A stretch of 64,000 nt of DNA from Candidatus Jettenia sp. AMX2. Lineage in GTDB: Bacteria; Planctomycetota; Brocadiia; Brocadiales; Brocadiaceae. The position numbers and the translations under genes were made by a program. The stretch spans positions 1,727,043-1,791,042 of the forward strand of contig CP129469.1 of NCBI GenBank assembly GCA_030583665.1, written 5' to 3'. The notes under the pieces were generated by a model that did not search any database, was not told where the DNA came from, and was given only the letters and a program-made list of their open reading frames with translations. Shown here one piece after another: positions 1 to 64,000 of this stretch (position 1 is the first letter of the stretch; each line of letters begins with the position of its first letter).

Positions 1-1
1 T

Positions 2-358
2 GAACCGCAGAATGAACTTGCCGGTCTTCATGCCGGAATTGAAAAACTCTCCGCCAATGGTTCAACAAACATGACAGAAGCTATCCAAATAGCAAGAAAC
101 AATCTGTTACAGAAAGCCGGTGAGAAAGTCATCTGTATCGTGACCGATGGCATGCCGGATGATAAAAAAGCCACCCTGGAAGCAGCAAACGAATTAAGAA
201 CGCAGGGTATCGAAATAATGACGATAGGAACAGACGATGCTGACAAAGAATTTCTGGAAGAACTTGCGACCAGTAAGAAACTTTCACGGAAGGTCTTAAG
301 AGACCAGCTTGAACAGGGTATTATTTCAATGGCAAAGATGTTGTCACGGGAAAACTGA
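2..358 (+). CDS. vWA-domain protein, C-terminal end (5' partial)
   Basis: The reading frame is open from base 2, so the gene starts before the window and about 118 C-terminal residues are visible. The fold matches the second half of a von Willebrand factor A domain. A Ser/Thr MIDAS element (GSTNMTEAI) is followed by a hydrophobic strand ending in the Asp element (CIVTDGMPDD), and then an IEIMTIGTDDADKEFLEELA stretch of the type found in VWA proteins. Such domains bind Mg2+ and mediate protein-protein contacts, for example in chaperone-like or TerY-like proteins. The protein ends with a short helix and no C-terminal extra domain. The N-terminal part and partners cannot be seen, so the exact role is unknown. 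Confidence 0.8.
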   Translation, partial: EPQNELAGLHAGIEKLSANGSTNMTEAIQIARNNLLQKAGEKVICIVTDGMPDDKKATLEAANELRTQGIEIMTIGTDDADKEFLEELATSKKLSRKVLRDQLEQGIISMAKMLSREN

Positions 359-420
359 AACCACAGATTACACAGATTTTAAAGAAAAAGTGATTGCGCT
401 GAATAAATATGTAATTTCAA

Positions 421-512
421 TGTAGGGCAGGCACTGCCTGCCAATTCATGTTGTCAAGTACCGCTTCGCTCGTTTATGGCGTTTATTTTTTGGTGGGCGG
501 TGCCCACCCTAC
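421..512. repeat. Interspersed repeat family A (double-hairpin)
   Basis: One full copy of a repeat about 90 bp long. It starts with the palindrome GGCAGGCACTGCCTGCC and ends with GGTGGGCGGTGCCCACC, with a conserved spacer between. Other full or partial copies are at 7293-7390 (inverted), 9549-9575 (half), 12870-12947, 13541-13620 (decayed), 19127-19213 (inverted), 21214-21263 (inverted, half) and 59022-59056 (half). It is usually preceded by a second module (ACAGATTACACAGATTTTAA and following bases, here 360-420). No coding function is seen. Confidence 0.85.
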
Positions 513-719
513 CCAACTGTTCCCTGAATTTGCGTTTGACACCCATAATTCCCCTTTGTTATTGGGAATACGAAAACTTGCTTTAGTTGTTTTGGGCGTT
601 TATCTTTTTATCCGGTCAATTGTTCGAATACGGCACTGTGATAATCTTATCCACAGAATCAAGCAAATGCATAGTGTGATCAGGGAATTTATTGAGTAAA
701 TTGTTTAAAAAGTGTAAAA

Positions 720-1751
720 ATGAAACTTAAGAAAAACACGATTACCAATCGCAGGGATTTTTTGAAAGGCACGTTCGCTTTTGCTGCAGGTCTTGGTCTT
801 ACAAAGGGTCTGCATTCCGGTTTTGCGGGAGAACCTTTTTCTTTCACTCAATCAGATGAAAAAGACAAAGGCATACCGGAACGCCGGCTTGGCAAAACAA
901 ACAAAATGGTTTCCATGCTTTGCGCAGGAGGCTATCACATTGGCCGGATGAAAGACGAAGGTTACGCCATCCGGATGATCCATACGGCCCTTGATGAAGG
1001 GGTAAATTTTTTTGATTCTGCCTGGAGCTATAACAGCGGTGACAGTGAGAGGCGCCTCGGAAAAGCGCTGGAAGGCCGGCGAAATAAGGCATTTATCATG
1101 ACCAAAACCCGTGGACGGGATAAGGACACTGCAACAAATGAATTGCATGAGAGTCTCAAACGGCTGAAAACCGGCTATCTCGATCTCTGGCAGTTCCATG
1201 ATGTGCAGACAATAAAGGAGGTAGATACTATTTTTGGGGAAGGAGGAGCCGTTGAGGCAGCCCTTCAGGCGCTGAAAGAGGGGAAGATCCTGCATGTGGG
1301 GATTACGGGACACCGGAACCCGGAAGCAATCAATGCAGCCATTCAAAAATACCATTCCCTTATTGAAACAATACAGATACCTGTGAATCTTGCAGATCCG
1401 CATTATCTGAGTTTTGTCCGACAAGTAATCCCGGAAGCCGTGAAGCATGCCATTGGGATTCTTGCAATGAAAACAACAGCAAACGGGGTATTCCAGGAAG
1501 ACAACATAGCAACGGTAAAGGAGTCTCTCTATTTTGCCTGGAGTCAACCGGTCACTACCTTGGTTTCAGGCATGGACAGCATTGAACAACTGAAAGAGAA
1601 CGTTTCCCTTGCACGCCGGTTTGAAAAGCTTTCAGAAAAAAACCAGTCCCAACTCCTTGCCAGGACAGAGCCATTTGGCGGGACGAAAACAGAATTTTAC
1701 AAGCATCCCTCCACAAATTGGCGTGTTTTTCCTTCCCGGCCTCTGCATTAA
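720..1751 (+). CDS. Tat-exported aldo/keto reductase
   Basis: A 343-residue NAD(P)H-dependent oxidoreductase of the aldo/keto reductase superfamily. The N-terminus carries a twin-arginine signal (NRRDFLKG at about residues 10-17, then a hydrophobic AFAAGLGL stretch), so the protein is probably exported folded with its cofactor. The TIM-barrel core runs from about residue 55 (RRLGKTNKMVS) to 310. Catalytic-type residues are visible: Asp and Tyr in FFDSAWSYN, Lys in MTKTRG and His in WQFHDV. Tat-AKR proteins of this kind are common in Planctomycetota, but the substrate is unknown. The ATG at 720 has a weak Shine-Dalgarno sequence. The 3' end overlaps the convergent DUF488 gene by 4 bp. Confidence 0.88.
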   Translation: MKLKKNTITNRRDFLKGTFAFAAGLGLTKGLHSGFAGEPFSFTQSDEKDKGIPERRLGKTNKMVSMLCAGGYHIGRMKDEGYAIRMIHTALDEGVNFFDSAWSYNSGDSERRLGKALEGRRNKAFIMTKTRGRDKDTATNELHESLKRLKTGYLDLWQFHDVQTIKEVDTIFGEGGAVEAALQALKEGKILHVGITGHRNPEAINAAIQKYHSLIETIQIPVNLADPHYLSFVRQVIPEAVKHAIGILAMKTTANGVFQEDNIATVKESLYFAWSQPVTTLVSGMDSIEQLKENVSLARRFEKLSEKNQSQLLARTEPFGGTKTEFYKHPSTNWRVFPSRPLH

Positions 1752-2104
1752 ATACTGCATTGCGAAAGCAGATATTCTCTCAGCGCAACCGCCTGATTGC
1801 ATTCCTCATCGCGAGCCGAGAATAACAACGTCAGCCGCCCTTCCCTGGCTTCAGCAAGGAGCCTCTTCACGGCTTGTGGTTTAGCATCAAGCTCCATAAA
1901 ATAACGGTTCCTGAACGTATCCCATTTTGATCTGTCGTGATGAAACCAGTTTCGCAAAGCCGTGCTCGGCGCCACGTCTTTTAACCACAAATCAGCATGC
2001 AGGCGCTCCTTTGTCATTCCGCGCGGCCATACCCCGTCTACAAGCACACGAAAACCATCGTGAGGTTCAGCCGGTTCGTAAACACGTTTCGCATGAATAT
2101 CCAT
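1748..2104 (-). CDS. DUF488 family protein (YeaO-like)
   Basis: A 118-residue small soluble protein that matches the DUF488/YeaO family along its length. Hallmarks are KRVYEP near the N-terminus, the strongly conserved VDGVWPRGMTKE at about residues 26-37, LWLKDVAPS, and RNWFHHD followed by FRNRYFMEL. The C-terminus has the strand LTLLFSARDEE, with the acidic/Asn cluster typical of the family. Biochemical function is unknown. The ATG at 2104 gives the usual family length. The gene is convergent with the aldo/keto reductase and overlaps its stop by 4 bp, so the two genes are tightly packed but not co-transcribed. Confidence 0.9.
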   Translation of the reverse strand: MDIHAKRVYEPAEPHDGFRVLVDGVWPRGMTKERLHADLWLKDVAPSTALRNWFHHDRSKWDTFRNRYFMELDAKPQAVKRLLAEAREGRLTLLFSARDEECNQAVALREYLLSQCSI

Positions 2105-2285
2105 CTAAGTCCCCCTTAACAAAGGAAATTGCCTGACAAGTCCCCCTTGGCAAAGGGGGACTTATGACTGCCAAACACCCTGACAGGATTGAGAACCCTG
2201 TCAGGGTTATTACTATCCTTAACATCATAAATAATGCCAGAAATCTTTGACCGGACAATACCTTACGGAGATTATACGGCATTAT
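2105..2285. repeat. Composite intergenic repeat (CCTGACAGG family)
   Basis: The gap holds a composite of short modules: a hairpin CCCCCTTGGCAAAGGGGG, the inverted pair CCCTGACAGG...CCCTGTCAGGG, and a module ending in AATTATACGGCATTATTT-like sequence. The same modules recur in similar order at 13198-13320, 23760-23962 and 26102-26262. The hairpins could terminate transcription, but their recurrence at unrelated loci points to a mobile or REP-like family. Confidence 0.75.
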
Positions 2286-2290
2286 TTGAG

Positions 2291-2954
2291 TTACTCTATA
2301 CAATCCCAGGCCACCACCCTGTCACGACCCTCATTTTTGGCACGGTACAGCCTTTGGTCGGACTTATCAATAAGCGCCTCGTCGGCGGATAGCATATCTC
2401 CGGGCACTTCGGTAGCATCAACGACACCACTGCTGACCGTAATATGAACATTCTGTCCTTTAAAATGGAAGGAATGAAGACGTGTCACCGCCACAATGCG
2501 CCGGGCAACATGCATAGCCGGCGCCAATGCGGTACCAATCAGTACCACAATAAATTCCTCGCTACCATATCGTGCAACCACATCAGAATCACGGCAGCCT
2601 TCCTGAAGGATTAGTGTAAACTGTTGCAGAACGGTGTCGCCGGCGAGGTGACCATGAGTATCGTTAAAAAGCTTAAAATGATCGATGTCAAATACCGCAA
2701 CCGCAAACGGACAGCGGTGGCGCCGGTACTCATCAAGCAGGCCCTGCAAGCGTAAGAAAAGATAACGAGAGAAGGTCACCGATCCGCATATTTTGCATCT
2801 CGTTGATCACAGAACTGGCTCCTTCGGCACACCACTCATGAGTATTTGACATAAATTCACCATTTTTATGCCTGGCCCGGAATTCAAATCCGCTCCGTTT
2901 TTTACGTTTTTCAAACAATTCACGCAAGGAAGCATAGGACGTTACATATTGCAT
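2291..2954 (-). pseudogene. Broken GGDEF diguanylate cyclase
   Basis: Two minus-strand reading frames together resemble the end of a sensor-GGDEF protein. The upstream frame (2954 to about 2733) encodes a PAS/GAF-like tail with EWCAEGASSVINEMQNM, a motif that often sits just before GGDEF domains. The downstream frame (2779-2291) begins at SRYLFLRLQG and carries VFDIDHFKLFNDTHGHLAGD and the active-site loop GSEEF. The usual DxLTGLxNRR segment between them is missing and the frame changes, so an internal deletion with a frameshift has destroyed the gene. An intact GGDEF domain would make cyclic-di-GMP from two GTP. The N-terminal sensor part is also absent. Confidence 0.75.
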
Positions 2955-2959
2955 TTCTC

Positions 2960-4378
2960 TTATCGCACATTACCTAAATTCGCTCCCTGGCGCAAGAGTT
3001 CCTCCTGAACGTCAGGGACAGGAACAATTTTTGGTGTTATTTTCATGCGGGATGCGAGTGCAGCACATGCCCCCGCTGCTTGTCCTGTTGCCATTGCAAC
3101 GGGCATGATACGATATGAAGAATGAGCTTCGTGTGTGCCGGAAATACAGCGGCCGGCAACTATAATTCCTTCAATATCCTGTGGTAAAAGACAGCGTAAG
3201 GGAATATCGTATGCCTTGCCGGCAGGGAGTTTCCTGAACTCCGTACCTTTACCCTTGGGATTATGAATATCAATTGGATATGCACAACGGGCAATTACGT
3301 CATCAAATATTCGTACCTGCAATACATCATCCACAGTAAGTTGATATTCTCCCAGAATCCTTCTTGTCTCACGTATGCCTACATTTACTCCGCTTTGAAC
3401 AATGTAGGCTTTCTCAAAGCCCGGTACATAGCGCTGTAAAAATTGAAAAATCTGATGCATCTGCCGGCGCCCTTCCCGTTCCGCATGAGTCAGATCCCAA
3501 ACATCAATGCCCAGCATTTGGGTTATACGGGTACAGTTAACGCCGATTTCACGCTCATGAGGGGTTCCGAAAAATAGGATGTCTTCTCTTGGCAATTCAA
3601 GTTCACCGGCATCAGATGCTTTTTGAATCAGGCTCCAGAGTCCATGAACGCCGTACCACTGATCGGGATGGTCTCTTACATATGCTTTAAATGCTTCTTG
3701 TTCAAACCCCACAATCCGGAACATCAGTGTTGCCGGTTGCGTCAACCCATCCTGAATTCTGCCTATTTCGTATCGGGCGCCTGCCTTAGCTGCCACATCA
3801 CCATCACCTGTGCAATCAATAACAACGTGCGCCGTAATGATTATGGGTCCGGATTTTGTCTCAAAAACAACGCCTCTCTTTTCCTGGTTATGAATAATAT
3901 CGCTTGCTAATGCATGAAATAGAAAATGCACACCTGCTTCATCTAACATATTCATTGCAACAGACTTAAATATTTCCGGATCAAATGGTACAGTATAACC
4001 TGTTTCCGGAGAAGGGGGAACAGCTCCACCAGCCTTTACCAATTGTTCGAGAAATATCATAAATACACCAGCAACTACTGGCACACCGGATCCATGATCC
4101 GTAGGAAACAACGTTACTGAGCCACGTTTCTCATGGATCGGATGTTCTGTATAACATGATGCAAAGGGCATAACAAGACCTGCAGTTGCATGACCACCTA
4201 AAAAACCGTAACGTTCAGCTAAAACCACCCTGGCGCCTGCCGCAACAGCCCCCAAAGCTGCACCTAAACCTGCCATACCTCCGCCGATAACCAATACATC
4301 GGTTTCAGCAGCAACGGTTGCTGAGCGTGGTGGCAAATGTATTGAAACAGGTTTTGCTGGATGGGTAAGCGGAGGCAT
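2960..4378 (-). CDS. FAD-dependent oxidoreductase
   Basis: A 472-residue flavoprotein of the FAD_oxidored type (PF12831-like). The dinucleotide-binding motif VLVIGGGMAGLGAALGA is at about residues 29-45, followed by VVLAERYGFLGGHATAGL, the GG(H)AT substrate-side motif of this family. A second FAD contact (VVIDCTGDGDVAAKAGARYEIGR, about residues 184-206) and a C-terminal GIIVAGRCISGTHEAHSS segment complete the fold. The protein has no signal peptide and is probably cytoplasmic. Family members oxidise or reduce unidentified small molecules, and nothing here fixes the substrate. It follows the pyruvyl transferase-like gene on the same strand with a 148-bp gap. Confidence 0.88.
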   Translation of the reverse strand: MPPLTHPAKPVSIHLPPRSATVAAETDVLVIGGGMAGLGAALGAVAAGARVVLAERYGFLGGHATAGLVMPFASCYTEHPIHEKRGSVTLFPTDHGSGVPVVAGVFMIFLEQLVKAGGAVPPSPETGYTVPFDPEIFKSVAMNMLDEAGVHFLFHALASDIIHNQEKRGVVFETKSGPIIITAHVVIDCTGDGDVAAKAGARYEIGRIQDGLTQPATLMFRIVGFEQEAFKAYVRDHPDQWYGVHGLWSLIQKASDAGELELPREDILFFGTPHEREIGVNCTRITQMLGIDVWDLTHAEREGRRQMHQIFQFLQRYVPGFEKAYIVQSGVNVGIRETRRILGEYQLTVDDVLQVRIFDDVIARCAYPIDIHNPKGKGTEFRKLPAGKAYDIPLRCLLPQDIEGIIVAGRCISGTHEAHSSYRIMPVAMATGQAAGACAALASRMKITPKIVPVPDVQEELLRQGANLGNVR

Positions 4379-4526
4379 CCCTGTTCTTCTCCGGAAAAGA
4401 ATTTAATTGTATAGGAATTTTCATCGTATTTAAACAGTTTTACAACAACACCCTAAATCCCCCCTTTGATAAGAAGAGCTTTGAGGAACTATTTTAAATT
4501 TTTTGAAATCTTCTTTATGTCTTATT

Positions 4527-5669
4527 TCACTTACGCAATTCCTTCAATAAATGAACAGCAATAGTATTATTTTCAAGCGCACGCTTTTTTAATTCAGGAA
4601 GGGCTCGTTTAATCTGGTTCTGTACCGAACGCTGCTTATCCCATGACTTGTCAATATAAGCAATAAGCCGGCCTGCATTTATAAGCCTCAGAGGTGGCAT
4701 CTCCACATGCAAACCTCCCAAATCTTCAATAAATCCGCTTACTTTGGAAGCATACGGTAATGCCACAAAAGGTACTCTCCGGATAGCAGCAAAGATGAGA
4801 AAATGCAACCGCATGCCTACTGCAAAAGCAAGATGCCCAGCGATTGAGATTAACTGCCCGGGTGAATATTCACCCCGTAATACGGTAGCCCTCGTTGGAC
4901 GGAGCATGCGGGCAATCACCGCATGTGAGTGTTGTACATCCAGTACCTGCCGCTCCATTGGAATAAACACAATTTCGGCATCAAAGCGGTCCACCATATA
5001 ATCAGCTGCATCAGCCAATAATGCATGATAATGATCTTCTGTTATATCCGGTGCAGCTAATCCCGGCTCACGAACAGACATGCCTATGAGACAACGATGA
5101 GAATCCAAGCGTTCCCTTTCCATGGTGCCCGCTGGCAATGGCTCCGGTTTAAGAAGAATGGCAGGGTCTGCAGTGACTACTATTTCACGATCCACACCAA
5201 CCCCTTCCAGAATCTGCCTGGCGCGCCGTTCACGAACGGTTATCGCTGTCGCCCGGTTTAAACAATCCCGTACCAATTCTTGGGATGACGGATCATTCAA
5301 CGGCCCGGCGCTTACTGCATAGACCATTACAGGTATGCCCTTCTCTTGTGCAATGATTACCTCCTGTAAATATATTTTGACCTCCGCATCAAATAATATT
5401 CCTCCACCGCCAAGAATAAAAAGATCGAGCCGCTCAATCTCGGGAATCACCTCATTGCGCGCTATTTTTCTTACCGGTATTGCACGGTCAACCTGATGAC
5501 GACGCAGGGTGTCTTCTGGGTTTCGTGTAAATACCGTAATTTCGACAGGCAGGGAACGGCGTAATTGAACAATAATACTTTGCAGGATCGCTTCATCACC
5601 CATATTGAGTCCTCCATACGAACCCGATATGCCCACGCGATAGACATGTCTGATTTTTTTCTTTTTCAT
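4527..5669 (-). CDS. Polysaccharide pyruvyl transferase family protein (CsaB-like)
   Basis: A 380-residue protein of the polysaccharide pyruvyl transferase superfamily. The N-terminus has the family GxxGxxNxGDEA signature as ISGSYGGLNMGDEAILQS (residues 14-31). The first Rossmann half ends with DLFILGGGGILFD, and the second half contains GMRLHFLIFAAIRRVPFVALPYASKV, the usual His-containing C-terminal core. CsaB-type enzymes transfer pyruvate from phosphoenolpyruvate to cell-wall glycans; others in the superfamily act on exopolysaccharide. A role in envelope polysaccharide modification is inferred. The start overlaps the stop of a small upstream ORF by ATGA, which suggests translational coupling. 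Confidence 0.85.
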   Translation of the reverse strand: MKKKKIRHVYRVGISGSYGGLNMGDEAILQSIIVQLRRSLPVEITVFTRNPEDTLRRHQVDRAIPVRKIARNEVIPEIERLDLFILGGGGILFDAEVKIYLQEVIIAQEKGIPVMVYAVSAGPLNDPSSQELVRDCLNRATAITVRERRARQILEGVGVDREIVVTADPAILLKPEPLPAGTMERERLDSHRCLIGMSVREPGLAAPDITEDHYHALLADAADYMVDRFDAEIVFIPMERQVLDVQHSHAVIARMLRPTRATVLRGEYSPGQLISIAGHLAFAVGMRLHFLIFAAIRRVPFVALPYASKVSGFIEDLGGLHVEMPPLRLINAGRLIAYIDKSWDKQRSVQNQIKRALPELKKRALENNTIAVHLLKELRK

Positions 5670-5980
5670 AGAAACCCTTTGATCTTTCCGCTGTGTTGTG
5701 GAATTTTATGAGAGATACGTATCTTCCATTTTAGAGAAAATGAAAGATATAGCAACGGAAAAAATCTAATAATTCTTACGCCGTATACGTGTGAATACGC
5801 CATAAATACTCTCTTCTCACGTAATGCTTTTTCCCAAACAGTCTGAGACCTTGATACACGGCTGCTGATATCACGGACATCAATAATAGAGGAGAGAACA
5901 CTCTGCATTGAACAAAGTGGTATTGCGACGAAAGGAGCATTTCTCATTTTGATGGTTAATCCCGATAGGTACAGAGGCAC
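5666..5980 (-). CDS. Small ORF upstream of the pyruvyl transferase (possible remnant)
   Basis: A 104-residue frame that ends in an ATGA overlap with the next gene. I do not recognise it with confidence. The start of the frame (IKMRNAPFVAIPLCSMQS) faintly recalls the MRLHFLIFAAIRRVPFVALPY core of the neighbouring pyruvyl transferase, so it may be the C-terminal relic of a duplicated copy. The rest is basic and aromatic with no domain. It may not be expressed as a functional protein. Confidence 0.3.
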   Translation of the reverse strand: MPLYLSGLTIKMRNAPFVAIPLCSMQSVLSSIIDVRDISSRVSRSQTVWEKALREKRVFMAYSHVYGVRIIRFFPLLYLSFSLKWKIRISHKIPQHSGKIKGFL

Positions 5981-5999
5981 TACGCTCTCCTCTGTTTGA

Positions 6000-6062
6000 A
6001 TAGATACTTTTGAGTCTATTCATAATTACTTACTCTATTTACGGTATTTAAAATTCACTTGA
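6000..6062. repeat. Duplicated promoter region of the PEP-CTERM pair, first copy
   Basis: The stretch 6000-6062 (GATACTTTTGAGTCTATTC and onward to the TTACGGTATTTAAAATTCA-like end) is repeated with a few substitutions at 6497-6558. Each copy lies upstream of one of the two PEP-CTERM-like genes, so the tandem duplication included the 5' regulatory region. In the second copy about 150 bp of extra sequence separates this block from the gene. Confidence 0.7.
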
Positions 6063-6102
6063 TATCACCGATAATAGAAAAGCCGATTAAGGAGGATGCG
6101 TA

Positions 6103-6385
6103 ATGAAAAGGAAAAACGTGTTATGGTTAAGTGTGCCATTATTGTTGAGCCTGTTTATGGCTACAGAGGCTTTTGCATTTGGGAGTTCAAAAAAATAAAA
6201 GAAGAGACAGGAGTGGCGATACGAACTCAAGCAGACCCGGCACTGTCCCCGAACCGGTGAGCAGCGCCCTTTTGTTAGCAGGAGGGGTTACCCTGGCAGC
6301 CATACGGCGATGGAAAAAAAGATGTTTGAAAGAAACCGGTAATCAACTCACCGGAGAATCTGATACAGGCGCAAATGTATCATAA
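6103..6385 (+). pseudogene. PEP-CTERM-like microprotein gene, frameshifted copy
   Basis: This gene is the near twin of 6765-7046. It has a strong Shine-Dalgarno (AAGGAGG) before the ATG and encodes a signal peptide ending TEAFA and then FGSSKK. It then hits TAA at 6196-6198 within an A-rich run (seven A, T, four A). Shifting by +1 restores RDRSGDTNSSRPGTVPEPVS, the hydrophobic segment SALLLAGGVTLAA, the basic cluster RRWKKR and the polar tail ending at 6385. The intact copy reads through this point, so a one-base gain in the A-run is the simplest explanation. Polymerase slippage on A7 could in principle restore some full-length product. Confidence 0.7.
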
Positions 6386-6764
6386 GCTAATTTTTCAAGC
6401 CAGATAATCAGAAGAACTATGAAACCTTGGAGAGCCTGGTGGCGACCTGACTGAAATCCTGGAAATATTCCGGGAAAGCAAAGAGAAACATAGGAATATA
6501 CACTTTTGGGTCTATTCAAAATTACGTACTCTATTTATGGTATTTACAATTTAATGTAATATTAATATACTATTAACGTTGAATTAATATTGCAAGGGAA
6601 ATGTTAAAGGGGGGTATTTGAAATGGAAGCGCTGAAATAAGGACTGCACGCATTAAGGTCAATCGCGTATATTTCAAGTATTCAATTCATTTTTGAACAT
6701 GCTGTTACATAATGTTCGGACCGGAGGAAGATTCTTTTAATTCATTATTAAAGAGGAGACATTA

Positions 6765-7046
6765 ATGAAAAGGAAAAATGTGTTATTGTTCAGTGTGCCG
6801 TTATTGTTGAGCCTGTTTGTGGCAACAGAGGTTTTTGCATTTGGGAGTTCAAAGGGTAAAACAAGAGACAGGAGTGGCAGTACAAACTCAAGCAGACCAG
6901 GCACTGCCCCCGAACCGGTGAGCAGCGCCCTTTTGTTAGCAGGCGGGGCTACGCTGGCAGCCATACGGCGATGGAAAAAAAGAGGTTTGAAAGAAACCGG
7001 TAATCAACTCACCGGAGAATCAAATACAGGCGCAAATGTATCATAA
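6765..7046 (+). CDS. PEP-CTERM-like sorted microprotein
   Basis: A 93-residue secreted protein. Residues 1-25 form a Sec signal peptide (MKRKNVLLFSVPLLLSLFVA, cleavage probably after VFA). A short Ser/Gly/Thr-rich basic linker of about 25 residues follows. Then comes a PEP-CTERM-type sorting signal: PEP at about residue 48, hydrophobic VSSALLLAGGATLAAI, then RRWKKR. Exosortases recognise such signals in bacteria that make extracellular polysaccharide. Two oddities: almost nothing lies between the two signals, and a polar tail of about 20 residues follows the basic cluster, which is normally the C-terminus. SD GAGGAG lies upstream. A frameshifted duplicate lies directly upstream; no exosortase gene is in the window. 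Confidence 0.75.
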   Translation: MKRKNVLLFSVPLLLSLFVATEVFAFGSSKGKTRDRSGSTNSSRPGTAPEPVSSALLLAGGATLAAIRRWKKRGLKETGNQLTGESNTGANVS

Positions 7047-7149
7047 GCTAATTTTTCATGCCAGATAATCAGGAAGAATTACGAGGTAATAAGGAAGGGC
7101 TTTGAGGGAAAACGGTATGGCCGCCGGACTAAAATCCGGAGAATTCTTC

Positions 7150-7475
7150 AATACGTGTCATTGTGAGGAGTGAAGCGACGAAACAATCTCTGCCTTTGGG
7201 AATGTTTCGAAAAAAGCCATCGCAATGAAGAGGTGAGGGATTGCCTGCATGTTACAAAATACGTCTGCCATGAAAAAACGTCATTGCAAGGAGTAGGGGT
7301 AGGCACCGCCCACCAAAAACAAACGCCATAAACCGAGCGAAGCGGTAATTGGCAACATTAATTGGCAGGCAAGGCAGTGCCTGCCCTACATTGAAATTAT
7401 GCATCCATTCAGCACAATCATTTTTTCTTTAAAAATCTGTTTAATCTGTGCAATCTGTGGTTTCAGTTTCCATAT
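7150..7475. repeat. Repeat cluster (families D, A and E)
   Basis: No gene is seen between 7047 and 7529. The stretch holds a CATTGTGAGGAGTGAAGCGA repeat (family D; other copies at 13403-13490, 18521-18625, 25018-25055, 53905-53985 and 59318-59360), an inverted family A copy (7293-7390) and the family E module (AATCTGTTTAATCTGTGCAA-like, 7425-7465). Confidence 0.75.
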
Positions 7476-7529
7476 TACCAAGAATGAAATTCATTCTTTG
7501 TCCTTTATAGTTGCTTTTGTTTACCCATT

Positions 7530-8201
7530 TCATTTGTCATCTACGGACGGCCAGGGAGTACATCTGCGGCAGGGAGCAAATCCGGCATAAAATGCATTCC
7601 GCAGTGAAGAAAATTTCTTTACATTACGCGGAGCCGTTCTTTTGCCGTAAACACAGGCAGGGCGGTGAAAACGCATGCTGCGTTTATTACCAGTCCAGAC
7701 ATCAATTTCCGGGTATTGAACGAGTACCCTCGGCCAAAAACCAAGCCCCAGATCCATTGCCCTTTGCTGTGCCCTTAACGCTTCCTCTACAACCTGCGCA
7801 TCCTGATCAGGATGGGGATAGCAAAAGGCCATGCCCTCACGGACCATGATGAGGTTAATATTCTCCCCGGCAGATACGCAGGCATACGCCAGGGTCCGGT
7901 TGTGACGATCCCTTGATATCTTTCCTGTTTTCAGGATAATTACCTTATTCAGTACCAGCTCTCTCAGTCTCATCGTTGCTTCCCGGGAGAAGTACTGGGC
8001 AGGTTTGCCATGGTGCCCGGTTTCCGGAGCATCTATGCCTTTTAACCGGACCACCTTTTGATTTTCCAGGATCAGGGTATCTCCATCCGGTACCCGGACC
8101 ACCCGTACTTTGCTGATTTCTGCCTGAACCGGATTTACGGCAAAAAACAACAATATCAGAAAAACAAGGCCTTTAAGCCCGTGACGCGTAATCACTCTCA
8201 T
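7530..8201 (-). CDS. Secreted thermonuclease-like protein with Cys/His C-terminal domain
   Basis: A 223-residue nuclease of the staphylococcal nuclease (TNase/SNase) family. The start chosen is the ATG at 8201, two bases after the stop of the upstream gene. It gives a signal peptide (LKGLVFLILLFFAVNPVQA) and a mature protein beginning EISKVRVVRV. Catalytic motifs are VPDGDTL, VRLKGIDAPE and SRDRHNRTLAYA, which supply the Asp, Arg and Glu residues of the Ca2+-dependent active site. After the nuclease core, a Cys/His segment (FHRPACVYGKR...AGFAPCRRCTPW) resembles the small Ada-type metal-binding domain often fused to SNases. The protein is probably periplasmic or secreted and scavenges nucleic acid. 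It is the last gene of a three-gene operon. Confidence 0.87.
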   Translation of the reverse strand: MRVITRHGLKGLVFLILLFFAVNPVQAEISKVRVVRVPDGDTLILENQKVVRLKGIDAPETGHHGKPAQYFSREATMRLRELVLNKVIILKTGKISRDRHNRTLAYACVSAGENINLIMVREGMAFCYPHPDQDAQVVEEALRAQQRAMDLGLGFWPRVLVQYPEIDVWTGNKRSMRFHRPACVYGKRTAPRNVKKFSSLRNAFYAGFAPCRRCTPWPSVDDK

Positions 8202-8202
8202 A

Positions 8203-8958
8203 CTATTTATGGAAATACTCGTTACGCATGGATTGCAATAGTTTTGTGATAATCTCAAATCCCTCCGACAAGGAATGGAGGGTATCATCAAGTTCCTGCT
8301 GCCTGGCAATTGCATGCTCTGAGGCAAGGCCAAAATAGGTCTTTCCGAAATCAACATAATACCGGTTGTCTACAAGACTTTTTTTGTAGCTGAATTTATA
8401 GCCAAGATGCTCAGGAAACATGCCCGTAAAAAATAGGGTGTAATTGCCAATATGGCAATAAATATGAAACCTCCGGGTTGTATCTGAATGTTTTATCTCG
8501 CCAATCATGTCAACAAGGTACCGGTAATGCTTCTCTTCATCCTCCTTTATTTGATAAAACCGGGTTGTTTGTATAAAAAGAGACAGCATATTCGCCAGAT
8601 AGTTAGGAACATCCGTACTGCTGAGCAATTCTTTGACCCTTCTTTCATTCCAGGGATAGGTACGCCGTGTACTATTCAGTTCCCCGGTTATTTCTTCAAT
8701 AAATTGCCTGTCATCCTTTTTTCGCTTAAATATCCTTCTTACCAGGAAAATAAACAAAAGATACGGGGAAAACTGAAGGATTTTATCCCCTTCTGCCAAT
8801 ATCTTTTCAAAAACAAGGTCGCTGTCTACCATCTTGCCAATGATGTCGGTATCCCCTCTGATAAGGGTTGCTATCTTTTCGTAATCCTGCCTCGTGGTTA
8901 CATAATTTTCGATAAGAAACAACAGATCTTTGTCGGAGAGATTTTTAAGGTCGTGCAT
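8203..8958 (-). CDS. Uncharacterised protein between yqhA-like gene and thermonuclease
   Basis: A 251-residue soluble, mainly helical protein with no family I recognise. The ATG at 8958 is preferred because an AGGAG motif precedes it; a TTG two codons upstream is possible. The N-terminal 60 residues are acidic and helical. One hydrophobic stretch (FSPYLLFIFLVRRIF, about residues 63-77) could be a buried helix or a weak membrane contact. The middle is rich in Arg, Tyr and Glu (YPWNERRVKELL), and a repeated His/Tyr pattern (FHIYCHIGNYTLFF) sits near residue 165. It abuts both neighbours by 1-7 bp, so it is translated with a YqhA-like membrane protein and a secreted nuclease. Confidence 0.7.
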   Translation of the reverse strand: MHDLKNLSDKDLLFLIENYVTTRQDYEKIATLIRGDTDIIGKMVDSDLVFEKILAEGDKILQFSPYLLFIFLVRRIFKRKKDDRQFIEEITGELNSTRRTYPWNERRVKELLSSTDVPNYLANMLSLFIQTTRFYQIKEDEEKHYRYLVDMIGEIKHSDTTRRFHIYCHIGNYTLFFTGMFPEHLGYKFSYKKSLVDNRYYVDFGKTYFGLASEHAIARQQELDDTLHSLSEGFEIITKLLQSMRNEYFHK

Positions 8959-8965
8959 AGGCAAT

Positions 8966-9484
8966 TCACTCCTTTGTTTTTTCTTTTTTTATTATCAACC
9001 TTGAAAATAATGTAACTGCTGCAATAACAAGGGCTATTGCAAAACCAAAATATAAGGTTTCCTTGGGGTTTTCCCATGTCACAATCTTTTTAACAAAGGT
9101 CATCAGCAGTATTACCACAGAAGTAGCAATCAGTTTGTCTTTCAAATCATACAAGTCATGGATTGCGAACCATTCCGGATGGTCAGATGCCAGGCGGTCA
9201 TCAATAAACACCCTGTAGAGTCCTATCCCAAGCACATACATTACGACGGCAACCAGAAATGCATCCACCACAGCAATAAAACGCACAGAAACATCCATGA
9301 GCAGTTCTTCTCTGTGGACCAGGAAACCTACCAGCCCCGGTAAACCATTAACAAGATCCCACAAACCGGTAACGATCAGGAAACCGGATGCTAAAATTAT
9401 GCTAATAGAAGCGATGGCGATAAAAAATCTTCCTATTATGATAAGTAAGCGGTTAATGGTTCTTATAAGCGACAATTTCTCCAT
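8966..9484 (-). CDS. YqhA family (UPF0114) membrane protein
   Basis: A 172-residue integral membrane protein. Four hydrophobic segments are visible at about residues 15-38, 70-92, 113-130 and 143-164. Family-typical motifs are a short basic N-terminus, FIAVVDAFLVAVVMYVLGIG with the buried Asp in the second helix, and a conserved YDLKDKLIAT loop before helix three. It belongs to the UPF0114/YqhA family, whose biochemical role is not established. It is the first gene of a minus-strand operon with the uncharacterised protein and the thermonuclease, with 1-7 bp between genes. Confidence 0.82.
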   Translation of the reverse strand: MEKLSLIRTINRLLIIIGRFFIAIASISIILASGFLIVTGLWDLVNGLPGLVGFLVHREELLMDVSVRFIAVVDAFLVAVVMYVLGIGLYRVFIDDRLASDHPEWFAIHDLYDLKDKLIATSVVILLMTFVKKIVTWENPKETLYFGFAIALVIAAVTLFSRLIIKKEKTKE

Positions 9485-9499
9485 ATCTCACCTCCTCTG

Positions 9500-10060
9500 C
9501 CCTGCCAAGTCCCCCTTGGCAAAGGGGGAATTATGACTGCCAAGTTGAGTAGGGTGGGCACCGCCCACCAAAAAATAAACTTTTTCTTTAAAATCTGTGT
9601 AATCCGTTCTACTATCCACCAATTTCTTGTTTTTTGTGCTCGTTTTTCAAAATACATAACCGTAAGACATTTAACAGATATATCTTACGTAAAGTTTGGA
9701 GCATTGAGTATTTTTGTCATTTGAAATTGTTTCGAAATCCGAAATCCGCAATCAGAAATCCGAATTTGGCCGCACCAAGCCCGAAGGGGTGGCATGATGG
9801 TAAGATAATCGTGGGTTTTCTATGTCACCCCTTCGGGGTTAGAAATCTTTTGTATGACTTTTGCTATAATCATGACATCCCTTCGGGATTAGAAAACAAA
9901 AAATAAATCGTAATAGTTCATCGAAAAGGTGCAAAGAACGCATTTGAAATTGTTTCGAAATCCGAAATCCGCAATCAGAAATCCGAATTTGGTTGCGGCC
10001 AAAGGCCGCACCAAGCAATCTGTGGTTTCAGCAAAAAACCCTGACAGGGTTATTACTCAC
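9500..10060. repeat. Repeat-rich intergenic region with a family B element
   Basis: No gene is seen between 9485 and 10075. It contains a CCCCCTTGGCAAAGGGGG hairpin (9509-9527), half a family A repeat (9549-9575), two near-identical copies of a TTGAAATTGTTTCGAAATCC module (9721 and 9951) and one full family B element (9780-9897) with the hairpins ACCCCTTCGGGGT and ATCCCTTCGGGAT around GCTATAATCATGAC. Further B copies are at 18171-18290, 48281-48352 and 57521-57591. Confidence 0.8.
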
Positions 10061-10075
10061 TTTGCAATAGTGTGA

Positions 10076-10792
10076 TTATAGATGATATCCCCGCCTTGTG
10101 ACCATATAATTATGATAAAGAAACGTTGTAGAATTACCAATAAGAATAATCGTTGTCATATCGATTGGGCAAGTGGTCATTTTACCGAGCGTTGTGATAA
10201 CAACAGACTCACCTTCCCTGCTTACATTTTTCACGATGCCCACCGGCGTATCAGGCGATTTGTACCTGAGGATAATTTCGGCTGTTTTTTCAATCTGCCA
10301 ATCCCTTTGTGAGCTTTTTGGATTGTATATCACGATAACAAAATCGCCCCTGGCAGCGCATATTATACGTTTTTTGATCGTTTCCCATGGGGTGAGCAAG
10401 TCACTCAGGCTAATAACCACGTAATCGTGCATTAATGGCGCACCCAAAACAGCGGCGGCAGCATTTGCAGACGGAATGCCCGGTATAATTTCAACCGGTA
10501 AATGCTTATCCTGTTTATCTGCCAGTTCAAGTACCAGACCTGCCATGCCGTAAACCCCCGGATCACCGCTACTGATAATACTCACCGTCTTCCCGGCCAA
10601 TGCTTCTGAAATCGCTAATTCTGCCCGCTCTGTCTCCCTGCGCATGGCAGAGGCAATGATATGTTTATCTGGAACAACATCCTTTATCAGATCTGTATAA
10701 AGCCTGTATCCGATTATTATTTCTGAACCTCTTAATGCATCCAGCGCCCTTTGACTCATCTCATGCGATGATCCGGGCCCGATACCTACCAC
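10076..10792 (-). CDS. cbiH: Cobalt-precorrin-3B C17-methyltransferase (CbiH/CobJ)
   Basis: A 238-residue SAM-dependent methyltransferase of the tetrapyrrole methylase fold. It methylates C17 and contracts the ring of (cobalt-)precorrin-3B in cobalamin synthesis. Visible motifs are the N-terminal VGIGPGSSHEMS, the P-loop-like ISSGDPGVYGMAGL, the substrate-binding VEIIPGIPSANAAAAVLGAPL and the VIVIYNPKSSQR segment diagnostic for CbiH/CobJ. The best start is a GTG at 10792, which overlaps the end of cbiG by 7 bp and implies translational coupling. Only two cobalamin genes are present here; the others must lie elsewhere. Confidence 0.92.
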   Translation of the reverse strand: MVGIGPGSSHEMSQRALDALRGSEIIIGYRLYTDLIKDVVPDKHIIASAMRRETERAELAISEALAGKTVSIISSGDPGVYGMAGLVLELADKQDKHLPVEIIPGIPSANAAAAVLGAPLMHDYVVISLSDLLTPWETIKKRIICAARGDFVIVIYNPKSSQRDWQIEKTAEIILRYKSPDTPVGIVKNVSREGESVVITTLGKMTTCPIDMTTIILIGNSTTFLYHNYMVTRRGYHL

Positions 10793-11598
10793 ATAAAGTT
10801 TTCCCGGGCTATGGCTATTGTTACCCCGGGATATTTCTGTTTTGTCAGAATTAATTGTGTCTTCCTCCCTGCAATAAGTGCAGCGGGTTCACACACCCCC
10901 CACACCCCTATTTTTTCCTTTACAAAATCCGATTTACTATGCTCTTTCACGCACGCCGCAATTTCCGGTGTAGCAACCACCCTTAAGGGGATATCCAACT
11001 CACGTACTGCCTGTAATAAACCGGGTTCCTGTGATTTCACATCAATCGTTGAAATGAGCCGAACCTGCTCAGTCCTGAGGCCAATCCTTCCAAGCGCATC
11101 GTTTATTGCATTCTTAACCGCTCCGGAAGTTACCCCCTTTTTACAACCAATACCAACAATAATATCCTTCTGCGCTTCAGTCCCTGTGGTAATTACCGCA
11201 TCTGTATGCAAAACAGCGGCAACCCGGCAGGCCAGCGCATTGGCTCCGCCTTCATGACCGGAAAGCAGGCTGATAACAAACCGGCCTGCATCATCTGTCA
11301 CGATCACGGCAGGATCCGAATATTTGTCCTTTATATAAGGTGCGATAACCCTTACCACAATTCCCACGGCCATAACAAATATAAGATTATCAAACTGTTT
11401 GAAAACCTGTTTTATCAATTGCGACAATGGTTCTGAAAAAAACGTGAGATTGCATGCAGGCGCATCGTTCTCTGAAAGAGAACCGGTTTTCACACCTTCC
11501 CTGAAAACATAAACGAAAGGAGCAACCTCAAGTCCCTTTTCTATTCTCAGCGCTGTTTTTAACCCTTTTTCTGTTAAGGTAATGATAGCAGTACTCAA
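10786..11598 (-). CDS. cbiG: Cobalt-precorrin-5A hydrolase (CbiG)
   Basis: A 270-residue CbiG protein, which opens the delta-lactone of cobalt-precorrin-5A and releases acetaldehyde. The N-terminal domain contains FVMAVGIVVRVIAPYIKDK and DPAVIVTDDAGRFVISLLSGHEGGAN, the family signature. The C-terminal domain starts at about residue 145 (DIIVGIGCKKGVTSGAV) and ends with ATPEIAACV and VCEPAALIAG. The predicted start is TTG at 11598, 15 bp after the stop of dnaJ, with only a weak ribosome site. The gene overlaps cbiH and together they form an operon tail behind dnaJ. Confidence 0.92.
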   Translation of the reverse strand: MSTAIITLTEKGLKTALRIEKGLEVAPFVYVFREGVKTGSLSENDAPACNLTFFSEPLSQLIKQVFKQFDNLIFVMAVGIVVRVIAPYIKDKYSDPAVIVTDDAGRFVISLLSGHEGGANALACRVAAVLHTDAVITTGTEAQKDIIVGIGCKKGVTSGAVKNAINDALGRIGLRTEQVRLISTIDVKSQEPGLLQAVRELDIPLRVVATPEIAACVKEHSKSDFVKEKIGVWGVCEPAALIAGRKTQLILTKQKYPGVTIAIARENFMW

Positions 11599-11613
11599 AA
11601 ACTTCCCCGGTTT

Positions 11614-12723
11614 CTATTTTTTCTTTTCGATTGCATCAAATTCTTCAAGCAATTCCCTTTGACGCTTCGTTAAATATTTTGGAATATTTATAAAGACCCG
11701 TACATATTGATCACCGTATCCATGACTCCTGAGATAGGGCATGCCACACCCCCGTAACCGGAATAACGAACCATTTTGAGTACCGGGAGGAATTTTCATC
11801 ATGGCAGTGCCGTCCAAAGTCGGAACTTCAACCTTTGTGCCAAGGGCAGCCTCCGTCAATGATATGGTCTTCTCCAGATAAATATCCCCGCCTTGTCTGT
11901 GAAAGACCGGATGAGGTTTTATACGAATAATAACATACAGGTCTTCCTTTAATCTTCCGTTGGTTTTATCGGCCTTTACCTTTAAGGTTGTTCCGTCATC
12001 CACCCCTGCCGGTATCTTTAAGTTAATTTTATCGAGTTTTTGCACCTCACCGCTTCCATGGCACATCGGACACAGATGTTCAATAATTTTTCCGCGGCCT
12101 TTGCAAACAGGACAGGCGCCGATTCTGATAATCCTGCCAAACCCCTGCAAGAGATCCTGCTTCACCTCTCCCCTGCCACTGCAATGAGTACAGGTCTTCG
12201 GGGTTGTACCTTTAGCAGCGCCTGTTCCTCTGCATTCCGCGCATTGTTCCATATGGGGAATCGGGACTTCGGTGCTGATGCCCCGGTAGGCCTGTTCCAG
12301 TGTGATTTCAACCTGGACCTGCCTGGCCTCTCTCTCCGGTTGCTCAAAGCCTTCTCTCCGGCGTCCGAAAAAATCACTAAAAATGCTTCCTTTTCCAAAG
12401 AAGTCTGAGAAGATATCATGCCCAAAAATATCCTCTAAATCACTTACATGGCTAAAATCGCGCCAGGTAAAACCTTCTTTACCGAAATCAGGCGCAACAC
12501 CGGCGTGCCCGTATTGATCATACCGTGTGCGTTTGTCGTCATCAACCAGCACCTCATATGCCTCCGATACCTCTTTGAATTTTTCTTCTGCCAGTTTCGG
12601 ATTCTCCTTGTTAAGGTCCGGATGAAATTTTTTTGCCAAATTACGGTAAGCGGCCTTAATCTCATCTTTGGTCGCATTTCTGCCTACTCCCAGTATTTCA
12701 TAATAATCTTTTTTGTCCGGCAT
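11614..12723 (-). CDS. dnaJ: Type I DnaJ/Hsp40 co-chaperone
   Basis: A 369-residue co-chaperone that stimulates DnaK ATPase. The J domain is residues 4-70 with HPD in [11 protein letters not shown]. The usual Gly/Phe-rich linker is short and replaced by an acidic, Phe-containing stretch ([14 protein letters not shown]). Four zinc-binding repeats follow between about residues 160 and 225: [24 protein letters not shown] and CPMCHGSG. C-terminal substrate domains start at [13 protein letters not shown]. The protein ends in a charged [10 protein letters not shown] tail. It heads a cluster with cbiG and cbiH, an unusual pairing with no clear functional link. No heat-shock (CIRCE) element is evident upstream. 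Confidence 0.93.
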
Positions 12724-13625
12724 GGGATATACACCAAAATTGCAGAATGATTATCAGTTTTTTGGATAATTTTAGTTTTTTAAAAAATTTGCGATTGCTT
12801 CATAGCGGAGTTTACACGGAATAAAAACGAATGTGCTCCCCGCAATGGCGTTATTCCGTTTTACAACATGTAGGGCAGGCACTGCCTGCCAATTACCGCT
12901 TCGCTTGTTTATGGCATTTATTTTTTGGTGGGCGGTGCCCACCCTACTCCAATGTTTTTCCATCCCTTTACGTACTGGATTACCGGTATTCATGTTTTCA
13001 TACTATTATATACCTTTGCCAAAAAGTTCCAAACACAAAATATCGGAAACGTTTCTGTTCCTTGAACACTCGAACCGCTTGAACTATTTATCATAATATT
13101 TGATTGAATCTCACGAGAAAATCTCACCACGAACGGTATGAAAGGATTGGTGTGTTGTTGGAGGTAGCGAATAGAATTGTAAACGGACTACACGATGTCA
13201 AGGTCTAAGATTTCAGGCATTATTTATGATGTTAAGGATAGTAATAACCCTGACAGGGTTGAGAACCCTGTCAGGGTTTTTGGCAGTCATAATCCCCCCT
13301 TTGTTAAGGGGACTTGTACTGAAACCACAGATTACACAGATTTTAAAGAAAAGGTAATTGCGCTGAATAGTACAACGTTTCATAAAAACCTATACAAAAA
13401 CGAATGTCATTGCGAGGAGTGGAACGACGAAGCAAACCCTTGTTCTATAAAGCCTTATGATTGCTTCGCTGTCGCTCGCAATAACAATAACATTATGTAA
13501 ACATATTTGTAGAACGATACAATAGATACGTAATTTCAATGTAGTGCAGGCACTGCCTGCCAATTAATGTTACTAATTACCGCTTTGTACCTGTATGGCA
13601 TTTATTTTTTGCCACCCTACTCCAA
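12724..13625. repeat. 900-bp repeat-packed intergenic region
   Basis: No gene can be supported here. Contents are a family A copy (12870-12947), the composite CCTGACAGG block (13198-13320), a family E module (13320-13365), a family D block with inverted halves (13403-13490) and a decayed A copy (13541-13620). Several open frames of 70-100 codons cross these repeats, but they follow repeat sequence and differ between copies. Confidence 0.75.
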
Positions 13626-14276
13626 CTACACGACTCGGACATATATATCGCGGGCAATGGCATTATCGATTGCAATTTGTGTCTCACCCATCTGAATCAC
13701 GTACGTCGGCTGCCTTTGATGGAGACGGATCTGAACGCCCGGCAACAAACCCATCGATGAGAGCTTGTCCAGACGCTGATGATATTTTGTCACGATGTAA
13801 GATATCTTCGCTGTGTCGCCGGGCCTTAAGTCTGTGAGTAGCATTACCACAGGCCTTATTTCCTTATTTGCTTTTTCACAACAATCACCGGGCGGAATGG
13901 CTTTCCCATGCGGACAGCTTACCGGATGACCCAACAGGGTACAGATACTTGTCGTGACTTCCTCATCGAGAAAATGCTCAAATTTACATGCATTGGAATC
14001 CAGGGTATCCTCTTTTATTTCCAGAACGTCTTTTAGCAGTCTCTCCGCAAGCCGGTGCCTCCTGATAATTAATTGTGCATCTTTCTTGCCTTTTTTTGTA
14101 AACTCGACTTTTTTGCCCGTTATTTTTATATAATCCCTCTGCATCAGGGTTTTTATCTGTTGCTCTGCTTCCGGCAGATCTATTCTTTTCAGCAATACAT
14201 CTTTGTCAACACTGCTGTTCTCTTCCCCGATTGTCCATATTAACTCCAGAACTTCTTCCAGGCTCGCTTCAACCAT
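13626..14276 (-). CDS. DtxR/MntR-family metal-responsive repressor with FeoA-like domain
   Basis: A 216-residue transcription regulator of the DtxR family. It has an N-terminal winged helix (EASLEEVLELIWTI to VEFTKKGKKDAQLIIRRHRLAERLL), a dimer/metal-binding part with ACKFEHFLDEEVTTSICTLLGHPVSCPHGKAIP, which supplies the Cys, His and Glu ligands, and a C-terminal SH3/FeoA-like domain (LTDLRPGDTAKISYIVT to IAIDNAIARDIYV). Such proteins sense Fe2+ or Mn2+ and repress uptake genes. The ATG at 14276 follows the upstream stop by 2 bp. Co-transcription with feoB suggests autoregulation of iron uptake, with the FeoA-like domain possibly standing in for a separate FeoA. Confidence 0.88.
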   Translation of the reverse strand: MVEASLEEVLELIWTIGEENSSVDKDVLLKRIDLPEAEQQIKTLMQRDYIKITGKKVEFTKKGKKDAQLIIRRHRLAERLLKDVLEIKEDTLDSNACKFEHFLDEEVTTSICTLLGHPVSCPHGKAIPPGDCCEKANKEIRPVVMLLTDLRPGDTAKISYIVTKYHQRLDKLSSMGLLPGVQIRLHQRQPTYVIQMGETQIAIDNAIARDIYVRVV

Positions 14277-14278
14277 AG

Positions 14279-14686
14279 TCAGTGTTCTCCCCTCTCTATT
14301 GATTCTATTGTAAAAAGGTACTGTGGCCTTTTCATCCATATGATACACAAAGCGATTGCCACTGCGATAATGCCACCGGCCATGGTACTATTCCTGCTAA
14401 ACACGCCGGACGACAGAAACTTGCCTATCGCCTCTGCCAGTATCATACCCAGCACGAAGGCAATTACAATAAACAATATTTTATTCCTGATAAACCAATT
14501 CTTATTGGTCTTCAGGATAACCTCCTGTCCAATCATGATCCCCGGTACAGAAGCTACCAGTATGCTGTCCCCCGTATCCGCCTTCTTTGGGCAGGCGGAA
14601 CAACTTTCGCATCCTTTTGTTTCCCTGATAATACACACCCCGGCAACATTGCCGGAAACCGCTGTTACCTTACCCCGTATTTTCAT
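14279..14686 (-). CDS. RseC/SoxR-reducing-system-like membrane protein
   Basis: A 135-residue protein (from the ATG at 14686) of the RseC family. The N-terminal soluble part has GKVTAVSGNVAGV, then a cysteine cluster GCESCSACPKK that could bind a metal or an iron-sulfur cluster, then the beta segment VPGIMIGQEVILKT. Two membrane helices follow: KILFIVIAFVLGMILAEAIG and MAGGIIAVAIALCIIW. In proteobacteria RseC takes part in the membrane complex that reduces SoxR. Here it sits between feoB (24-bp gap) and a DtxR-type regulator (2-bp gap), so a role in redox handling of iron is inferred, not shown. Confidence 0.78.
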   Translation of the reverse strand: MKIRGKVTAVSGNVAGVCIIRETKGCESCSACPKKADTGDSILVASVPGIMIGQEVILKTNKNWFIRNKILFIVIAFVLGMILAEAIGKFLSSGVFSRNSTMAGGIIAVAIALCIIWMKRPQYLFTIESIERGEH

Positions 14687-14710
14687 TCGTTCGATAAACA
14701 CCAAAGGCGA

Positions 14711-16978
14711 TTAAAACTGTTGTAATACAATCCTCAAAATACCACCGATAAGGATAGAGTAGGGTAATATAAACGCAAACATAAGAAACGCATTTTTTAT
14801 CCCCCTTTCCTTGATCATCACGAAGAAATTGGCAAGACACGGAATAAATAACGTAATAACAACAAGCGCAACCAGTAACTGGTTGGGGTCTATTCCTTCA
14901 CCCCCTGTTTGCTGTTCAAGCGTGTCAAAGATACGCACGGCGCCGTAGTCCCTTCGCAGAAATCCCAGGATAAAGCCATGCGTTGTTTCAGGGGGCAGCC
15001 CCAGAAAATTTTTCGTAACCGGAGCGCCTATTCTTTCAACAAAGGTCAACACTCCCAGCTTTGCCGCTACAAATAAGGCCAGGGTACCAATAAGAAACAA
15101 GGGAACGGCTTCTTTTAAGAACCAGTGAACCCGGTAAAGTGTTTTAATGAAGATATTGGATAACTTTGGTCTCCGGAACGGAGGAATTTCCATTATAAAA
15201 TCTGAAGGCTCACCGGGCAGGATTTTGGACGACAGATACCCGACAAAAAGAAGTTGTGTAAAAATGATGAATACATAAATGGCAAAATATATCCCTGAAA
15301 TACTGCCGAGTATGCCTGCAATAACACCCAGTTGCGCTGAACAGGGAATGGCTAATGCCAGGAGCAGGGTGGCAATAATCCGTTCTTTTTTTGTATTAAG
15401 AATACGGGTTGTTAAGGTTGCCATCGTATCACAGCCCAGTCCCAACACCATAGGTAAAATAGCCTTCCCGTTTAACCCTATGCGTTTAAATATCTTGTCA
15501 ACCATAACGGCAAGGCGTGGAAGGTAACCACTGTCTTCCATAATACCAAATGCCAGGAAGAAGAATCCCACTATGGGAAAAACAATGGCAATTGCATAGG
15601 TAAGGCCTACCTGTATCAATCCATACTGGCTGTCAAAAAGCAATTCAAATATAATATTATCCCTGCTTACAATCTTTTGGGCAAATGACCCAAGGTAATA
15701 ATTAAACCCCTGGAAACCTATGTGGGCAAACGTATACGATTTGTCAAGAAAAGGAAGAGAAAAAGAGATGTCAAAGCCACCCGATGGAATTAAAGAGTTG
15801 CCAAATATCTTTTCCTCAAAGAAATCAACGCACGTTCCTGCCCCAAACTCTCCTACCAGCTTGTAAACAAGCCACAAAATAATAATCAATACAGGAAAGG
15901 CAGCAATGGGGTGCATAGTAATACTTCCCAATACCTCTGAAACAGTACTTTTTGATTTACGGTCCCGCAGATGTATGTATAATGAATAACAAATAGCTGA
16001 TATGCCGCCTGCGCTCACTGGCAAGACAAAATTTAGTGTATCACCCGTCGGAAATCTCGAAGAGATCAGATACAGTAACAGTTCGGTGAGTTTGTATCCT
16101 ATAAAAAAAGATACCGCTGGTACAAGAAGGCAAAAAAACACCCCTCTGACAAATGGATGGGATTCTTTCCTTTTTGTACCGGACACGGAGACCTTTTTAA
16201 TTAACGCATCTACAAAATTTGCCCGCCTTATACTAATCTCATAGCTTAACGGATTGCTGAAATGTCTTTGAACATCTTTCCGGACATACTGAATGTCTTC
16301 GAGTACCTTATCCGGGAGTTTCCCCCTCAAATCGTCTTCCAGCGCCTCATCGCCTGACAAGAGCATAATGGCCAATGCCCTTTTATTTACGGGGATATCG
16401 ATCTCCAGCATCTGCTGTATCCTGTTGATACCTTCCTCAATAAAAACGCCATAATTGACAGAAAGCTCAGGTGTTTTCGCTGACAGTACCGAGTTAAGCA
16501 GGGTATTTGTCCCTACCTTGTGCGTAGCTATTGTTTTTATAACAGGAACATTTACTATTTTTTGTAACATCGTTACATCGATATTCATCCCCCTGTCCAT
16601 GAGTTCATCCCACATGTTCAGTACCATTACTACCGGTAATCCCATTTCTGCCAGTTGGGTACTGATCATCAGACCGCGGCGGAGATTCTTTGCATCTATC
16701 ACCTGGATTACCCGTTTTTCATAATCCTCAAGGAGCATATCCCGTGCAACACGCTCGTCCTCTGAAAGGGGAATCAGGCTATTCGCACCCGGTGTATCTA
16801 CAATTTCGATAGCACCAGTAAGTCCCTTGCTAATACCCCTTGAAACCTCCACGGTTGTTCCGGGATAATTGGAAACGGTTACATATTTGCCCGTCAACAG
16901 GCCGAAAATCACACTCTTTCCGACATTTGGATTTCCCACCAATGCTATTTTATAACTGCTTACTGCGGCATCATGCAT
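14711..16978 (-). CDS. feoB: Ferrous iron transporter FeoB
   Basis: A 755-residue GTPase-permease for Fe2+ uptake across the inner membrane. The N-terminal G domain has G1 GNPNVGKS at residues 15-22, G2/G3 around NYPGTTVEVS and VDTPGANSLIP, and G4 NMWDE. The guanine-dissociation-inhibitor-like domain spans about residues 175-270. The membrane domain has two Gate motifs: LPMVLGLGCDTMATLTTRILNTKKER with the conserved Cys, and GFILGFLRRDYGAVRIFD. The first gate region is followed by ALAIPCSAQLGVIAG. The length is normal. No free-standing FeoA is adjacent; the downstream DtxR gene ends in a FeoA-like domain. The operon order is feoB, RseC-like, regulator. Confidence 0.96.
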   Translation of the reverse strand: MHDAAVSSYKIALVGNPNVGKSVIFGLLTGKYVTVSNYPGTTVEVSRGISKGLTGAIEIVDTPGANSLIPLSEDERVARDMLLEDYEKRVIQVIDAKNLRRGLMISTQLAEMGLPVVMVLNMWDELMDRGMNIDVTMLQKIVNVPVIKTIATHKVGTNTLLNSVLSAKTPELSVNYGVFIEEGINRIQQMLEIDIPVNKRALAIMLLSGDEALEDDLRGKLPDKVLEDIQYVRKDVQRHFSNPLSYEISIRRANFVDALIKKVSVSGTKRKESHPFVRGVFFCLLVPAVSFFIGYKLTELLLYLISSRFPTGDTLNFVLPVSAGGISAICYSLYIHLRDRKSKSTVSEVLGSITMHPIAAFPVLIIILWLVYKLVGEFGAGTCVDFFEEKIFGNSLIPSGGFDISFSLPFLDKSYTFAHIGFQGFNYYLGSFAQKIVSRDNIIFELLFDSQYGLIQVGLTYAIAIVFPIVGFFFLAFGIMEDSGYLPRLAVMVDKIFKRIGLNGKAILPMVLGLGCDTMATLTTRILNTKKERIIATLLLALAIPCSAQLGVIAGILGSISGIYFAIYVFIIFTQLLFVGYLSSKILPGEPSDFIMEIPPFRRPKLSNIFIKTLYRVHWFLKEAVPLFLIGTLALFVAAKLGVLTFVERIGAPVTKNFLGLPPETTHGFILGFLRRDYGAVRIFDTLEQQTGGEGIDPNQLLVALVVITLFIPCLANFFVMIKERGIKNAFLMFAFILPYSILIGGILRIVLQQF

Positions 16979-16994
16979 TTATTTGACCTTATCT

Positions 16995-17130
16995 TGTAAC
17001 TATTCAGCTCAATGATCTTCGGCCAAGCCCTTAACAAAGGGGGATTTAGGGGGGGGTGTAATAAAACATTAAAATTAAACAACCCCCTACCCCCCTTTAA
17101 TAAGGGGAATATGGTAAATTTTGCTGAATA
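16995..17130. repeat. About 130-bp repeat, inverted copy at 45840-45975
   Basis: The segment between feoB and the next gene is a near copy, in opposite orientation, of 45840-45975. Both contain an ACTATTCAGC edge, two G/C-tract blocks of the CCCCCTTTATTAAGGGG type flanking TTAATTTTAATGCTTTATTA-like AT-rich DNA, and a second CTATTCAGC edge. The near-palindromic layout suggests a MITE-like element. Confidence 0.65.
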
Positions 17131-17228
17131 GATACTTTAACCCTTTGTATTAAAAATACCAATCGTTGTTGAAACTTAGTCTCAATATATTAATTATAAA
17201 TATTTTACTACCCAAGTCAAAATATTTC

Positions 17229-17642
17229 TTATGCTAATGGTTGCTTCATGGTTGCGAGTTGTGTAAGAAACGGCTGATACTCCCATTGAACAGAATATTT
17301 CATACTTAACTCCCTGATCATACGATAGTATTTCTCATATATTTCAGAAGTTATTTCTTTATAGGAATGATTACAATAAAAAACCCTGCATCCCAGGGTC
17401 CGATATTCCCTTATGCTGCATTGATTATTTTTCAGGAAAGGACAAATATTATCTGAAATTGTAAAATCCGGTATTTTCTTATGCTGCTTAATATAAGCAA
17501 CTTCTATATTACTTGCGTAAAGGATATGGTCAAACGTAGTAAAATTACAGCATGTCCCGCATCTGTTGCAGACCTGGTCTAACGATGTTAATTCTTTTTC
17601 TAATTGATTATAAATGGTTATCAATTCTGAATAAATATCCAT
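17229..17642 (-). CDS. YkgJ-type cysteine-cluster protein
   Basis: A 137-residue small cytoplasmic protein with the Cys pattern of the YkgJ/CxxCxxCC family: VCNRCGTCCNFTTFD near the N-terminus, then CPFLKNNQCSIREYRTLGCRVFYC. The eight cysteines probably coordinate zinc or an iron-sulfur cluster. The ATG at 17642 is chosen because the upstream extension to 17711 is basic and lacks family similarity. The biochemical role of the family is unknown. A second family member is at 18640-19077. Confidence 0.8.
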   Translation of the reverse strand: MDIYSELITIYNQLEKELTSLDQVCNRCGTCCNFTTFDHILYASNIEVAYIKQHKKIPDFTISDNICPFLKNNQCSIREYRTLGCRVFYCNHSYKEITSEIYEKYYRMIRELSMKYSVQWEYQPFLTQLATMKQPLA

Positions 17643-17754
17643 ACTGTTAACGTGAGTTTTTAAGGTTTTAAAATTCAATTTTATAACCCTTACTTTTCTA
17701 TAACTTACCAAACAAGACCACTTAACACCTCAAAGGACATGAAGAGAAAAATAC

Positions 17755-18625
17755 CGAAAACCCTGTCAGGGTTATTACTGAATCCTGTCTTTCTTCATGT
17801 TCTTCGTAAACTTCGTACCACAATCCATCAATTTCTTGTTTTTTTGCGTGTTTTTAAAAATGTATAAGCTTGATAAATCCCCCTCCCTTCGATGGGAGGG
17901 GTTAGGGGAGGGTGGATCAATCAATGCTTTTCTTATGGCTTTTTTCTGCATCGGTGGGCCGTTTTCTGGGAATTTTTGATATATGCCGTAGTTCGTTTTT
18001 CAGTTCTTATTCACCCCCACCTGACCTCCCCCATCAAGCCTGCCTGTGCGTCACCGCACGCAGACAGGGGGGAGGAAATTTTAGTATTTCGAATTTGGTT
18101 GCAGCCAAAGGCCGAACGAAGCCCGAAGGGCTGATATGATTATAGTAAATGAACAACCAAAAACCAACAACCCCGAAGGGGTGGCATGATGGTAATATGA
18201 TCGTGGGTTTCCTATGTCACCCCTTCGGGGTTAGAAATCTTTTATATGACTTTTGCTATAATCATGACATCCCTTCGGGATTAGAAAACAAAAAATAAAT
18301 CCTAATAATTCACCGCAAAGAACGCATTTGAAATTGTTTCGTATTTCGAATTTGGTTGCGGCCAAAGGCCGCGCCGGGAAATCCGTGGTTTCAGTACAAG
18401 TCCCCTTAGCAAAGGGGGATTCAGGGGGTTGTCTTCAAAAACCTCTTCCATACAACAAAAATCTCTATGCTTTCAAACTGCTCCTGTTAAATCTCCATTT
18501 TTCTTTCCCCTGCCGCAAACCGTCATTGCGAGGAGCGAAGCAGCAACGAAGCAACCTTGGGGGCACGTGTGGGTTATCGCCTCTAAAAAGAGATTGCTTC
18601 GGAAAAAACCCTCGCAATGACAGGC
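17755..18625. repeat. Repeat cluster (families C, G, B, H, D)
   Basis: No gene is seen between 17712 and 18639. Visible in order are CCCTGTCAGGGTTATTACTG (17761), a CTCCCTTCGATGGGAGGGG block (17881-18075, family G, with an inverted partner near 18005-18070 and the hairpin GCCTGCCTGTGCGTCACCGC), a family B element (18171-18290), a GGTTGCGGCCAAAGGCCGC block (18353-18372) and a family D block (18521-18625). Long apparent reading frames here follow the repeats and are not supported. Confidence 0.75.
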
Positions 18626-18639
18626 AGGATCGTTTTGCA

Positions 18640-19077
18640 TCAGCCACCCCTTGATTCGTATATGCACACAGTATCCTGTATATCCTTCAGGTTATGGAGT
18701 GTTCCCTTGTCAATACCCGGACATGCTTTCTTTACCTTTTCCCACGCTGTTTTGGTTTCTAAATTCCTGGTCCAGAAAGGAAAAGATCTGCATTGACCGG
18801 GCCTTACCGCATAAATATTACAACCGTTATTATACATAATGCAGTCTCCATTATAATATTCCAGGAGGCTTAATCTTTCATCGATGTTCCTGAGATATCT
18901 TCTGGCAAATACAACCTCTGAAATACCCAGAAAAGCCGATATCTCTTCTATCTCCTTCCTGTTTACCCATACAGCGCCTGGTTTACCCCTGCAGCATCTG
19001 CCACATTGCCGGCACTCAAACCTTAATCCATTCTTAAACCAAGGTAAATCATTGTTTTTATCATCGTTCGATATCAT
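18640..19077 (-). CDS. YkgJ-type cysteine-cluster protein (second)
   Basis: A 145-residue protein of the CxxCxxCC family. Motifs are RFECRQCGRCCRGKPGAVWV at about residues 19-38, which includes the family Trp/Val after the cluster, an EIEEISAFLGIS helix, then CIMYNNGCNIYAVRPGQCRSFPFW, and a last Cys in KKACPGIDKG. The metal-binding cysteines are all present. Family function is not established. It is not in an obvious operon; repeat clusters flank it on both sides. The short sequence up to 19077 gives the natural start. Confidence 0.83.
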   Translation of the reverse strand: MISNDDKNNDLPWFKNGLRFECRQCGRCCRGKPGAVWVNRKEIEEISAFLGISEVVFARRYLRNIDERLSLLEYYNGDCIMYNNGCNIYAVRPGQCRSFPFWTRNLETKTAWEKVKKACPGIDKGTLHNLKDIQDTVCIYESRGG

Positions 19078-19099
19078 AAATGGTCCTTATCAAATCATG

Positions 19100-19830
19100 A
19101 ATTGTTGAAATGCATTGCGTTGAGTAATGTGGGCCCGCCAACCAAAAAATAAACACCATAAACGAACGAAGCGGTACTTGGCAATATTAATTGGCAGGCA
19201 GTGCCTGCCCTACATTGAATTTATGTATCTATTCAGCACAATCACCTTTTCTTTAAATCTGTGTAATCTGTACTACAATCCATCAACTTCTTGTTTTTTT
19301 GCTTGTTTTTCAAAATGCATAAGCTTGATAAATCCACCTCCCTTCGATGGGAGGGGTTAGGGGAGGGTGGATCAATCAATGTTTTTCTTATGACTTTTTT
19401 CTGCATCGGTGGGGCGTTTTCTGGGAATTTTTGCTCTATGCCGTAGTTCTTTTTTCAATTCTTATTCACCCCCACCTGGCCTCCCCCATCAAGGGGGAAG
19501 AAATTTTAGTATGACAATCAACTTTGAACCATAAACCCTAAATCATCTAACTTTATCCGTTCTCATCGGTGTTTATCCGTGCTAAATATAGCCTTTAAAC
19601 CATAATCTTTTCTTCGTACTACTATCCGTCAACTTCTTGTTTTTTGTGCTCGTTTTTCAAAATGCATAACTGTAAGGCATTGATTAAATAAGGTTTACGT
19701 AATGTTTGGAGCGTTGAGTTATTTTGTCATTTGAAGTTGTTTCGAAATCCAAAAACCCTGACAGGGTTATTTGTCATTTGAAACTGTTTTGTATTCCTAA
19801 TTTGGTTGCGGCAAAAGGCCGCGCTATGTG
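19100..19830. repeat. Repeat cluster (families A, E, G, H)
   Basis: No gene is supported between 19078 and 19920. The gap contains an inverted family A copy (19127-19213), a family E module (19240-19275), a family G block with opposing halves (19322-19510) and a GGTTGCGGCAAAAGGCCGCG block (19803-19822) next to CCTGACAGGG. Confidence 0.72.
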
Positions 19831-19920
19831 CTTCGTGGTAATTTTGGACGAATACATTCAATTTCGTCCCGCAAAAGGTACAATTATTCCATATCGTCAC
19901 AAGAAAAGCAAACGGTGTTT

Positions 19921-21189
19921 TTAATCAAGAGAATTCCCTGCAAGGTAACCTGTGGAAAACGCTGCCTGGAGATTGAATCCACCGGTAGGACCATCGACAT
20001 CGAGTACCTCTCCTGCAAAATATAACCCTTCTGCAATCTTTGATCTCATTGTCTTTGCATCAACTTCATTCAAGTTTATACCCCCTGCGGTAACGATAGC
20101 CTCAGTTACAGGCCGGTGGCGAACGAAAGTAAGGGAAAATCCTTTAAGTTGTTTTATCATTCTCTTTCTCTCTGCTGCTGTTATTTGTGAGACCTTTTTC
20201 ATAGGGTCAATGGTACAAAGATTGAGGAAAAGAGGAGCCAATTTCTCGGGAATAAAGTACGTGAGGCAGGATTTGATTGCTTTGCTGCCATGCCGCCTGA
20301 TCTGATTCAGTAGAATCTCCTCAAGTTCTTCCATCGTATGGTGTGGTTTAAAATCTATCCGTATTTGAATGGAACCATTTGGAAGATGTTCCACAAGGCG
20401 CTTGCTCATATCGAGGATAGCCGGACCAGAAATACCGTAATGGGTAAAGAGCGCCTCTCCGAAATGTTCTGCAATCTTTTTACGGTGTTGATACGAAGTG
20501 ATCGTTACATTTTTTATCGGCGTTCCCTGTAACGATTTTACCCATGTCTCGGCAGTTTCAAAGGCAATGATTGACGGGTAGGGTGGTGAAACAGTGTGAC
20601 CCAGTGACACAGCCATCTTGTATCCATCGCCCGTGCTCCCGGTAGCAGGGTAGCTTAATCCCCCCGTCGCAATGAGGATATTTCTCCCAAAAATATTCCC
20701 TTTATGAGTTTTTACCCCATGGAGGTTGCTGTTTTCTACTAGTATTTGTAAAACGGGGAAATGCGTTTTTATTTCTACACGATTGCTATGCAGATAAGTC
20801 TCTAGTGCTTTTAAAACAGAGCCTGCATTCTGGCTTTTAGGAAAAACACGCCCTTTGTTCTCAACAAAGGTCTCAACTCCGTATGATAAAAGAAATTGCC
20901 GTAATCGCTCCGCAGGAAATGCTTCCAGAGCGGTGCGGAGGAAAGGTCCTCCTTTTCCGTAAGCCTTGAGAAAGACATCCGGAGGAGCAGTATTGGTCAC
21001 ATTACACCGGCCAGAGGCGCAGAGGAGAAGTTTCTTGCCGGGATGATTTGTCTTTTCAAGAAGTATGACCTTTTTCCCCCGTTCGGCAGCACACCCGGCA
21101 GCCATCATTCCGGCAGGGCCGCCGCCAACAACAATGAGGTCGTACCTGTCATTCATAAACGGTACAGCGTCCGGTTCTGTATATAACAT
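19921..21189 (-). CDS. BaiN/HI0933-like NAD(P)/FAD-dependent oxidoreductase
   Basis: A flavoprotein of up to 422 residues of the HI0933/BaiN family. The FAD motif is LIVVGGGPAGMMAAGCAAERG, then KTNHPGKKLLLCASGRCNVTN, a family hallmark. Later markers are LIATGGLSYPATGSTGDGY and, near the C-terminus, TAGGINLNEVDAKTM and LYFAGEVLDVDGPTGGFNLQAAFSTG. The C-terminal motif binds the flavin. Members reduce diverse substrates and the exact reaction is unknown. The start is uncertain: ATG at 21189 or at 21156 (MNDRYDLIVVGGG); neither has a clear ribosome site. Confidence 0.9.
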   Translation of the reverse strand: MLYTEPDAVPFMNDRYDLIVVGGGPAGMMAAGCAAERGKKVILLEKTNHPGKKLLLCASGRCNVTNTAPPDVFLKAYGKGGPFLRTALEAFPAERLRQFLLSYGVETFVENKGRVFPKSQNAGSVLKALETYLHSNRVEIKTHFPVLQILVENSNLHGVKTHKGNIFGRNILIATGGLSYPATGSTGDGYKMAVSLGHTVSPPYPSIIAFETAETWVKSLQGTPIKNVTITSYQHRKKIAEHFGEALFTHYGISGPAILDMSKRLVEHLPNGSIQIRIDFKPHHTMEELEEILLNQIRRHGSKAIKSCLTYFIPEKLAPLFLNLCTIDPMKKVSQITAAERKRMIKQLKGFSLTFVRHRPVTEAIVTAGGINLNEVDAKTMRSKIAEGLYFAGEVLDVDGPTGGFNLQAAFSTGYLAGNSLD

Positions 21190-21926
21190 GGAAAGTCGGC
21201 TTTTGTCTCATGAAGCGAAGCGGTACTTGGCAACATGAATTGGCAGGCAGTGCCTGCCCTACATCGAATTTATGTATCCATTCAGCATAATCACTTTTTT
21301 TGTAACAATTTAGTTTTTTTGAAAATGCCAATAATAGCGATGTTTTCCGCACAGTGTAGGGGCGAAGCATTTGCTATAAATTGGTATACATGTGTTCATA
21401 TCCAAACCGGCAAAATGCTTCGCCCCTACTTTTTCAAAAAACTAAATTGTTACCTTTTTTTAATTCTGTGTAATCTGTACTACAATCCATCAATTTCTTT
21501 TTTTTGCTTGTTTTTCAAAATGCATAATCGTAAAGCATTTAAGAGATATATGTTACGTAAAGTTTGGAGCATTGAGTTTTTTTGTCATTTGAAATTGTTT
21601 CGAATTTGGTTGCGGCCAAAGGCCGCGGTGTGCAATCTGTGGTTTCAGTACAAATTCCCCTTAGCAAAGAAGGATTTAGGGGGTTGTCATAAAACCGCTT
21701 ACTTACAACAAAACACACACGTCCAGCTTATGTGCAATTACTGAAAACGTTATGTATCGTATCATGATTATTGTAAGTTGTCAATATTCCACAACATACA
21801 AAATTATCAATCGGTAAATTAGCAGTTGATTAAATGCGGCAGAATTAGTATGATGTTTTTAAGTAACCAGGCGGTTTTTACCAGCCTGCGCTTTAAGGCA
21901 AAGATTCATAAGGATGTATTTTTAAA
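21190..21926. repeat. Repeat cluster upstream of ftsH
   Basis: Contains half a family A repeat (21214-21263), a family E module split by a MITE (21270-21485), a GGTTGCGGCCAAAGGCCGC block (21607-21625) and a CCCCTTAGCAAAGAAGG block (21657-21680). The last 200 bp (21730-21926) is AT-rich unique sequence where the ftsH promoter should lie; no clear sigma-70 or heat-shock box stands out. Confidence 0.7.
21302..21453. mobile_element. MITE with about 22-bp terminal inverted repeats and 8-bp TSD
   Basis: A 152-bp element that begins GTAACAATTTAGTTTTTT and ends with the inverted form AAAAAACTAAATTGTTAC. A second inverted pair lies inside: GTAGGGGCGAAGCATTTG and CAAAATGCTTCGCCCCTAC. It is flanked by CTTTTTTT on both sides (21294-21301 and 21454-21461), a perfect 8-bp direct repeat. 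It sits inside a family E repeat whose uninterrupted form is seen at 19240-19275. No coding sequence is present, so it would be mobilised in trans. Confidence 0.7.
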
Positions 21927-23747
21927 ATGACAGAAAACTGGTTTTGTAAAAGGCTATCTTTATTACTCTTTATCATACTTATGGTTATTACCATAACGCA
22001 TCGTACGGCAAATGCTCAATTTGCAAATGAGACAGAACATATTTCATATAATGAATTCCTGCAACTGATCCGTGAAAACAAACTGGAAGAAGTAATTATC
22101 TATCCAACGAGGATTAAAGGAACCTTGTATCAGATAGACAGAAAGGGAAAGATAACGGTAATCACAGGAAGGGTAGACGATCCCAATTTAGTAAAAGAAC
22201 TCGTTGAACATAGGGTAAAATTTTCTGCTGCAGAAGAAACCGGATGGCGCCCGGGCCTTTTTTTCTTATGGATCGTTCCTATGATACTGTTTTTGATACT
22301 GATATCACGATTAAGATATGGAGCAGGTGGAGCCGGACTCATGTCTATTGGGAAAAGCCGGGCTACTCTTTACATCGATATAGATACGGGTGTCACTTTT
22401 GATGATGTTGCCGGTGTGGATGAGGCAAAAGAAGAATTGAAAGAGGTTATTGATTATCTGAAACACCCCCAAAAATATCAACGATTAGGGGGAAAGATCC
22501 CCAAGGGGGTATTGCTGGTTGGTCCAACCGGAACAGGCAAGACACTGCTCGCCAAGGCAGTTGCCGGAGAAGCAAAGGTACCTTTCTTTTCCATGAGTGG
22601 TTCTGCATTTGTTGAAATGTTTGTGGGGGTAGGCGCAGCGCGGGTACGTGATCTATTCGGGCAGGCACAGGAAAAGGCTCCTTGTATTATATTTATCGAT
22701 GAACTCGATGCCCTTGGGAAGGTACGATCAATAGTCCCTGCATCCGGAGGCCATGAAGAGCGGGAAAACACCTTAAATCAACTCCTTGTTGAAATGGATG
22801 GATTTGATACCCGTAAAGGAGTGATCATTATGGCAGCGACTAACAGGCCGGAAATTCTTGATCCGGCACTGCTGAGACCCGGCAGGTTCGACCGGCATAT
22901 TCTCGTTGACAGGCCTGACATCCGGGGACGGGAAGAGATATTGCATGTCCACTGTAAAAATATAATGCTGGGAAAAGATGTGGATTTAAAAATCATTGCA
23001 GCAAGAACACCTGGATTTGTTGGCGCAGACCTGGCAAATGTAGTCAATGAGGCTGCGCTCCTTGCCGCACGGATGGGAAGGGATGCTGTGGGAATGGAAA
23101 ATTTTGAAGAGGCCATTAATCGTGTTGTCGCCGGATTGGAGAAGAGAAAAAGGGTAATGAATAAAAAAGAACAGGAAATTATCGCCTATCATGAGTCGGG
23201 ACACGCTATCATTGCAGAAATTGTTCCCGGGGCCGACAGGGTTCACAGAATCTCCATCATACCACGTGGAATTGCTGCACTTGGATACACACTCCAGTTA
23301 CCGACGGAAGACAGGTATATTCTGACAAAAACAGAGTTGCTCGACCGGCTTGCAGTGCTTCTGGGAGGCCGGGCAGCAGAAGAACTGATTTTCCATGAAC
23401 TATCCACCGGTGCACAGGATGACCTTGAACGGGCAACCAATATTGCAATGAGTATGGTAAGAGAGTATGGCATGAGTGAAAAGATAGGTCCCATGTCATT
23501 TCAGAGAAGGAAGCCCCAATTCATGGAGCTTGGATATCCAAATAAAGAATCAAGCGAAGAGATTTCAAAAGAGATTGATACGGAAGTTAAAAAGATCATT
23601 CTTGATACCTATTCAAAGGTTAAGAATATCCTTCAGGAAAACATCGACAAACTGGACATCCTCGCAAAACTCCTTTTGGAAAAAGAGGTTATTGAAGGTG
23701 AAGAACTAAGGAAAATAATGTCACAGAAAATCCTTGCACAACAATGA
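21927..23747 (+). CDS. ftsH: ATP-dependent zinc metalloprotease FtsH
   Basis: A 606-residue membrane-anchored AAA+ protease that degrades misfolded membrane proteins and regulatory factors. One membrane segment is at residues 9-28, the periplasmic domain with [17 protein letters not shown] is at about 33-108, and a second membrane helix is at about 112-131. The AAA module has Walker A GPTGTGKT at about 198-205, Walker [12 protein letters not shown] and the [23 protein letters not shown]. The protease has the zinc motif HESGH starting at about residue 422 and a third-ligand Asp in [12 protein letters not shown]. The C-terminus is helical. It stands alone between repeat clusters. Confidence 0.96.
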
Positions 23748-23759
23748 TCATTTCCTTTT

Positions 23760-23962
23760 CTAACAACCCCCTTACCCCCTTTTCTAAGGGGGAATTATGG
23801 ATGCAAATGCAATTTTTGGGAACAGGTAATATCCCAAAGTGCAAAAGGAAATTATGACTACCAAAACCCTGTCAGGGTTTTTACTATAAATAAAGCCTAA
23901 AATCTTTAACATTATGAAAAACCGGAAAAAGCCTTACGGAAATTATACGGCATTATTTATGT
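23760..23962. repeat. Composite intergenic repeat downstream of ftsH
   Basis: Starts with CCCCCTTTTCTAAGGGGGAA-like sequence that could act as the ftsH terminator. It then carries CCCTGTCAGGGTTTTTACTA and the AATTATACGGCATTATTTAT module shared with 2105-2285, 13198-13320 and 26102-26262. Confidence 0.7.
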
Positions 23963-24041
23963 AGTTATGTATATTGTCATTCCGGGCTTGATGATGAAAA
24001 TGCCTCCTGCCGGGAGAAGCATTTGGTCTGCCTATCCGTAA

Positions 24042-24785
24042 TTAATTATTTACAATCTCAAAGAAAAAACCGAAACCGGTCTTTGACCGTATGGTCATTT
24101 CTCCGATACAGTAAAAGTACCTGCCCGGCGGCAAATCTAATCTTCTCAGTCCTGCATTATCAGCAATCTTTGTGTAATTATCCGGCTTCTTCTCAAAGAT
24201 GTAGTGTTGCGAGGGGGAAAAGACAATCCTCCCTACAAAACCATCCGGATCAACACGATAAAGTGTTTTCCCGGTAACAAGGGGGTTATCCTCCTGAAAA
24301 TCGACTATCCTGAATTCCTGCCCTTTTATTATCGTAGGTGACCCCTTTACATAAAATCGTTTTTCTTTTTTATCACTTTCAGAATAGTACTGAACGGTAT
24401 TTATTTCAGTGTAGGTATTGTCTTCAACAACAAAAAGCCCACCTTTGGGAGGCCTCTCCCAGAGGATAATGTCACCTGCAGATAAATCAACTGTTTCCTT
24501 GAATAATAATGGTATATTCAAAGGAATGTAGCCTTCCTTATCAAAGATAAGTTTCGTACTCTCTGTAGTATATTCAATAGAAAAAGTTCCCTGCAAATCT
24601 GAAGTTGTCTTTAATCGTGATCCATGAGAAAGAATATTCACAGATACACGAGGAACGGGCTTACCAAAACCATCAATGATGCGCCCGCGGATCGTACCTG
24701 TATCAACGGCAGGAAATGCTTCTGATACCAGTAAAAAGACGATTGCCAGTATGAAGACCGGCACAGATTTATACCTCTTTATCAT
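24042..24785 (-). CDS. Secreted protein with carboxypeptidase-regulatory-like domain
   Basis: A 247-residue exported protein. The ATG at 24785 is chosen because it starts the signal peptide MIKRYKSVPVFILAIVFLLV, with cleavage probably near AFPA. The mature N-terminus (TGTIRGRIIDGFGKPVPRVSVNILSHG to YIPLNIPL, about residues 25-105) is a beta-sandwich of the CarboxypepD_reg type, a stalk or carbohydrate-contact domain. The rest is rich in Tyr, Asp and Glu with a GGLFVVEDNTYTEI and LPPGRYFYCIGEMT pattern and no recognised enzyme site. The function is unknown; a periplasmic or surface role is inferred. An upstream extension to 25043 lacks family similarity and crosses a repeat. Confidence 0.7.
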   Translation of the reverse strand: MIKRYKSVPVFILAIVFLLVSEAFPAVDTGTIRGRIIDGFGKPVPRVSVNILSHGSRLKTTSDLQGTFSIEYTTESTKLIFDKEGYIPLNIPLLFKETVDLSAGDIILWERPPKGGLFVVEDNTYTEINTVQYYSESDKKEKRFYVKGSPTIIKGQEFRIVDFQEDNPLVTGKTLYRVDPDGFVGRIVFSPSQHYIFEKKPDNYTKIADNAGLRRLDLPPGRYFYCIGEMTIRSKTGFGFFFEIVNN

Positions 24786-25291
24786 TTCGGGCAAGGCACA
24801 GAATCCGGTGTTTTCCCGGATTCCTGCTTCTGCGTACTTACCTCCATAAGAACAGGGATACGGCATTTTTCTATCTGAATAACAAGCAGCATATCGTAAC
24901 ATGAAAAACCATTTTCCTGGCATACTATTAATTCCTTCCACAAATGATTTGATAAATTTGACGTATGGAAATTCCCACAGAACAAGGGGCTTTTTCCGGG
25001 TTAATCTCAACAATGGGGATTGCCTCGTCGCTCCGCTCTTCACAATGACGTTTTTTACATTACCTTCAATGTTTAACCGATAGAGAGCAACTTGTCAAAC
25101 ACTTAACTTTTTAGCTATTAAATCATTCCTTTATGCAGGACAAGTGAAAAGCTTTGAATTGAATATTCCCGTTCCTTAATAATTAATTGACAAACATCTT
25201 TTCAGCGTATATACTAATCCTTTTAAAATTTATCATCTACTATTTAAACAAAATTTACATTATCTGGTAAAGGGAAAGGAAAATTGAAGTT

Positions 25292-26020
25292 ATGAAAAGC
25301 AGATTGAATCTGGCATTGCCTTTTATATGCTTCCTAAGTTTTAGTCTTTTAGGAAACGTTAATGTGCATGCTAAAGAAACATTGGCCGATGGCATTATTG
25401 GTATGACAAGACAAGAGGTAAATGAAAAATTTGGCAAGCCCGACTTTTTATACAGCGAAGAAATACCTTTCAAGCGTTTTGTGGTAACAAGGCCGGAAGA
25501 CGAGCATCTTCAGAGGGCAAGGTTTATCTACGATGTTATTATTAACGATCTTTACTATATAGAGAGAAACAATAAAAATTTTGAATTCAGATTTTACTAT
25601 GGGAAAGACACATCAAACGGACAGGAAATATACTGTACCAAGGAATATACGATAAAGTTCCAGGATGGCCCCTTGCCTCTCGGAAATATTGTTGACTTCA
25701 TTCCTGAATTCAAACCGGCTTACGGAAAAACAAAGGTATATCAGGAGCGTTTATTAAACCTTAATAATATACGATTGATTTTTGTAACTCCTGAGATTAA
25801 TGAATTATCAAATCGCATAGGATCATTATTTGTTGATCCGGACAAGGATATCAGCGACTGGGCATTATCGTATGAGGTAATCCTTATCGACGGTGAACCT
25901 GAAAATATCTCACGGAACAGCATGGTAAAAGAAGTTATCGTCTCAGTAGACGGGCCGTACCGGATCGGGAAAACAGCACATGTGTTTGGTACAAAGCTTG
26001 TGGAAAACCCTCTGCAGTAA
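25292..26020 (+). CDS. Secreted protein with SmpA/BamE-like N-terminus
   Basis: A 242-residue exported protein with a signal peptide in the first 27 residues (ending VHA before KETLADG). Residues 31-50 read GIIGMTRQEVNEKFGKPDFL, the pattern of small SmpA/OmlA/BamE-like domains (G-MT-x-EV-x-x-x-FG-x-PD). The remaining 190 residues, rich in Tyr, Phe and Asp, match no domain I recognise. A possible periplasmic or outer-membrane-associated role is inferred only from the signal and the short motif. A rho-independent terminator follows. Confidence 0.72.
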   Translation: MKSRLNLALPFICFLSFSLLGNVNVHAKETLADGIIGMTRQEVNEKFGKPDFLYSEEIPFKRFVVTRPEDEHLQRARFIYDVIINDLYYIERNNKNFEFRFYYGKDTSNGQEIYCTKEYTIKFQDGPLPLGNIVDFIPEFKPAYGKTKVYQERLLNLNNIRLIFVTPEINELSNRIGSLFVDPDKDISDWALSYEVILIDGEPENISRNSMVKEVIVSVDGPYRIGKTAHVFGTKLVENPLQ

Positions 26021-26053
26021 CAGAAAAAAGTAAATTGTAAATCTCTAAAAAGT

Positions 26054-26096
26054 AGTAAAGATACATGAAAATCTCATGTATCTTACTGCTTTTTTT
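26054..26096 (+). terminator. Rho-independent terminator
   Basis: A 14-bp near-perfect stem (AGTAAAGATACATGA pairing with TCATGTATCTTACT) with a short AAATC loop, followed by GCTTTTTTT. It lies 33 bp after the stop codon of the secreted protein gene and is the clearest intrinsic terminator in this part of the window. Confidence 0.85.
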
Positions 26097-26101
26097 ATTC
26101 G

Positions 26102-26262
26102 CACCATAATGTCAAAGATTTTAGGCATTATTTATGTTGTTATGTTTAGTAATAACCCTGACAGGGTATTTGGCAGTCATAATTCCCTGAAATTGCATTA
26201 AGTCCCTCTTAGCAAAGGGGGACTTAATAATGTCGCATAATTTCCGTAAGGTATTGCCTGGA
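26102..26262. repeat. Composite intergenic repeat
   Basis: Another copy of the GGCATTATTTATGTTGTTAT, CCCTGACAGGG, GGCAGTCATAATTCCC and CTTAGCAAAGGGGGACTTAA modules, in the order seen at 13198-13320. No gene is seen between 26021 and 26343. Confidence 0.72.
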
Positions 26263-26343
26263 AAACACTGGATGTTCTCCGGATTTTATCCTTGATTGTC
26301 TCCGGTTTATATTTGTACGTTTGTATAGTAGCTGGCATACGGC

Positions 26344-26991
26344 CTATTTTGAACAGGTGTGTTGTTTTTCCGCAAAAACAGTATTGTTTTTGCATTTCAT
26401 AAGACGGCACATCTTCAAAAAATTTACCTGCTGCTCACATTCTATTGTGAGATTTGCATTCCTCAGTAATTCGTCAAGATCTATATGCTTTCCGAGGCCC
26501 AGTTTATCCCTGAACGGAGAGATACATTTTTCTATGCGCGAAATAACGCGGTTCCTGCAACCTGCATAATTTAAGATAAAGATCTCCCCGTCCTTCTTGC
26601 ATACCCGCTTCATCTCATGAAGAGTACGCATTGGATCCGGAACCACGGTAATAACATGTGATGCAAAAACCTTATCAAAGGTATTATCCGGGAAGGTCAT
26701 GGATGATGCATCCATGTTATATAATTCCACGTTAGATAATTTATAATCCCGTTTTTTCTCCTCGGCTTTTTTTAACATCTCCTGGCTAATATCGACCCCC
26801 GTTATATGGGATCCCCTTGGATATAAGGGTAACGACAGCCCTGTACCCAGACCAACTTCGAGTATCGTTTCACCAGGCTTTACATCCATTAGCAGAAAGG
26901 CTGCATATCTGCCCTGTTCAAAGATTTTTCCAAAAAAAGAATCATAAATCCAAGAATAAAAAGAATATACTTTCTTAATACGTTCACTCAT
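26344..26991 (-). CDS. Class I SAM-dependent methyltransferase (PmtA-like)
   Basis: A 215-residue Rossmann methyltransferase. Motif I is TILEVGLGTGLSLPLYP (about residues 42-58), motif II is HITGVDISQEMLKKA, and the acidic/hydrophobic motif IV is DNTFDKVFASHVITVVPDP. The N-terminal YSFYSWIYDSFFGKIFEQGR segment resembles phosphatidylethanolamine N-methyltransferases (PmtA) and related UbiE-type enzymes. A lipid or quinone substrate is likely, but the specificity cannot be read from sequence. It is followed 15 bp further by the PBP4-type peptidase gene on the same strand, so both may be co-expressed in reverse order from upstream. Confidence 0.85.
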   Translation of the reverse strand: MSERIKKVYSFYSWIYDSFFGKIFEQGRYAAFLLMDVKPGETILEVGLGTGLSLPLYPRGSHITGVDISQEMLKKAEEKKRDYKLSNVELYNMDASSMTFPDNTFDKVFASHVITVVPDPMRTLHEMKRVCKKDGEIFILNYAGCRNRVISRIEKCISPFRDKLGLGKHIDLDELLRNANLTIECEQQVNFLKMCRLMKCKNNTVFAEKQHTCSK

Positions 26992-27006
26992 ATGCGTTTC
27001 AAAAGG

Positions 27007-28626
27007 TTAAAGGTTAACATTATAATAATCTATTAATGCCTGACAAATATCATCCTGAATCTTCCTGACAGCGCTTAAATTATGAAAATCGTTTATTAAG
27101 ATTGAAAAGGCAAGCAGGCCTTTGCCGGTAGTATTTATATATCCGGAAAGCGCCGAAGTTCCCGCAATATATCCGGTTTTTGCATATACATTATTCTTGT
27201 AGGGAGCAGAAACCATTCTGCGCCGAAGTCCGCCATCTACCCCTGATACAGGCAATGAATCAAAAAATACTTCTCCATGAGGATGTTTCATCATGTAGGC
27301 CAGGAGAGAGGTTATCATTCCTGGCGAAAGTCTGTTGCCTCTCGATAAACCGGACCCATCCTCAATCTGATACGCATCCTGCGGCACCCCCAGTTTTCTG
27401 TTCATAAAAATATGTATTACCTCAATTCCCGATGCTGCATCCCCGCTACCCCGAATCTGTGACCCTAAAGTTTTTAGTATCTGTTCAGCATAAAAATTCT
27501 GGCTGCGCTTATTCGTTACCAAAATGGATTGTCCCATGGTAGAAGTAGTGTGCGTAATCTTTTCCCCTGATGAGGAACCGGTACTATCATTAGCATGAAT
27601 TAACCTGGCTTTTCCCTGTACCGTAATGCCATTTTTTTTTAACACCTCTTTAAAGACCGTGGCGAGATACAGAGGGGGTTCATGCACACTCACCCATTTT
27701 TTTCCCGGAGAAGCATTGATCCAGAATTTACCCCTTATAAAGATCCGGTTTGTACCTTGTTCCCGATAGATTGAATATGCATGTTCTTTTTTGTGCGATG
27801 TGTAGACACAGGTATTTGTTATAGTAACATAGGATGTATCGGGCTCTAATAAGAACGACACGCGTCTTCCCGGATTTCTTCCCGGAAGCAATGTGATATC
27901 CACGCAATTATCGTTAAAGGATAAACCACTGACCGGAGCACAATACCACTCGGACAATTGATTCTTCGGCCAACCGGGTTTAATATAAACACGGTCAAAA
28001 ACAGAATCATCTGCTACAATATCACCGGTAATTTTATCAATACCCCTGCTTTTCATAGCCATTGCCCAGGACTCAGGAACGGCAGTGAGATTACCATTGT
28101 AAAACCTACCTGATATATTAGGATCTCCACTCCCCCTGATAATGACATCTCCTTTTAGTTTTCCCGAGTCAGTTATCTTCCCATTGGTTTCTATGCTTGT
28201 TCTGTATTCAAAATCCGGCCCAAGATATTCCAGTGCAGCGGCTGTGGTGAGAAGCTTCATATTTGAAGCAACCCGAAATAAGTCATCACTGCGGTAATCA
28301 AACAACGATATATTATCTTTCATAGATACGACATGTATTCCATATGATGCATTTTTCAGGGATGGATGTGCTAATACGGATTCAATACGATCATATAACT
28401 TATTTGGCCGGACAATATCCGCATACAAAGGCCGTGCAAAAAGACTATAAGAAAGGGTGATGAATACAATAATCCATAGCGTGGCACAGCTACGACCGGG
28501 AAGATTTTCACCCCGGAGAGGATGAAGCATCCGAAGAAAGAAATTGTGGGAAAAGCAAGATTTTACAAACTTGCGATACAGATCACCACATGAAGATAAA
28601 TTTCGTATAGGGAGGAAAAATTTCAT
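27007..28626 (-). CDS. dacB: D-alanyl-D-alanine carboxypeptidase/endopeptidase (PBP4/DacB type)
   Basis: A 539-residue periplasmic peptidoglycan peptidase of the S13 family. Catalytic motifs are SNMK (Ser121-Lys124), SxN as SQN in NKRSQNFYAEQ, and KTG in VYAKTGYIAGTSALSGY. The N-terminal 69 residues contain a basic stretch and then a signal/anchor segment (LWIIVFITLSYSLFARPLYA). The long N-region could mean a start at Met33, but the ATG at 28626 overlaps the stop of the upstream receiver gene by ATGA, which favours it. The enzyme trims or cleaves cross-links. Coupling to a receiver-domain protein suggests regulated use. Confidence 0.92.
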   Translation of the reverse strand: MKFFLPIRNLSSCGDLYRKFVKSCFSHNFFLRMLHPLRGENLPGRSCATLWIIVFITLSYSLFARPLYADIVRPNKLYDRIESVLAHPSLKNASYGIHVVSMKDNISLFDYRSDDLFRVASNMKLLTTAAALEYLGPDFEYRTSIETNGKITDSGKLKGDVIIRGSGDPNISGRFYNGNLTAVPESWAMAMKSRGIDKITGDIVADDSVFDRVYIKPGWPKNQLSEWYCAPVSGLSFNDNCVDITLLPGRNPGRRVSFLLEPDTSYVTITNTCVYTSHKKEHAYSIYREQGTNRIFIRGKFWINASPGKKWVSVHEPPLYLATVFKEVLKKNGITVQGKARLIHANDSTGSSSGEKITHTTSTMGQSILVTNKRSQNFYAEQILKTLGSQIRGSGDAASGIEVIHIFMNRKLGVPQDAYQIEDGSGLSRGNRLSPGMITSLLAYMMKHPHGEVFFDSLPVSGVDGGLRRRMVSAPYKNNVYAKTGYIAGTSALSGYINTTGKGLLAFSILINDFHNLSAVRKIQDDICQALIDYYNVNL

Positions 28627-29048
28627 TTCCTGGTCTTAGGATATGTTTTCGTTTTCTTTGGTACGGCAGCAACATTAAAACGTGATTCAAGTAAATTTTC
28701 AACGCTCTGGAGAAGGAAATTTACTTCCTCCAGAGGTTTACCAATAAAGATATTAGCACCAGCCCTCATAGCAGAAGATTCAATGCGTTTCGACTTCTGA
28801 TCGCAAATCATCGCAACCATTAAGCCCGGATGCTGTTTTTTTATCTCCTGCAAAATTTCAATACCCTGATTCTCCTGAAAAGAAGTGCTTATCACTAAAA
28901 GATCCATATTCCTTTCCTGGAGGATCGCCAAGGCCACCTGCTTATTGAGAGCAACCTCCGTCTCATAACCACGATCTTCCAATAAATCCCTTAATGTATC
29001 AACTAATTGCCTCTCATCCTCTACAATCAATATCCTTGCAGAAGGCAT
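28623..29048 (-). CDS. Receiver-domain protein lacking the phospho-acceptor Asp
   Basis: A 141-residue stand-alone CheY-like domain. Strand 1 and the acidic pocket are normal (RILIVEDERQL), as is the Lys (FIGKPLEEV). Where the phospho-acceptor Asp should stand at the end of strand 3, the sequence is LLVISTSFQENQGIEIL, with Ser in place of Asp. It is therefore probably a pseudo-receiver that signals without phosphorylation. No output domain exists; a basic tail (PKKTKTYPKTRK) ends the protein. The ATG at 29048 has the strong ribosome site AAAGGAGG. The gene overlaps dacB by ATGA. Confidence 0.8.
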   Translation of the reverse strand: MPSARILIVEDERQLVDTLRDLLEDRGYETEVALNKQVALAILQERNMDLLVISTSFQENQGIEILQEIKKQHPGLMVAMICDQKSKRIESSAMRAGANIFIGKPLEEVNFLLQSVENLLESRFNVAAVPKKTKTYPKTRK

Positions 29049-29165
29049 ATTCCTCCTTTCGTTATTTTTCATAAATTATTGTGCAAGGTTGTTGTATATA
29101 AAACGTATATTTACGTTTATTTCGCTGCAATATAGAGAATGAAACCGTATTCCTGGGATTTAAAG

Positions 29166-29603
29166 TTAACGCATAGCTCTTTGAATAGACCTTTCAACAA
29201 TACGTTTCTTAATATCTTCACGTTTATCAATCTTCGACTTTCCTCTCACAAGCGCTAACTCGATCTTAATAAAACCTTCTTTCATATACATAGACAAAGG
29301 GACCATTGTATAACCCTTTTGTTTTATCCGTCCGGCAATTTTATTGATCTCTTTTTTATGTAAAAGCAGCTTCCTGGCCCTTCCAGGTTCGTGATTTTGT
29401 CTGTTTCCCTGTTTGTAGAGCCCAACATGCATATTATGGATAAAAATTTCCCCCTTCTCAAGAAGGGCAAAACTTTCATTGATACTTACATCCCTGTTCC
29501 GGATAGATTTTACCTCTGTTCCTGTAAGCACTATACCAGCTTCAACTTTTTCGATAATCTCATATTCGAAAAATGCCTTCCTGTTTTTAGCAATAATTTC
29601 CAT
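29166..29603 (-). CDS. smpB: SsrA-binding protein SmpB
   Basis: A 145-residue trans-translation factor that binds tmRNA and brings it to stalled ribosomes. Recognised by IAKNRKAFFEYEIIEKVEAGI, TGTEVKSIRNRDVSINESFA, the NRQNHEPGRARKLLLHKKEI core and the basic tail KSKIDKREDIKKRIVERSIQ, which inserts into the ribosome. The ATG at 29603 gives the normal family length. The tmRNA gene is not next to it in this window. Confidence 0.95.
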   Translation of the reverse strand: MEIIAKNRKAFFEYEIIEKVEAGIVLTGTEVKSIRNRDVSINESFALLEKGEIFIHNMHVGLYKQGNRQNHEPGRARKLLLHKKEINKIAGRIKQKGYTMVPLSMYMKEGFIKIELALVRGKSKIDKREDIKKRIVERSIQRAMR

Positions 29604-29752
29604 GCATACCAAAAGCTTGTAAAGTCATTAAAATTGAATAAATGTGTTGATAAATACTCAAAAAATCGTAGCAAATTGTTCATGTTAATGCAAGGCTTAT
29701 TTCATAAAATTCCGTTGACTTGATTGTGTATATACTTTAGAATTTACCGTCA

Positions 29753-29836
29753 GCCGAAGTGGCGGAATTGGCAGACGCGCTAGATTCAGGGTCTAGTCCT
29801 CGCAAGAGGGTCAGGGTTCGACTCCCTGCTTCGGCA
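29753..29836 (+). tRNA. tRNA-Leu (anticodon CAG)
   Basis: An 84-nt tRNA with the long variable arm of class II tRNAs. The acceptor stem GCCGAAG pairs with CTTCGGC plus discriminator A. The anticodon stem CTAGA/TCTAG closes the loop TTCAGGG, giving anticodon CAG (reads CUG). The T-arm is CAGGGTTCGACTCCCTG. No CCA is encoded. The 3' half is the attachment site of the island that follows. Confidence 0.95.
29812..29836 (+). repeat. attL-like core (tRNA-Leu 3' end)
   Basis: The last 25 bp of tRNA-Leu, from the T-arm to the discriminator base, recur exactly at 40421-40445. Similarity continues imperfectly for about 35 bp beyond both copies (AAGCAGTTA). A nearby GGTGACGGTTTGGTGACGGT block occurs at 29884-29903 and 40335-40354. 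This is the usual footprint of tyrosine-integrase insertion at a tRNA gene. Confidence 0.85.
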
Positions 29837-29908
29837 TTTTAAACCCTTGTAAATTAAGCAGTTAAAAACGGTGTTTTGCTTCTGGTGACGGTTTGGTGAC
29901 GGTCGTTA

Positions 29909-30693
29909 TTATATATTTTCAACTTTTTGCCCCTTCTCTAACCTGACAATTTTATCCTGGAGCGTTAAGTTTGATACGTCAATTTTCAACCTTTCCAAAT
30001 CAGAATGGCTGTATCTTTCAGTTATTTTTGTATTAAAATGCCCCATTAAACGGGATACGCTTAGTAAAGGTACTCCCTGGTTAACAAGCTGACTTGCAAA
30101 GCTATGTCTTGTGGCATCGTACATCCTGACGTTATCCGGCAGGTTGGTTTTCTTTTTTACTATATTCCATATCCTATCAAGTTTACTCCTGGAATAGTGT
30201 TTGCCTAACTCAGAAACAAAAACAAAGGTATGGGGCAAATTGCTCTCAACCCTTTCTTTTAAAAAACTAAGCAATTCCGGGTGGATAGGAATTGTTACGC
30301 TTTTTGCCCCCCTGCCTTTCCGTTTTTCTCTGAATACATTCCCTGAAAAGGTGGAAGATATTCTTATCGTGCTATCTTTAAGGTTTACATCTCCGCAGCG
30401 TAAAGCCCTTCCTTCGCTTAAGCGGCATCCGGTAAGCATAAAAGGAATGCAAAGATCGGTTTATCGTTATCCGGAACAGCTTCATACACATTTCTTTGCA
30501 CATCAGGTGAAAGCCAGCTTATTTTAGGCTCCGGTACATCAATGTCCGGAAAGTTGGGAACGTTGTCAATTATCTCCAAATCAGTCATTAAATACCGTAA
30601 GAAGGTCCTGAAATTATCCAGGATGTTTTTTATGTATTTCCCGCTGAAATCAAAATCCTTCTCCAGGTGTTCTTTATAGCGAATTATGTCCAA
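29909..30693 (-). pseudogene. Island tyrosine integrase, frameshifted and 5'-truncated
   Basis: Two overlapping frames make one site-specific tyrosine recombinase. The upstream frame (30693-30418) has the core-binding domain (YKEHLEKDFDFSGKYIKNIL to DKPIFAFLL). The downstream frame (30439-29909) has the catalytic domain with Arg in LTGCRLSEGRAL, RHSFASQLVNQG, LMGHFNTKITERYSH and the nucleophile Tyr in it. The shift falls in a T-run at about 30430-30440. A stop codon immediately precedes the first frame, so the usual N-terminal arm is also lost. The gene abuts tRNA-Leu and should have catalysed insertion of the island, but is probably inactive now. Confidence 0.82.
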
Positions 30694-30757
30694 CTATTAT
30701 AGACACAGAGGGCTCCTTACTCCTTACTCCTTATCCCTTCCAGCCTTTAATTATTTC

Positions 30758-31132
30758 TTAAACAGCTATTTCCAAATTTATCTGATTATAATCTACGACA
30801 GGCATTGATTCCTTTCTCCCTGCTCTTTTTCGTTTCATGTCTACTAAGCCCAATTCCTCTAATATAGCAATATCGGTTACAATACTTTTTATATCTCTTC
30901 CGGATAGTCTTGCAAGTTCCTGGAGGCTTTTAGGTTGTTTCTCCTTTATTAAATGAAGTAACTCAATCCTCTTTGGAGTAATAGCCTTTCTGAACCCTTT
31001 GATGCTCTCAAAGTAAAGCCCTTTTTCTCCCTTAACCTTCTCTCCCCGTTCAAGTTTTTTCATAGCCTCTTTTGTATCTTCAAGGACATCTTCAAGGCTT
31101 TTTATCCCTATTTTTACCCTTTTAACCCTCAT
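30758..31132 (-). CDS. TumA-like HTH antitoxin (HVO_A0114-type regulator)
   Basis: A 124-residue winged-helix DNA-binding protein. The N-terminal 50 residues are charged, then TPKRIELLHLIKEKQPKSLQELARLSGRDIKSIVTDIAILEELGLVDMKRK forms a MarR/ArsR-like helix-turn-helix, as in the HVO_A0114/TumA family. It overlaps the upstream TumE-like gene by 11 bp, the usual toxin-first order of this type II toxin-antitoxin pair. It probably neutralises the toxin and represses the operon. Family knowledge supports the role; it is not demonstrated here. Confidence 0.78.
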   Translation of the reverse strand: MRVKRVKIGIKSLEDVLEDTKEAMKKLERGEKVKGEKGLYFESIKGFRKAITPKRIELLHLIKEKQPKSLQELARLSGRDIKSIVTDIAILEELGLVDMKRKRAGRKESMPVVDYNQINLEIAV

Positions 31133-31409
31133 GTATTTTTACCTTTCTTATATCGTTATAAAAATCTTCAATAAGCTTGTCTACACTTTTAAACGTGTAT
31201 ACTTCCTCTTTGTCTCTGTAATGCCTGTGGTCCCCCTTGCCTTCTGCATTGTCATAACCAATAACCCGCTTACCCTTCACAATATATACAAGAGAATACT
31301 TATAACCATGTGGTTTGTCATGAGAAGGATTTACCTGCCACAACCTTATCTCGACAATATTGCCAGTATCCTCTCTGACCTTGATATGTTGTATAAGCCT
31401 GCCCTTCAC
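31122..31409 (-). CDS. TumE-like toxin (DUF6516)
   Basis: A 95-residue basic protein that matches the TumE/DUF6516 pattern: IVEIRLWQVNPSHDKPHGYKYSLVYIV, then VIGYDNAEGKGDHRHYRDKEEVYTF and VDKLIEDFYNDI. The conserved GYDNAEGKGDHRH block is the family signature, and the His and Asp residues could be catalytic. Members act as the toxin of a two-gene system with an HTH antitoxin, which is exactly the downstream neighbour. Such modules stabilise mobile islands or act in defence. Confidence 0.78.
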   Translation of the reverse strand: MKGRLIQHIKVREDTGNIVEIRLWQVNPSHDKPHGYKYSLVYIVKGKRVIGYDNAEGKGDHRHYRDKEEVYTFKSVDKLIEDFYNDIRKVKIHEG

Positions 31410-32239
31410 TGTAGGTATAATATACCACTAAAAGGGTATTGTCAAATATTTTTTCATTCAGATGAAGGAGTGGATTGTAAAGTTGATTCTGGTTTGTTCC
31501 TTTCTTACTTCGATAGACTCAGTAATGGCTGGCGGAAGATGCACAGCCCCCTTGCCTGTCATGGGATATTGGATATAGGAGATGGGATATTAGGGACCGG
31601 TTGGTATCTCTTTCCCCCTGTTCCCCATGTCCCATACCCCGCCTTTACGGCAAGCATGCTGTGTTTATTATTGTGTACGATAAAGCTAAAAGACGAGCTT
31701 TACCATACACCAGAGAGGCGAAACAGGAAAGGAACACCGCCTTGCATGCTTACTTCCGAAACAGTTCTAAAGTCTGCATGTTCTCCGGCTCTCCTTTGTT
31801 TTACGGCACACAAGTGGATTGTATCATGAAAAAACCGCTTCGCTTTAAAATGCAAATAACTTTTGAATTATTTTTCTTTGCATTAATGATAGTAAGGAAA
31901 AAAAATAATTAAAAACTTACCGCTGACGCTTTTGCATTTTCATTTTTTCACGATGTTCTTTTGTAGTGTGCCATAAAAAAAGGGTTCATTATTGATGTGT
32001 GCGGTGTGGTATGGCGTGTAATTTATTTTTGTAAACGGAAGAGAAAATCAAGAAGAAAGATTTAACCCCGATACACCTAATGTAAAAGACCTGTTATGAC
32101 TAATGATTTTCCATAAATAACAGGGGGTTTGACCCAATACTCCAGGTGTTCAAGTATTTTTAAAAATTCTTTCAATTTTTCAACTCCTTGTTTGAATTTA
32201 TGTAGGATTACTCATTTTCATTTTTTGATATTAAATAGT
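31410..32239. other. Gene-poor stretch inside the island
   Basis: About 830 bp without a gene I can support. A plus-strand frame at 31601-31912 contains GKHAVFIIVYDKAKRRALPY and a few further sensible-looking residues, but it has no family match, crosses a TTTCCCCCTGTTCCCCATGT low-complexity tract and is poorly coded at both ends. The rest is AT-rich. Confidence 0.5.
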
Positions 32240-33223
32240 TTACATTGAATTGAATAAGCCTAGTTGATATTGTTGATTATTTTTTATATCCGGTTTGTTC
32301 GACATTATTTTTTTAATTGATGAAACTAAATTGTTTCGATTTATTATCATTATTCCTTTGTCTTCTTTTATCAAGTGTCTGTTTAAATCATATTTTGGAT
32401 TATTTACATCGGTAACCGGGTCATAAATAACGGCTCTTGGAATTGAATAATTTAAAGCATATTCCATCGCCAATCTTGAACCGCTATCATTACCTCGGTC
32501 ATTTTTTGCGTAACTTGCTGATAAAATAATACTATTACTAAAAAGAACTTGTAATCTATCCCGCTGTTGATATCTACCTCTAAGCTCCATTTCAGATTTG
32601 GCATTTACATAATATTCTGTTATCAATAAACCGTTGTTACTAACAATTTCATCTGCTAATTCTCTGTTTTGCGCTGGTAAAATATTGTTTAGCGGGCTGG
32701 GGAGAATAGCTACTGTCTTTCCATTTAAACGCAGTGTCTGTCTGTGTGCTATTGAATCGCAACCTAAAGCTAATCCACTGACAATTGTAGCGCCATTTTT
32801 TACCAATTCTGCAACAACTTCTTGTTCTATTATTTCAGTATCTTGGTCTGGATTGAGTAAACCAATTACCGCAATATTCTTATTAGTCAGTTTCAATAAA
32901 CTTATATCACCTCGATAAAAAACAACAATTGGCTGTTCGCTATTTTTTACTTTCCCTCTATATGGTGGAAAATTTTCATCACCAATAGCAACAACTCCGT
33001 CAATAAATCCTTCTAATTTCAGAATTTCTCTTTCTATACTTTCTCTTTTGCTTTTAAAATCTTCAACTGTTACAGGAAGATTTTTTTTTGCATCTCTATT
33101 CAATAAAAACACAATAGTATCAACCGATTCATTGCCTTTTAGATTTTTAACTATCCATGCCCTGCCAATACCCCTATAGGTCTTTACAGTTAAAATATTG
33201 ATTGCATTATCCGAATATATCAT
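32240..33223 (-). CDS. DprA-like SLOG/Rossmann protein
   Basis: A 327-residue protein with the DNA-processing A (DprA) core. After a 90-residue helical N-terminus come IVVFYRGDISLLKLTNKNIAVIG, then GATIVSGLALGCDSIAHRQTL, the defining SGxAxGxDxxAH loop. GKTVAILPSPLNNILPAQNRELADEI and the ILSASYAKNDRGNDSGSRLAMEYA segment follow. Classical DprA loads RecA on incoming single-stranded DNA. Here the partner is a PRPP-type phosphoribosyltransferase in an island, not a competence or chromosomal setting. The C-terminal winged helix of DprA is absent and is replaced by a short Lys/Asn/Gln-rich tail. A nucleotide- or DNA-sensing defence role is inferred. Confidence 0.82.
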   Translation of the reverse strand: MIYSDNAINILTVKTYRGIGRAWIVKNLKGNESVDTIVFLLNRDAKKNLPVTVEDFKSKRESIEREILKLEGFIDGVVAIGDENFPPYRGKVKNSEQPIVVFYRGDISLLKLTNKNIAVIGLLNPDQDTEIIEQEVVAELVKNGATIVSGLALGCDSIAHRQTLRLNGKTVAILPSPLNNILPAQNRELADEIVSNNGLLITEYYVNAKSEMELRGRYQQRDRLQVLFSNSIILSASYAKNDRGNDSGSRLAMEYALNYSIPRAVIYDPVTDVNNPKYDLNRHLIKEDKGIMIINRNNLVSSIKKIMSNKPDIKNNQQYQLGLFNSM

Positions 33224-33233
33224 ATTTTTTCTT

Positions 33234-33863
33234 TTAAATATTAAAATGGGTTCTCACTGTTCGACCAACTGCATAAAAAGTAACAGAATGCGCACCATTG
33301 TCTAGCAATGCTTGAATTGCGTCTTCATCTATATTTACTCCGCTGGTATATACATCATCAATTAACAATATATCTCTGCCTCTCACATTGTCCGATATGT
33401 TACAAGTGGCAGTTGTAATTCCTCGATATGGTATCGGTCCGTCATTATTATAACCCCACCTAGGTCTTCTCAGATGTGTTGTTCTGGTGCTGGTGTGTCG
33501 AATAATATAATCTGTGCCATCATAAAAACCATTAAGTTGATTTACAACGTTACGAACCGTTGATTTAAAAAGCAATTGATTTGGTTGATAAATAGCTACT
33601 GCTTTTGCTCTAGGAACTACACATACTGTTAGAGAATTCAATTGTAATGATTGCATAATATGAGGTAAATCATCCCGTAACACTCCTTCCAATTTCTGAA
33701 CAGCACTATCTAATATAAATTTTGAATCGTCTCCATAATTGTTTTTTAATATGTTAATATAGTCGGGGTTGCCGGGGTTTTGCCAACCCGGAAAATCTGT
33801 GTGATAGAAAGCCTGAATTTCTTGTCCTAAGTATTCATTGTGTGGAATTGTAAATTTGTACAT
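33234..33863 (-). CDS. ComF-like phosphoribosyltransferase partner of the DprA-like protein
   Basis: A 209-residue type I phosphoribosyltransferase-like protein. The PRPP-binding loop is RDILLIDDVYTSGVNIDED near residue 170. Ahead of it VCVVPRAKAVAIYQPNQLLF and RHTSTRTTHLRRPRW supply the other parts of the fold, and the C-terminus is HSVTFYAVGRTVRTHF. It resembles ComF but lacks the N-terminal Cys zinc finger. The gene precedes the DprA-like gene by 10 bp, so the two form an operon. An IS4-family element ends 13 bp upstream of the start codon and probably removed the natural promoter and ribosome site. Confidence 0.78.
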   Translation of the reverse strand: MYKFTIPHNEYLGQEIQAFYHTDFPGWQNPGNPDYINILKNNYGDDSKFILDSAVQKLEGVLRDDLPHIMQSLQLNSLTVCVVPRAKAVAIYQPNQLLFKSTVRNVVNQLNGFYDGTDYIIRHTSTRTTHLRRPRWGYNNDGPIPYRGITTATCNISDNVRGRDILLIDDVYTSGVNIDEDAIQALLDNGAHSVTFYAVGRTVRTHFNI

Positions 33864-33876
33864 AATTATTATTTTT

Positions 33877-35202
33877 CACTAGTGTCCGGTTATAAGTTAA
33901 ACAAAGACAACTGTTTATAAGGAAAGCAGGATTCGCTTTTGTAATCAAAATTTGTAAGTACTTGTAAAATAGAGACTTTCTCAAATAGGGTAATACTTAA
34001 AATTTGTAAAATTGTGTAGAGACTCATGTCTAAATTGAGATGCTTTTTGATAATTGCAACAAGCACGTAAACGGAGATAGCAATCCATATTTGAGTTTTT
34101 ACAGAGTTTTCAGAAGTACCGTAAAATGCTTTTATTCTCAAGTGTTGTTTTATCCACTTGAAAAACAACTCAATCTGCCAGCGAGATTTATAAATAAGAG
34201 CAATGGTAATAGCGGGAAGCGTAAAGTTATTCGACAGGAAAATCAATTTTTTCTGGTTTTCAGCATCGTAATAGCCCACTCGCCGCAACTTTTCAGGATA
34301 ATCTTTTGCTGAATCAGCATTTGAAAGAACTATGGTTTGATCGCATATCAGACCAAGAGACTTATCAATCGGATGGGAGTAGATTCTCCGAAATTTGAGA
34401 TTTGTTTTTGAGCGAATAACAAAGAATGCTAAGCACAAGGTGAGATTATACAACCGTGCAAAGTCGAGATACCCACGATCCATTATGTAGAAATATCCCG
34501 GCTCTAGAATAAGATCGTCAAGAACATTTATATCATGAACCTTACCATCTGTAATTTTGATAAACGAAGGAATGCTGCCGCACAAATCCATGAGAGTATG
34601 CAGTTTTATAGCTCCTTTATACTTTCTAAATTTTGCCCAGGGAAAAAGGGAAAGGCATAAGTCAATCGTTGTGGAATCCAAGGCATAGACGGTCTGATCA
34701 AGATCGATACAAAATTCACGTTACTATAAAGTGTTCTTGCTTTATGAATCAATACTTGCGCAAAATCAGCATAGATACGCCAGTCTCTGTTCTCATTTGC
34801 ATCAGCCAGAGTACTGCGAGAAACCCTACGCCGAATTCCCATATGGTAAAGTTTCTCCTGCATCGAGCGCAGGCAGGTTTCGATATCCCGGAGGCTTTCT
34901 CTGTAGGTTAATTGGGCAAATGCCATACAGAGAAATTGATCAAAGCATGAAAAGCTTTTTACTTTGTGATTACCTTCATAACGCTGAACACATTTACGAA
35001 ATTCATTCATGGGTAAAAAATCGATTACTTGTGAGAAAACAGTTTTTCCTTTGTTCATGAGCCATTCCTTTCTGTTTGTTCTGAAGAATAGATGGCTATA
35101 GTATACTCTAAATTTCAAATCGATTACGGTCTTTTTTGCTTGTATCTATCTTATATTATAGTATTTACAACAAATATTTATTTAAACGTCCGGACAGTAG
35201 TG
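33877..35202 (-). mobile_element. IS4-family insertion sequence, complete ends
   Basis: A 1326-bp insertion sequence. Terminal inverted repeats are CACTAGTGTCCGG (33877-33889) and CCGGACAGTAGTG (35190-35202), identical except one base. The 9-bp sequence ATTATTTTT flanks both ends (33868-33876 and 35203-35211), a clean target-site duplication. One transposase gene fills the element. The intact ends and duplication indicate a recent insertion, although the transposase frame is broken. Confidence 0.88.
33890..35058 (-). pseudogene. IS4-family DDE transposase, one frameshift
   Basis: The start is the ATG at 35058 after AAGGA. The first part (MNKGKTVFSQVIDFLPMNEF to WRIYADFAQVLIHKARTLYS) is the DUF4372-type N-terminal domain of IS4 transposases. 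The second part, in another frame, has the first catalytic Asp in YALDSTTIDLCLSLF, the second in IMDRGYLDFAR, and the Y-(2)-R-(3)-E-(6)-K signature in YKSRWQIELFFKWIKQ. The two halves join around 34715-34735 by a one-base shift. Without ribosomal frameshifting the product is inactive; it could be a programmed shift, but no classic slippery heptamer is evident. Confidence 0.8.
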
Positions 35203-35447
35203 ATTATTTTTCTTAAATTAAGGGTTTTTGCTATATATAGTTTTTTTTGCTCATACTACCTGAGTAGTTACAAGGAGACACAAAATATCGTACAAACATT
35301 GACTGACGCAATAACAACCTCACATAGGTTGCAGGAAAACATAGGGATTGAAAATAAACCCAAAGAATTAAGATGCGTCCCACTACACCACTAATTTATT
35401 ATGTATTTTCAGGGTTAAAAGTTATTAAAATTTTACACTATCTCTTA

Positions 35448-35669
35448 TTATTCAGATTCCCTCCTTTCTATTTCTTTTTCCAGTTCATCTAATACATTCC
35501 TAAACCTTAAATAGCCTTCTTTTGTTACTTCAGGATTCTTTAAGTAGTTATCAATCATTTTATACTTGCTTTCCATTAGATACTCTATACTGACGTTATT
35601 TACAGGAATTAATTGTGTTTCGCTTTTTGTCTTGATTGTTAATATCCCATCATGGAAATCATATATCAT
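35448..35669 (-). CDS. Small unknown protein (island)
   Basis: A 73-residue acidic protein (MIYDFHDGILTIKTKSETQL...) with a strong Shine-Dalgarno AAGGAGGAA before the ATG at 35669. The first 30 residues are beta-rich and the rest is a charged helix ending LDELEKEIERRESE. I recognise no family. The good ribosome site and compositional bias suggest a real gene. It lies between the IS insertion and the 448-residue unknown gene, and could be an antitoxin-like or regulatory small protein. Confidence 0.5.
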   Translation of the reverse strand: MIYDFHDGILTIKTKSETQLIPVNNVSIEYLMESKYKMIDNYLKNPEVTKEGYLRFRNVLDELEKEIERRESE

Positions 35670-35853
35670 TAATAATTCCTCCTTATTCTAGTCGAATTAT
35701 TTTTATAAACGCTCAGCTTAACCAAGCAGTTTCAAAGCATGAGCGAGGATACAGGCTCATGTACAAACCGTTTTAGGTCTTATCTCATATCGCAGCATCT
35801 TTTAACCTGCATTCCCGGGATACTTCATTACCACCCAAAATTACATAAGTACG

Positions 35854-37200
35854 CTATACGGTAAGCGGATAAATCTGCTGGATGTCACTGGTAAGTTGTT
35901 TCGTAAAATCCAGGTGAGGAAGACCCTTTTGCTGTAGATTGTTCAAAAGTTTCTCCATCATCTGACGTATGGTGATCGGATCGATTGTCATTGTATGCAA
36001 ACTTCCACAGGAAATACTGAGTTCAAGGGCAAGTAACTGGTTGGTTAATGCCGAATAAGGACGGTATCCCCATAAATGTTTGCCGTTTACTTTTAACAAT
36101 CTTGGTTTACTCTGGATTTTCGACAGCTCAAGAAATCTTCTGATTCCAAATTGAATCCTTTCAGAAATATCACTCCAGTCAGGGGTTATCCCCTGCAAAT
36201 GTGAGGAATAAGCAGATGCCATAATAGTAGCGGCAAGCCCTTGAAAGCTGACACGTGTGTTTCCGTGATACGGTATATCAACCGGCAGATGAGGTGATGA
36301 CCGGCATAGTTCACGTGCAATTGAAAAGGCTTGATTGCCCCATGCCACTGCATGTCCGCCTTCTGATTGAAAGCTTTGGTTAAGGCAAAACATCGCCAGG
36401 GCAAGCCGTAAATGAGACGCCCGTTCATGGTTTGCATATATTTCGGTCTCTTGGGCAAGGCTCAAGGCTTCCTGATTACTGCCTTCGTTTACAAGTTTCT
36501 CTATTTGCTTAAGGCGTTTTTTATAATCCCGTGTTTCTGCAAATGAAATCAACCCACGATATATCTGGTAACAACTACAGAATATCAGGAGGCCGCTTGC
36601 TGCCTCAGCAACATTAATCGTGAGCAGGCTAAGAGCAGTTGATGGGGAAATTCCGAAATTAGACACCAAACAGTCATACGCACTGCCGGCGCCGGCAGGT
36701 AAATAAGGGACTCCATGCGGTGTCCAGAAATCCCTTAACCAAACATGATTTAACCATTCAATGATACCGATATGTCCATGTCCAAAGGTAAGCTCAAGTA
36801 ATGCACTAAGATCGTGTCCATGCGTTAACCGGTGTGCCCATCCTCCTGCATATTCAGCCCCCGGGGCAGTATCCATCCAGATGCTTATCTCACGTGCTGT
36901 TTCCGGATCAAATATTCTTCGCAACAATTGTTGTATAGCCGCACCGTCGTGATCCATTAGGCCACGGGTAAAACGGGTAATCTCGCCTGCATTTATAAAC
37001 ATGCCATTTGCTGCTGCGGTGTAAACCATTGCCAGACTCACATGGCGGGGAACATGCCTATCCTTAAGCATCGCAAGAGGATTCTTAGAAATTCTCAGGC
37101 AGCCAACATTATCTCCTGAAATAAGCGATGTCTTTTGTACCAGCCATCTGCTTGCTCTTTGTGTTTTTTCTTTAAATCCAAATCCCATAGTAAATTTCAT
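35854..37200 (-). CDS. Unknown 448-residue protein with His-rich core and one hydrophobic segment
   Basis: I do not recognise this protein. Its N-terminal half has a dense set of His, Trp, Asp and Arg residues: GWAHRLTHGHDLSALLEL, FGHGHIGIIEWLNHVWLRDF and WTPHGVPYLPAGAGSAYDC (about residues 120-180). These look like metal-binding or catalytic motifs. A hydrophobic segment ALSLLTINVAEAASGLLIF (about residues 190-208) could cross the membrane. The C-terminal half (from KKRLKQIEKLVNEGSNQEAL) resembles TPR-like helical repeats and ends in a helical domain. It lies 109 bp after the helicase gene on the same strand and may belong to the same island module. Confidence 0.65.
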   Translation of the reverse strand: MKFTMGFGFKEKTQRASRWLVQKTSLISGDNVGCLRISKNPLAMLKDRHVPRHVSLAMVYTAAANGMFINAGEITRFTRGLMDHDGAAIQQLLRRIFDPETAREISIWMDTAPGAEYAGGWAHRLTHGHDLSALLELTFGHGHIGIIEWLNHVWLRDFWTPHGVPYLPAGAGSAYDCLVSNFGISPSTALSLLTINVAEAASGLLIFCSCYQIYRGLISFAETRDYKKRLKQIEKLVNEGSNQEALSLAQETEIYANHERASHLRLALAMFCLNQSFQSEGGHAVAWGNQAFSIARELCRSSPHLPVDIPYHGNTRVSFQGLAATIMASAYSSHLQGITPDWSDISERIQFGIRRFLELSKIQSKPRLLKVNGKHLWGYRPYSALTNQLLALELSISCGSLHTMTIDPITIRQMMEKLLNNLQQKGLPHLDFTKQLTSDIQQIYPLTV

Positions 37201-37309
37201 ACCAAGCCCTCCCTATAATAACGGTAAAGCCTATTTAACGCTGTGAAGCGAGCGATATAGCATTCAATTTTACAAGTAAACATATTCTGTTCTTTAGCGT
37301 ATTCTTTTA

Positions 37310-38719
37310 TCAATGGCACTCGGAATATTCAGGCCATGTCCTTCCGTACTCTCTGAGATTTTGCGCACAGGAAACAACCGTCAGGTAACCACCCCCAACA
37401 TGTCTTTTGATGCGGGTTAATCCTGTATAAATAAGGGCAAGCGACCTGCTGGCAGCATTTGGATCAACATATACAACAAGCGCACGTGATTCCCATCCCT
37501 TGAAGCTATGCAAAGTTGTTGCCCTGATGCCTGATACCCCTCTTGCATAGAAGTGCATTCTTCGCCTTCGTGCTTCCCGGTCATTATTACCGTTCGTAAA
37601 TGTATGAATAACCCTCACACCTTGTTCGTCTAATCGGGCAACGACTTCACGTCCAAAGTTGTTGATCCCGGTAAGAAATGTAATATCAGGGATTGCAAGT
37701 ATCCCCGGACCTGCATTCGGGGCCATGGAAAGAATCTCATTTGTACACACCCTTAACGCCTGATCAGCATTCGTCTGTATCCATCTTAGCTTGCAAGGGT
37801 ATAAATCTAATTCTCCCTGCACTGATACAGGAGGATCGACGTTATCCTGAGGGAGAAATTGTTCTGCAAACTCTCTTGCGTATTTCAGTGCCTTTGGCGG
37901 CAAACGGTAACTAATCTCTAATTTTCCAAACTTACCAGAAAAGCCTGCGCCTGTCATTTTTTCATCCGTCCATGCCTTAGCAGTACCATAAATGTCCTGC
38001 GTTGCGTCTGCAACAAGCAGCATTTCTCCTTCTTTCCGGCAGACCTTTCTGAGGGCATTCCACCAACCCGGAAGGAAATCCTGCCCCTCATCTACCAGCA
38101 CTGCATCGTACCTCGGAATGACATTTGCCTTATCTTCATCAATTATTTGAGAGACCAGTTCCGGTAGTCTATGATCCAACACTTCTTCCCGGGGATGTTC
38201 ATTCCATAATACCTTATATTCTTCTTCGCGGTTGCACTCCTGACATACGCGCTTACACCAGTGGTGAAAGTTCAGCCAGGTGATGTTCTTTCCTGTTTTT
38301 CCGGGAGGTGCGGGAGGTATGGGTACACGACCTACCATAGGTAAATTACCTACTAGACGCTTAATTTTATTTATCTTCATAACATCTGAAGGTAGGCGTT
38401 TAACTTTATCTATTATATTTTTCTTTTCGATCATAACATTGGGAGGTGCGGGCCAACGGGCTGCCAGACCCTTTAAATAATGCAGAAGCGTAATATTGTA
38501 AGTGACAACCAGTACCTCCTTTCCTTCGCCAAACAATTTAGCTGCACGTGCAACCAAAACCAGTGATTTCCCGGTACCTGCTGGGCCTTTGATACGGCGA
38601 TATCCAGAGTCTGTTCGGGTTGTAACATAAGATAGCTGCTTCTCACTTAATTCCAGAGGTTCTCTCTGTTCAGCTAAAAAGTCAGATTCTGCCAGCCAGC
38701 ATCTTAAATCCTTCGCCAA
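37310..38719 (-). CDS. UvrD/Rep-like helicase (C-terminal part of split NERD-helicase gene)
   Basis: A 469-residue superfamily 1 helicase domain. Walker A is IKGPAGTGKSLVLVARAA (about residues 44-61), Walker B is AVLVDEGQDFLPGW, motif III follows at LLVADATQDIYG, and the C-terminal region has ISYRLPPKALKYAR and the motif V/VI-like TLHSFKGWESRALVVYVD and LIYTGLTRIKRHVG. Such proteins unwind DNA with 3'-5' polarity. The predicted start is a TTG directly after an in-frame TGA; the sequence then continues in the frame of the NERD protein, so the two were probably one polypeptide of about 668 residues. Confidence 0.85.
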   Translation of the reverse strand: MAKDLRCWLAESDFLAEQREPLELSEKQLSYVTTRTDSGYRRIKGPAGTGKSLVLVARAAKLFGEGKEVLVVTYNITLLHYLKGLAARWPAPPNVMIEKKNIIDKVKRLPSDVMKINKIKRLVGNLPMVGRVPIPPAPPGKTGKNITWLNFHHWCKRVCQECNREEEYKVLWNEHPREEVLDHRLPELVSQIIDEDKANVIPRYDAVLVDEGQDFLPGWWNALRKVCRKEGEMLLVADATQDIYGTAKAWTDEKMTGAGFSGKFGKLEISYRLPPKALKYAREFAEQFLPQDNVDPPVSVQGELDLYPCKLRWIQTNADQALRVCTNEILSMAPNAGPGILAIPDITFLTGINNFGREVVARLDEQGVRVIHTFTNGNNDREARRRRMHFYARGVSGIRATTLHSFKGWESRALVVYVDPNAASRSLALIYTGLTRIKRHVGGGYLTVVSCAQNLREYGRTWPEYSECH

Positions 38720-39313
38720 TCATTCGTTCATATACCGGGAACTCTGCCTGTTGTACTTAGGAAACACTTTGTTTATATTTCCGGTATGAATTGAACCCGC
38801 CCCCGACACTGGATAGTTTTGTGGATATTGGGACATTCTACGATAATGCAGGCATGGTGATAATAGGGATCTGACTTCGTTCTCTCTGGCAAACGGGAAG
38901 ATGATACCGGCAGTAATAACAACAAATCCTGCCCTCTGATCCAGTCCCGGACAATATAATTCATGAAGTTCCTGTTTGTATCGGTAAATCTGTTCAACCG
39001 GATTTTTGCATTGAATAGTAGCCTGTTCTCCATTTTTTCTCGCAAGCAAAACAGGTGGTTTACCAGGCCTTTCTTCGACCCAGTACTTCATTGTATCCAA
39101 ATCCCAATCCTTGACTTCAAACACTGCAATACCAGCGTTAGGGTGTAGCAATACAAAGTCCGGGCGCAATCCGTTCAGGTGTGGTTGAAGGTAGATTTCC
39201 CATTCAGGCGGAAGGTGCTGATGAAAGAAATTGAACACCAGCCGTTCTCCCTCAGTCAGTGGCGGTTGCAGTTTATCTAACTGGTTAACCGGTGGCGATA
39301 CAATTCGGGGCAT
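38720..39313 (-). CDS. NERD nuclease-related domain protein (N-terminal part of split gene)
   Basis: A 197-residue protein with a NERD domain, a restriction-endonuclease-like fold. After a short N-terminus (PPLTEGERLVFNFFHQHLPP) come the catalytic-type residues in GLRPDFVLLHPNAGIAVFEVKDW (Asp, then Glu-x-Lys), and a Gln/Tyr helix EQIYRYKQELHELYC. The end (VFPKYNRQSSRYMNE) is the linker seen in NERD-helicase fusions before the helicase. A TGA at 38720-38722 then stops translation in the same frame in which the helicase follows. The gene is therefore a fusion broken by one nonsense codon, or two proteins. Confidence 0.8.
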   Translation of the reverse strand: MPRIVSPPVNQLDKLQPPLTEGERLVFNFFHQHLPPEWEIYLQPHLNGLRPDFVLLHPNAGIAVFEVKDWDLDTMKYWVEERPGKPPVLLARKNGEQATIQCKNPVEQIYRYKQELHELYCPGLDQRAGFVVITAGIIFPFARENEVRSLLSPCLHYRRMSQYPQNYPVSGAGSIHTGNINKVFPKYNRQSSRYMNE

Positions 39314-39432
39314 GTCTCATTGTCTCCTATTGATTTAACGATTTGAAGATTTCTTCAAAATGAACCAGACCATTACTGACTACTGTTTTTTAAGATCATA
39401 TCATTTAAGTATTGGTTAGTTTCGTCCGCCTG

Positions 39433-39879
39433 TCACCGTTCTGCGGTACGAATAGCTGCTGCACGTTGTTCAAACTCCGCAGCTTTTTTCCCCCGCCGAG
39501 TCGCCCGATACAATTGGGCCAAATTAGTAAGGCAATTGGCTACATCGGGATGGTCAGGGCCGAGAGATTTCTCATAGATCACTAATACACGTTTATAAAG
39601 TGGTTCGGCCTGTGCATATTGGCCTTGAATACGGTATATATCTGCAAGGTTATGCAGGCTCGTGGCTACAGAAGGATGATCAGTCCCGACTTTTTTTTCT
39701 GCTACCTCCAGCGCTTTCTTTGCCACCACTTCTGCACGGTCGTATTGTCCCTTCAGATAAAGTTCCCCGACCTCCTTGTTGAGGGTGTCCCACAAAATGC
39801 CAGCCCCTTGCGCAAACAACACAGACTTGGCCAGAAGTATAAAGACCACTTCAACGGATAGGACTTTGATTACTTTCAC
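39433..39879 (-). CDS. Secreted TPR (kinesin-light-chain-type) repeat protein
   Basis: A 148-residue exported protein. The first 23 residues form a signal peptide (VVFILLAKSVLFAQ). Three TPR_12-like repeats follow: EVGELYLKGQYDRAEVVAKKALEVAEKKVG, then HPSVATSLHNLADIYRIQGQYAQAEPLYKR and a DHPDVANCLTNLAQLYRATRRGKKA motif. The repeat arrangement resembles kinesin-light-chain TPRs and is shorter than usual for such proteins. It is likely a protein-binding scaffold in the periplasm. It is the last gene before the right end of the island; the DNA-end is about 540 bp further on. Confidence 0.8.
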   Translation of the reverse strand: MKVIKVLSVEVVFILLAKSVLFAQGAGILWDTLNKEVGELYLKGQYDRAEVVAKKALEVAEKKVGTDHPSVATSLHNLADIYRIQGQYAQAEPLYKRVLVIYEKSLGPDHPDVANCLTNLAQLYRATRRGKKAAEFEQRAAAIRTAER

Positions 39880-40680
39880 AGATTCCCTTCCTTTCCTGTA
39901 CGGCTAACAAGTTCTTTTATTCTATAATTATCGGAATGTTCCAACGAAAAAATAGACATTTTTTAAAAGAATTTAGACTCTCATCATAGTGTATTTTCCC
40001 GTTTCTGAAACATCTGGCTAAAACTCATGAAGACATACAGGCCAAACAGGCGGGTAATGCGAGGAAGGAGAGGGTCGCATCTGAAAATTAACCAACTGTT
40101 GGGGACCAAATTACTTTACCCATTTTTGCAGTCTCTATTTTGCTGCTTCGCGTGGAATCCCCTCATCATGAATGAGTCTTGCAATATTCTTAACAAATTT
40201 TCTTTAATTTGACAAATCGTACTTTTAACAACTTCAATTTTTCTATTTGTTACTGTTTAATTAGGTATGGCCGCCTGAATATGGTATGCTGATGTGAAGT
40301 ATTTTATCCCTTTATTTTTACAACGAGTAAAAGGCATTCTGGTGACGGTTTGGTGACGGTTTTTTAGTGGGGTCAAAAGTCATAAGTGCTTGATATGTAA
40401 GGATATTGTTTTTAAATACACAGGGTTCGACTCCCTGCTTCGGCACTCTAACCTCATTGTGAATCAAGCAGTTACAAATCATATTTTTACGCATAGGCAC
40501 ATTGGACATTTATATTTACACGCTTCAACTTTGTCTATCTTCACAACCAATAATTCAATCGTAATAACTGGCGCTGGCCAATAAGGGCTTACATCCAGTA
40601 AATGCCCGTAGTTTGTGCGCTTCCGTACGGCAACTTTGTCGGCTGTGGCCTTGTAAAGACCGGTTGAAAAGTGCTGCAAA
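39880..40680. other. Right island border, no genes
   Basis: About 800 bp without a supported gene. It holds the GGTGACGGTTTGGTGACGGT copy (40335-40354), then the attR-like copy of the tRNA-Leu 3' end (40421-40445) and the AAGCAGTTACAAATCA flank similar to the left side. The remaining short frames are unsupported. Confidence 0.65.
40421..40445 (+). repeat. attR-like copy of tRNA-Leu 3' end
   Basis: Exact 25-bp copy of 29812-29836, from the T-arm to the discriminator base of tRNA-Leu(CAG), without the rest of a tRNA. It marks the right end of the 10.6-kb island. Confidence 0.85.
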
Positions 40681-40717
40681 ACGAGCCACCTGCAACGACG
40701 AACGGCAGGTAGCTCGT
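40681..40717 (-). terminator. Hairpin terminator of left sulP copy
   Basis: On the minus strand, ACGAGCTACCTGC pairs with GCAGGTGGCTCGT across an 11-base loop and is followed by TTTTGC. It lies 31 bp beyond the sulP stop codon. The right sulP copy lacks the second half, because the duplication ends inside it. Confidence 0.7.
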
Positions 40718-42500
40718 TTACAAAGGGGTATGCTGCTGTTATGGAGTTTATGCGGTCTGTTCTTTTGCAGTGACGATACGATGCGCCGACTGCAGCGCTT
40801 CCAGACGCGTTTTGTACCAATGATCCGGCGGTATCAGAGTAAGGACGTTTAGGCCCTCCAGCACCTTTCTTACCCTGGCATTCATGCCCGATAGATACAG
40901 TTCCCTCCCGCTGTGGCGGCAGGTCTCTGCGATGGTCTCCACCGCCTTGGCTGCCGACAGATCCAGCATCGGCATGTTGGAAAAGTTGAGGATAACGAAC
41001 CTTGTTGCTTTCTTGGATTTGAGGCGCACGTGGTGACCAAGATCCGCTGCTGCACCGAAACAAAGCGGGCCGTCAAAATCGAACAGCAAGACCCCGCCGT
41101 TAGTCTCCTTGAGCAACGCCTTTTCCTGTTCGTTGGATATCTGCTCCTCCGTATCCCCAAGGGTCTGCAGTTGCAGATAGGCAATCTGTTTCACAAAGGC
41201 AAGCGATGCCAGCACCACACCCACAGCCACCCCTGTGATCAGGTCAACCAGCACGGTAAGACCCAGCACTATTGCCATTAGGATGAGGTCCCATCGTGGA
41301 CCCATGTGGGCGCGCCGCAGGTAACCCCAGTCGATGGTGTCGTAGCCAACCTTGATCAGTATGCCTGCCAGCACGGCATGCGGGATCATCGAGGCAAGCG
41401 GTCCCAGGGCCAGCACTACCGCCACCAGCAGCATTGCATGCATCATGCCCGACAGACGGGTCAGGCCGCCGGCCCGAACATTAATCACCGTACGCATGGT
41501 GGCGCCTGCGCCCGGAACACCACCAAACAGACTGGAAATGGTGTTACCGATTCCCTGACCAATCAGCTCCCGGTTGGAATCATGGCGCGTACGCGTTATG
41601 TTGTCGGCTACCAGGGATGTCAACAGGGTATCCACGGCGCCTAACAGGGCGAGTACGACGGCAGCTTCGATAATAATACGCATAGAATCCTGAGACATAG
41701 TTGGAATCACGAATGATGGCAGGCCGGTAGGAATACTGCCAATGATCGGGGCTCCCGGTACCAATACGCTGATGGTCGTGCAGATGATCAATGCGGCCAG
41801 CGGGGATGGCATGTACCTCCTCAGAGTTCTGGGCCACAAGAACACGATGAGAAGGCTCAGTACCGTCAGCACCACGGCATGCATGTTCGGATTCTGCACC
41901 GCATTTGGAATGGCTGCCAGCGCTGCCATAACACCGCCGCCTCCGGAGTCGTGACCGAACACTCGCGCGAGCTGCAGCGAGATGATAATGCAGCCTATAC
42001 CACTCATAAAACCCGATGTTACAGGATACGGCACCAGGCGTATGTAATGCCCTACCCGGCATGCACCCATTACGATCTGCAAGATGCCGGCCAGCGCTAC
42101 ACACATAAGAACCAGTGAGGGGTCATGCACTCTGGCAAGCACCCCGGCAAACACCACCACCATAGGGCCGGTGGGGCCGGAGACCTGCGACTGGGTACCC
42201 CCGAATAAGGAGGCAAAAAATCCCACGAAGATGGCACCCCATAGACCGGCGATAGGTCCCATCCCTGAAGCTTCCCCGAACGCCAGTGCCAGCGGCAGGG
42301 CAACTACCCCTGCGGTGATCCCCCCGAAAATATCACCTTTAAGATTACTGGTGTCAAAATAAGATGTTAGTCTGGTAAATATGCCGTTATGAAACTTTTT
42401 AGACGATTTGGTAGTTGTTACCTCGTTCATGAACCTTCGGTCTGGAACCCTTTCTACCTGAGCAAAAAGAAGGAAATAAGGGAAATTGACCGTCCTCCGT
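40708..42500. repeat. Left arm of 1.8-kb inverted repeat (sulP)
   Basis: The left arm is nearly identical, in inverse orientation, to 42985-44778. It covers the whole sulP gene, about 70 bp upstream and about 40 bp downstream, ending at GAGCTACC. The arms are separated by about 485 bp, so they could pair as a large cruciform or recombine to invert the spacer. Confidence 0.88.
40748..42430 (-). CDS. SulP-family inorganic anion transporter, left copy
   Basis: A 560-residue SLC26/SulP transporter with STAS domain. About 10-12 membrane segments span residues 25-430, with SulP signatures GITAGVVALPLALAFGEASG, FGGTQSQVSGPTGPMVVV and GIGNTISSLFGGVPGAGATMRT. The C-terminal STAS domain (about 440-550) holds GGVLLFDFDGPLCFGAA and FVILNFSNMPMLDLSAAKAVE. 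SulP proteins carry sulfate, bicarbonate or other anions; the substrate here is unknown. The gene is duplicated head to head at 43055-44737 with about 11 substitutions in 560 residues. No sulfate-assimilation or carbonic anhydrase gene is adjacent. Confidence 0.92.
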   Translation of the reverse strand: MNEVTTTKSSKKFHNGIFTRLTSYFDTSNLKGDIFGGITAGVVALPLALAFGEASGMGPIAGLWGAIFVGFFASLFGGTQSQVSGPTGPMVVVFAGVLARVHDPSLVLMCVALAGILQIVMGACRVGHYIRLVPYPVTSGFMSGIGCIIISLQLARVFGHDSGGGGVMAALAAIPNAVQNPNMHAVVLTVLSLLIVFLWPRTLRRYMPSPLAALIICTTISVLVPGAPIIGSIPTGLPSFVIPTMSQDSMRIIIEAAVVLALLGAVDTLLTSLVADNITRTRHDSNRELIGQGIGNTISSLFGGVPGAGATMRTVINVRAGGLTRLSGMMHAMLLVAVVLALGPLASMIPHAVLAGILIKVGYDTIDWGYLRRAHMGPRWDLILMAIVLGLTVLVDLITGVAVGVVLASLAFVKQIAYLQLQTLGDTEEQISNEQEKALLKETNGGVLLFDFDGPLCFGAAADLGHHVRLKSKKATRFVILNFSNMPMLDLSAAKAVETIAETCRHSGRELYLSGMNARVRKVLEGLNVLTLIPPDHWYKTRLEALQSAHRIVTAKEQTA

Positions 42501-43054
42501 TAAAAATTTTTTAAAGAACTGTTACCTTTTTCCTGACATATACAAACAAACTGATGAACTATTTTGATACTTACCTCCTATACGATGCATCATATTAATA
42601 TTTGTTGTTATTACTGGGAACTTCGCATAAAAATAAATTGTTAAATATTTTTATTGCATAAGCTCAAATATCATTCCAAAATATTTCTTTAATATTACCT
42701 TGCTGATAAAATACCATTATTAGTACTTAATCATTCCGTAGTTAAGACCCAACTATTAAAATATCCCGTGTGTTTGATGAGCTAATCATTACATATTCTA
42801 TTATTTCACAATGAAATATCTCTTTCAATCTGTAATTGTGAATAATTTTTATTTTACAAGTATGGATTTCTTATGCTCACGGCTTAAAATAATTTTATTG
42901 TAAAATAATTTTTTTATTGTATAATTCCCGACATTATATAGTTTTTAGTAAAGTTATTATAAAAATTTACAAGGAAAATATAAAACAGGGGACGGTCATT
43001 ACCCCTTATCTCCTTCTTTTTGCTCAGGTAGAAAGGGTTCCAGACCGAAGGTTT
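42431..43054. other. AT-rich spacer between the two sulP copies
   Basis: The outer 70 bp on each side belong to the inverted repeat (for example GCTCAGGTAGAAAGGGTTCC on the right and its reverse complement on the left). The middle, about 42500-42985, is unique, very AT-rich and has no gene. It must hold divergent promoters for both copies; a possible -10 box TATAAT lies at about 42920-42925, oriented toward the right copy. Confidence 0.6.
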
Positions 43055-44737
43055 ATGAGCGAGGTAACAACTACCAAATCGTCTAAAAAGTTTCATAACG
43101 GCATATTTACCAGACTAACATCTTATTTTGACACCAGTAATCTTAAAGGTGATATTTTCGGGGGGATCACCGCAGGGGTAGTTGCCCTGCCGCTGGCACT
43201 GGCGTTCGGGGAAGCTTCAGGGATGGGACCTATCGCCGGTCTATGGGGTGCCATCTTCGTGGGATTTTTTGCCTCCTTATTCGGGGGTACCCAGTCGCAG
43301 GTCTCCGGCCCCACCGGCCCTATGGTGGTGGTGTTTGCCGGGGTGCTTGCCAGACTGCATGACCCCTCACTGGTTCTTATGTGTGTAGTGCTGGCCGGCA
43401 TCTTACAGATCGTAATGGGTGCGTGCCGGGTAGGACATTACATACGCCTGGTGCCGTATCCTGTAACATCGGGTTTTATGAGCGGCATAGGCTGCATTAT
43501 CATCTCGCTGCAGCTCGCGCGCGTGTTCGGTCACGACTCCGGAAGCGGCGGTGTCATGGCAGCACTGGCAGCCATTCCAAATGCGGTGCAGAACCCGAAT
43601 ATGCATGCCGTGGTACTGGCGGTACTGAGTCTTCTCATCGTGTTCTTGTGGCCCAGAACACTGAGGAAGTACATGCCATCCCCGCTGGCCGCATTGATCA
43701 TCTGCACGACCATCAGCGTATTGGTACCGGGAGCCCCGATCATTGGCAGTATTCCTACCGGCCTGCCATCATTCGTGATTCCAACTATGTCTCAGGATTC
43801 TATGCGTATTATTATCGAATCTGCCGTCGTACTCGCCCTGTTAGGCGCCGTGGACACCCTGTTGACATCCCTGGTAGCCGACAACATAACGCGTACGCGC
43901 CATGATTCCAACCGGGAGCTGATTGGTCAGGGAATCGGTAACACCATTTCCAGTCTGTTTGGTGGTGTTCCGGGCGCAGGCGCCACCATGCGTACGGTGA
44001 TTAATGTTCGGGCCGGCGGCCTGACCCGTCTGTCGGGCATGATGCATTCAATGCTGCTGGTGGCGGTAGTGCTGGCCCTGGGACCGCTTGCCTCGATGAT
44101 CCCGCATGCCGTGCTGGCAGGCATACTAATCAAGGTTGGCTACGACACCATCGACTGGGGTTACCTGCGGCACGCCCACATGGGTCCACGATGGGACCTC
44201 ATCCTAATGGCAATAGTGCTGGGTCTTACCGTGCTGGTTGACCTGATCACAGGGGTGGCTGTGGGTGTGGTGCTGGCATCGCTTGCCTTTGTGAAACAGA
44301 TTGCCTATCTGCAACTGCAGACCCTTGGGGATACGGAGGAGCAGATATCCAACGAACAGGAAAAGGCGTTGCTCAAGGAGACTAACGGCGGGGTCTTGCT
44401 GTTCGATTTTGACGGCCCGCTTTGTTTCGGTGCAGCAGCGGATCTTGGTCACCACGTGCGCCTCAAATCCAAGAAAGCAACAAGGTTCGTTATCCTCAAC
44501 TTTTCCAACATGCCGATGCTGGATCTGTCGGCAGCCAAGGCGGTGGAGACCATCGCAGAGACCTGCCGCCACAGCGGGCGGGAACTGTATCTCTCTGGCA
44601 TGAATGCCAAGGTAAGAAAGGTGCTGGAGGGCCTAAACGTCCTTACTCTGATACCGCCGGATCACTGGTTCAAAACGCGTCTGGAAGCGCTGCAGTCGGC
44701 GCATCGTATCGTCACTGCAAAAGAACAGACCGCATAA
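43055..44737 (+). CDS. SulP-family inorganic anion transporter, right copy
   Basis: A 560-residue near twin of the left SulP gene, in opposite orientation. The ATG at 43055 is homologous to the left start; a 46-residue extension to 42917 is open but lies in the spacer and is not conserved. All membrane signatures and the STAS domain are retained. Differences are mostly conservative: V/L, A/V, G/S, T/A, R/K, two A/S, R/H, R/K, Y/F and N/S. Both copies are intact, so both should be functional, with possible differential expression from the divergent spacer. Confidence 0.92.
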   Translation: MSEVTTTKSSKKFHNGIFTRLTSYFDTSNLKGDIFGGITAGVVALPLALAFGEASGMGPIAGLWGAIFVGFFASLFGGTQSQVSGPTGPMVVVFAGVLARLHDPSLVLMCVVLAGILQIVMGACRVGHYIRLVPYPVTSGFMSGIGCIIISLQLARVFGHDSGSGGVMAALAAIPNAVQNPNMHAVVLAVLSLLIVFLWPRTLRKYMPSPLAALIICTTISVLVPGAPIIGSIPTGLPSFVIPTMSQDSMRIIIESAVVLALLGAVDTLLTSLVADNITRTRHDSNRELIGQGIGNTISSLFGGVPGAGATMRTVINVRAGGLTRLSGMMHSMLLVAVVLALGPLASMIPHAVLAGILIKVGYDTIDWGYLRHAHMGPRWDLILMAIVLGLTVLVDLITGVAVGVVLASLAFVKQIAYLQLQTLGDTEEQISNEQEKALLKETNGGVLLFDFDGPLCFGAAADLGHHVRLKSKKATRFVILNFSNMPMLDLSAAKAVETIAETCRHSGRELYLSGMNAKVRKVLEGLNVLTLIPPDHWFKTRLEALQSAHRIVTAKEQTA

Positions 44738-44998
44738 ACTACATAACAGCAGCATACCCCTTTGCAAATGAGCTACCCACGGTATTGATTGGTGGGGGGC
44801 ATGCCGGGAGAATAATAGTACCGTGCTAATGCCCGAGGCAACAGAGACGAGGGATAATGGTAAACCGCTACGAGGAACTATGGCAGTAGATCACTTTCGC
44901 TATTTTGCCGGTGTTATAAATGTAACATGATCTTTCAGTTTGTATTTTTTTCTCCAACCATCCAGTTGTGAATACTGTCTGAAGTAACCGTAACAGCC

Positions 44999-45442
44999 TT
45001 ACTTCCTCACCACAGTGACGTTACAACGTACGGTAGGTTGTCCATTATTGTCAAGGAATCGTAGTGCAAGGAGTTGATCCTCAATAGAACGCTTGTTTTG
45101 CTCAAGAATTTCGGGGGCTATTGCAAGTGGCAGGTATTCTCGCTTAAAGAGATCAAGGTCAAGATCATGTATTGTAGCAGAAGATAATGGCATGATATCA
45201 AAGTGTATATCCCTCGCTCTCCTCCATTCTGCAAGTCGCGCTTCTTCCTCCAGAGTGGCAACTGCCCGCCGGGGGCCTATCCGTATCCATGTTCTTCCTC
45301 TGAGACAAACAGGGAAAGCAATAGAAGGTTGAACGATAACAACTGCAAGCTCACAGCCACAAAGTACCTTCTTTTCAACCGTCATAGAAGGCATTGGTTG
45401 AATATTTCCATCGTCCCGCATATCTGCAAGGTTACGCAACAT
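44999..45442 (-). pseudogene. Fragment of AlbA_2/Schlafen-type ATP-binding protein
   Basis: A 147-codon frame that looks like the internal part of a large AlbA_2 (COG2865) transcriptional-regulator/ATPase. Recognisable stretches are LRGRTWIRIGPRRAVATLEEEARLAEWRRARDIHFD and DLDLFKREYLPLAIAPEILEQNKRSIEDQLLALRFL. Normal family members have an N-terminal AlbA_2 core and continue to a C-terminal winged helix. Here the N-terminus is degraded and the frame ends soon after GQPTV with unrelated residues. It is a remnant, probably of an island or prophage neighbour. It has no obvious partner. Confidence 0.6.
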
Positions 45443-45839
45443 TTAATTTAAAAGCATCTCCATTGTTTAGAGTGCTGCTCTTCTTTATCCAGCCTGTACC
45501 TTTTTCCATAATTTGTGTAATTTACGAAATCTGCGGTTCCAAATGTCTTTGTAGGGACAGAGGGCAATTAGTAAATATGACAAAAATCAATTTATTCCCT
45601 TTGAAATCTGTCTTCGGCTCCCCCTGCTTACCTTACCAGGGTTTTATGCGTGTCCATCCCAAACACAACGTCTACATCCTCTGACCACCGATCAGAGATG
45701 TTATTTAAAATCTTGTTATACTCTTTTGCTTTTTGTAATATGTACAAATCTTTTGCACTATTTTTAAGCAGAGTGGCAGGTTTAAAACCAGCCGTTACAA
45801 GAGGTACCATTTGTGCAGGTGTTTTCAAAATACAAAATT
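45443..45839. other. No gene supported
   Basis: A minus-strand frame (45628-45828) encodes 66 residues with KDLYILQKAKEYNKILNNIS, but it lacks a family match and a good start. Otherwise, family E-like AATTTGTGTAATTTACGAAA sequence (45510-45540) is present. Confidence 0.5.
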
Positions 45840-45975
45840 TTTGTAACTATTCAGCTAAATTTATCATATTCCCCCTTATTAAAGTGGGTTAGGGGGTTGC
45901 TTAATTTTAATGCTTTATTACAACCCCCTAAATCCCCCTTTTTTAAGTGGGACTTTGAGGAACTAACATGAAGAG
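45840..45975. repeat. About 130-bp repeat, partner of 16995-17130
   Basis: Opposite-orientation copy of the element at 16995-17130, with CATATTCCCCCTTATTAAAG, TTAATTTTAATGCTTTATTA and CCCCTAAATCCCCCTTTTTT blocks. It ends 10 bp before the CDF gene, and so may include or influence its promoter. Confidence 0.65.
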
Positions 45976-45984
45976 TAGACAGAT

Positions 45985-46839
45985 ATGAAACAGAGAGGCC
46001 GTAAGGCAACTATTATCATGATCATCTGTAACGCATTTCTGTTCTTCATAAAAATCACAGCAGGTATCACGTCGAACAGTTTAGCGGTTATTTCCGATGC
46101 AGTAAATTCCGTTACTGATCTGATTGCATCAATAATTATATTCTTTGCGGTAAAAACCTCTTCAAAACAGGCTGATGAAGGGCATCCTTTCGGCCATCAC
46201 CGGGCTGAACCAATAGCCGGATTGATTGTGGCAATCCTTGTTGGTATTTTAGGATTTGAGATACTGCGGACTTCTGCATTTGATTTACTAAAAACCGATA
46301 AGGAGTACCATATCAGCCTCTATACAGTTATCGTACTTCTCGTCTCGATAGGTATGAAGTTTGTGCTGTCTGTTTATTTTAAAAAAACCGGCCGTACTAT
46401 CCGGAGTCCTGCCCTGCTAGCGAGTTCCGTTGACAGCAGAAATGATGTATATGTATCTGCCACCGCTCTGACGGGGGTTGTTTGCGGATATTATGGTATT
46501 CACCAGATAGATACTGTTATGGCGTTATTTATCAGCTTCTGGATAATCTACTCTGGTTACAAGATCGGTACCCAAAATATCGACTACCTTATGGGCAAGC
46601 AGCCGGAACCAGCTATTTTGGAAGAGATACAAAGAAAGGCTGGCTCCATTGCAGGCGTTACCGGAATTCATGACGTCCGCGCACATTATGTTGGCAATTA
46701 TATCCATGTTGAAATCCATATATCTTTAGATCAACATTTAACATTAACGGAAGCGCACGGAATCGGGAAAAACGTCCAAAGGGCTATTGAAGGTATGGAA
46801 AGTATTCATAAGGCCTTTGTGCATATAGATCCAATATAG
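45985..46839 (+). CDS. Cation diffusion facilitator family transporter
   Basis: A 284-residue CDF metal/proton antiporter. Six membrane segments lie at about residues 8-30, 36-55, 76-97, 110-130, 150-168 and 175-193. Metal-site motifs are SDAVNSVTDLI in helix two and DSRNDVYVS in helix five, each with two acidic/Asn ligands, and the family HPFGHHR(A)EP loop follows helix two. The C-terminal cytoplasmic domain (from EEIQRKAGSIAGVTGIHDVRAHYVG) carries the ferredoxin-like fold with His. Zn2+, Fe2+, Co2+ or Ni2+ may be exported. Proximity to hyp genes raises nickel homeostasis as a possibility, but the sequence does not fix specificity. Confidence 0.9.
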   Translation: MKQRGRKATIIMIICNAFLFFIKITAGITSNSLAVISDAVNSVTDLIASIIIFFAVKTSSKQADEGHPFGHHRAEPIAGLIVAILVGILGFEILRTSAFDLLKTDKEYHISLYTVIVLLVSIGMKFVLSVYFKKTGRTIRSPALLASSVDSRNDVYVSATALTGVVCGYYGIHQIDTVMALFISFWIIYSGYKIGTQNIDYLMGKQPEPAILEEIQRKAGSIAGVTGIHDVRAHYVGNYIHVEIHISLDQHLTLTEAHGIGKNVQRAIEGMESIHKAFVHIDPI

Positions 46840-46913
46840 CGTTTGATAAAGAAATTGCCTTTCCGTACAATTATTCTGCAATATGAAAACGATAACAATG
46901 TAAGGATAGAAAA

Positions 46914-47255
46914 GTGCATGAGATGTCAATCACCATGAGCATGATGGATATTGTTAAATATCATATGGTGGAAAACGGAGTAAAACAGTTGAAAAAACTA
47001 AAGATACGAATTGGCAAGCTAACTGCCATTGAACCGGAATCACTTATTTTTTGTTTTGAGGTCTATACCCGCAACACTTCAATGGAGGGGGCGATATTGG
47101 AAATAGAAAATACACCTTTGATTGGAAGATGCAATAATTGTAGGAAAGAATTTTACCGTGAAGAATATTTTTCAAATTGCCCTGTTTGCAACAGTGAAGT
47201 AGTTGAAAACATCTCTGGCCGTGAACTTGATATCATTTCCATAGAGGCAGAATAA
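46914..47255 (+). CDS. hypA: Hydrogenase nickel metallochaperone HypA
   Basis: A 113-residue HypA that delivers Ni2+ to the NiFe hydrogenase large subunit with HypB. The nickel site MHEMSI is at the N-terminus (His2, Glu3), and the zinc site is CNNCRKEFYREEYFSNCPVCNSE near the C-terminus. The gene ends in an ATGC overlap with hypB (1 bp), so the two are translated together. The ribosome site is AAGG-like (GTAAGGATAG). Confidence 0.95.
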   Translation: MHEMSITMSMMDIVKYHMVENGVKQLKKLKIRIGKLTAIEPESLIFCFEVYTRNTSMEGAILEIENTPLIGRCNNCRKEFYREEYFSNCPVCNSEVVENISGRELDIISIEAE

Positions 47256-47947
47256 TGCATGATATTTTCATAGGCGAGAACATACTCTCACGAAATAAGG
47301 AAATTGCTGCTGAAAATAAAAAAATGTTGAAAGAGAGAAATATCTTTTCAATCAACATGGTAAGCTCTCCTGGTTCAGGCAAAACTACTATTATTGAAAA
47401 GACCATTGGATGCTTAAAGGACCGGATCAAGCTGGCCGTTATCGAAGGCGATATACAGACAAATCTGGACGCACAAAGGATATCGCAATACAATATCCCG
47501 GTAAAACAGATAACCACAGGAAGGGCCTGCCATCTGGATGCCCATATGATCCACCATACCCTGCCCTGGCTTTTTGAACAAGGGGACATTCAGATGCTTA
47601 TTATTGAAAACGTGGGAAATATGGTATGCCCTGCAGAATATGCCCTCGGCGAAGATATGATGATTGCAGTGATGAGCGTTACGGAGGGAGATGAGAAGCC
47701 GCTGAAATACCCTGCCATATTTTACGCATCCGGAGCCCTTCTTGTCAATAAAACCGATCTTCTGACGTATACAAATTTTACCATAGAAAAGGCAGTGAAA
47801 AATGCATTGAGGATAAACCCAGGATTAAAGATTTTTACGGTTTCATGTACAACCGGTGAGGGAATCAAAGACTGGTGTGATTTTCTTGTGGATAAGGTTG
47901 GACAATCGGCAATAATTCACCGCAAAGACACAAAGAACGCAAAATAA
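47255..47947 (+). CDS. hypB: Hydrogenase nickel incorporation GTPase HypB
   Basis: A 230-residue SIMIBI-class GTPase. The P-loop SSPGSGKTT is at residues 37-45, followed by AVIEGDIQTNLDAQRIS, the nickel/dimer site GRACHLDAHMIHH and the base-recognition LLVNKTDL. The N-terminal His-rich nickel store and CxxGC motif of E. coli-type HypB are missing, so this is the short form. It starts immediately at the end of hypA. The C-terminus (FHRKDTKNAK-like tail) reads into a repeat-like sequence. Confidence 0.95.
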   Translation: MHDIFIGENILSRNKEIAAENKKMLKERNIFSINMVSSPGSGKTTIIEKTIGCLKDRIKLAVIEGDIQTNLDAQRISQYNIPVKQITTGRACHLDAHMIHHTLPWLFEQGDIQMLIIENVGNMVCPAEYALGEDMMIAVMSVTEGDEKPLKYPAIFYASGALLVNKTDLLTYTNFTIEKAVKNALRINPGLKIFTVSCTTGEGIKDWCDFLVDKVGQSAIIHRKDTKNAK

Positions 47948-48532
47948 AACTTTAAATAATAAAAGACAGATTTTCTCTTCTTTCGTAATAACAGCTGTAA
48001 ATTTATTGCATAGGAATTTTCATTTTAATGAAGCGGGTTTGCGGGGAGGTGTTGTTATAAGGTTGGTGATGGTAATATGATACGATAGTGTTTGTCCCAG
48101 TTCATGATCAGAACACTGTCAGGGTTGAGAACCCTGACAGTGTTAATTTCCATTCGACCCTACGTGTAGCTACAAACAAAGTCGCCGAAGGTCTAATTTA
48201 TGGGTAAATATGAGGTAACCCCGATGGGGTGGTATAAAACAACGATAATTCCGAAGGGATAGTATGAAGAATCTGTATTCTCTGTCACCCCTTCGGGGTT
48301 TAACCTATGTTTTGTACTTTTACTATAATCATGACATCCCTTCGGGATTAAAAAAGTGGCAACTTATCAAATCCCACCCTAACTTGACCGGGGAAACAGA
48401 TAATCTTATTTTTAGAAAATTCAGTTATGTTATTGCCGGTAAATCGCACTTCGATCAGGTATGGTCAACCATAGAGCCGGAACTTTCTATTCATAATAGA
48501 AACCCTACATAGAGTAATTCAAATCATTTTCC
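47948..48532. repeat. Repeat region between hypB and hypF
   Basis: Contains an AACACTGTCAGGGTTGAGAA...CCTGACAGTGTT inverted pair (48110-48145), a CCCCGATGGGG / CCGAAGGG block and a family B element (48281-48352). These split the maturation operon, so hypF may have its own promoter. Confidence 0.75.
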
Positions 48533-50923
48533 ATGAATCCAAAAACACGCATCACGATAACGGGTATTGTCCAGGGGGTAGGTTTTCGTCCCTTCATCTA
48601 TCATCTTGCAAATAAATACAACCTCAAAGGCTTTTGTCTGAATAATTCCCGGGGTGTATTTATCGAAGTACAGGGCGATATGGTCGACGAATTCATCCGG
48701 GAGATAAAGACATCACCCCCTCCTCTTTCAAAAATAGAAAAACTTACTTCGCATAGTATTTTCAGCAATGAAGTTTTTGAAGATTTTCGTATTCGTGAAA
48801 GCTTGACTTATGAAGGAGAATTTGCCTTAGTATCACCAGACATCTCTGTTTGCCATGAATGCCTGAAAGAGCTTTCGGATCCTTATGACAGGCGATACCG
48901 TTATCCGTTTATAAACTGTATAAACTGCGGTCCCAGATACTCTATTATCAGGGATATCCCTTATGACCGGTCATCAACCACCATGGCCTCTTTTTCTCTG
49001 TGTGAGGAATGCAACCGTGAGTACCATGATCCGGCAAACCGGCGATTCCATGCCCAGCCGAATGCCTGCCCCGCCTGTGGACCTGCCGTATGGCTGGTTG
49101 AAAAAGGGCAAAAGCCTGATCTTTGTATAAAGAACACAAACTACCCGGCCATCCGGAAGGCAAAAGAACTTCTTCAGGAAGGAGCTATCATTGCCATAAA
49201 AGGACTCGGTGGATTTCACCTTGCCTGCGATGCTACAAATAACGACGCAGTAAGAAGGCTCAGGGAGAGAAAGAGAAGATCCAATAAACCCTTTGCCCTG
49301 ATGGCCCCGGATAGTGAAACCGTACGAAGCTTCTGTCTTGTTTCTGAAGAAGAAAAGGCAATACTCGAAGGAAGAATCCGCCCTATCGTAATTCTCAAAA
49401 AAAGTTTGCCAAACCCTGTCTCAGACACCGTTGCACCCAATAATAACCATTTTGGGCTAATGCTCCCCTATACCCCCCTTCACTACCTTCTTCTCGAGCC
49501 GGAAGAAATACGTTTTACCGCACTGGTAATGACGAGTGGGAACAAATCTGAAGAGACCATTGTAATCACAAACGAAGAGTCTGTCGAAAGGCTCTCCTCT
49601 CTTGCAGATTTTTTTCTCCTGCATAACAGGGACATCTACATGAGGGTTGATGATTCAATAGTAAGGAGTCAAAGACGCATAATACCGGACCTCAAAAGAT
49701 CTGAGATTTCAGACTCAATATATGAAAACCAGGAAATTACATCTCAGATTCAAATTATCCGCCGGGCAAGGGGATTTGTTCCTGAAACGATTGATTTAGA
49801 AGAGGAGATGGCAGATATACTGGCTTGCGGTGCAGAACTGAAAAATACCTTTTGTCTTGTAAAACAGAAAAAAGCCATACTGAGCCAGCACATAGGAGAT
49901 CTGCAAAATTACGACACCCTCGAATTTTTTAAGGAATGTCTTAAAAATCTGAAAAACACCTTCCGGATAAATCCCCAAATAATAGCCCATGATCTCCATC
50001 CTGATTATTTGAGTACAGGATTTGCCCTGGAATACGCGGCACAAACGGATATTCCGCAGTCACACATTATACCGGTGCAGCATCATCATGCCCATATTGT
50101 AAGTTGCATGACGGAGCATCATCTTAACCGTAAAGTAATAGGTATTGCCTTTGACGGTACAGGATACGGTACTGATGGTAATCTCTGGGGTGGAGAATTC
50201 CTGATCGCCGGCAAAGGAAATTTTATAAGAAAGGCCCATCTTCAGTATATCCCCATGCCCGGCGGTGATAAGGCAGCAAAAGAACCATGGAGAATGGCAA
50301 TTGCTTATCTCTACAGTGCTTTTGGTAATGATATGTTTAATGCCTTACCCTCTTTCCTGAATCGGTTCAATAAAAAAGATCTTGTCCTTATCATTACCAT
50401 GATAAAAAACAGCCTCAATTCCCCGTTATCCTCCAGTGCTGGCCGCCTTTTTGATGCCGTATCTTCTCTCCTGGGAATATGTGACAGGATAACATTTGAA
50501 GGTGAGGCTGCCATAGGATTAGAAACTGTAGCAGAAGATCATGATGAAAAAGATGCAAAATCATATCCATTCAAAATTATAAGCGGGATACCTATGCTTG
50601 TTGATCTGAAACCCCTTGTCCTATCAATAGTGGAAGACATCAATAAAGGAGTAAAGGTCACAGCAATATCTTTGAACTTTCATGTAACACTGGCTACTAT
50701 TATTGCAGAGATTTCAAAGATAATAAAAGAAGAGATGGGAATACGGGATGTCATTTTATCCGGTGGAGTATTTCAAAATAATCGTTTATTAACATTAGCC
50801 GTTGAACTCCTTAAGAAAGACGGTTTTGTTGTTTGGACTCACGGACTGGTGCCTGCGAATGACGGTGGAATTTCCCTGGGCCAGGCAATTGTGGCATGGG
50901 AGAAATTCAAAAGCAGCACGTAA
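48533..50923 (+). CDS. hypF: Carbamoyltransferase HypF
   Basis: A 796-residue enzyme that turns carbamoyl phosphate into the CN ligand precursor for the NiFe site and carbamoylates HypE. Domains are acylphosphatase (about residues 1-90, VQGVGFRPFIYHLA), two zinc fingers (CHECLKELSDPYDRRYRYPFINCINCGPRYS and CEECNREYHDPANRRFHAQPNACPACG), YrdC-like (from about 205, AIIAIKGLGGFHLACDATN), and the Kae1/HypF C-domain with VQHHHAHIVSCMTEH and GIAFDGTGYGTDGNLWGGEF. The length is normal. It follows the repeat gap and precedes hypC by 478 bp of repeats. Confidence 0.95.
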   Translation: MNPKTRITITGIVQGVGFRPFIYHLANKYNLKGFCLNNSRGVFIEVQGDMVDEFIREIKTSPPPLSKIEKLTSHSIFSNEVFEDFRIRESLTYEGEFALVSPDISVCHECLKELSDPYDRRYRYPFINCINCGPRYSIIRDIPYDRSSTTMASFSLCEECNREYHDPANRRFHAQPNACPACGPAVWLVEKGQKPDLCIKNTNYPAIRKAKELLQEGAIIAIKGLGGFHLACDATNNDAVRRLRERKRRSNKPFALMAPDSETVRSFCLVSEEEKAILEGRIRPIVILKKSLPNPVSDTVAPNNNHFGLMLPYTPLHYLLLEPEEIRFTALVMTSGNKSEETIVITNEESVERLSSLADFFLLHNRDIYMRVDDSIVRSQRRIIPDLKRSEISDSIYENQEITSQIQIIRRARGFVPETIDLEEEMADILACGAELKNTFCLVKQKKAILSQHIGDLQNYDTLEFFKECLKNLKNTFRINPQIIAHDLHPDYLSTGFALEYAAQTDIPQSHIIPVQHHHAHIVSCMTEHHLNRKVIGIAFDGTGYGTDGNLWGGEFLIAGKGNFIRKAHLQYIPMPGGDKAAKEPWRMAIAYLYSAFGNDMFNALPSFLNRFNKKDLVLIITMIKNSLNSPLSSSAGRLFDAVSSLLGICDRITFEGEAAIGLETVAEDHDEKDAKSYPFKIISGIPMLVDLKPLVLSIVEDINKGVKVTAISLNFHVTLATIIAEISKIIKEEMGIRDVILSGGVFQNNRLLTLAVELLKKDGFVVWTHGLVPANDGGISLGQAIVAWEKFKSST

Positions 50924-50989
50924 TTTACAATTTACCAGGAAAGAAAATATTTGATGGAATAACAGGATTAATATGATATAAATAAATCA

Positions 50990-51325
50990 GGCCTTCGGCG
51001 ACTAAAAAACACATTTTCCCTCCCTTGACGGGAGGGATTAAGGGAGGGTGATCACAGATTGTTCCTTTCACCCCCACCTAACCTCCCTGCCTGTGCTGTG
51101 CGACAGCACACAGACAGGCGACGGCAGACAGGCCCCATCAAGGTGGAGAAATACCTGGTTTGGAATTCCTGAACATTAAATCCAGATAAACAAGAAATCA
51201 ATTTTATTGGAATTTCCATTTTATTTCACCGCTAGATGATAAATATGGCCCTGTCAGAAGCAGCCCGTTGGGCATACAGAAAGATCGCTGTAGGGGCGAG
51301 GTGACCTCGCTCCTGCAACTTTCCA
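50990..51325. repeat. Repeat region between hypF and hypC (family G and others)
   Basis: Carries a family G pair (CCCTCCCTTGACGGGAGGG, 51019-51040, and the inverted CACCTAACCTCCC half at 51075-51090) with GCCTGTGCTGTGCGACAGCA hairpins, then GTAGGGGCGAGGTGACCTCG (51291-51310). No gene is seen. Confidence 0.7.
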
Positions 51326-51401
51326 TGATTTTTAAATATGCGTATTCATGAGCAATACCCACCATATTGATTTAACTTAAATTGTATAGGGATTTCAAAC
51401 C

Positions 51402-51629
51402 ATGTGCCTGGGAATACCTGGAAGGATCGTAGAAATCACAACTGATATTATGGCAAAGGCCGATGTTGCTGGCACCAGAAAGGAAATAAATCTTATGCTG
51501 GTGGAAGATGTCCGCATTGGCGATTATGTAATTGTTCATGCAGGTTTTGCGATACAAAAGGTGAATGAACAGGAGGCACAGGAAACGTTAAGGATATTGA
51601 AAGAATTCACTGAGGGTATGTCTCCTTGA
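51402..51629 (+). CDS. hypC: Hydrogenase assembly chaperone HypC
   Basis: A 75-residue HypC/HybG/HupF family protein. The N-terminal MCLGIPGRI with the essential Cys2 binds HypD and the hydrogenase precursor during Fe(CN)2CO assembly. Next, DYVIVHAGFAIQKVNEQEA is the usual beta-barrel and helix. The gene overlaps hypD by 4 bp (ATGA-type junction: stop at 51627-51629, hypD start at 51626). Confidence 0.95.
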   Translation: MCLGIPGRIVEITTDIMAKADVAGTRKEINLMLVEDVRIGDYVIVHAGFAIQKVNEQEAQETLRILKEFTEGMSP

Positions 51630-52732
51630 AATATATTGATGAATTCAGACAAAGAGACGCCGCCCGGAAAATACTGGAAAAGATCCACGGCATATCAGGT
51701 AAAAAGGTTACGATTATGGAGATCTGCGGCACCCATACCCATACCATAGCAAAATATGGTATAAGGAACTCCCTGCCGTCCAACATCCGCCTTATTTCCG
51801 GTCCGGGATGCCCTGTATGTGTAACCTCCGCAGCAGACATCAACAAGGTAGTTGAATTCTGTAAAAGGGAAAAGGATGTCATCATTGCTACCTTTGGCGA
51901 TATGATGCGGGTTCCCGGAACCGAATCATCCCTCCAGGAACAAAAGGCAATGGGTAAGGATATAAGAGTCGTCTATTCTCCGTTAGGAGCTCTTGATATA
52001 GCAATGGCAAATTCCGGAAAACAGGTAATCCTTTATGCCGTTGGTTTTGAAACTACTGTTCCGACCGTTGCAGCAACAATACTTCTTGCCCGGGAAAAAG
52101 GGATAAAGAACTTCTCGGCCCTTGCCCTCCATAAGCTTACCCCGCCGGCGATGATGGCCCTTCTGGACAGCGGTGAACTTGACCTTGACGGCTTCCTTTG
52201 TCCCGGTCACGTAACCGCAATTATCGGAGCGAAGGCTTATCAGTTCCTTGCAAAAAAATACCATGCCCCCTGTGTTGTTGCCGGTTTTGAACCATTAGAT
52301 GCACTCTATGGATTATACCTGCTGATGAAACAATTAGAAGAAGGGAAGGCTGAAATAGAAATTCAGTACAAAAGAGTGGTAACCTGGGATGGGAATATAA
52401 AGGCTCAGAGAATAATAGAAAAGGTTTTTGAAATCTGCGACAGCAATTGGAGAGGAATCGGAAAGATTCCTCTGAGTGGTCTTCGGTTGAAAGAGGAATT
52501 TGCCCATTTTGAAGCAGAGAAAAGATTTTCTCTGGCTAACGGGATAGATGAGGAATTACAGGGATGTGCCTGCGGCAAAGTGCTCAAGGGCATTATCACA
52601 CCGGACCAATGTCCTTTCTTCGGCAGCACTTGCACGCCGGAGACGCCTGCAGGTCCATGCATGGTATCTTTTGAAGGGACATGCGCTGCTTATTATAAAT
52701 ATGGTTATAGCCAATACAAAACCACAGATTAA
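51626..52732 (+). CDS. hypD: Hydrogenase formation protein HypD
   Basis: A 368-residue iron-sulfur scaffold protein on which the Fe(CN)2CO unit is assembled with HypC. Motifs are CGTHTHTIAKYG from Cys34, GPGCPVCVTSAADIN, TFGDMMRVPG and the C-terminal [4Fe-4S] ligands in CACGKVLKGIITPDQCPFFG, TCTPETPAGPCMVSFEGTC. The start TTG/ATG overlaps the hypC end and uses an internal ribosome site. Length and motifs are canonical. Confidence 0.96.
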   Translation: MKYIDEFRQRDAARKILEKIHGISGKKVTIMEICGTHTHTIAKYGIRNSLPSNIRLISGPGCPVCVTSAADINKVVEFCKREKDVIIATFGDMMRVPGTESSLQEQKAMGKDIRVVYSPLGALDIAMANSGKQVILYAVGFETTVPTVAATILLAREKGIKNFSALALHKLTPPAMMALLDSGELDLDGFLCPGHVTAIIGAKAYQFLAKKYHAPCVVAGFEPLDALYGLYLLMKQLEEGKAEIEIQYKRVVTWDGNIKAQRIIEKVFEICDSNWRGIGKIPLSGLRLKEEFAHFEAEKRFSLANGIDEELQGCACGKVLKGIITPDQCPFFGSTCTPETPAGPCMVSFEGTCAAYYKYGYSQYKTTD

Positions 52733-52801
52733 CAACCCCGAAGGGGTAACATAAAGCACAGATTTTTGCTAAAAATGTAAAAATTTATCTTTGAAGGTAC
52801 T

Positions 52802-53812
52802 ATGAAACAGGAAAGAATACTTTTATCACACGGAAGCGGTGGCAAGTTAAGCTATCAGCTTACCCAGGAAATGTTTTTAAAGGCGTTTGACAATGAATTT
52901 CTGTCACCGCTCAATGACCAGGCCATTTTTGATCTTTCCGCCTCCAGGCTTGCCTTCACTACCGATTCTTTTGTAGTCAGCCCTATTTTTTTCCCGGGAG
53001 GAGATATTGGAAAACTGTCTGTATGTGGAACCATAAATGATCTTGCCGTGGGAGGAGCTGAACCGGTTTACCTGAGTGCATCCTTTATTATAGAAGAGGG
53101 AATCCTTATTCAAGAACTGCGGATAATTGTAGATTCTATGGCCCGGACAGCACGCCAAACAGGGGTAAAGATTATTACAGGAGATACCAAGGTTGTGGAA
53201 AAAGGCAAGGGTGATAAATTATTCATCAATACAAGTGGAATCGGCATCATAAGAAATGACAGAACCTTTTCACCACACCTTATCAGACCGGGAGACATGA
53301 TACTTGTGTCAGGCTCCATGGGAGATCATGGGATAGCTATCTTGTGTCACCGGGAAGGTATCCAAATGGAGGTCCCCGTTGAAAGTGATTGTGCCCCCCT
53401 CTACAATCTCGTCCACGATATGGTTTCTCAATCCGATGGAATCCGGGCCATGAGAGACCCTACCAGGGGGGGATTGGCAACTACTTTGAATGAACTTGCT
53501 ATATCTTCCAACTACGGAATGATCATAAAAGAAGATCTCATTCCTGTTAAGGAAGAAGTAAGAGGCGCCTGTGAAATACTGGGATTTGATCCTCTCTACC
53601 TCGCAAATGAAGGGAAACTCATTGTAATAGCATCTCAGGAATCTGCCACTGCAGTGTTGGAAATCATGAAAAAAAATCCCCTTGGCAGAGATGCCGCTCT
53701 TATCGGTACCGTTGTTGATAAACCACAAGGAAAAGTCCTTCTTGAAACTGCTATAGGAAATAAAAGATTCCTGGATATGCTTTCAGGGGAACAACTCCCC
53801 AGGATATGTTAA
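52802..53812 (+). CDS. hypE: Carbamoyl dehydratase HypE
   Basis: A 336-residue PurM-like ATPase that dehydrates the carbamoyl group on its C-terminal Cys to thiocyanate. The conserved C-terminal PRIC is present (Cys336). ATP-binding motifs are GSGGKLSYQLTQEMF and FTTDSFVVSPIFFPGGDIG, DTKVVEKGKGD and RDPTRGGLATTLNELA. The C-terminal Cys makes the start-to-stop frame complete. A ribosome site AAGG lies upstream in TTTGAAGGTACTATG. Confidence 0.95.
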   Translation: MKQERILLSHGSGGKLSYQLTQEMFLKAFDNEFLSPLNDQAIFDLSASRLAFTTDSFVVSPIFFPGGDIGKLSVCGTINDLAVGGAEPVYLSASFIIEEGILIQELRIIVDSMARTARQTGVKIITGDTKVVEKGKGDKLFINTSGIGIIRNDRTFSPHLIRPGDMILVSGSMGDHGIAILCHREGIQMEVPVESDCAPLYNLVHDMVSQSDGIRAMRDPTRGGLATTLNELAISSNYGMIIKEDLIPVKEEVRGACEILGFDPLYLANEGKLIVIASQESATAVLEIMKKNPLGRDAALIGTVVDKPQGKVLLETAIGNKRFLDMLSGEQLPRIC

Positions 53813-53904
53813 TAATTTAACATTAATGTTTCGTTACCGAAGGCCTATGGTACTGAAAGCATCAAACCGAACATATTCTCAACTGCTAAAGAGACTACCC
53901 ATCG

Positions 53905-53985
53905 GTCATTGCGAGGGTCTTTTCCGAAGCAATCCCAAAGGCAAAGACTGCTTCGTCGCTCCACTTCTCGCAATGACATTTTTTC
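53905..53985. repeat. Family D repeat between hypE and hydrogenase operon
   Basis: TCATTGCGAGGGTCTTTTCC and its inverted counterpart (CTTCGTCGCTCCACTTCTCG) form an imperfect long hairpin. It occupies part of the 362-bp gap; the remaining AT-rich 54040-54174 should contain the hydrogenase operon promoter. Confidence 0.7.
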
Positions 53986-54174
53986 AGGATTCACGCTGTC
54001 CCATATACCTGCGTACAAGCAAAAAACCTTGCATTCACCATATTCTGTTCGGTTTCATCTGATAGATACTATAATTTCATCTTGAATAATGAGGATATTT
54101 AGTATATTATCAATTTACCGGACTGATCCGATTCACCATGAAGGGCTATGTGATAAAATACATGAGGTAAAATT

Positions 54175-55338
54175 ATGACAGAACCGTCATTACAACCTAA
54201 CGATCAGATCATTCTTGAGCACGACCATTTTCAGAAACTGTTTGATGTCCTGACCGGAGAGGGCTACCAAATTATAGGACCTGCCTTGGGAGAAGGTTCT
54301 ATTGTTTACCGTAAACTGGATTCCGTTTCCGAATTGCCTGCTGGATGGACAGATGAACAGGAAGGCGGCATGTACCGGCTCAGGCAGCGCGAAGACAAAT
54401 CACTTTTTGGGTATACCGTGGGTCCGCACTCATGGAAGAACTCCCTCTTTCCTTCAGTACAGCGATTGTTGCAGGTCACACGCAAGGACAACGGTTTTCA
54501 TATCAAAGAAAAAGGTACAGAGGAAGGTACAACAGCCCCAAAATTTGCCTTTCTTGGTGTCCGTTCGTGCGATATACATGCCATTTCAATTCAGGATAAA
54601 GTCTTTATCCAGGGAAAATTTGTCGACCCTGATTATAAAGCACGTCGTGAAAATACCTTTATCGCCGCTGTCCATTGTGGAAAGGCCGGAGGCACCTGTT
54701 TCTGTGCGTCAATGGGTACAGGGCCCAGGGCAGATTCCGGTTTTGATATCGCCATGACAGAGATTATAGGAAAAGACTGTCATTATTTTCTGGTGGAAAC
54801 AGGAACGGAAAAAGGCGCCGGCATACTCCGGGAAGTTCCGCACAGGAAGGCAAATGAAGAGGAAAAATCAACTGCCTCCGATATTGTAAAAAAGACTGCC
54901 GGACAAATGGGCCGGTACATGAATACAGATACTATTAAAGATATACTCTACAGGAATTATGAACATCCGCGATGGGATGATGTTGCAAAGCGCTGCCTTG
55001 CCTGTGCCAATTGCACGCTGGTATGCCCTACCTGTTTCTGCGCTACGGTTGAAGATACCGTCAATATAACAGGGGAATCGGCCAGCCGCTGGAGGAAACT
55101 TGACTCATGCTTCAACCTTGACCATTCGTATATCCACGGAGGAAGTATCAGGTCCTCGGCAAGATCCCGTTACCGTCAATGGCTGACTCACAAGATTGCA
55201 ACCTGGATTGATCAGTTTGGAACAATGGGCTGTGTCGGTTGCGGACGCTGCATAACATGGTGTCCCGTTGCAATTGATATTACTGAAGAAATCCGTGCAA
55301 TTCGTGAAAGTGAACAAGCTAACCGTCAATCACTTTAA
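54175..55338 (+). CDS. hydB: Group 3b hydrogenase beta subunit (4Fe-4S ferredoxin-type)
   Basis: A 387-residue iron-sulfur subunit of the sulfhydrogenase-type complex. After a long N-terminal domain ([37 protein letters not shown]) come two ferredoxin-like clusters: [21 protein letters not shown] and [20 protein letters not shown]. It passes electrons between the NiFe dimer and the flavin subunit. It opens the operon in the order beta, cNMP-binding protein, gamma, delta, alpha. The ATG at 54175 has GAGGTAAAAT upstream. Confidence 0.93.
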
Positions 55339-55353
55339 CGAAGGAGAAATAGT

Positions 55354-55815
55354 ATGCAGACACGCGAGTCATATCTGGCAGAACACCCATTCCTGAAAGA
55401 CCTTGCACCTCACCATATTGCTTTTATTACCGGATGTGCTTCGGATATTCAGTTTCAGGAAGGACACTATATTTTCCGTGAAGGAGAAGAAGCACAATAT
55501 TTTTATATTATCCGCAACGGTAAAGTAGCAATAGAACTATTTGCACCGGAACGGGGTTCCCTTACCATACAAACAATCGGGGATGGTGATATTTTAGGCT
55601 GGTCATGGTTGATACCACCCCACCGGTGGCGTTTTGATGCGCGGGTTATTGAGCCTACCACTGCAATTGCCCTTGATGGAAGATGCCTGCGTTCCAAATG
55701 TGAAGAAGACCATGACCTTGGCTACGAATTGATTAAACGTTTTACAAGGGTTATTACATCACGGTTAGAGGCAACAAGATTACAGCTTCTTGATGTCTAC
55801 GGTATCCGAACCTGA
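55354..55815 (+). CDS. Cyclic nucleotide-binding domain protein in hydrogenase operon
   Basis: A 153-residue protein that is mostly one Crp/Fnr-type cyclic nucleotide-binding domain: FQEGHYIFREGEEAQYFYIIRNGKVAIEL, then TIQTIGDGDILGWSWLIPPHRW and ARVIEPTTAIALDGRCLR. The DNA-binding helix-turn-helix of Crp proteins is absent; the C-terminal helix runs to residue 153 and stops. It sits 15 bp after beta and 13 bp before gamma, so it is co-translated. It probably senses a nucleotide and binds the hydrogenase to tune its activity. Confidence 0.87.
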   Translation: MQTRESYLAEHPFLKDLAPHHIAFITGCASDIQFQEGHYIFREGEEAQYFYIIRNGKVAIELFAPERGSLTIQTIGDGDILGWSWLIPPHRWRFDARVIEPTTAIALDGRCLRSKCEEDHDLGYELIKRFTRVITSRLEATRLQLLDVYGIRT

Positions 55816-55828
55816 GAGGGAATGACGA

Positions 55829-56668
55829 ATGCTTACAAATATTACAGAACCTATGTCGCCGCTGCCCTTTCGAATCCACCGCAAATATGAGGAAACCCAT
55901 GACACGTTTACCATAGATATAGAACCGCTACAGGGCATCAGTGAGTTTCCGTTCGCACCGGGGCAATTTAATATGCTCTATCTGTTTGGAGCCGGTGAAG
56001 CCCCGATTTCTATCAGCGGGGACCCCGCCAATCCTCAGGTACTCAGGCATACGATACGTGAGGTAGGAACAGTAACACAGGCACTACAGAAATTAAAAAA
56101 AGGCGATGTACTGGGAGTGAGGGGACCGTTTGGAAGTCATTGGCCATTAGAAAAAGCCACAGGGAAAGATGTTGTTATTGTAGCCGGAGGAATCGGATTG
56201 GCGCCACTTCGCCCCGTTCTGCATCAGCTTATCCCGCAGCGCGGGAACTATGGAAAAGTAGCTCTTCTCTACGGAGCCAGGACACCGGAAGATCTCCTTT
56301 TTAAACATGACCTGGAACACTGGCGGGGACGCTTCGATATTGAAGTAAAGGTTACGGTTGACAGTGCCAAAGGAAACTGGCGTGGTGATGTTGGCGTGGT
56401 CACGACACTCATACGCAGAATCCAGTTTGACCCGGCACGTACCATCGGAATGATTTGCGGCCCTGAAATAATGATGCGGTACACAATAACTGAGTTGCAG
56501 AATTGCGGGGTTGAAGATGGGAATATTTTTATCTCAACGGAACGCAACATGAAATGTGGAATCGGTTTTTGTGGTCATTGTCAGCTTGGCCCTGTCTTTG
56601 TATGTAAAGAAGGACCGGTTTTTAACTACAACTGCATTAAATATTTTTTTGGTAAGAGAGAAATATAA
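55829..56668 (+). CDS. hydG: Group 3b hydrogenase gamma subunit (FAD/NAD(P)-binding)
   Basis: A 279-residue flavin reductase-like subunit. The FAD region has FPFAPGQFNMLYLFGAGEAPISISGDP (about residues 30-60), NAD(P) binding is at DVVIVAGGIGLAPLRPVL, and the C-terminal [2Fe-2S] motif is MKCGIGFCGHCQLGPVFVCKEGPVF. It exchanges electrons with NAD(P)H. The best start is the ATG at 55829, 13 bp after the cNMP-binding gene. The order matches the Pyrococcus hydBGDA operon apart from the inserted gene. Confidence 0.93.
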   Translation: MLTNITEPMSPLPFRIHRKYEETHDTFTIDIEPLQGISEFPFAPGQFNMLYLFGAGEAPISISGDPANPQVLRHTIREVGTVTQALQKLKKGDVLGVRGPFGSHWPLEKATGKDVVIVAGGIGLAPLRPVLHQLIPQRGNYGKVALLYGARTPEDLLFKHDLEHWRGRFDIEVKVTVDSAKGNWRGDVGVVTTLIRRIQFDPARTIGMICGPEIMMRYTITELQNCGVEDGNIFISTERNMKCGIGFCGHCQLGPVFVCKEGPVFNYNCIKYFFGKREI

Positions 56669-56722
56669 AAATTTCGGATTGCAGATTATATAAAGTAAAA
56701 ATTTCTCTACAATTAAATTATT

Positions 56723-57508
56723 ATGGCTCAGAAAAAAAGACCGAAACTTGCCGTCTGGAAATTTGCATCCTGCGATGGTTGCCAGTTAACAATCCTGAAT
56801 TGCGAGGACGAATTACTTACCCTTGCCAATGAGGTGGATATTGCATATTTTCCGGAAGCGTCACGTGCAGTAAAGAGAGGACCGTACGATATCTCTCTCG
56901 CTGAAGGATCCGTCACGACCAGCCACGATGCTGAACGGATAAAAAAAATCCGCAAGGTATCAAAATTACTGATAGGAATTGGCGCCTGTGCCACCGCGGG
57001 CGGCATCCAGTCATTAAGGAATTTTCACAACGTAAAGGAATTCGCTTCTGTCGTATATCCTTCTCCGGAATATATTGAAACACTTGATAAATCAACACCA
57101 TTTTCTCATCACGTCTCTGTTGATTATGAACTGCAGGGTTGCCCTATTAATAAACACCAGCTCCTTGATACGCTCAGCGCATTTTTGCATGGACGTAAGC
57201 CAAACCCAACATCATACAGCGTATGTGTTGAATGTAAACGGCGCGGAAATGTATGTGTAATGGTTGCACACGGTATCCCCTGTATGGGACCTGTAACCCA
57301 TGCCGGATGTAACGCCCTTTGTCCTACATATAACCGTGGTTGTTATAGTTGTTATGGCCCGAAGGAAACGCCCAATACAGAATCTTTGAAGGCGTGGTTT
57401 CAGCACCTCGGAGTAAACGACGAAGACATTGTACGGTACTTCCGCAGCTACTACGGTTATTCTGAACATTTTCAGAAAGAAAGCAATGCCCATGAGAAAA
57501 AATTGTAG
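56723..57508 (+). CDS. hydD: Group 3b hydrogenase delta (small) subunit
   Basis: A 261-residue small subunit with the proximal iron-sulfur ligands in [17 protein letters not shown] (Cys17 and Cys20) and [19 protein letters not shown]; further ligands are in [46 protein letters not shown]. It belongs to the NuoB/HydD-type (COG1941). It is soluble, without a Tat signal, which fits a cytoplasmic hydrogenase. A family B repeat separates it from the alpha gene. Confidence 0.93.
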
Positions 57509-57520
57509 TATAGAGTGTTT

Positions 57521-57591
57521 TATGTCACCCCTTCGGGGTTAAAAATATGTTTTGTGTTTTTTGCTATAATCATGACATCCCTTCGGGATTA
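57521..57591. repeat. Family B hairpin element inside hydrogenase operon
   Basis: TATGTCACCCCTTCGGGGTT, then GCTATAATCATGACATCCC with the second hairpin TCCCTTCGGGA. It lies between hydD and hydA, so it would be transcribed and could set the stoichiometry or stability of the operon mRNA. Confidence 0.8.
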
Positions 57592-57663
57592 CGTAAAGAA
57601 ATAAGTCAAAACCATAGCCAATGTAAATATTAAAACAAAACCCTGAACAAATGTAAGAAATAT

Positions 57664-58968
57664 ATGAAAAATGAAAAGGCTAAAAACAGAACTATCAAGG
57701 TTGATTATCTTGCCCGTGTCGAAGGAGAAGGGGCACTCTTTGTAAAAATCAAGGATAACACGGTTACAGACGTAAAATTTAAGATATTCGAACCCCCCCG
57801 CTTTTTTGAAGCATTCTTACGCGGGCGCATGTTCCATGAAGCGCCTGATATCACAGCCCGCATCTGCGGCATCTGCCCGATTGCCTACCAGATGAGCGCA
57901 GCACATGCGCTGGAAGATGCATTTGGTGTTACGGTTGATGGTCAGCTTCGCTCCTTGCGCAGGCTTATTTACTGCGGAGAATGGATTGAGAGCCATACAC
58001 TCCATGTATATATGCTGCATGCACCTGACTTTCTTGGTTACGACGATGCCATTCGGATGGCAAAGGACTACCCTGATGCTGTTAAACTCGGACTGCAGTT
58101 AAAAAAAACCGGCAATGAACTAGTCACCCTTCTCGGTGGCAGGGCGATCCACCCTATCAATGTACGGGTGGGCGGTTTTTACAAAGCATTGACTAGGCAA
58201 GAGCTGGCCCCTCTTGCTGAAAAGTTAAAATGGGCAAGGGACGCAGCGCTCGAAACGGTGCGCTGGACCTCAAAACTGGATTTCCCGGATTTTGAACAGG
58301 ATTATGAATTTGTTTCCCTCCGGCACCCACATGAATATCCCTTTAATGAAGGCCGTCTTGTCTCAAATAAAGGATTAGACATCCCTGTCCGTGAATTTGA
58401 AGACCATTTTACCGAAGAACAAATACCATATACCAATGCGCTCCATTGTCAACTGAAAGGACGTGGCGCATATTTTGTCGGTCCCTTGGCCCGATATAAT
58501 CTGAATTTTGACCAACTCTCCCCGATAGCAAAAGAAGCGGCATATGATGCAGGACTTTCACCCGTTTGCCGTAATCCGTTTAAGAGCATCATCATCCGGA
58601 GCATAGAAATCCTCTATGCTTGTGATGAAGCCCTCCGTATTATTGATCAATACGGGAAACCGGAGAAACCGGCTATACCGGTACAACCAGTTGCTGGTGC
58701 CGGATACGGCTGTACGGAAGCGCCCCGTGGTATCCTTTACCACCGTTATCAGGTCGATGAGAACGGCGTAATCCTCGATGCCAGGATTGTCCCGCCTACA
58801 TCGCAAAACCAGAAATCTATTGAAAAAGACCTCTGGCAATTTGTTCCAAAACATATAGATTTTTCTACTGAAAAACTTACCTGGGAATGCGAGAAGGCAG
58901 TCCGTAATTATGACCCGTGTATATCCTGCGCTACCCACTTTTTGAAACTCACCATTGATCGTGAGTAA
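57664..58968 (+). CDS. hydA: Group 3b [NiFe] hydrogenase alpha (large) subunit
   Basis: A 434-residue catalytic subunit. The N-terminal L1 motif is [17 protein letters not shown] (Cys68, Cys71), and the C-terminal L2 motif is [19 protein letters not shown] with Cys419, Cys422 and His425; these four Cys bind Ni and Fe. The nine residues after His425 are the maturation extension removed by the protease encoded at 59471. The group 3b assignment rests on the subunit set (FAD subunit, beta with 4Fe-4S, soluble small subunit). It would couple H2 to NAD(P)H or reduce protons or polysulfide; the direction in vivo is not known. Confidence 0.95.
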
Positions 58969-58989
58969 AGAAACCGTTCTTGAACTTAT

Positions 58990-59360
58990 CTCTATCAAAA
59001 AATGAATCACCATAAGTAAATGAAACGGTAATTGGCAGGCAGTGCCTGCCTTACATGTATGTTCAGGAATTTCAAACCAGGTATTCCTCCCCCCTGTCTG
59101 CGTGCGGTGACGCACAGGCAGGCTTGATGGAGCCTGTCTGCGTGCTATCGCCTGCCTGAGCGAGTCCCGCTCGCAGTGTCAGGCACAGCACAGGCAGGGA
59201 GGTCAGGTGGAGGCGAAGGAAAAGAACTGTTAAATGTTCTGTTACCCTCCCCCAGCCCCTCCCATAAAGGGAGGGGAATGTTTAGTTGCCGAAGGCATAA
59301 TTCACATGAAATAGAACAACGTCATTGCGAGGAGCAAAGCGACGAAGCGATCTCCTCCTG
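58990..59360. repeat. Repeat region downstream of hydA
   Basis: Half a family A repeat (59022-59056), a family G pair with GGAGCCTGTCTGCGTGC and GCAGACAGG-type inverted segments (59082-59275), and a family D block (59318-59360). No gene is seen in the 500-bp gap. Confidence 0.75.
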
Positions 59361-59470
59361 ATGGGTTCGGGTTTTCATTGGTGCACGGGATGCACTCTTA
59401 AATTAGTTCCTCAAAGTCCCCCTCAACAAAAGGGAATTCAGGAGATTGTCATAAAAACCACTTCAATAAA

Positions 59471-59938
59471 ATGACGATTCCATATTATTTAATTATTGGC
59501 ATCGGGAACTGGCATCGGGGTGATGACGCTGCCGGGATTGTTGTTGCCAGACATGTAAAGCAGCATATACAGAATGGTATATCTGTCATTGAAGAGAGCG
59601 ACGGCGGTGTGTCCTTAATAGAGACATGGAAGGATAGTAACTCCGTTATCATTATTGATGCAATGTATTCCGGGGCAAGGCCCGGAACTATTCACCGGTT
59701 TGACGCTGTTATCCGCCCCTTACCATCAGAACTGTTTCGCTCCTCTACCCACATCTTTGGTATTGCCGGTACCATCGAGCTTGCGCGCGCGATCAACCGG
59801 CTTCCGCCGCATGTTATCATTTATGGTATTGAAGGAAAATTTTTTGGGGCGGGCATCGGACTTTCCCCTGAAGTAGAAGCGGCAGTACACCATGTTTCCA
59901 ATATGATAGCACAGGATGTCTTACCCCCCCCCGGATAA
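59471..59938 (+). CDS. Hydrogenase maturation protease (HyaD/HycI type)
   Basis: A 155-residue endopeptidase that removes the C-terminal extension of the large subunit once Ni is inserted. Family motif IGIGNWHRGDDAAGIVVARHV contains the first Asp ligands, VIIIDAMYSG the second acidic site, and SSTHIFGI the His region. The length and fold are standard. It lies about 500 bp after hydA, with repeats between, and completes the local hydrogenase set. No ribosome site stronger than AATAAA is apparent. Confidence 0.92.
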   Translation: MTIPYYLIIGIGNWHRGDDAAGIVVARHVKQHIQNGISVIEESDGGVSLIETWKDSNSVIIIDAMYSGARPGTIHRFDAVIRPLPSELFRSSTHIFGIAGTIELARAINRLPPHVIIYGIEGKFFGAGIGLSPEVEAAVHHVSNMIAQDVLPPPG

Positions 59939-60082
59939 CTAAGAAGCAAAAAATAGAAAGTAAAAGGGACGGTTCTTATCGGTTGTAGGGTTTCAGGACC
60001 GGTGCTCTGCCCCCTAGCTCTAAGCGGATGAGAGGCTCGCTGTTGTTCGTATGGATTATCCACCTTTGTGTTGCGAGTTAAC

Positions 60083-60149
60083 GCCAACCTAACCGGCTGC
60101 CGAAGGAGTGCAACGACTGCGGCAGCCCGAGTTGAGCGTATTGTTCGGC
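60083..60149 (-). repeat. attC-like hairpin (integron recombination-site candidate)
   Basis: Read on the minus strand: GCCGAAC (R''-like), AATACG spacer, CTCAAC with one unpaired C, then GGGCTGCCG, a loop, CGGCAGCC, GTTAG and GTTGGC (R'-like). An 8-bp inner stem (60095-60102 with 60120-60127) and a CTcAAC/GTTAG outer stem with one extrahelical base are typical of attC folds. The right-hand spacer is missing, so it may be a decayed site. It starts 4 bp after the toxin stop codon, where a cassette attC belongs. Confidence 0.5.
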
Positions 60150-60152
60150 AAT

Positions 60153-60443
60153 TTAAATCCGCCCTTTCCAAAAACCTGGAGCGCGATGCAAGTGCATTAC
60201 GGCAACAATCAGAATTCCATCGTCTTCCTCGGAGTACAAAACCCCATACGGAAATCGCCGCACTAACGCGCGGCGGACATCCCCCTCGAGAACCATCCAG
60301 GCACGCGGATACGCGATGGCGCGTTGAACTGCCGAATACACTTCAACCGCAAAATCTTGGCAGAGGCCCGGCTCCACGTCCTCGTAGTATTGAATTGATT
60401 CAGACAGTTCGATCTCCGCGTCGGGATGAAAGTGAAAACTCAT
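60153..60443 (-). CDS. RelE/ParE-family toxin
   Basis: A 96-residue type II toxin of the RelE/ParE superfamily. The compact core is FHFHPDAEIELSESIQYYEDV, then FAVEVYSAVQRAIAYPRAW, RRALVRRFPYGVLYSEED and ILIVAVMHLHRAPGFWKGR, with the family RxFPY and HxxR.P..W motifs. It would poison gyrase or cleave ribosome-bound mRNA. It overlaps the antitoxin gene by 4 bp and ends 4 bp from the attC-like hairpin. GC content is higher than in the flanks. Confidence 0.9.
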   Translation of the reverse strand: MSFHFHPDAEIELSESIQYYEDVEPGLCQDFAVEVYSAVQRAIAYPRAWMVLEGDVRRALVRRFPYGVLYSEEDDGILIVAVMHLHRAPGFWKGRI

Positions 60444-60664
60444 CCTTCAAACCTTTTCCATATGTTCTCAAAAACTTGCTCACCCAGGACGGCCGTAACA
60501 TTGCCGTACCGAATTTCTTCGAGGCGCCTCCGGGCAACCGCTGCCCATTTCTTGTCGATTTCAGACTCCGGTGGATTCAGACTGCGAAGGAGTGAGTCGA
60601 CCACCATAGCTCGTTCTTCCACTGGCAGAGATGCTGCTTCATTGATTAGATCTTTAATATTCAT
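60440..60664 (-). CDS. Addiction-module antitoxin (TIGR02574-like)
   Basis: A 74-residue acidic antitoxin. The pattern MNIKDLINEAASLPVEERAMVVDSLLRSLNPPESEID-KKW with WAAVARRRLEEIRYGNV fits the putative addiction-module component family paired with ParE/RelE toxins. It is the first gene of the pair and overlaps the toxin by 4 bp. A GTTAGAC box (minus strand, 60695-60701) 31 bp upstream matches the integron R' consensus. Confidence 0.88.
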   Translation of the reverse strand: MNIKDLINEAASLPVEERAMVVDSLLRSLNPPESEIDKKWAAVARRRLEEIRYGNVTAVLGEQVFENIWKRFEG

Positions 60665-61040
60665 ATCGTTACCTCAATTCTTGGATTTCTTCATGTCTAA
60701 CATTAAGTATTTTATCCGTCAAAATAAATCAAGACTGAAATTACCCCTTCCCAGGAGGTGAATGAATGAGGGTGTATAATTTTTCTCTCCTCCTTTCGTT
60801 TTACAAAATTACTCAAATAACCCAGAACAAAAGTAACTTAGTAGTATGGAAATCCCTAATTGTCCAGTAAATAATGGATAATCTCGGGATGAAGTTTTGA
60901 AATGCCTGTTTTCAAAGGACAAATACATTTTTTGTGGTGATGCTACACAGAAAAGTCCTTCACCCTTTGCCAAAGCGGTATCTACAAAACCCTGTTGAAT
61001 ATCTGTTATGATAACTAAAACGACTTGTTAGGTAACAAGA
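60665..61040. other. Gap between cassette-like units
   Basis: Holds the minus-strand GTTAGAC box (60695-60701) and, next to the tspO stop codon, ACCTAAC (61028-61034, minus strand), a match to the R'' consensus RYYYAAC. Between them lies AT-rich sequence with no clear partner arm and no gene. Confidence 0.45.
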
Positions 61041-61538
61041 TCAGCGTAGTACTTGAAGGTTCATTTGCCAAATCGAGTAGTTGAGCACGCAAGCGAAGGC
61101 CAACCAAAGCAGATAGGGGATCAGCAGAACACCCGCGAGGGGCCGCACACGCCAGAAGAGCACGAGCACCACTGAAACCGTCGCAAGAAGCGCCAAGATG
61201 TCCACGAACGCCCAGCCACCAAAATGCCACGCGAAGAATAACCAACTCCAAAGAGCGTTCAACGCGAGCTGACCCACAAACAGCCCAAGCGCAGTTCGAT
61301 TTGCGCGGAATCCACCCGACCGCCAAACGAGCCAAGAGGCAACGCCCATGAGGGTATAGAGGACCGTCCACACCGGGCCAAACACCCAACCCGGCGGTGC
61401 CCAGGCGGGCTGGGCAAGCTGGCTGTAAAACGTACCCGCATCAATGGAAGCGACCGCTCCGATAGCCAACGTAGCGAAGGCTAGCAGCAGCCACCCGGCA
61501 AGTCCGAAGGTCTGTCTAAGAGTATCCTGCTTGTGCAT
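61041..61538 (-). CDS. tspO: TspO/MBR family tryptophan-rich sensory protein
   Basis: A 165-residue five-helix membrane protein of the TspO/MBR family. Family features are QPAWAPPGWVFGPVWTVLYTLMG, WRSGGFRANRTALGLFVGQLALNALWSWLFFAW and LIPYLLWLAFACVLNYSIWQ, with the expected Trp and Pro residues that bind porphyrins or cholesterol. The start could be the GTG four codons upstream (61550). A GTTGGGA box precedes the start on the minus strand and an ACCTAAC box follows the stop, resembling integron cassette boundaries. Function here, possibly stress or tetrapyrrole signalling, is inferred. Confidence 0.88.
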   Translation of the reverse strand: MHKQDTLRQTFGLAGWLLLAFATLAIGAVASIDAGTFYSQLAQPAWAPPGWVFGPVWTVLYTLMGVASWLVWRSGGFRANRTALGLFVGQLALNALWSWLFFAWHFGGWAFVDILALLATVSVVLVLFWRVRPLAGVLLIPYLLWLAFACVLNYSIWQMNLQVLR

Positions 61539-61626
61539 GGCGATTGCCACTCGTTCCCAACATGAATTATTCGTACTAACAGCAGTCTTATTTTACGGCT
61601 ATTAGTACATATAATACGTAATACGT

Positions 61627-62135
61627 TTACTGATAACTTATTATACGGCTATTTGAGCATATAATAAAGTTCACGAACATTTTGCCGATAATATACCTTA
61701 AACTACCAAAACATTTCAATATCTTTTTCCTGAAGCAAAACAACAGATACATCCGTCTCGTTGGCGCGAACCGCGGGTCTTTGATCATCTTGGCGATGAT
61801 TGTGCTCGCGCGCGTGTCTCCGCGGGACAGACATGTCATCGCCATGACAATGTCTGATGTCTTCCCACCGAGTCTCTTGATGGCAAGGTCGGCGAGTTCC
61901 TGAATGCCATGTCCCTTGCCGGCCCGCGTGCCTCCTCCATTGTGAATAGGCCCGATTCGATTCCGGCGGCTTTGATCGAGATTTCCAGTGATTGGAACAG
62001 ATTGCTGACGAAGATTGGTACGACCGCTGACGCTTTGTCCAAGTAGTTGTCTGTACCGAAAAGCCGCTCGGCGGCGGCTGCGTAACCTTCAGCCGCCTCC
62101 TGCAATGTGTACATGTGTGTTATTTGATTACCCAT
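61627..62135 (-). pseudogene. Frameshifted unknown gene (cassette-like)
   Basis: The frame starting at 62135 (MGNQITHMYTLQEAAEGYAA to GIESGLFTMEEAR) continues in a different frame as GHGIQELADLAIKRLGG, TSDIVMAMTCLSRGDTRAST and IIAKMIKDPRFAPTR. The two parts join by a one-base shift near 61905-61930. The family is unrecognised; helical composition and a long conserved second half are seen. Upstream of the start, AGCTCAACGTTCGCC resembles the 3' half of an attC. The tail after APTRR is probably not native. Confidence 0.6.
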
Positions 62136-62485
62136 TCACTTCTCCTGGCGAACGTTGAGCTAAGCTATCCCGTGTGGCAGAAAGATAATGAAAAACAATG
62201 AAATATCAAAGGAAATCAAAACAATAGAACCGCTAATGATAAAGGGTTAGCTTCAGCGATTTGTTATTGGATATTTATTATGTTAATATTATATAATAAC
62301 TTTTTAAAACGTATATAAAATAAATTCATACGATAATTTCAAAAGGTTCAAGTTAACACTATAGAACCCAGTAAGATATCATCTTTGAGATCTGGTATTC
62401 CAGCGTTAGATCTAATTGCCTGTAGACATTTTAGAACACCTGTAATGCCCTTTTATTGGCAAAGATTGCCAGAATAGAGATAAAT

Positions 62486-62992
62486 ATGAAACAGTTACAA
62501 AAAGGAAAGCAACCAAATCGGCATATGCGATTTAAGAGATTTATAAAAGATATCTATACTTACACACCATTTGCAAAAATGATACTGCTTTTGATCGTGC
62601 TGTGGCTGTTATTCTCCGCAGCAATGTACCTCGCAGAGAACGGCATTAAAGAAGCACGTATCAATTCGTATGGAGAGGCATTGTATTGGGGCGTGGCCGC
62701 ATTTTCCACAGCAGGGATCGCTGATACGCCAATATCCGGCATTGCTCAGCTCATCGGTGGCCTATGGATAGTTATTGGATCAGTGCTGTTCTTCGGAACC
62801 ATCGTGGCAACTGTTACAGCATATTTTATGAGGCCAATGCAGCGACCTCATAAAATGATAATCGACTCGATCGAGTACAACCTCGAACAATTAAATGACC
62901 TGACGTTTGACGAGCTCGAGTTATTAAAAAAAACAGTCGACACACTGATTGACCATGTTGAGCACTTAAGGAAAAAACAATCAAAAGAATAG
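62486..62992 (+). CDS. Two-TM ion channel-like protein with altered filter
   Basis: A 168-residue membrane protein from the ATG at 62486 (a TTG at 62456 is also open). Two membrane helices are MILLLIVLWLLFSAAMYLA and WIVIGSVLFFGTIVATVTAY, with a pore helix and loop YWGVAAFSTAGIADTPISG between. In potassium channels the loop reads TVGYGD; here it is TAGIAD, so K+ selectivity is doubtful. The C-terminal 55 residues form a charged coiled-coil-like helix (LDDLTFDELELLKKTVD), a possible assembly region. Alone in its transcription unit. Confidence 0.78.
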   Translation: MKQLQKGKQPNRHMRFKRFIKDIYTYTPFAKMILLLIVLWLLFSAAMYLAENGIKEARINSYGEALYWGVAAFSTAGIADTPISGIAQLIGGLWIVIGSVLFFGTIVATVTAYFMRPMQRPHKMIIDSIEYNLEQLNDLTFDELELLKKTVDTLIDHVEHLRKKQSKE

Positions 62993-63329
62993 TCGGAATC
63001 TAACATGACAAATTCACCAAGATAGCCAAAAGTGTCACTTTTCTCCGTTTTGCCTGTCGGTGATTTACGGCGTTAGTTGCAGGTGGCAGACATCACAGCG
63101 CACCGGAAGCACACCGGGAGACACACGACCGAAGGTTAAATGCTAATAGAAACACATCTCCTTTAATACCCTTTTCCCTCTAATATCATGAATGATACCT
63201 GCTCTCTCATAACCTGCCAGTTCTCTTGTATGACTTGTTGATGATTGCGTATAATAAATAAAATAGGAATGTGTCCCCAATAAATGGCCGTTTACTCTTG
63301 ACAAATAATTTTTCTTTGGTATTATTCTA

Positions 63330-63590
63330 TTCGTTAGACCTTATACGAATTCAAGATGAAGCACAGTACGTCAAGTAATCTGCCGTGGTAACGGGAAAAA
63401 AGCTATCTTTAAAGACGGCTATGATAAGAATATATTTCTTGAGTTATGGAGTGGCGGCTTAAAACGTACACGTTCATCCTGTATTTGCTACGTTCTCATG
63501 AACAACTACTTTCCCCTGCTTTCAGACCTCCCCCTTAAGTAATCACGGTAAATTTATGAAATGGTTTACTATACCTGCACACCACATTTT
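63330..63590 (+). pseudogene. Decayed REP-associated tyrosine (Y1) transposase
   Basis: Segments in two frames match the start of a TnpA_REP/Y1 transposase: PLIRIQDEAQYV, then after a shift near 63378 VICRGNGKKAIFKDGYDKNI, FLEL, and CYVLMNNYFPLLSDLP, ending at a TAA (63540). Downstream NFMKWF in the next frame continues it. Intact members have the histidine pair HxH in MNNHFHLL; here it reads NNYFPLL, so the metal site is lost. It is inactive and truncated. No hairpin-rich REP partner is attached. Confidence 0.6.
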
Positions 63591-63682
63591 AATAGAAGAC
63601 ACAAAAATGACATTTTTATTATTTATTAGAAAGCCATTTGCTGATATAAGATATGGCTCAATTTCAACCAGAAGGAGTTTCT

Positions 63683-64000
63683 GTGAATTTTGAATCTTTT
63701 AATTTCCATCCGCATATCGCGGCAGGCGTGAAGGCGTTGGGTTACATTACACCAACACCTATCCAACTTCAGGCAATACCTTTAATTCTTCAAGGCCAGG
63801 ACATTATGGCACTGGCCCAGACCGGAACCGGCAAAACTGCCGCTTTTGTGCTACCAATTTTACAGCGACTGATGCAAGGGCCGCGCGGTTGTGTCCGCGC
63901 CTTGATAATCGCACCCACACGCGAATTGGCTGAGCAAATACACGAAGCTATTGGTGGGCTGGGACAGCAAACGAGGCTGCGCAGCGTAACTATTTATGGT
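63683..64000 (+). CDS. DEAD-box RNA helicase, 5' part
   Basis: The start of a DEAD-box ATP-dependent RNA helicase (RhlE/CsdA-like), about 106 residues before the window ends. The start is a GTG at 63683 with Shine-Dalgarno AAGGAG (63672-63677). Motifs are FNFHPHIAAGVKALGY (F motif), the Q motif TPIQLQAIPLI, motif I AQTGTGKTAAFVLP, motif Ia PTRELAEQIH and the start of motif Ib. The gene continues beyond the window. Confidence 0.93.
   Translation, partial: MNFESFNFHPHIAAGVKALGYITPTPIQLQAIPLILQGQDIMALAQTGTGKTAAFVLPILQRLMQGPRGCVRALIIAPTRELAEQIHEAIGGLGQQTRLRSVTIYG

What the first reader, a model, noticed from the sequence alone, without database searches (positions are those of the whole stretch)
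40708..44778. Head-to-head 1.8-kb inverted duplication of a SulP transporter
Both copies are intact, about 98% identical in protein sequence, and include about 70 bp of upstream and about 40 bp of downstream DNA. Inverse arms around a short AT-rich spacer can invert by homologous recombination and often arise by replication-based rearrangement. Keeping two copies suggests selection for dosage or for different regulation of an anion transporter.
Basis: seen in the sequence. Interest (0 to 1): 0.6.

Follow-up and report, generated by a model that had tools for sequence, protein, structure and literature searches.

The report
Inverted BicA-like bicarbonate transporter gene pair
An anammox bacterium carries two intact, 98%-identical copies of a gene, apparently acquired from another bacterial lineage, that probably imports bicarbonate; they sit head to head around a short AT-rich promoter region, which is a real but fairly ordinary gene duplication.

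Summary
Arms 40708-42510 and 42975-44777 (1,803 bp, 43 mismatches, no indels) flank a 464-bp, 24% G+C spacer. Each holds an intact 560-codon SulP gene; the proteins differ at 11 residues. The genome is a single 3.46-Mb contig with these two SulP genes only. The 43 differences and unlike outer flanks argue against an assembly artefact.

The host is an anammox bacterium (hydrazine synthase present). The gene looks foreign: 56% G+C against about 43%. The nearest homologues are 60-63% identical and mostly alpha- and gammaproteobacterial; the sister species has no close homologue. The protein resembles the cyanobacterial bicarbonate transporter BicA and keeps all six HCO3-/Na+ site residues. A beta-carbonic anhydrase gene lies directly upstream in 71 of the 80 nearest loci. 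No alpha- or beta-carbonic anhydrase was detected in the host.

Best reading: a transferred BicA-type gene duplicated in inverted orientation, both copies under purifying selection (dN/dS about 0.20), possibly with patchy gene conversion. The left copy keeps a strong terminator hairpin; the right copy breaks off inside its stem, so the right is probably derived. Spacer inversion could not be tested. The pair lies just outside a tRNA-Leu genomic island. New member of a known kind.

The parts
40748..42430 (-). SulP_L: intact 560-aa BicA-like SulP transporter (Sulfate_transp + STAS domains)
43055..44737 (+). SulP_R: intact 560-aa paralogue, 549 of 560 residues identical to SulP_L
40708..42510 (-). 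Left arm of the inverted repeat
42975..44777 (+). Right arm of the inverted repeat
42511..42974 (.). 464-bp AT-rich spacer (24% G+C), unique in the genome and inferred to hold the divergent promoters
40674..40723 (-). Terminator-like hairpin after SulP_L (-28.6 kcal/mol, z = -5.6 for the stretch 40665-40725). The right arm's similarity stops inside the 5' half of this stem
29812..29836 (+). 3' end of tRNA-Leu(CAG), att-like direct repeat copy 1 (neighbouring island, not part of the pair)
40421..40445 (+). Exact second copy of the 25-bp tRNA 3' end: the far boundary of the neighbouring island, 262 bp before the left arm

Best explanation
This is a BicA-type SulP transporter gene that an anammox bacterium acquired horizontally. 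It was then duplicated in inverted orientation and is kept as two divergently transcribed, functional copies. Each protein most likely imports HCO3- together with Na+ by the elevator mechanism of BicA, with its STAS domain on the cytoplasmic side. The two genes share an AT-rich intergenic region from which each would be transcribed outward. The copies stay alike by purifying selection and perhaps by occasional gene conversion between the arms. Shown: the duplication, intactness, foreign composition, homology, conserved substrate-site residues and clustered mismatches. Inferred: HCO3- as substrate, duplication within this lineage, right copy derived from left, gene conversion, and a benefit from higher gene dosage.
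For: Arms and mismatches: (dN/dS 0.20; Fisher P = 1.8e-5 for synonymous excess). Mismatch clustering: 18 of 30 coding differences within 320 bp, P = 5e-5; a 406-bp identical run, P = 0.006. Foreign origin: G+C 56% and GC3 0.63 against about 0.40 for three host genes; no close homologue in the sister species or family; nearest homologues 60-63% in Alpha- and Gammaproteobacteria. In the tree the two copies are sisters, inside a clade of almost only proteobacterial sequences. Bicarbonate: best NCBIfam model BicA at 531 bits against 311 for DauA and 291 for sulP; best solved structure 6KI1 (BicA); all six site residues listed in PMC13249358 are conserved in both copies; beta-carbonic anhydrase directly upstream in 71 of 80 nearest loci. 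Right copy derived: terminator hairpin z = -5.6 on the left, z = -0.3 on the right.
Against: The BicA model score (531 bits) is below its curated cut-off (880), so equivalence to BicA is not established. No carbonic anhydrase gene accompanies the pair. No transport, expression or read data exist here. Mismatch clustering could also reflect uneven constraint. The donor is unknown (63% is the best match), so the duplication could have happened before the transfer. The host also has a DabA-type inorganic-carbon gene, so the pair is not its only candidate system.
Confidence: 0.65

Rival explanations
1. The two SulP proteins move sulfate or another anion rather than bicarbonate.
For: The Pfam family is broad (PF00916 'Sulfate permease'), and the BicA model is matched below its cut-off.
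Against: BicA is by far the best-scoring NCBIfam model and nearest solved structure. The six HCO3-/Na+ site residues are invariant, and relatives sit behind a beta-carbonic anhydrase.
Confidence: 0.25
2. The inverted pair is an active recombinational switch: crossing-over between the arms flips the spacer and swaps the promoters that drive the two genes.
For: The arms are 98% identical with perfect runs of 406, 295 and 192 bp, long enough for RecA-dependent recombination. The spacer is asymmetric.
Against: The proteins are nearly equivalent, so a swap would change little. No recombinase gene is part of the unit. No alternative orientation was seen, but only one assembly was available.
Confidence: 0.06
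3. The pair is an assembly artefact (one gene folded back into an inverted duplicate).
For: Inverted repeats can confuse assemblers (general knowledge); no reads were available to check.
Against: 43 differences concentrated at silent sites, different outer flanks, a 464-bp unique spacer and a complete single-contig assembly.
Confidence: 0.03
4. The pair is cargo of an integrative element at tRNA-Leu and still mobile.
For: The tRNA-Leu 3' end is duplicated at 40421-40445 and an integrase gene lies next to the tRNA. The pair is the next feature. In relatives with SmpB, tRNA-Leu and the cation-efflux gene close together there is no SulP between.
Against: The pair lies outside the direct repeats. 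No third att copy occurs beyond it in the window.
Confidence: 0.15
5. The two copies were acquired separately from related donors.
For: Both are foreign in composition.
Against: They are sisters with short branches (0.011 and 0.0095) and share upstream and downstream non-coding sequence, which fits duplication better.
Confidence: 0.05

Closest known systems
BicA (SulP-family Na+/HCO3- symporter of cyanobacteria; structure 6KI1)
   Same: Domain order Sulfate_transp + STAS, similar length, all six HCO3-/Na+ site residues conserved, best NCBIfam model and best solved structure.
   Different: Scores below the BicA equivalog cut-off; host is an anammox bacterium; present as an inverted pair.
can2-sulP gene cluster of Proteobacteria (e.g. 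Acidithiobacillus ferrooxidans, PMC6458275)
   Same: SulP whose nearest relatives lie directly downstream of a beta-carbonic anhydrase.
   Different: Here no carbonic anhydrase is adjacent, and none of the alpha or beta class was detected in the genome.
Duplicate gene pairs kept alike by gene conversion (e.g. tufA/tufB of enterobacteria; from my own knowledge)
   Same: Two near-identical functional copies with mosaic identity.
   Different: Adjacent and head to head rather than far apart; conversion is only inferred.

Membership tests
SulP / SLC26 transporter family | Sulfate_transp membrane domain followed by a C-terminal STAS domain | tested here: met
   PF00916 at 292 and 294 bits, PF01740 at 55 and 54 bits, all above gathering cut-offs
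BicA bicarbonate transporter | Score above the NCBIfam BicA equivalog cut-off (880 bits) | tested here: not met
   531.7 and 530.5 bits. It is therefore called BicA-like, not BicA
BicA bicarbonate transporter | HCO3-/Na+ site residues T69, D258, T262, G300, A301, T302 of BicA | tested here: met
   T87, D267, T271, G309, A310, T311 in both copies; site residues as listed in PMC13249358, with the chain index offset by one
BicA bicarbonate transporter | Na+-dependent HCO3- uptake | not testable with these tools
   Needs a transport assay
can-sulP bicarbonate uptake cluster | Adjacent beta-carbonic anhydrase gene | tested here: not met
   No beta-carbonic anhydrase (PF00484) found in the host genome, although 71 of 80 nearest relatives have one upstream
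Invertible DNA switch | Both orientations present in a population | not testable with these tools
   Only one assembly, no reads

The most novel reading that the evidence does not exclude
The 1.8-kb arms recombine often enough to flip the 464-bp spacer, exchanging two different promoters between two bicarbonate transporters. That would give reversible, population-level variation in inorganic-carbon uptake in an anammox bacterium that lacks alpha- and beta-carbonic anhydrases.
Probability: 0.05. Interest if true: 0.55.

Novelty: new member of a known kind. Interest (0 to 1): 0.3.

Why it matters
Anammox bacteria grow by fixing inorganic carbon, and I found no paper in the searchable library on SulP bicarbonate uptake in them. 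If the assignment holds, this host supplemented or replaced its relatives' carbonic-anhydrase equipment with a transferred bicarbonate transporter and doubled it. That would be a simple example of dosage gain after gene transfer, and testable by comparing growth or uptake of this host with its sister species at low bicarbonate.

Tried and rejected
A viral-contig scan found no relative, and plasmids gave only 42.5% cyanobacterial matches, so no mobile vector or donor was identified. Rfam found no riboswitch or other RNA in the leader or spacer, only the tRNA elsewhere in the window. The leader sequences do not fold better than shuffled sequence. I checked whether the 80 nearest loci carry a similar head-to-head pair: none does; five have a second, distant SulP (25-29% identical) nearby. 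I first suspected that the long SulP proteins of other anammox genomes were SulP-carbonic-anhydrase fusions; for the one scanned, Pfam showed instead a weak P-II-like tail below cut-off. Literature searches found no paper on SulP bicarbonate transport in anammox and no close bacterial precedent for this exact arrangement; the library is incomplete, so this is weak evidence.

Full report
Observation. The inverted repeat is real. Its arms are 40708-42510 and 42975-44777, each 1,803 nt, 98% complementary, with 464 nt between. An ungapped comparison gives 43 mismatches: 10 in the 80 bp upstream of the start codons, 30 in the coding sequence and 3 in the 40 bp downstream. Both ORFs are intact at 560 aa and differ at 11 residues. 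The host genome is a single 3.46-Mb contig, and these are its only two SulP genes. Artefact is unlikely: the two copies differ at 43 sites, mainly silent ones within the genes, and their outer flanks are unrelated.

Host. Hydrazine synthase (PF18582) matches the host genome at two places and is found in most relatives, with no match in the 14 control genomes, so the host is an anammox bacterium. The genus is not named by the tools. In the SulP search, 38 relatives from the same genus, family and order were compared.

Foreign origin. The coding sequences have 56% G+C and GC3 of 0.63. The window is 43% G+C, and three host genes have GC3 near 0.40. The sister species' best SulP is 33% identical; the best in the sampled order is 48%. 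Among about 85,000 GTDB species the nearest homologues are 60-63% identical and come mostly from Alpha- and Gammaproteobacteria. In a maximum-likelihood tree the two copies are sisters (support 100) inside a clade made almost only of proteobacterial sequences (support 99), with one row labelled Bdellovibrionota. The exact donor is unknown: the nearest-neighbour placement is weak (support 80) and the branch leading to the pair is long (0.74).

Likely substrate. The best NCBIfam model is the bicarbonate transporter BicA (531 bits; the sulP model gives 291), but the score is below the BicA cut-off of 880. The best solved structure is 6KI1, named 'low affinity sulfate transporter' in the file, which from my own knowledge is Synechocystis BicA. 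A review lists Thr69, Ala301, Asp258, Thr262, Gly300 and Thr302 as the HCO3- and Na+ site of BicA (PMC13249358). The equivalents T87, A310, D267, T271, G309 and T311 are present in both copies and in all 76 aligned homologues. In 71 of the 80 nearest loci a beta-carbonic anhydrase gene lies directly upstream on the same strand. This resembles the can2-sulP cluster of Acidithiobacillus ferrooxidans, where SulP is predicted to carry bicarbonate (PMC6458275). Bicarbonate is therefore the most likely substrate, by inference.

Carbon equipment of the host. No beta-class (PF00484) or alpha-class (PF00194) carbonic anhydrase was found in the host. Of the eight other family members in those two searches, six have both and the sister species has a beta-class enzyme. 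Gamma and other classes were not tested. The host does have one DabA-type gene (PF10070), as does its sister, so the SulP pair is not its only candidate system for inorganic carbon.

How the pair evolved. Synonymous divergence is 0.044, non-synonymous 0.009, ratio 0.20: both copies appear to be under purifying selection. At the 11 differing residues the state common among relatives is sometimes on the left and sometimes on the right, and the end branches are about equal, so neither copy looks decayed. Mismatches are clustered: 18 of 30 coding differences within 320 bp (P = 5e-5), with identical runs of 406 and 295 bp. Patchy gene conversion would explain this, but uneven constraint is not excluded. 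After the left gene there is a strong hairpin (-28.6 kcal/mol, z = -5.6) that is probably its terminator. The similarity between the arms ends inside the first half of that stem, and the equivalent stretch after the right gene does not fold better than shuffled sequence (z = -0.3). The right copy is therefore probably the derived one; later erosion of its flank is the alternative.

Surroundings. A 25-bp exact copy of the 3' end of tRNA-Leu(CAG) (29812-29836) lies at 40421-40445; a 24-base core of it occurs at only these two places in the genome with up to two mismatches. A gene for the catalytic part of a tyrosine integrase lies next to the tRNA (29909-30439), and the 20-mer GGTGACGGTTTGGTGACGGT occurs just inside both ends (29884 and 40341). 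This marks a 10.6-kb genomic island. The SulP pair begins 262 bp beyond it and so is outside. In one relative the order SmpB, tRNA-Leu, cation-efflux gene is kept without SulP (L148), and in another the same three genes lie close together without SulP (L169). The pair was therefore probably inserted into this interval in the host's lineage, at or beside an integration hotspot.

Verdict. A real, intact inverted duplication of a horizontally acquired BicA-like transporter, most likely a dosage gain. Inversion of the spacer remains possible but unsupported. Nothing here needs a new kind of system.

Noticed in passing
29812-40445: 10.6-kb genomic island between two exact 25-bp copies of the tRNA-Leu(CAG) 3' end, with an integrase gene (176 aa), a DprA-like gene, a DDE transposase, UvrD-like and NERD-domain genes, and a repeated 20-mer just inside both ends.
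   Followed up: partly
L147 (G002:C86) 5348-5372 and 6702-6726: A family member also has a second copy of the tRNA-Leu 3' end about 1.35 kb from the tRNA, suggesting that this tRNA is a recurrent integration site.
   Followed up: no
host genome C1:383159-383473 and 1143185-1143499: Two hydrazine-synthase-alpha matches with equal scores, so the gene appears duplicated in the host; some relatives also show two.
   Followed up: no
host genome C1:2848781-2851924: An unusually long DabA-type open frame (1,099 aa), shared with the sister species (1,105 aa), whereas other family members have frames of about 885-897 aa.
   Followed up: no
45985-59938: Cation-efflux gene followed by hyp maturation genes and a nickel-iron hydrogenase cluster, next to the SulP pair.
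   Followed up: no
61041-61550: TspO/MBR family gene near the end of the window.
   Followed up: no
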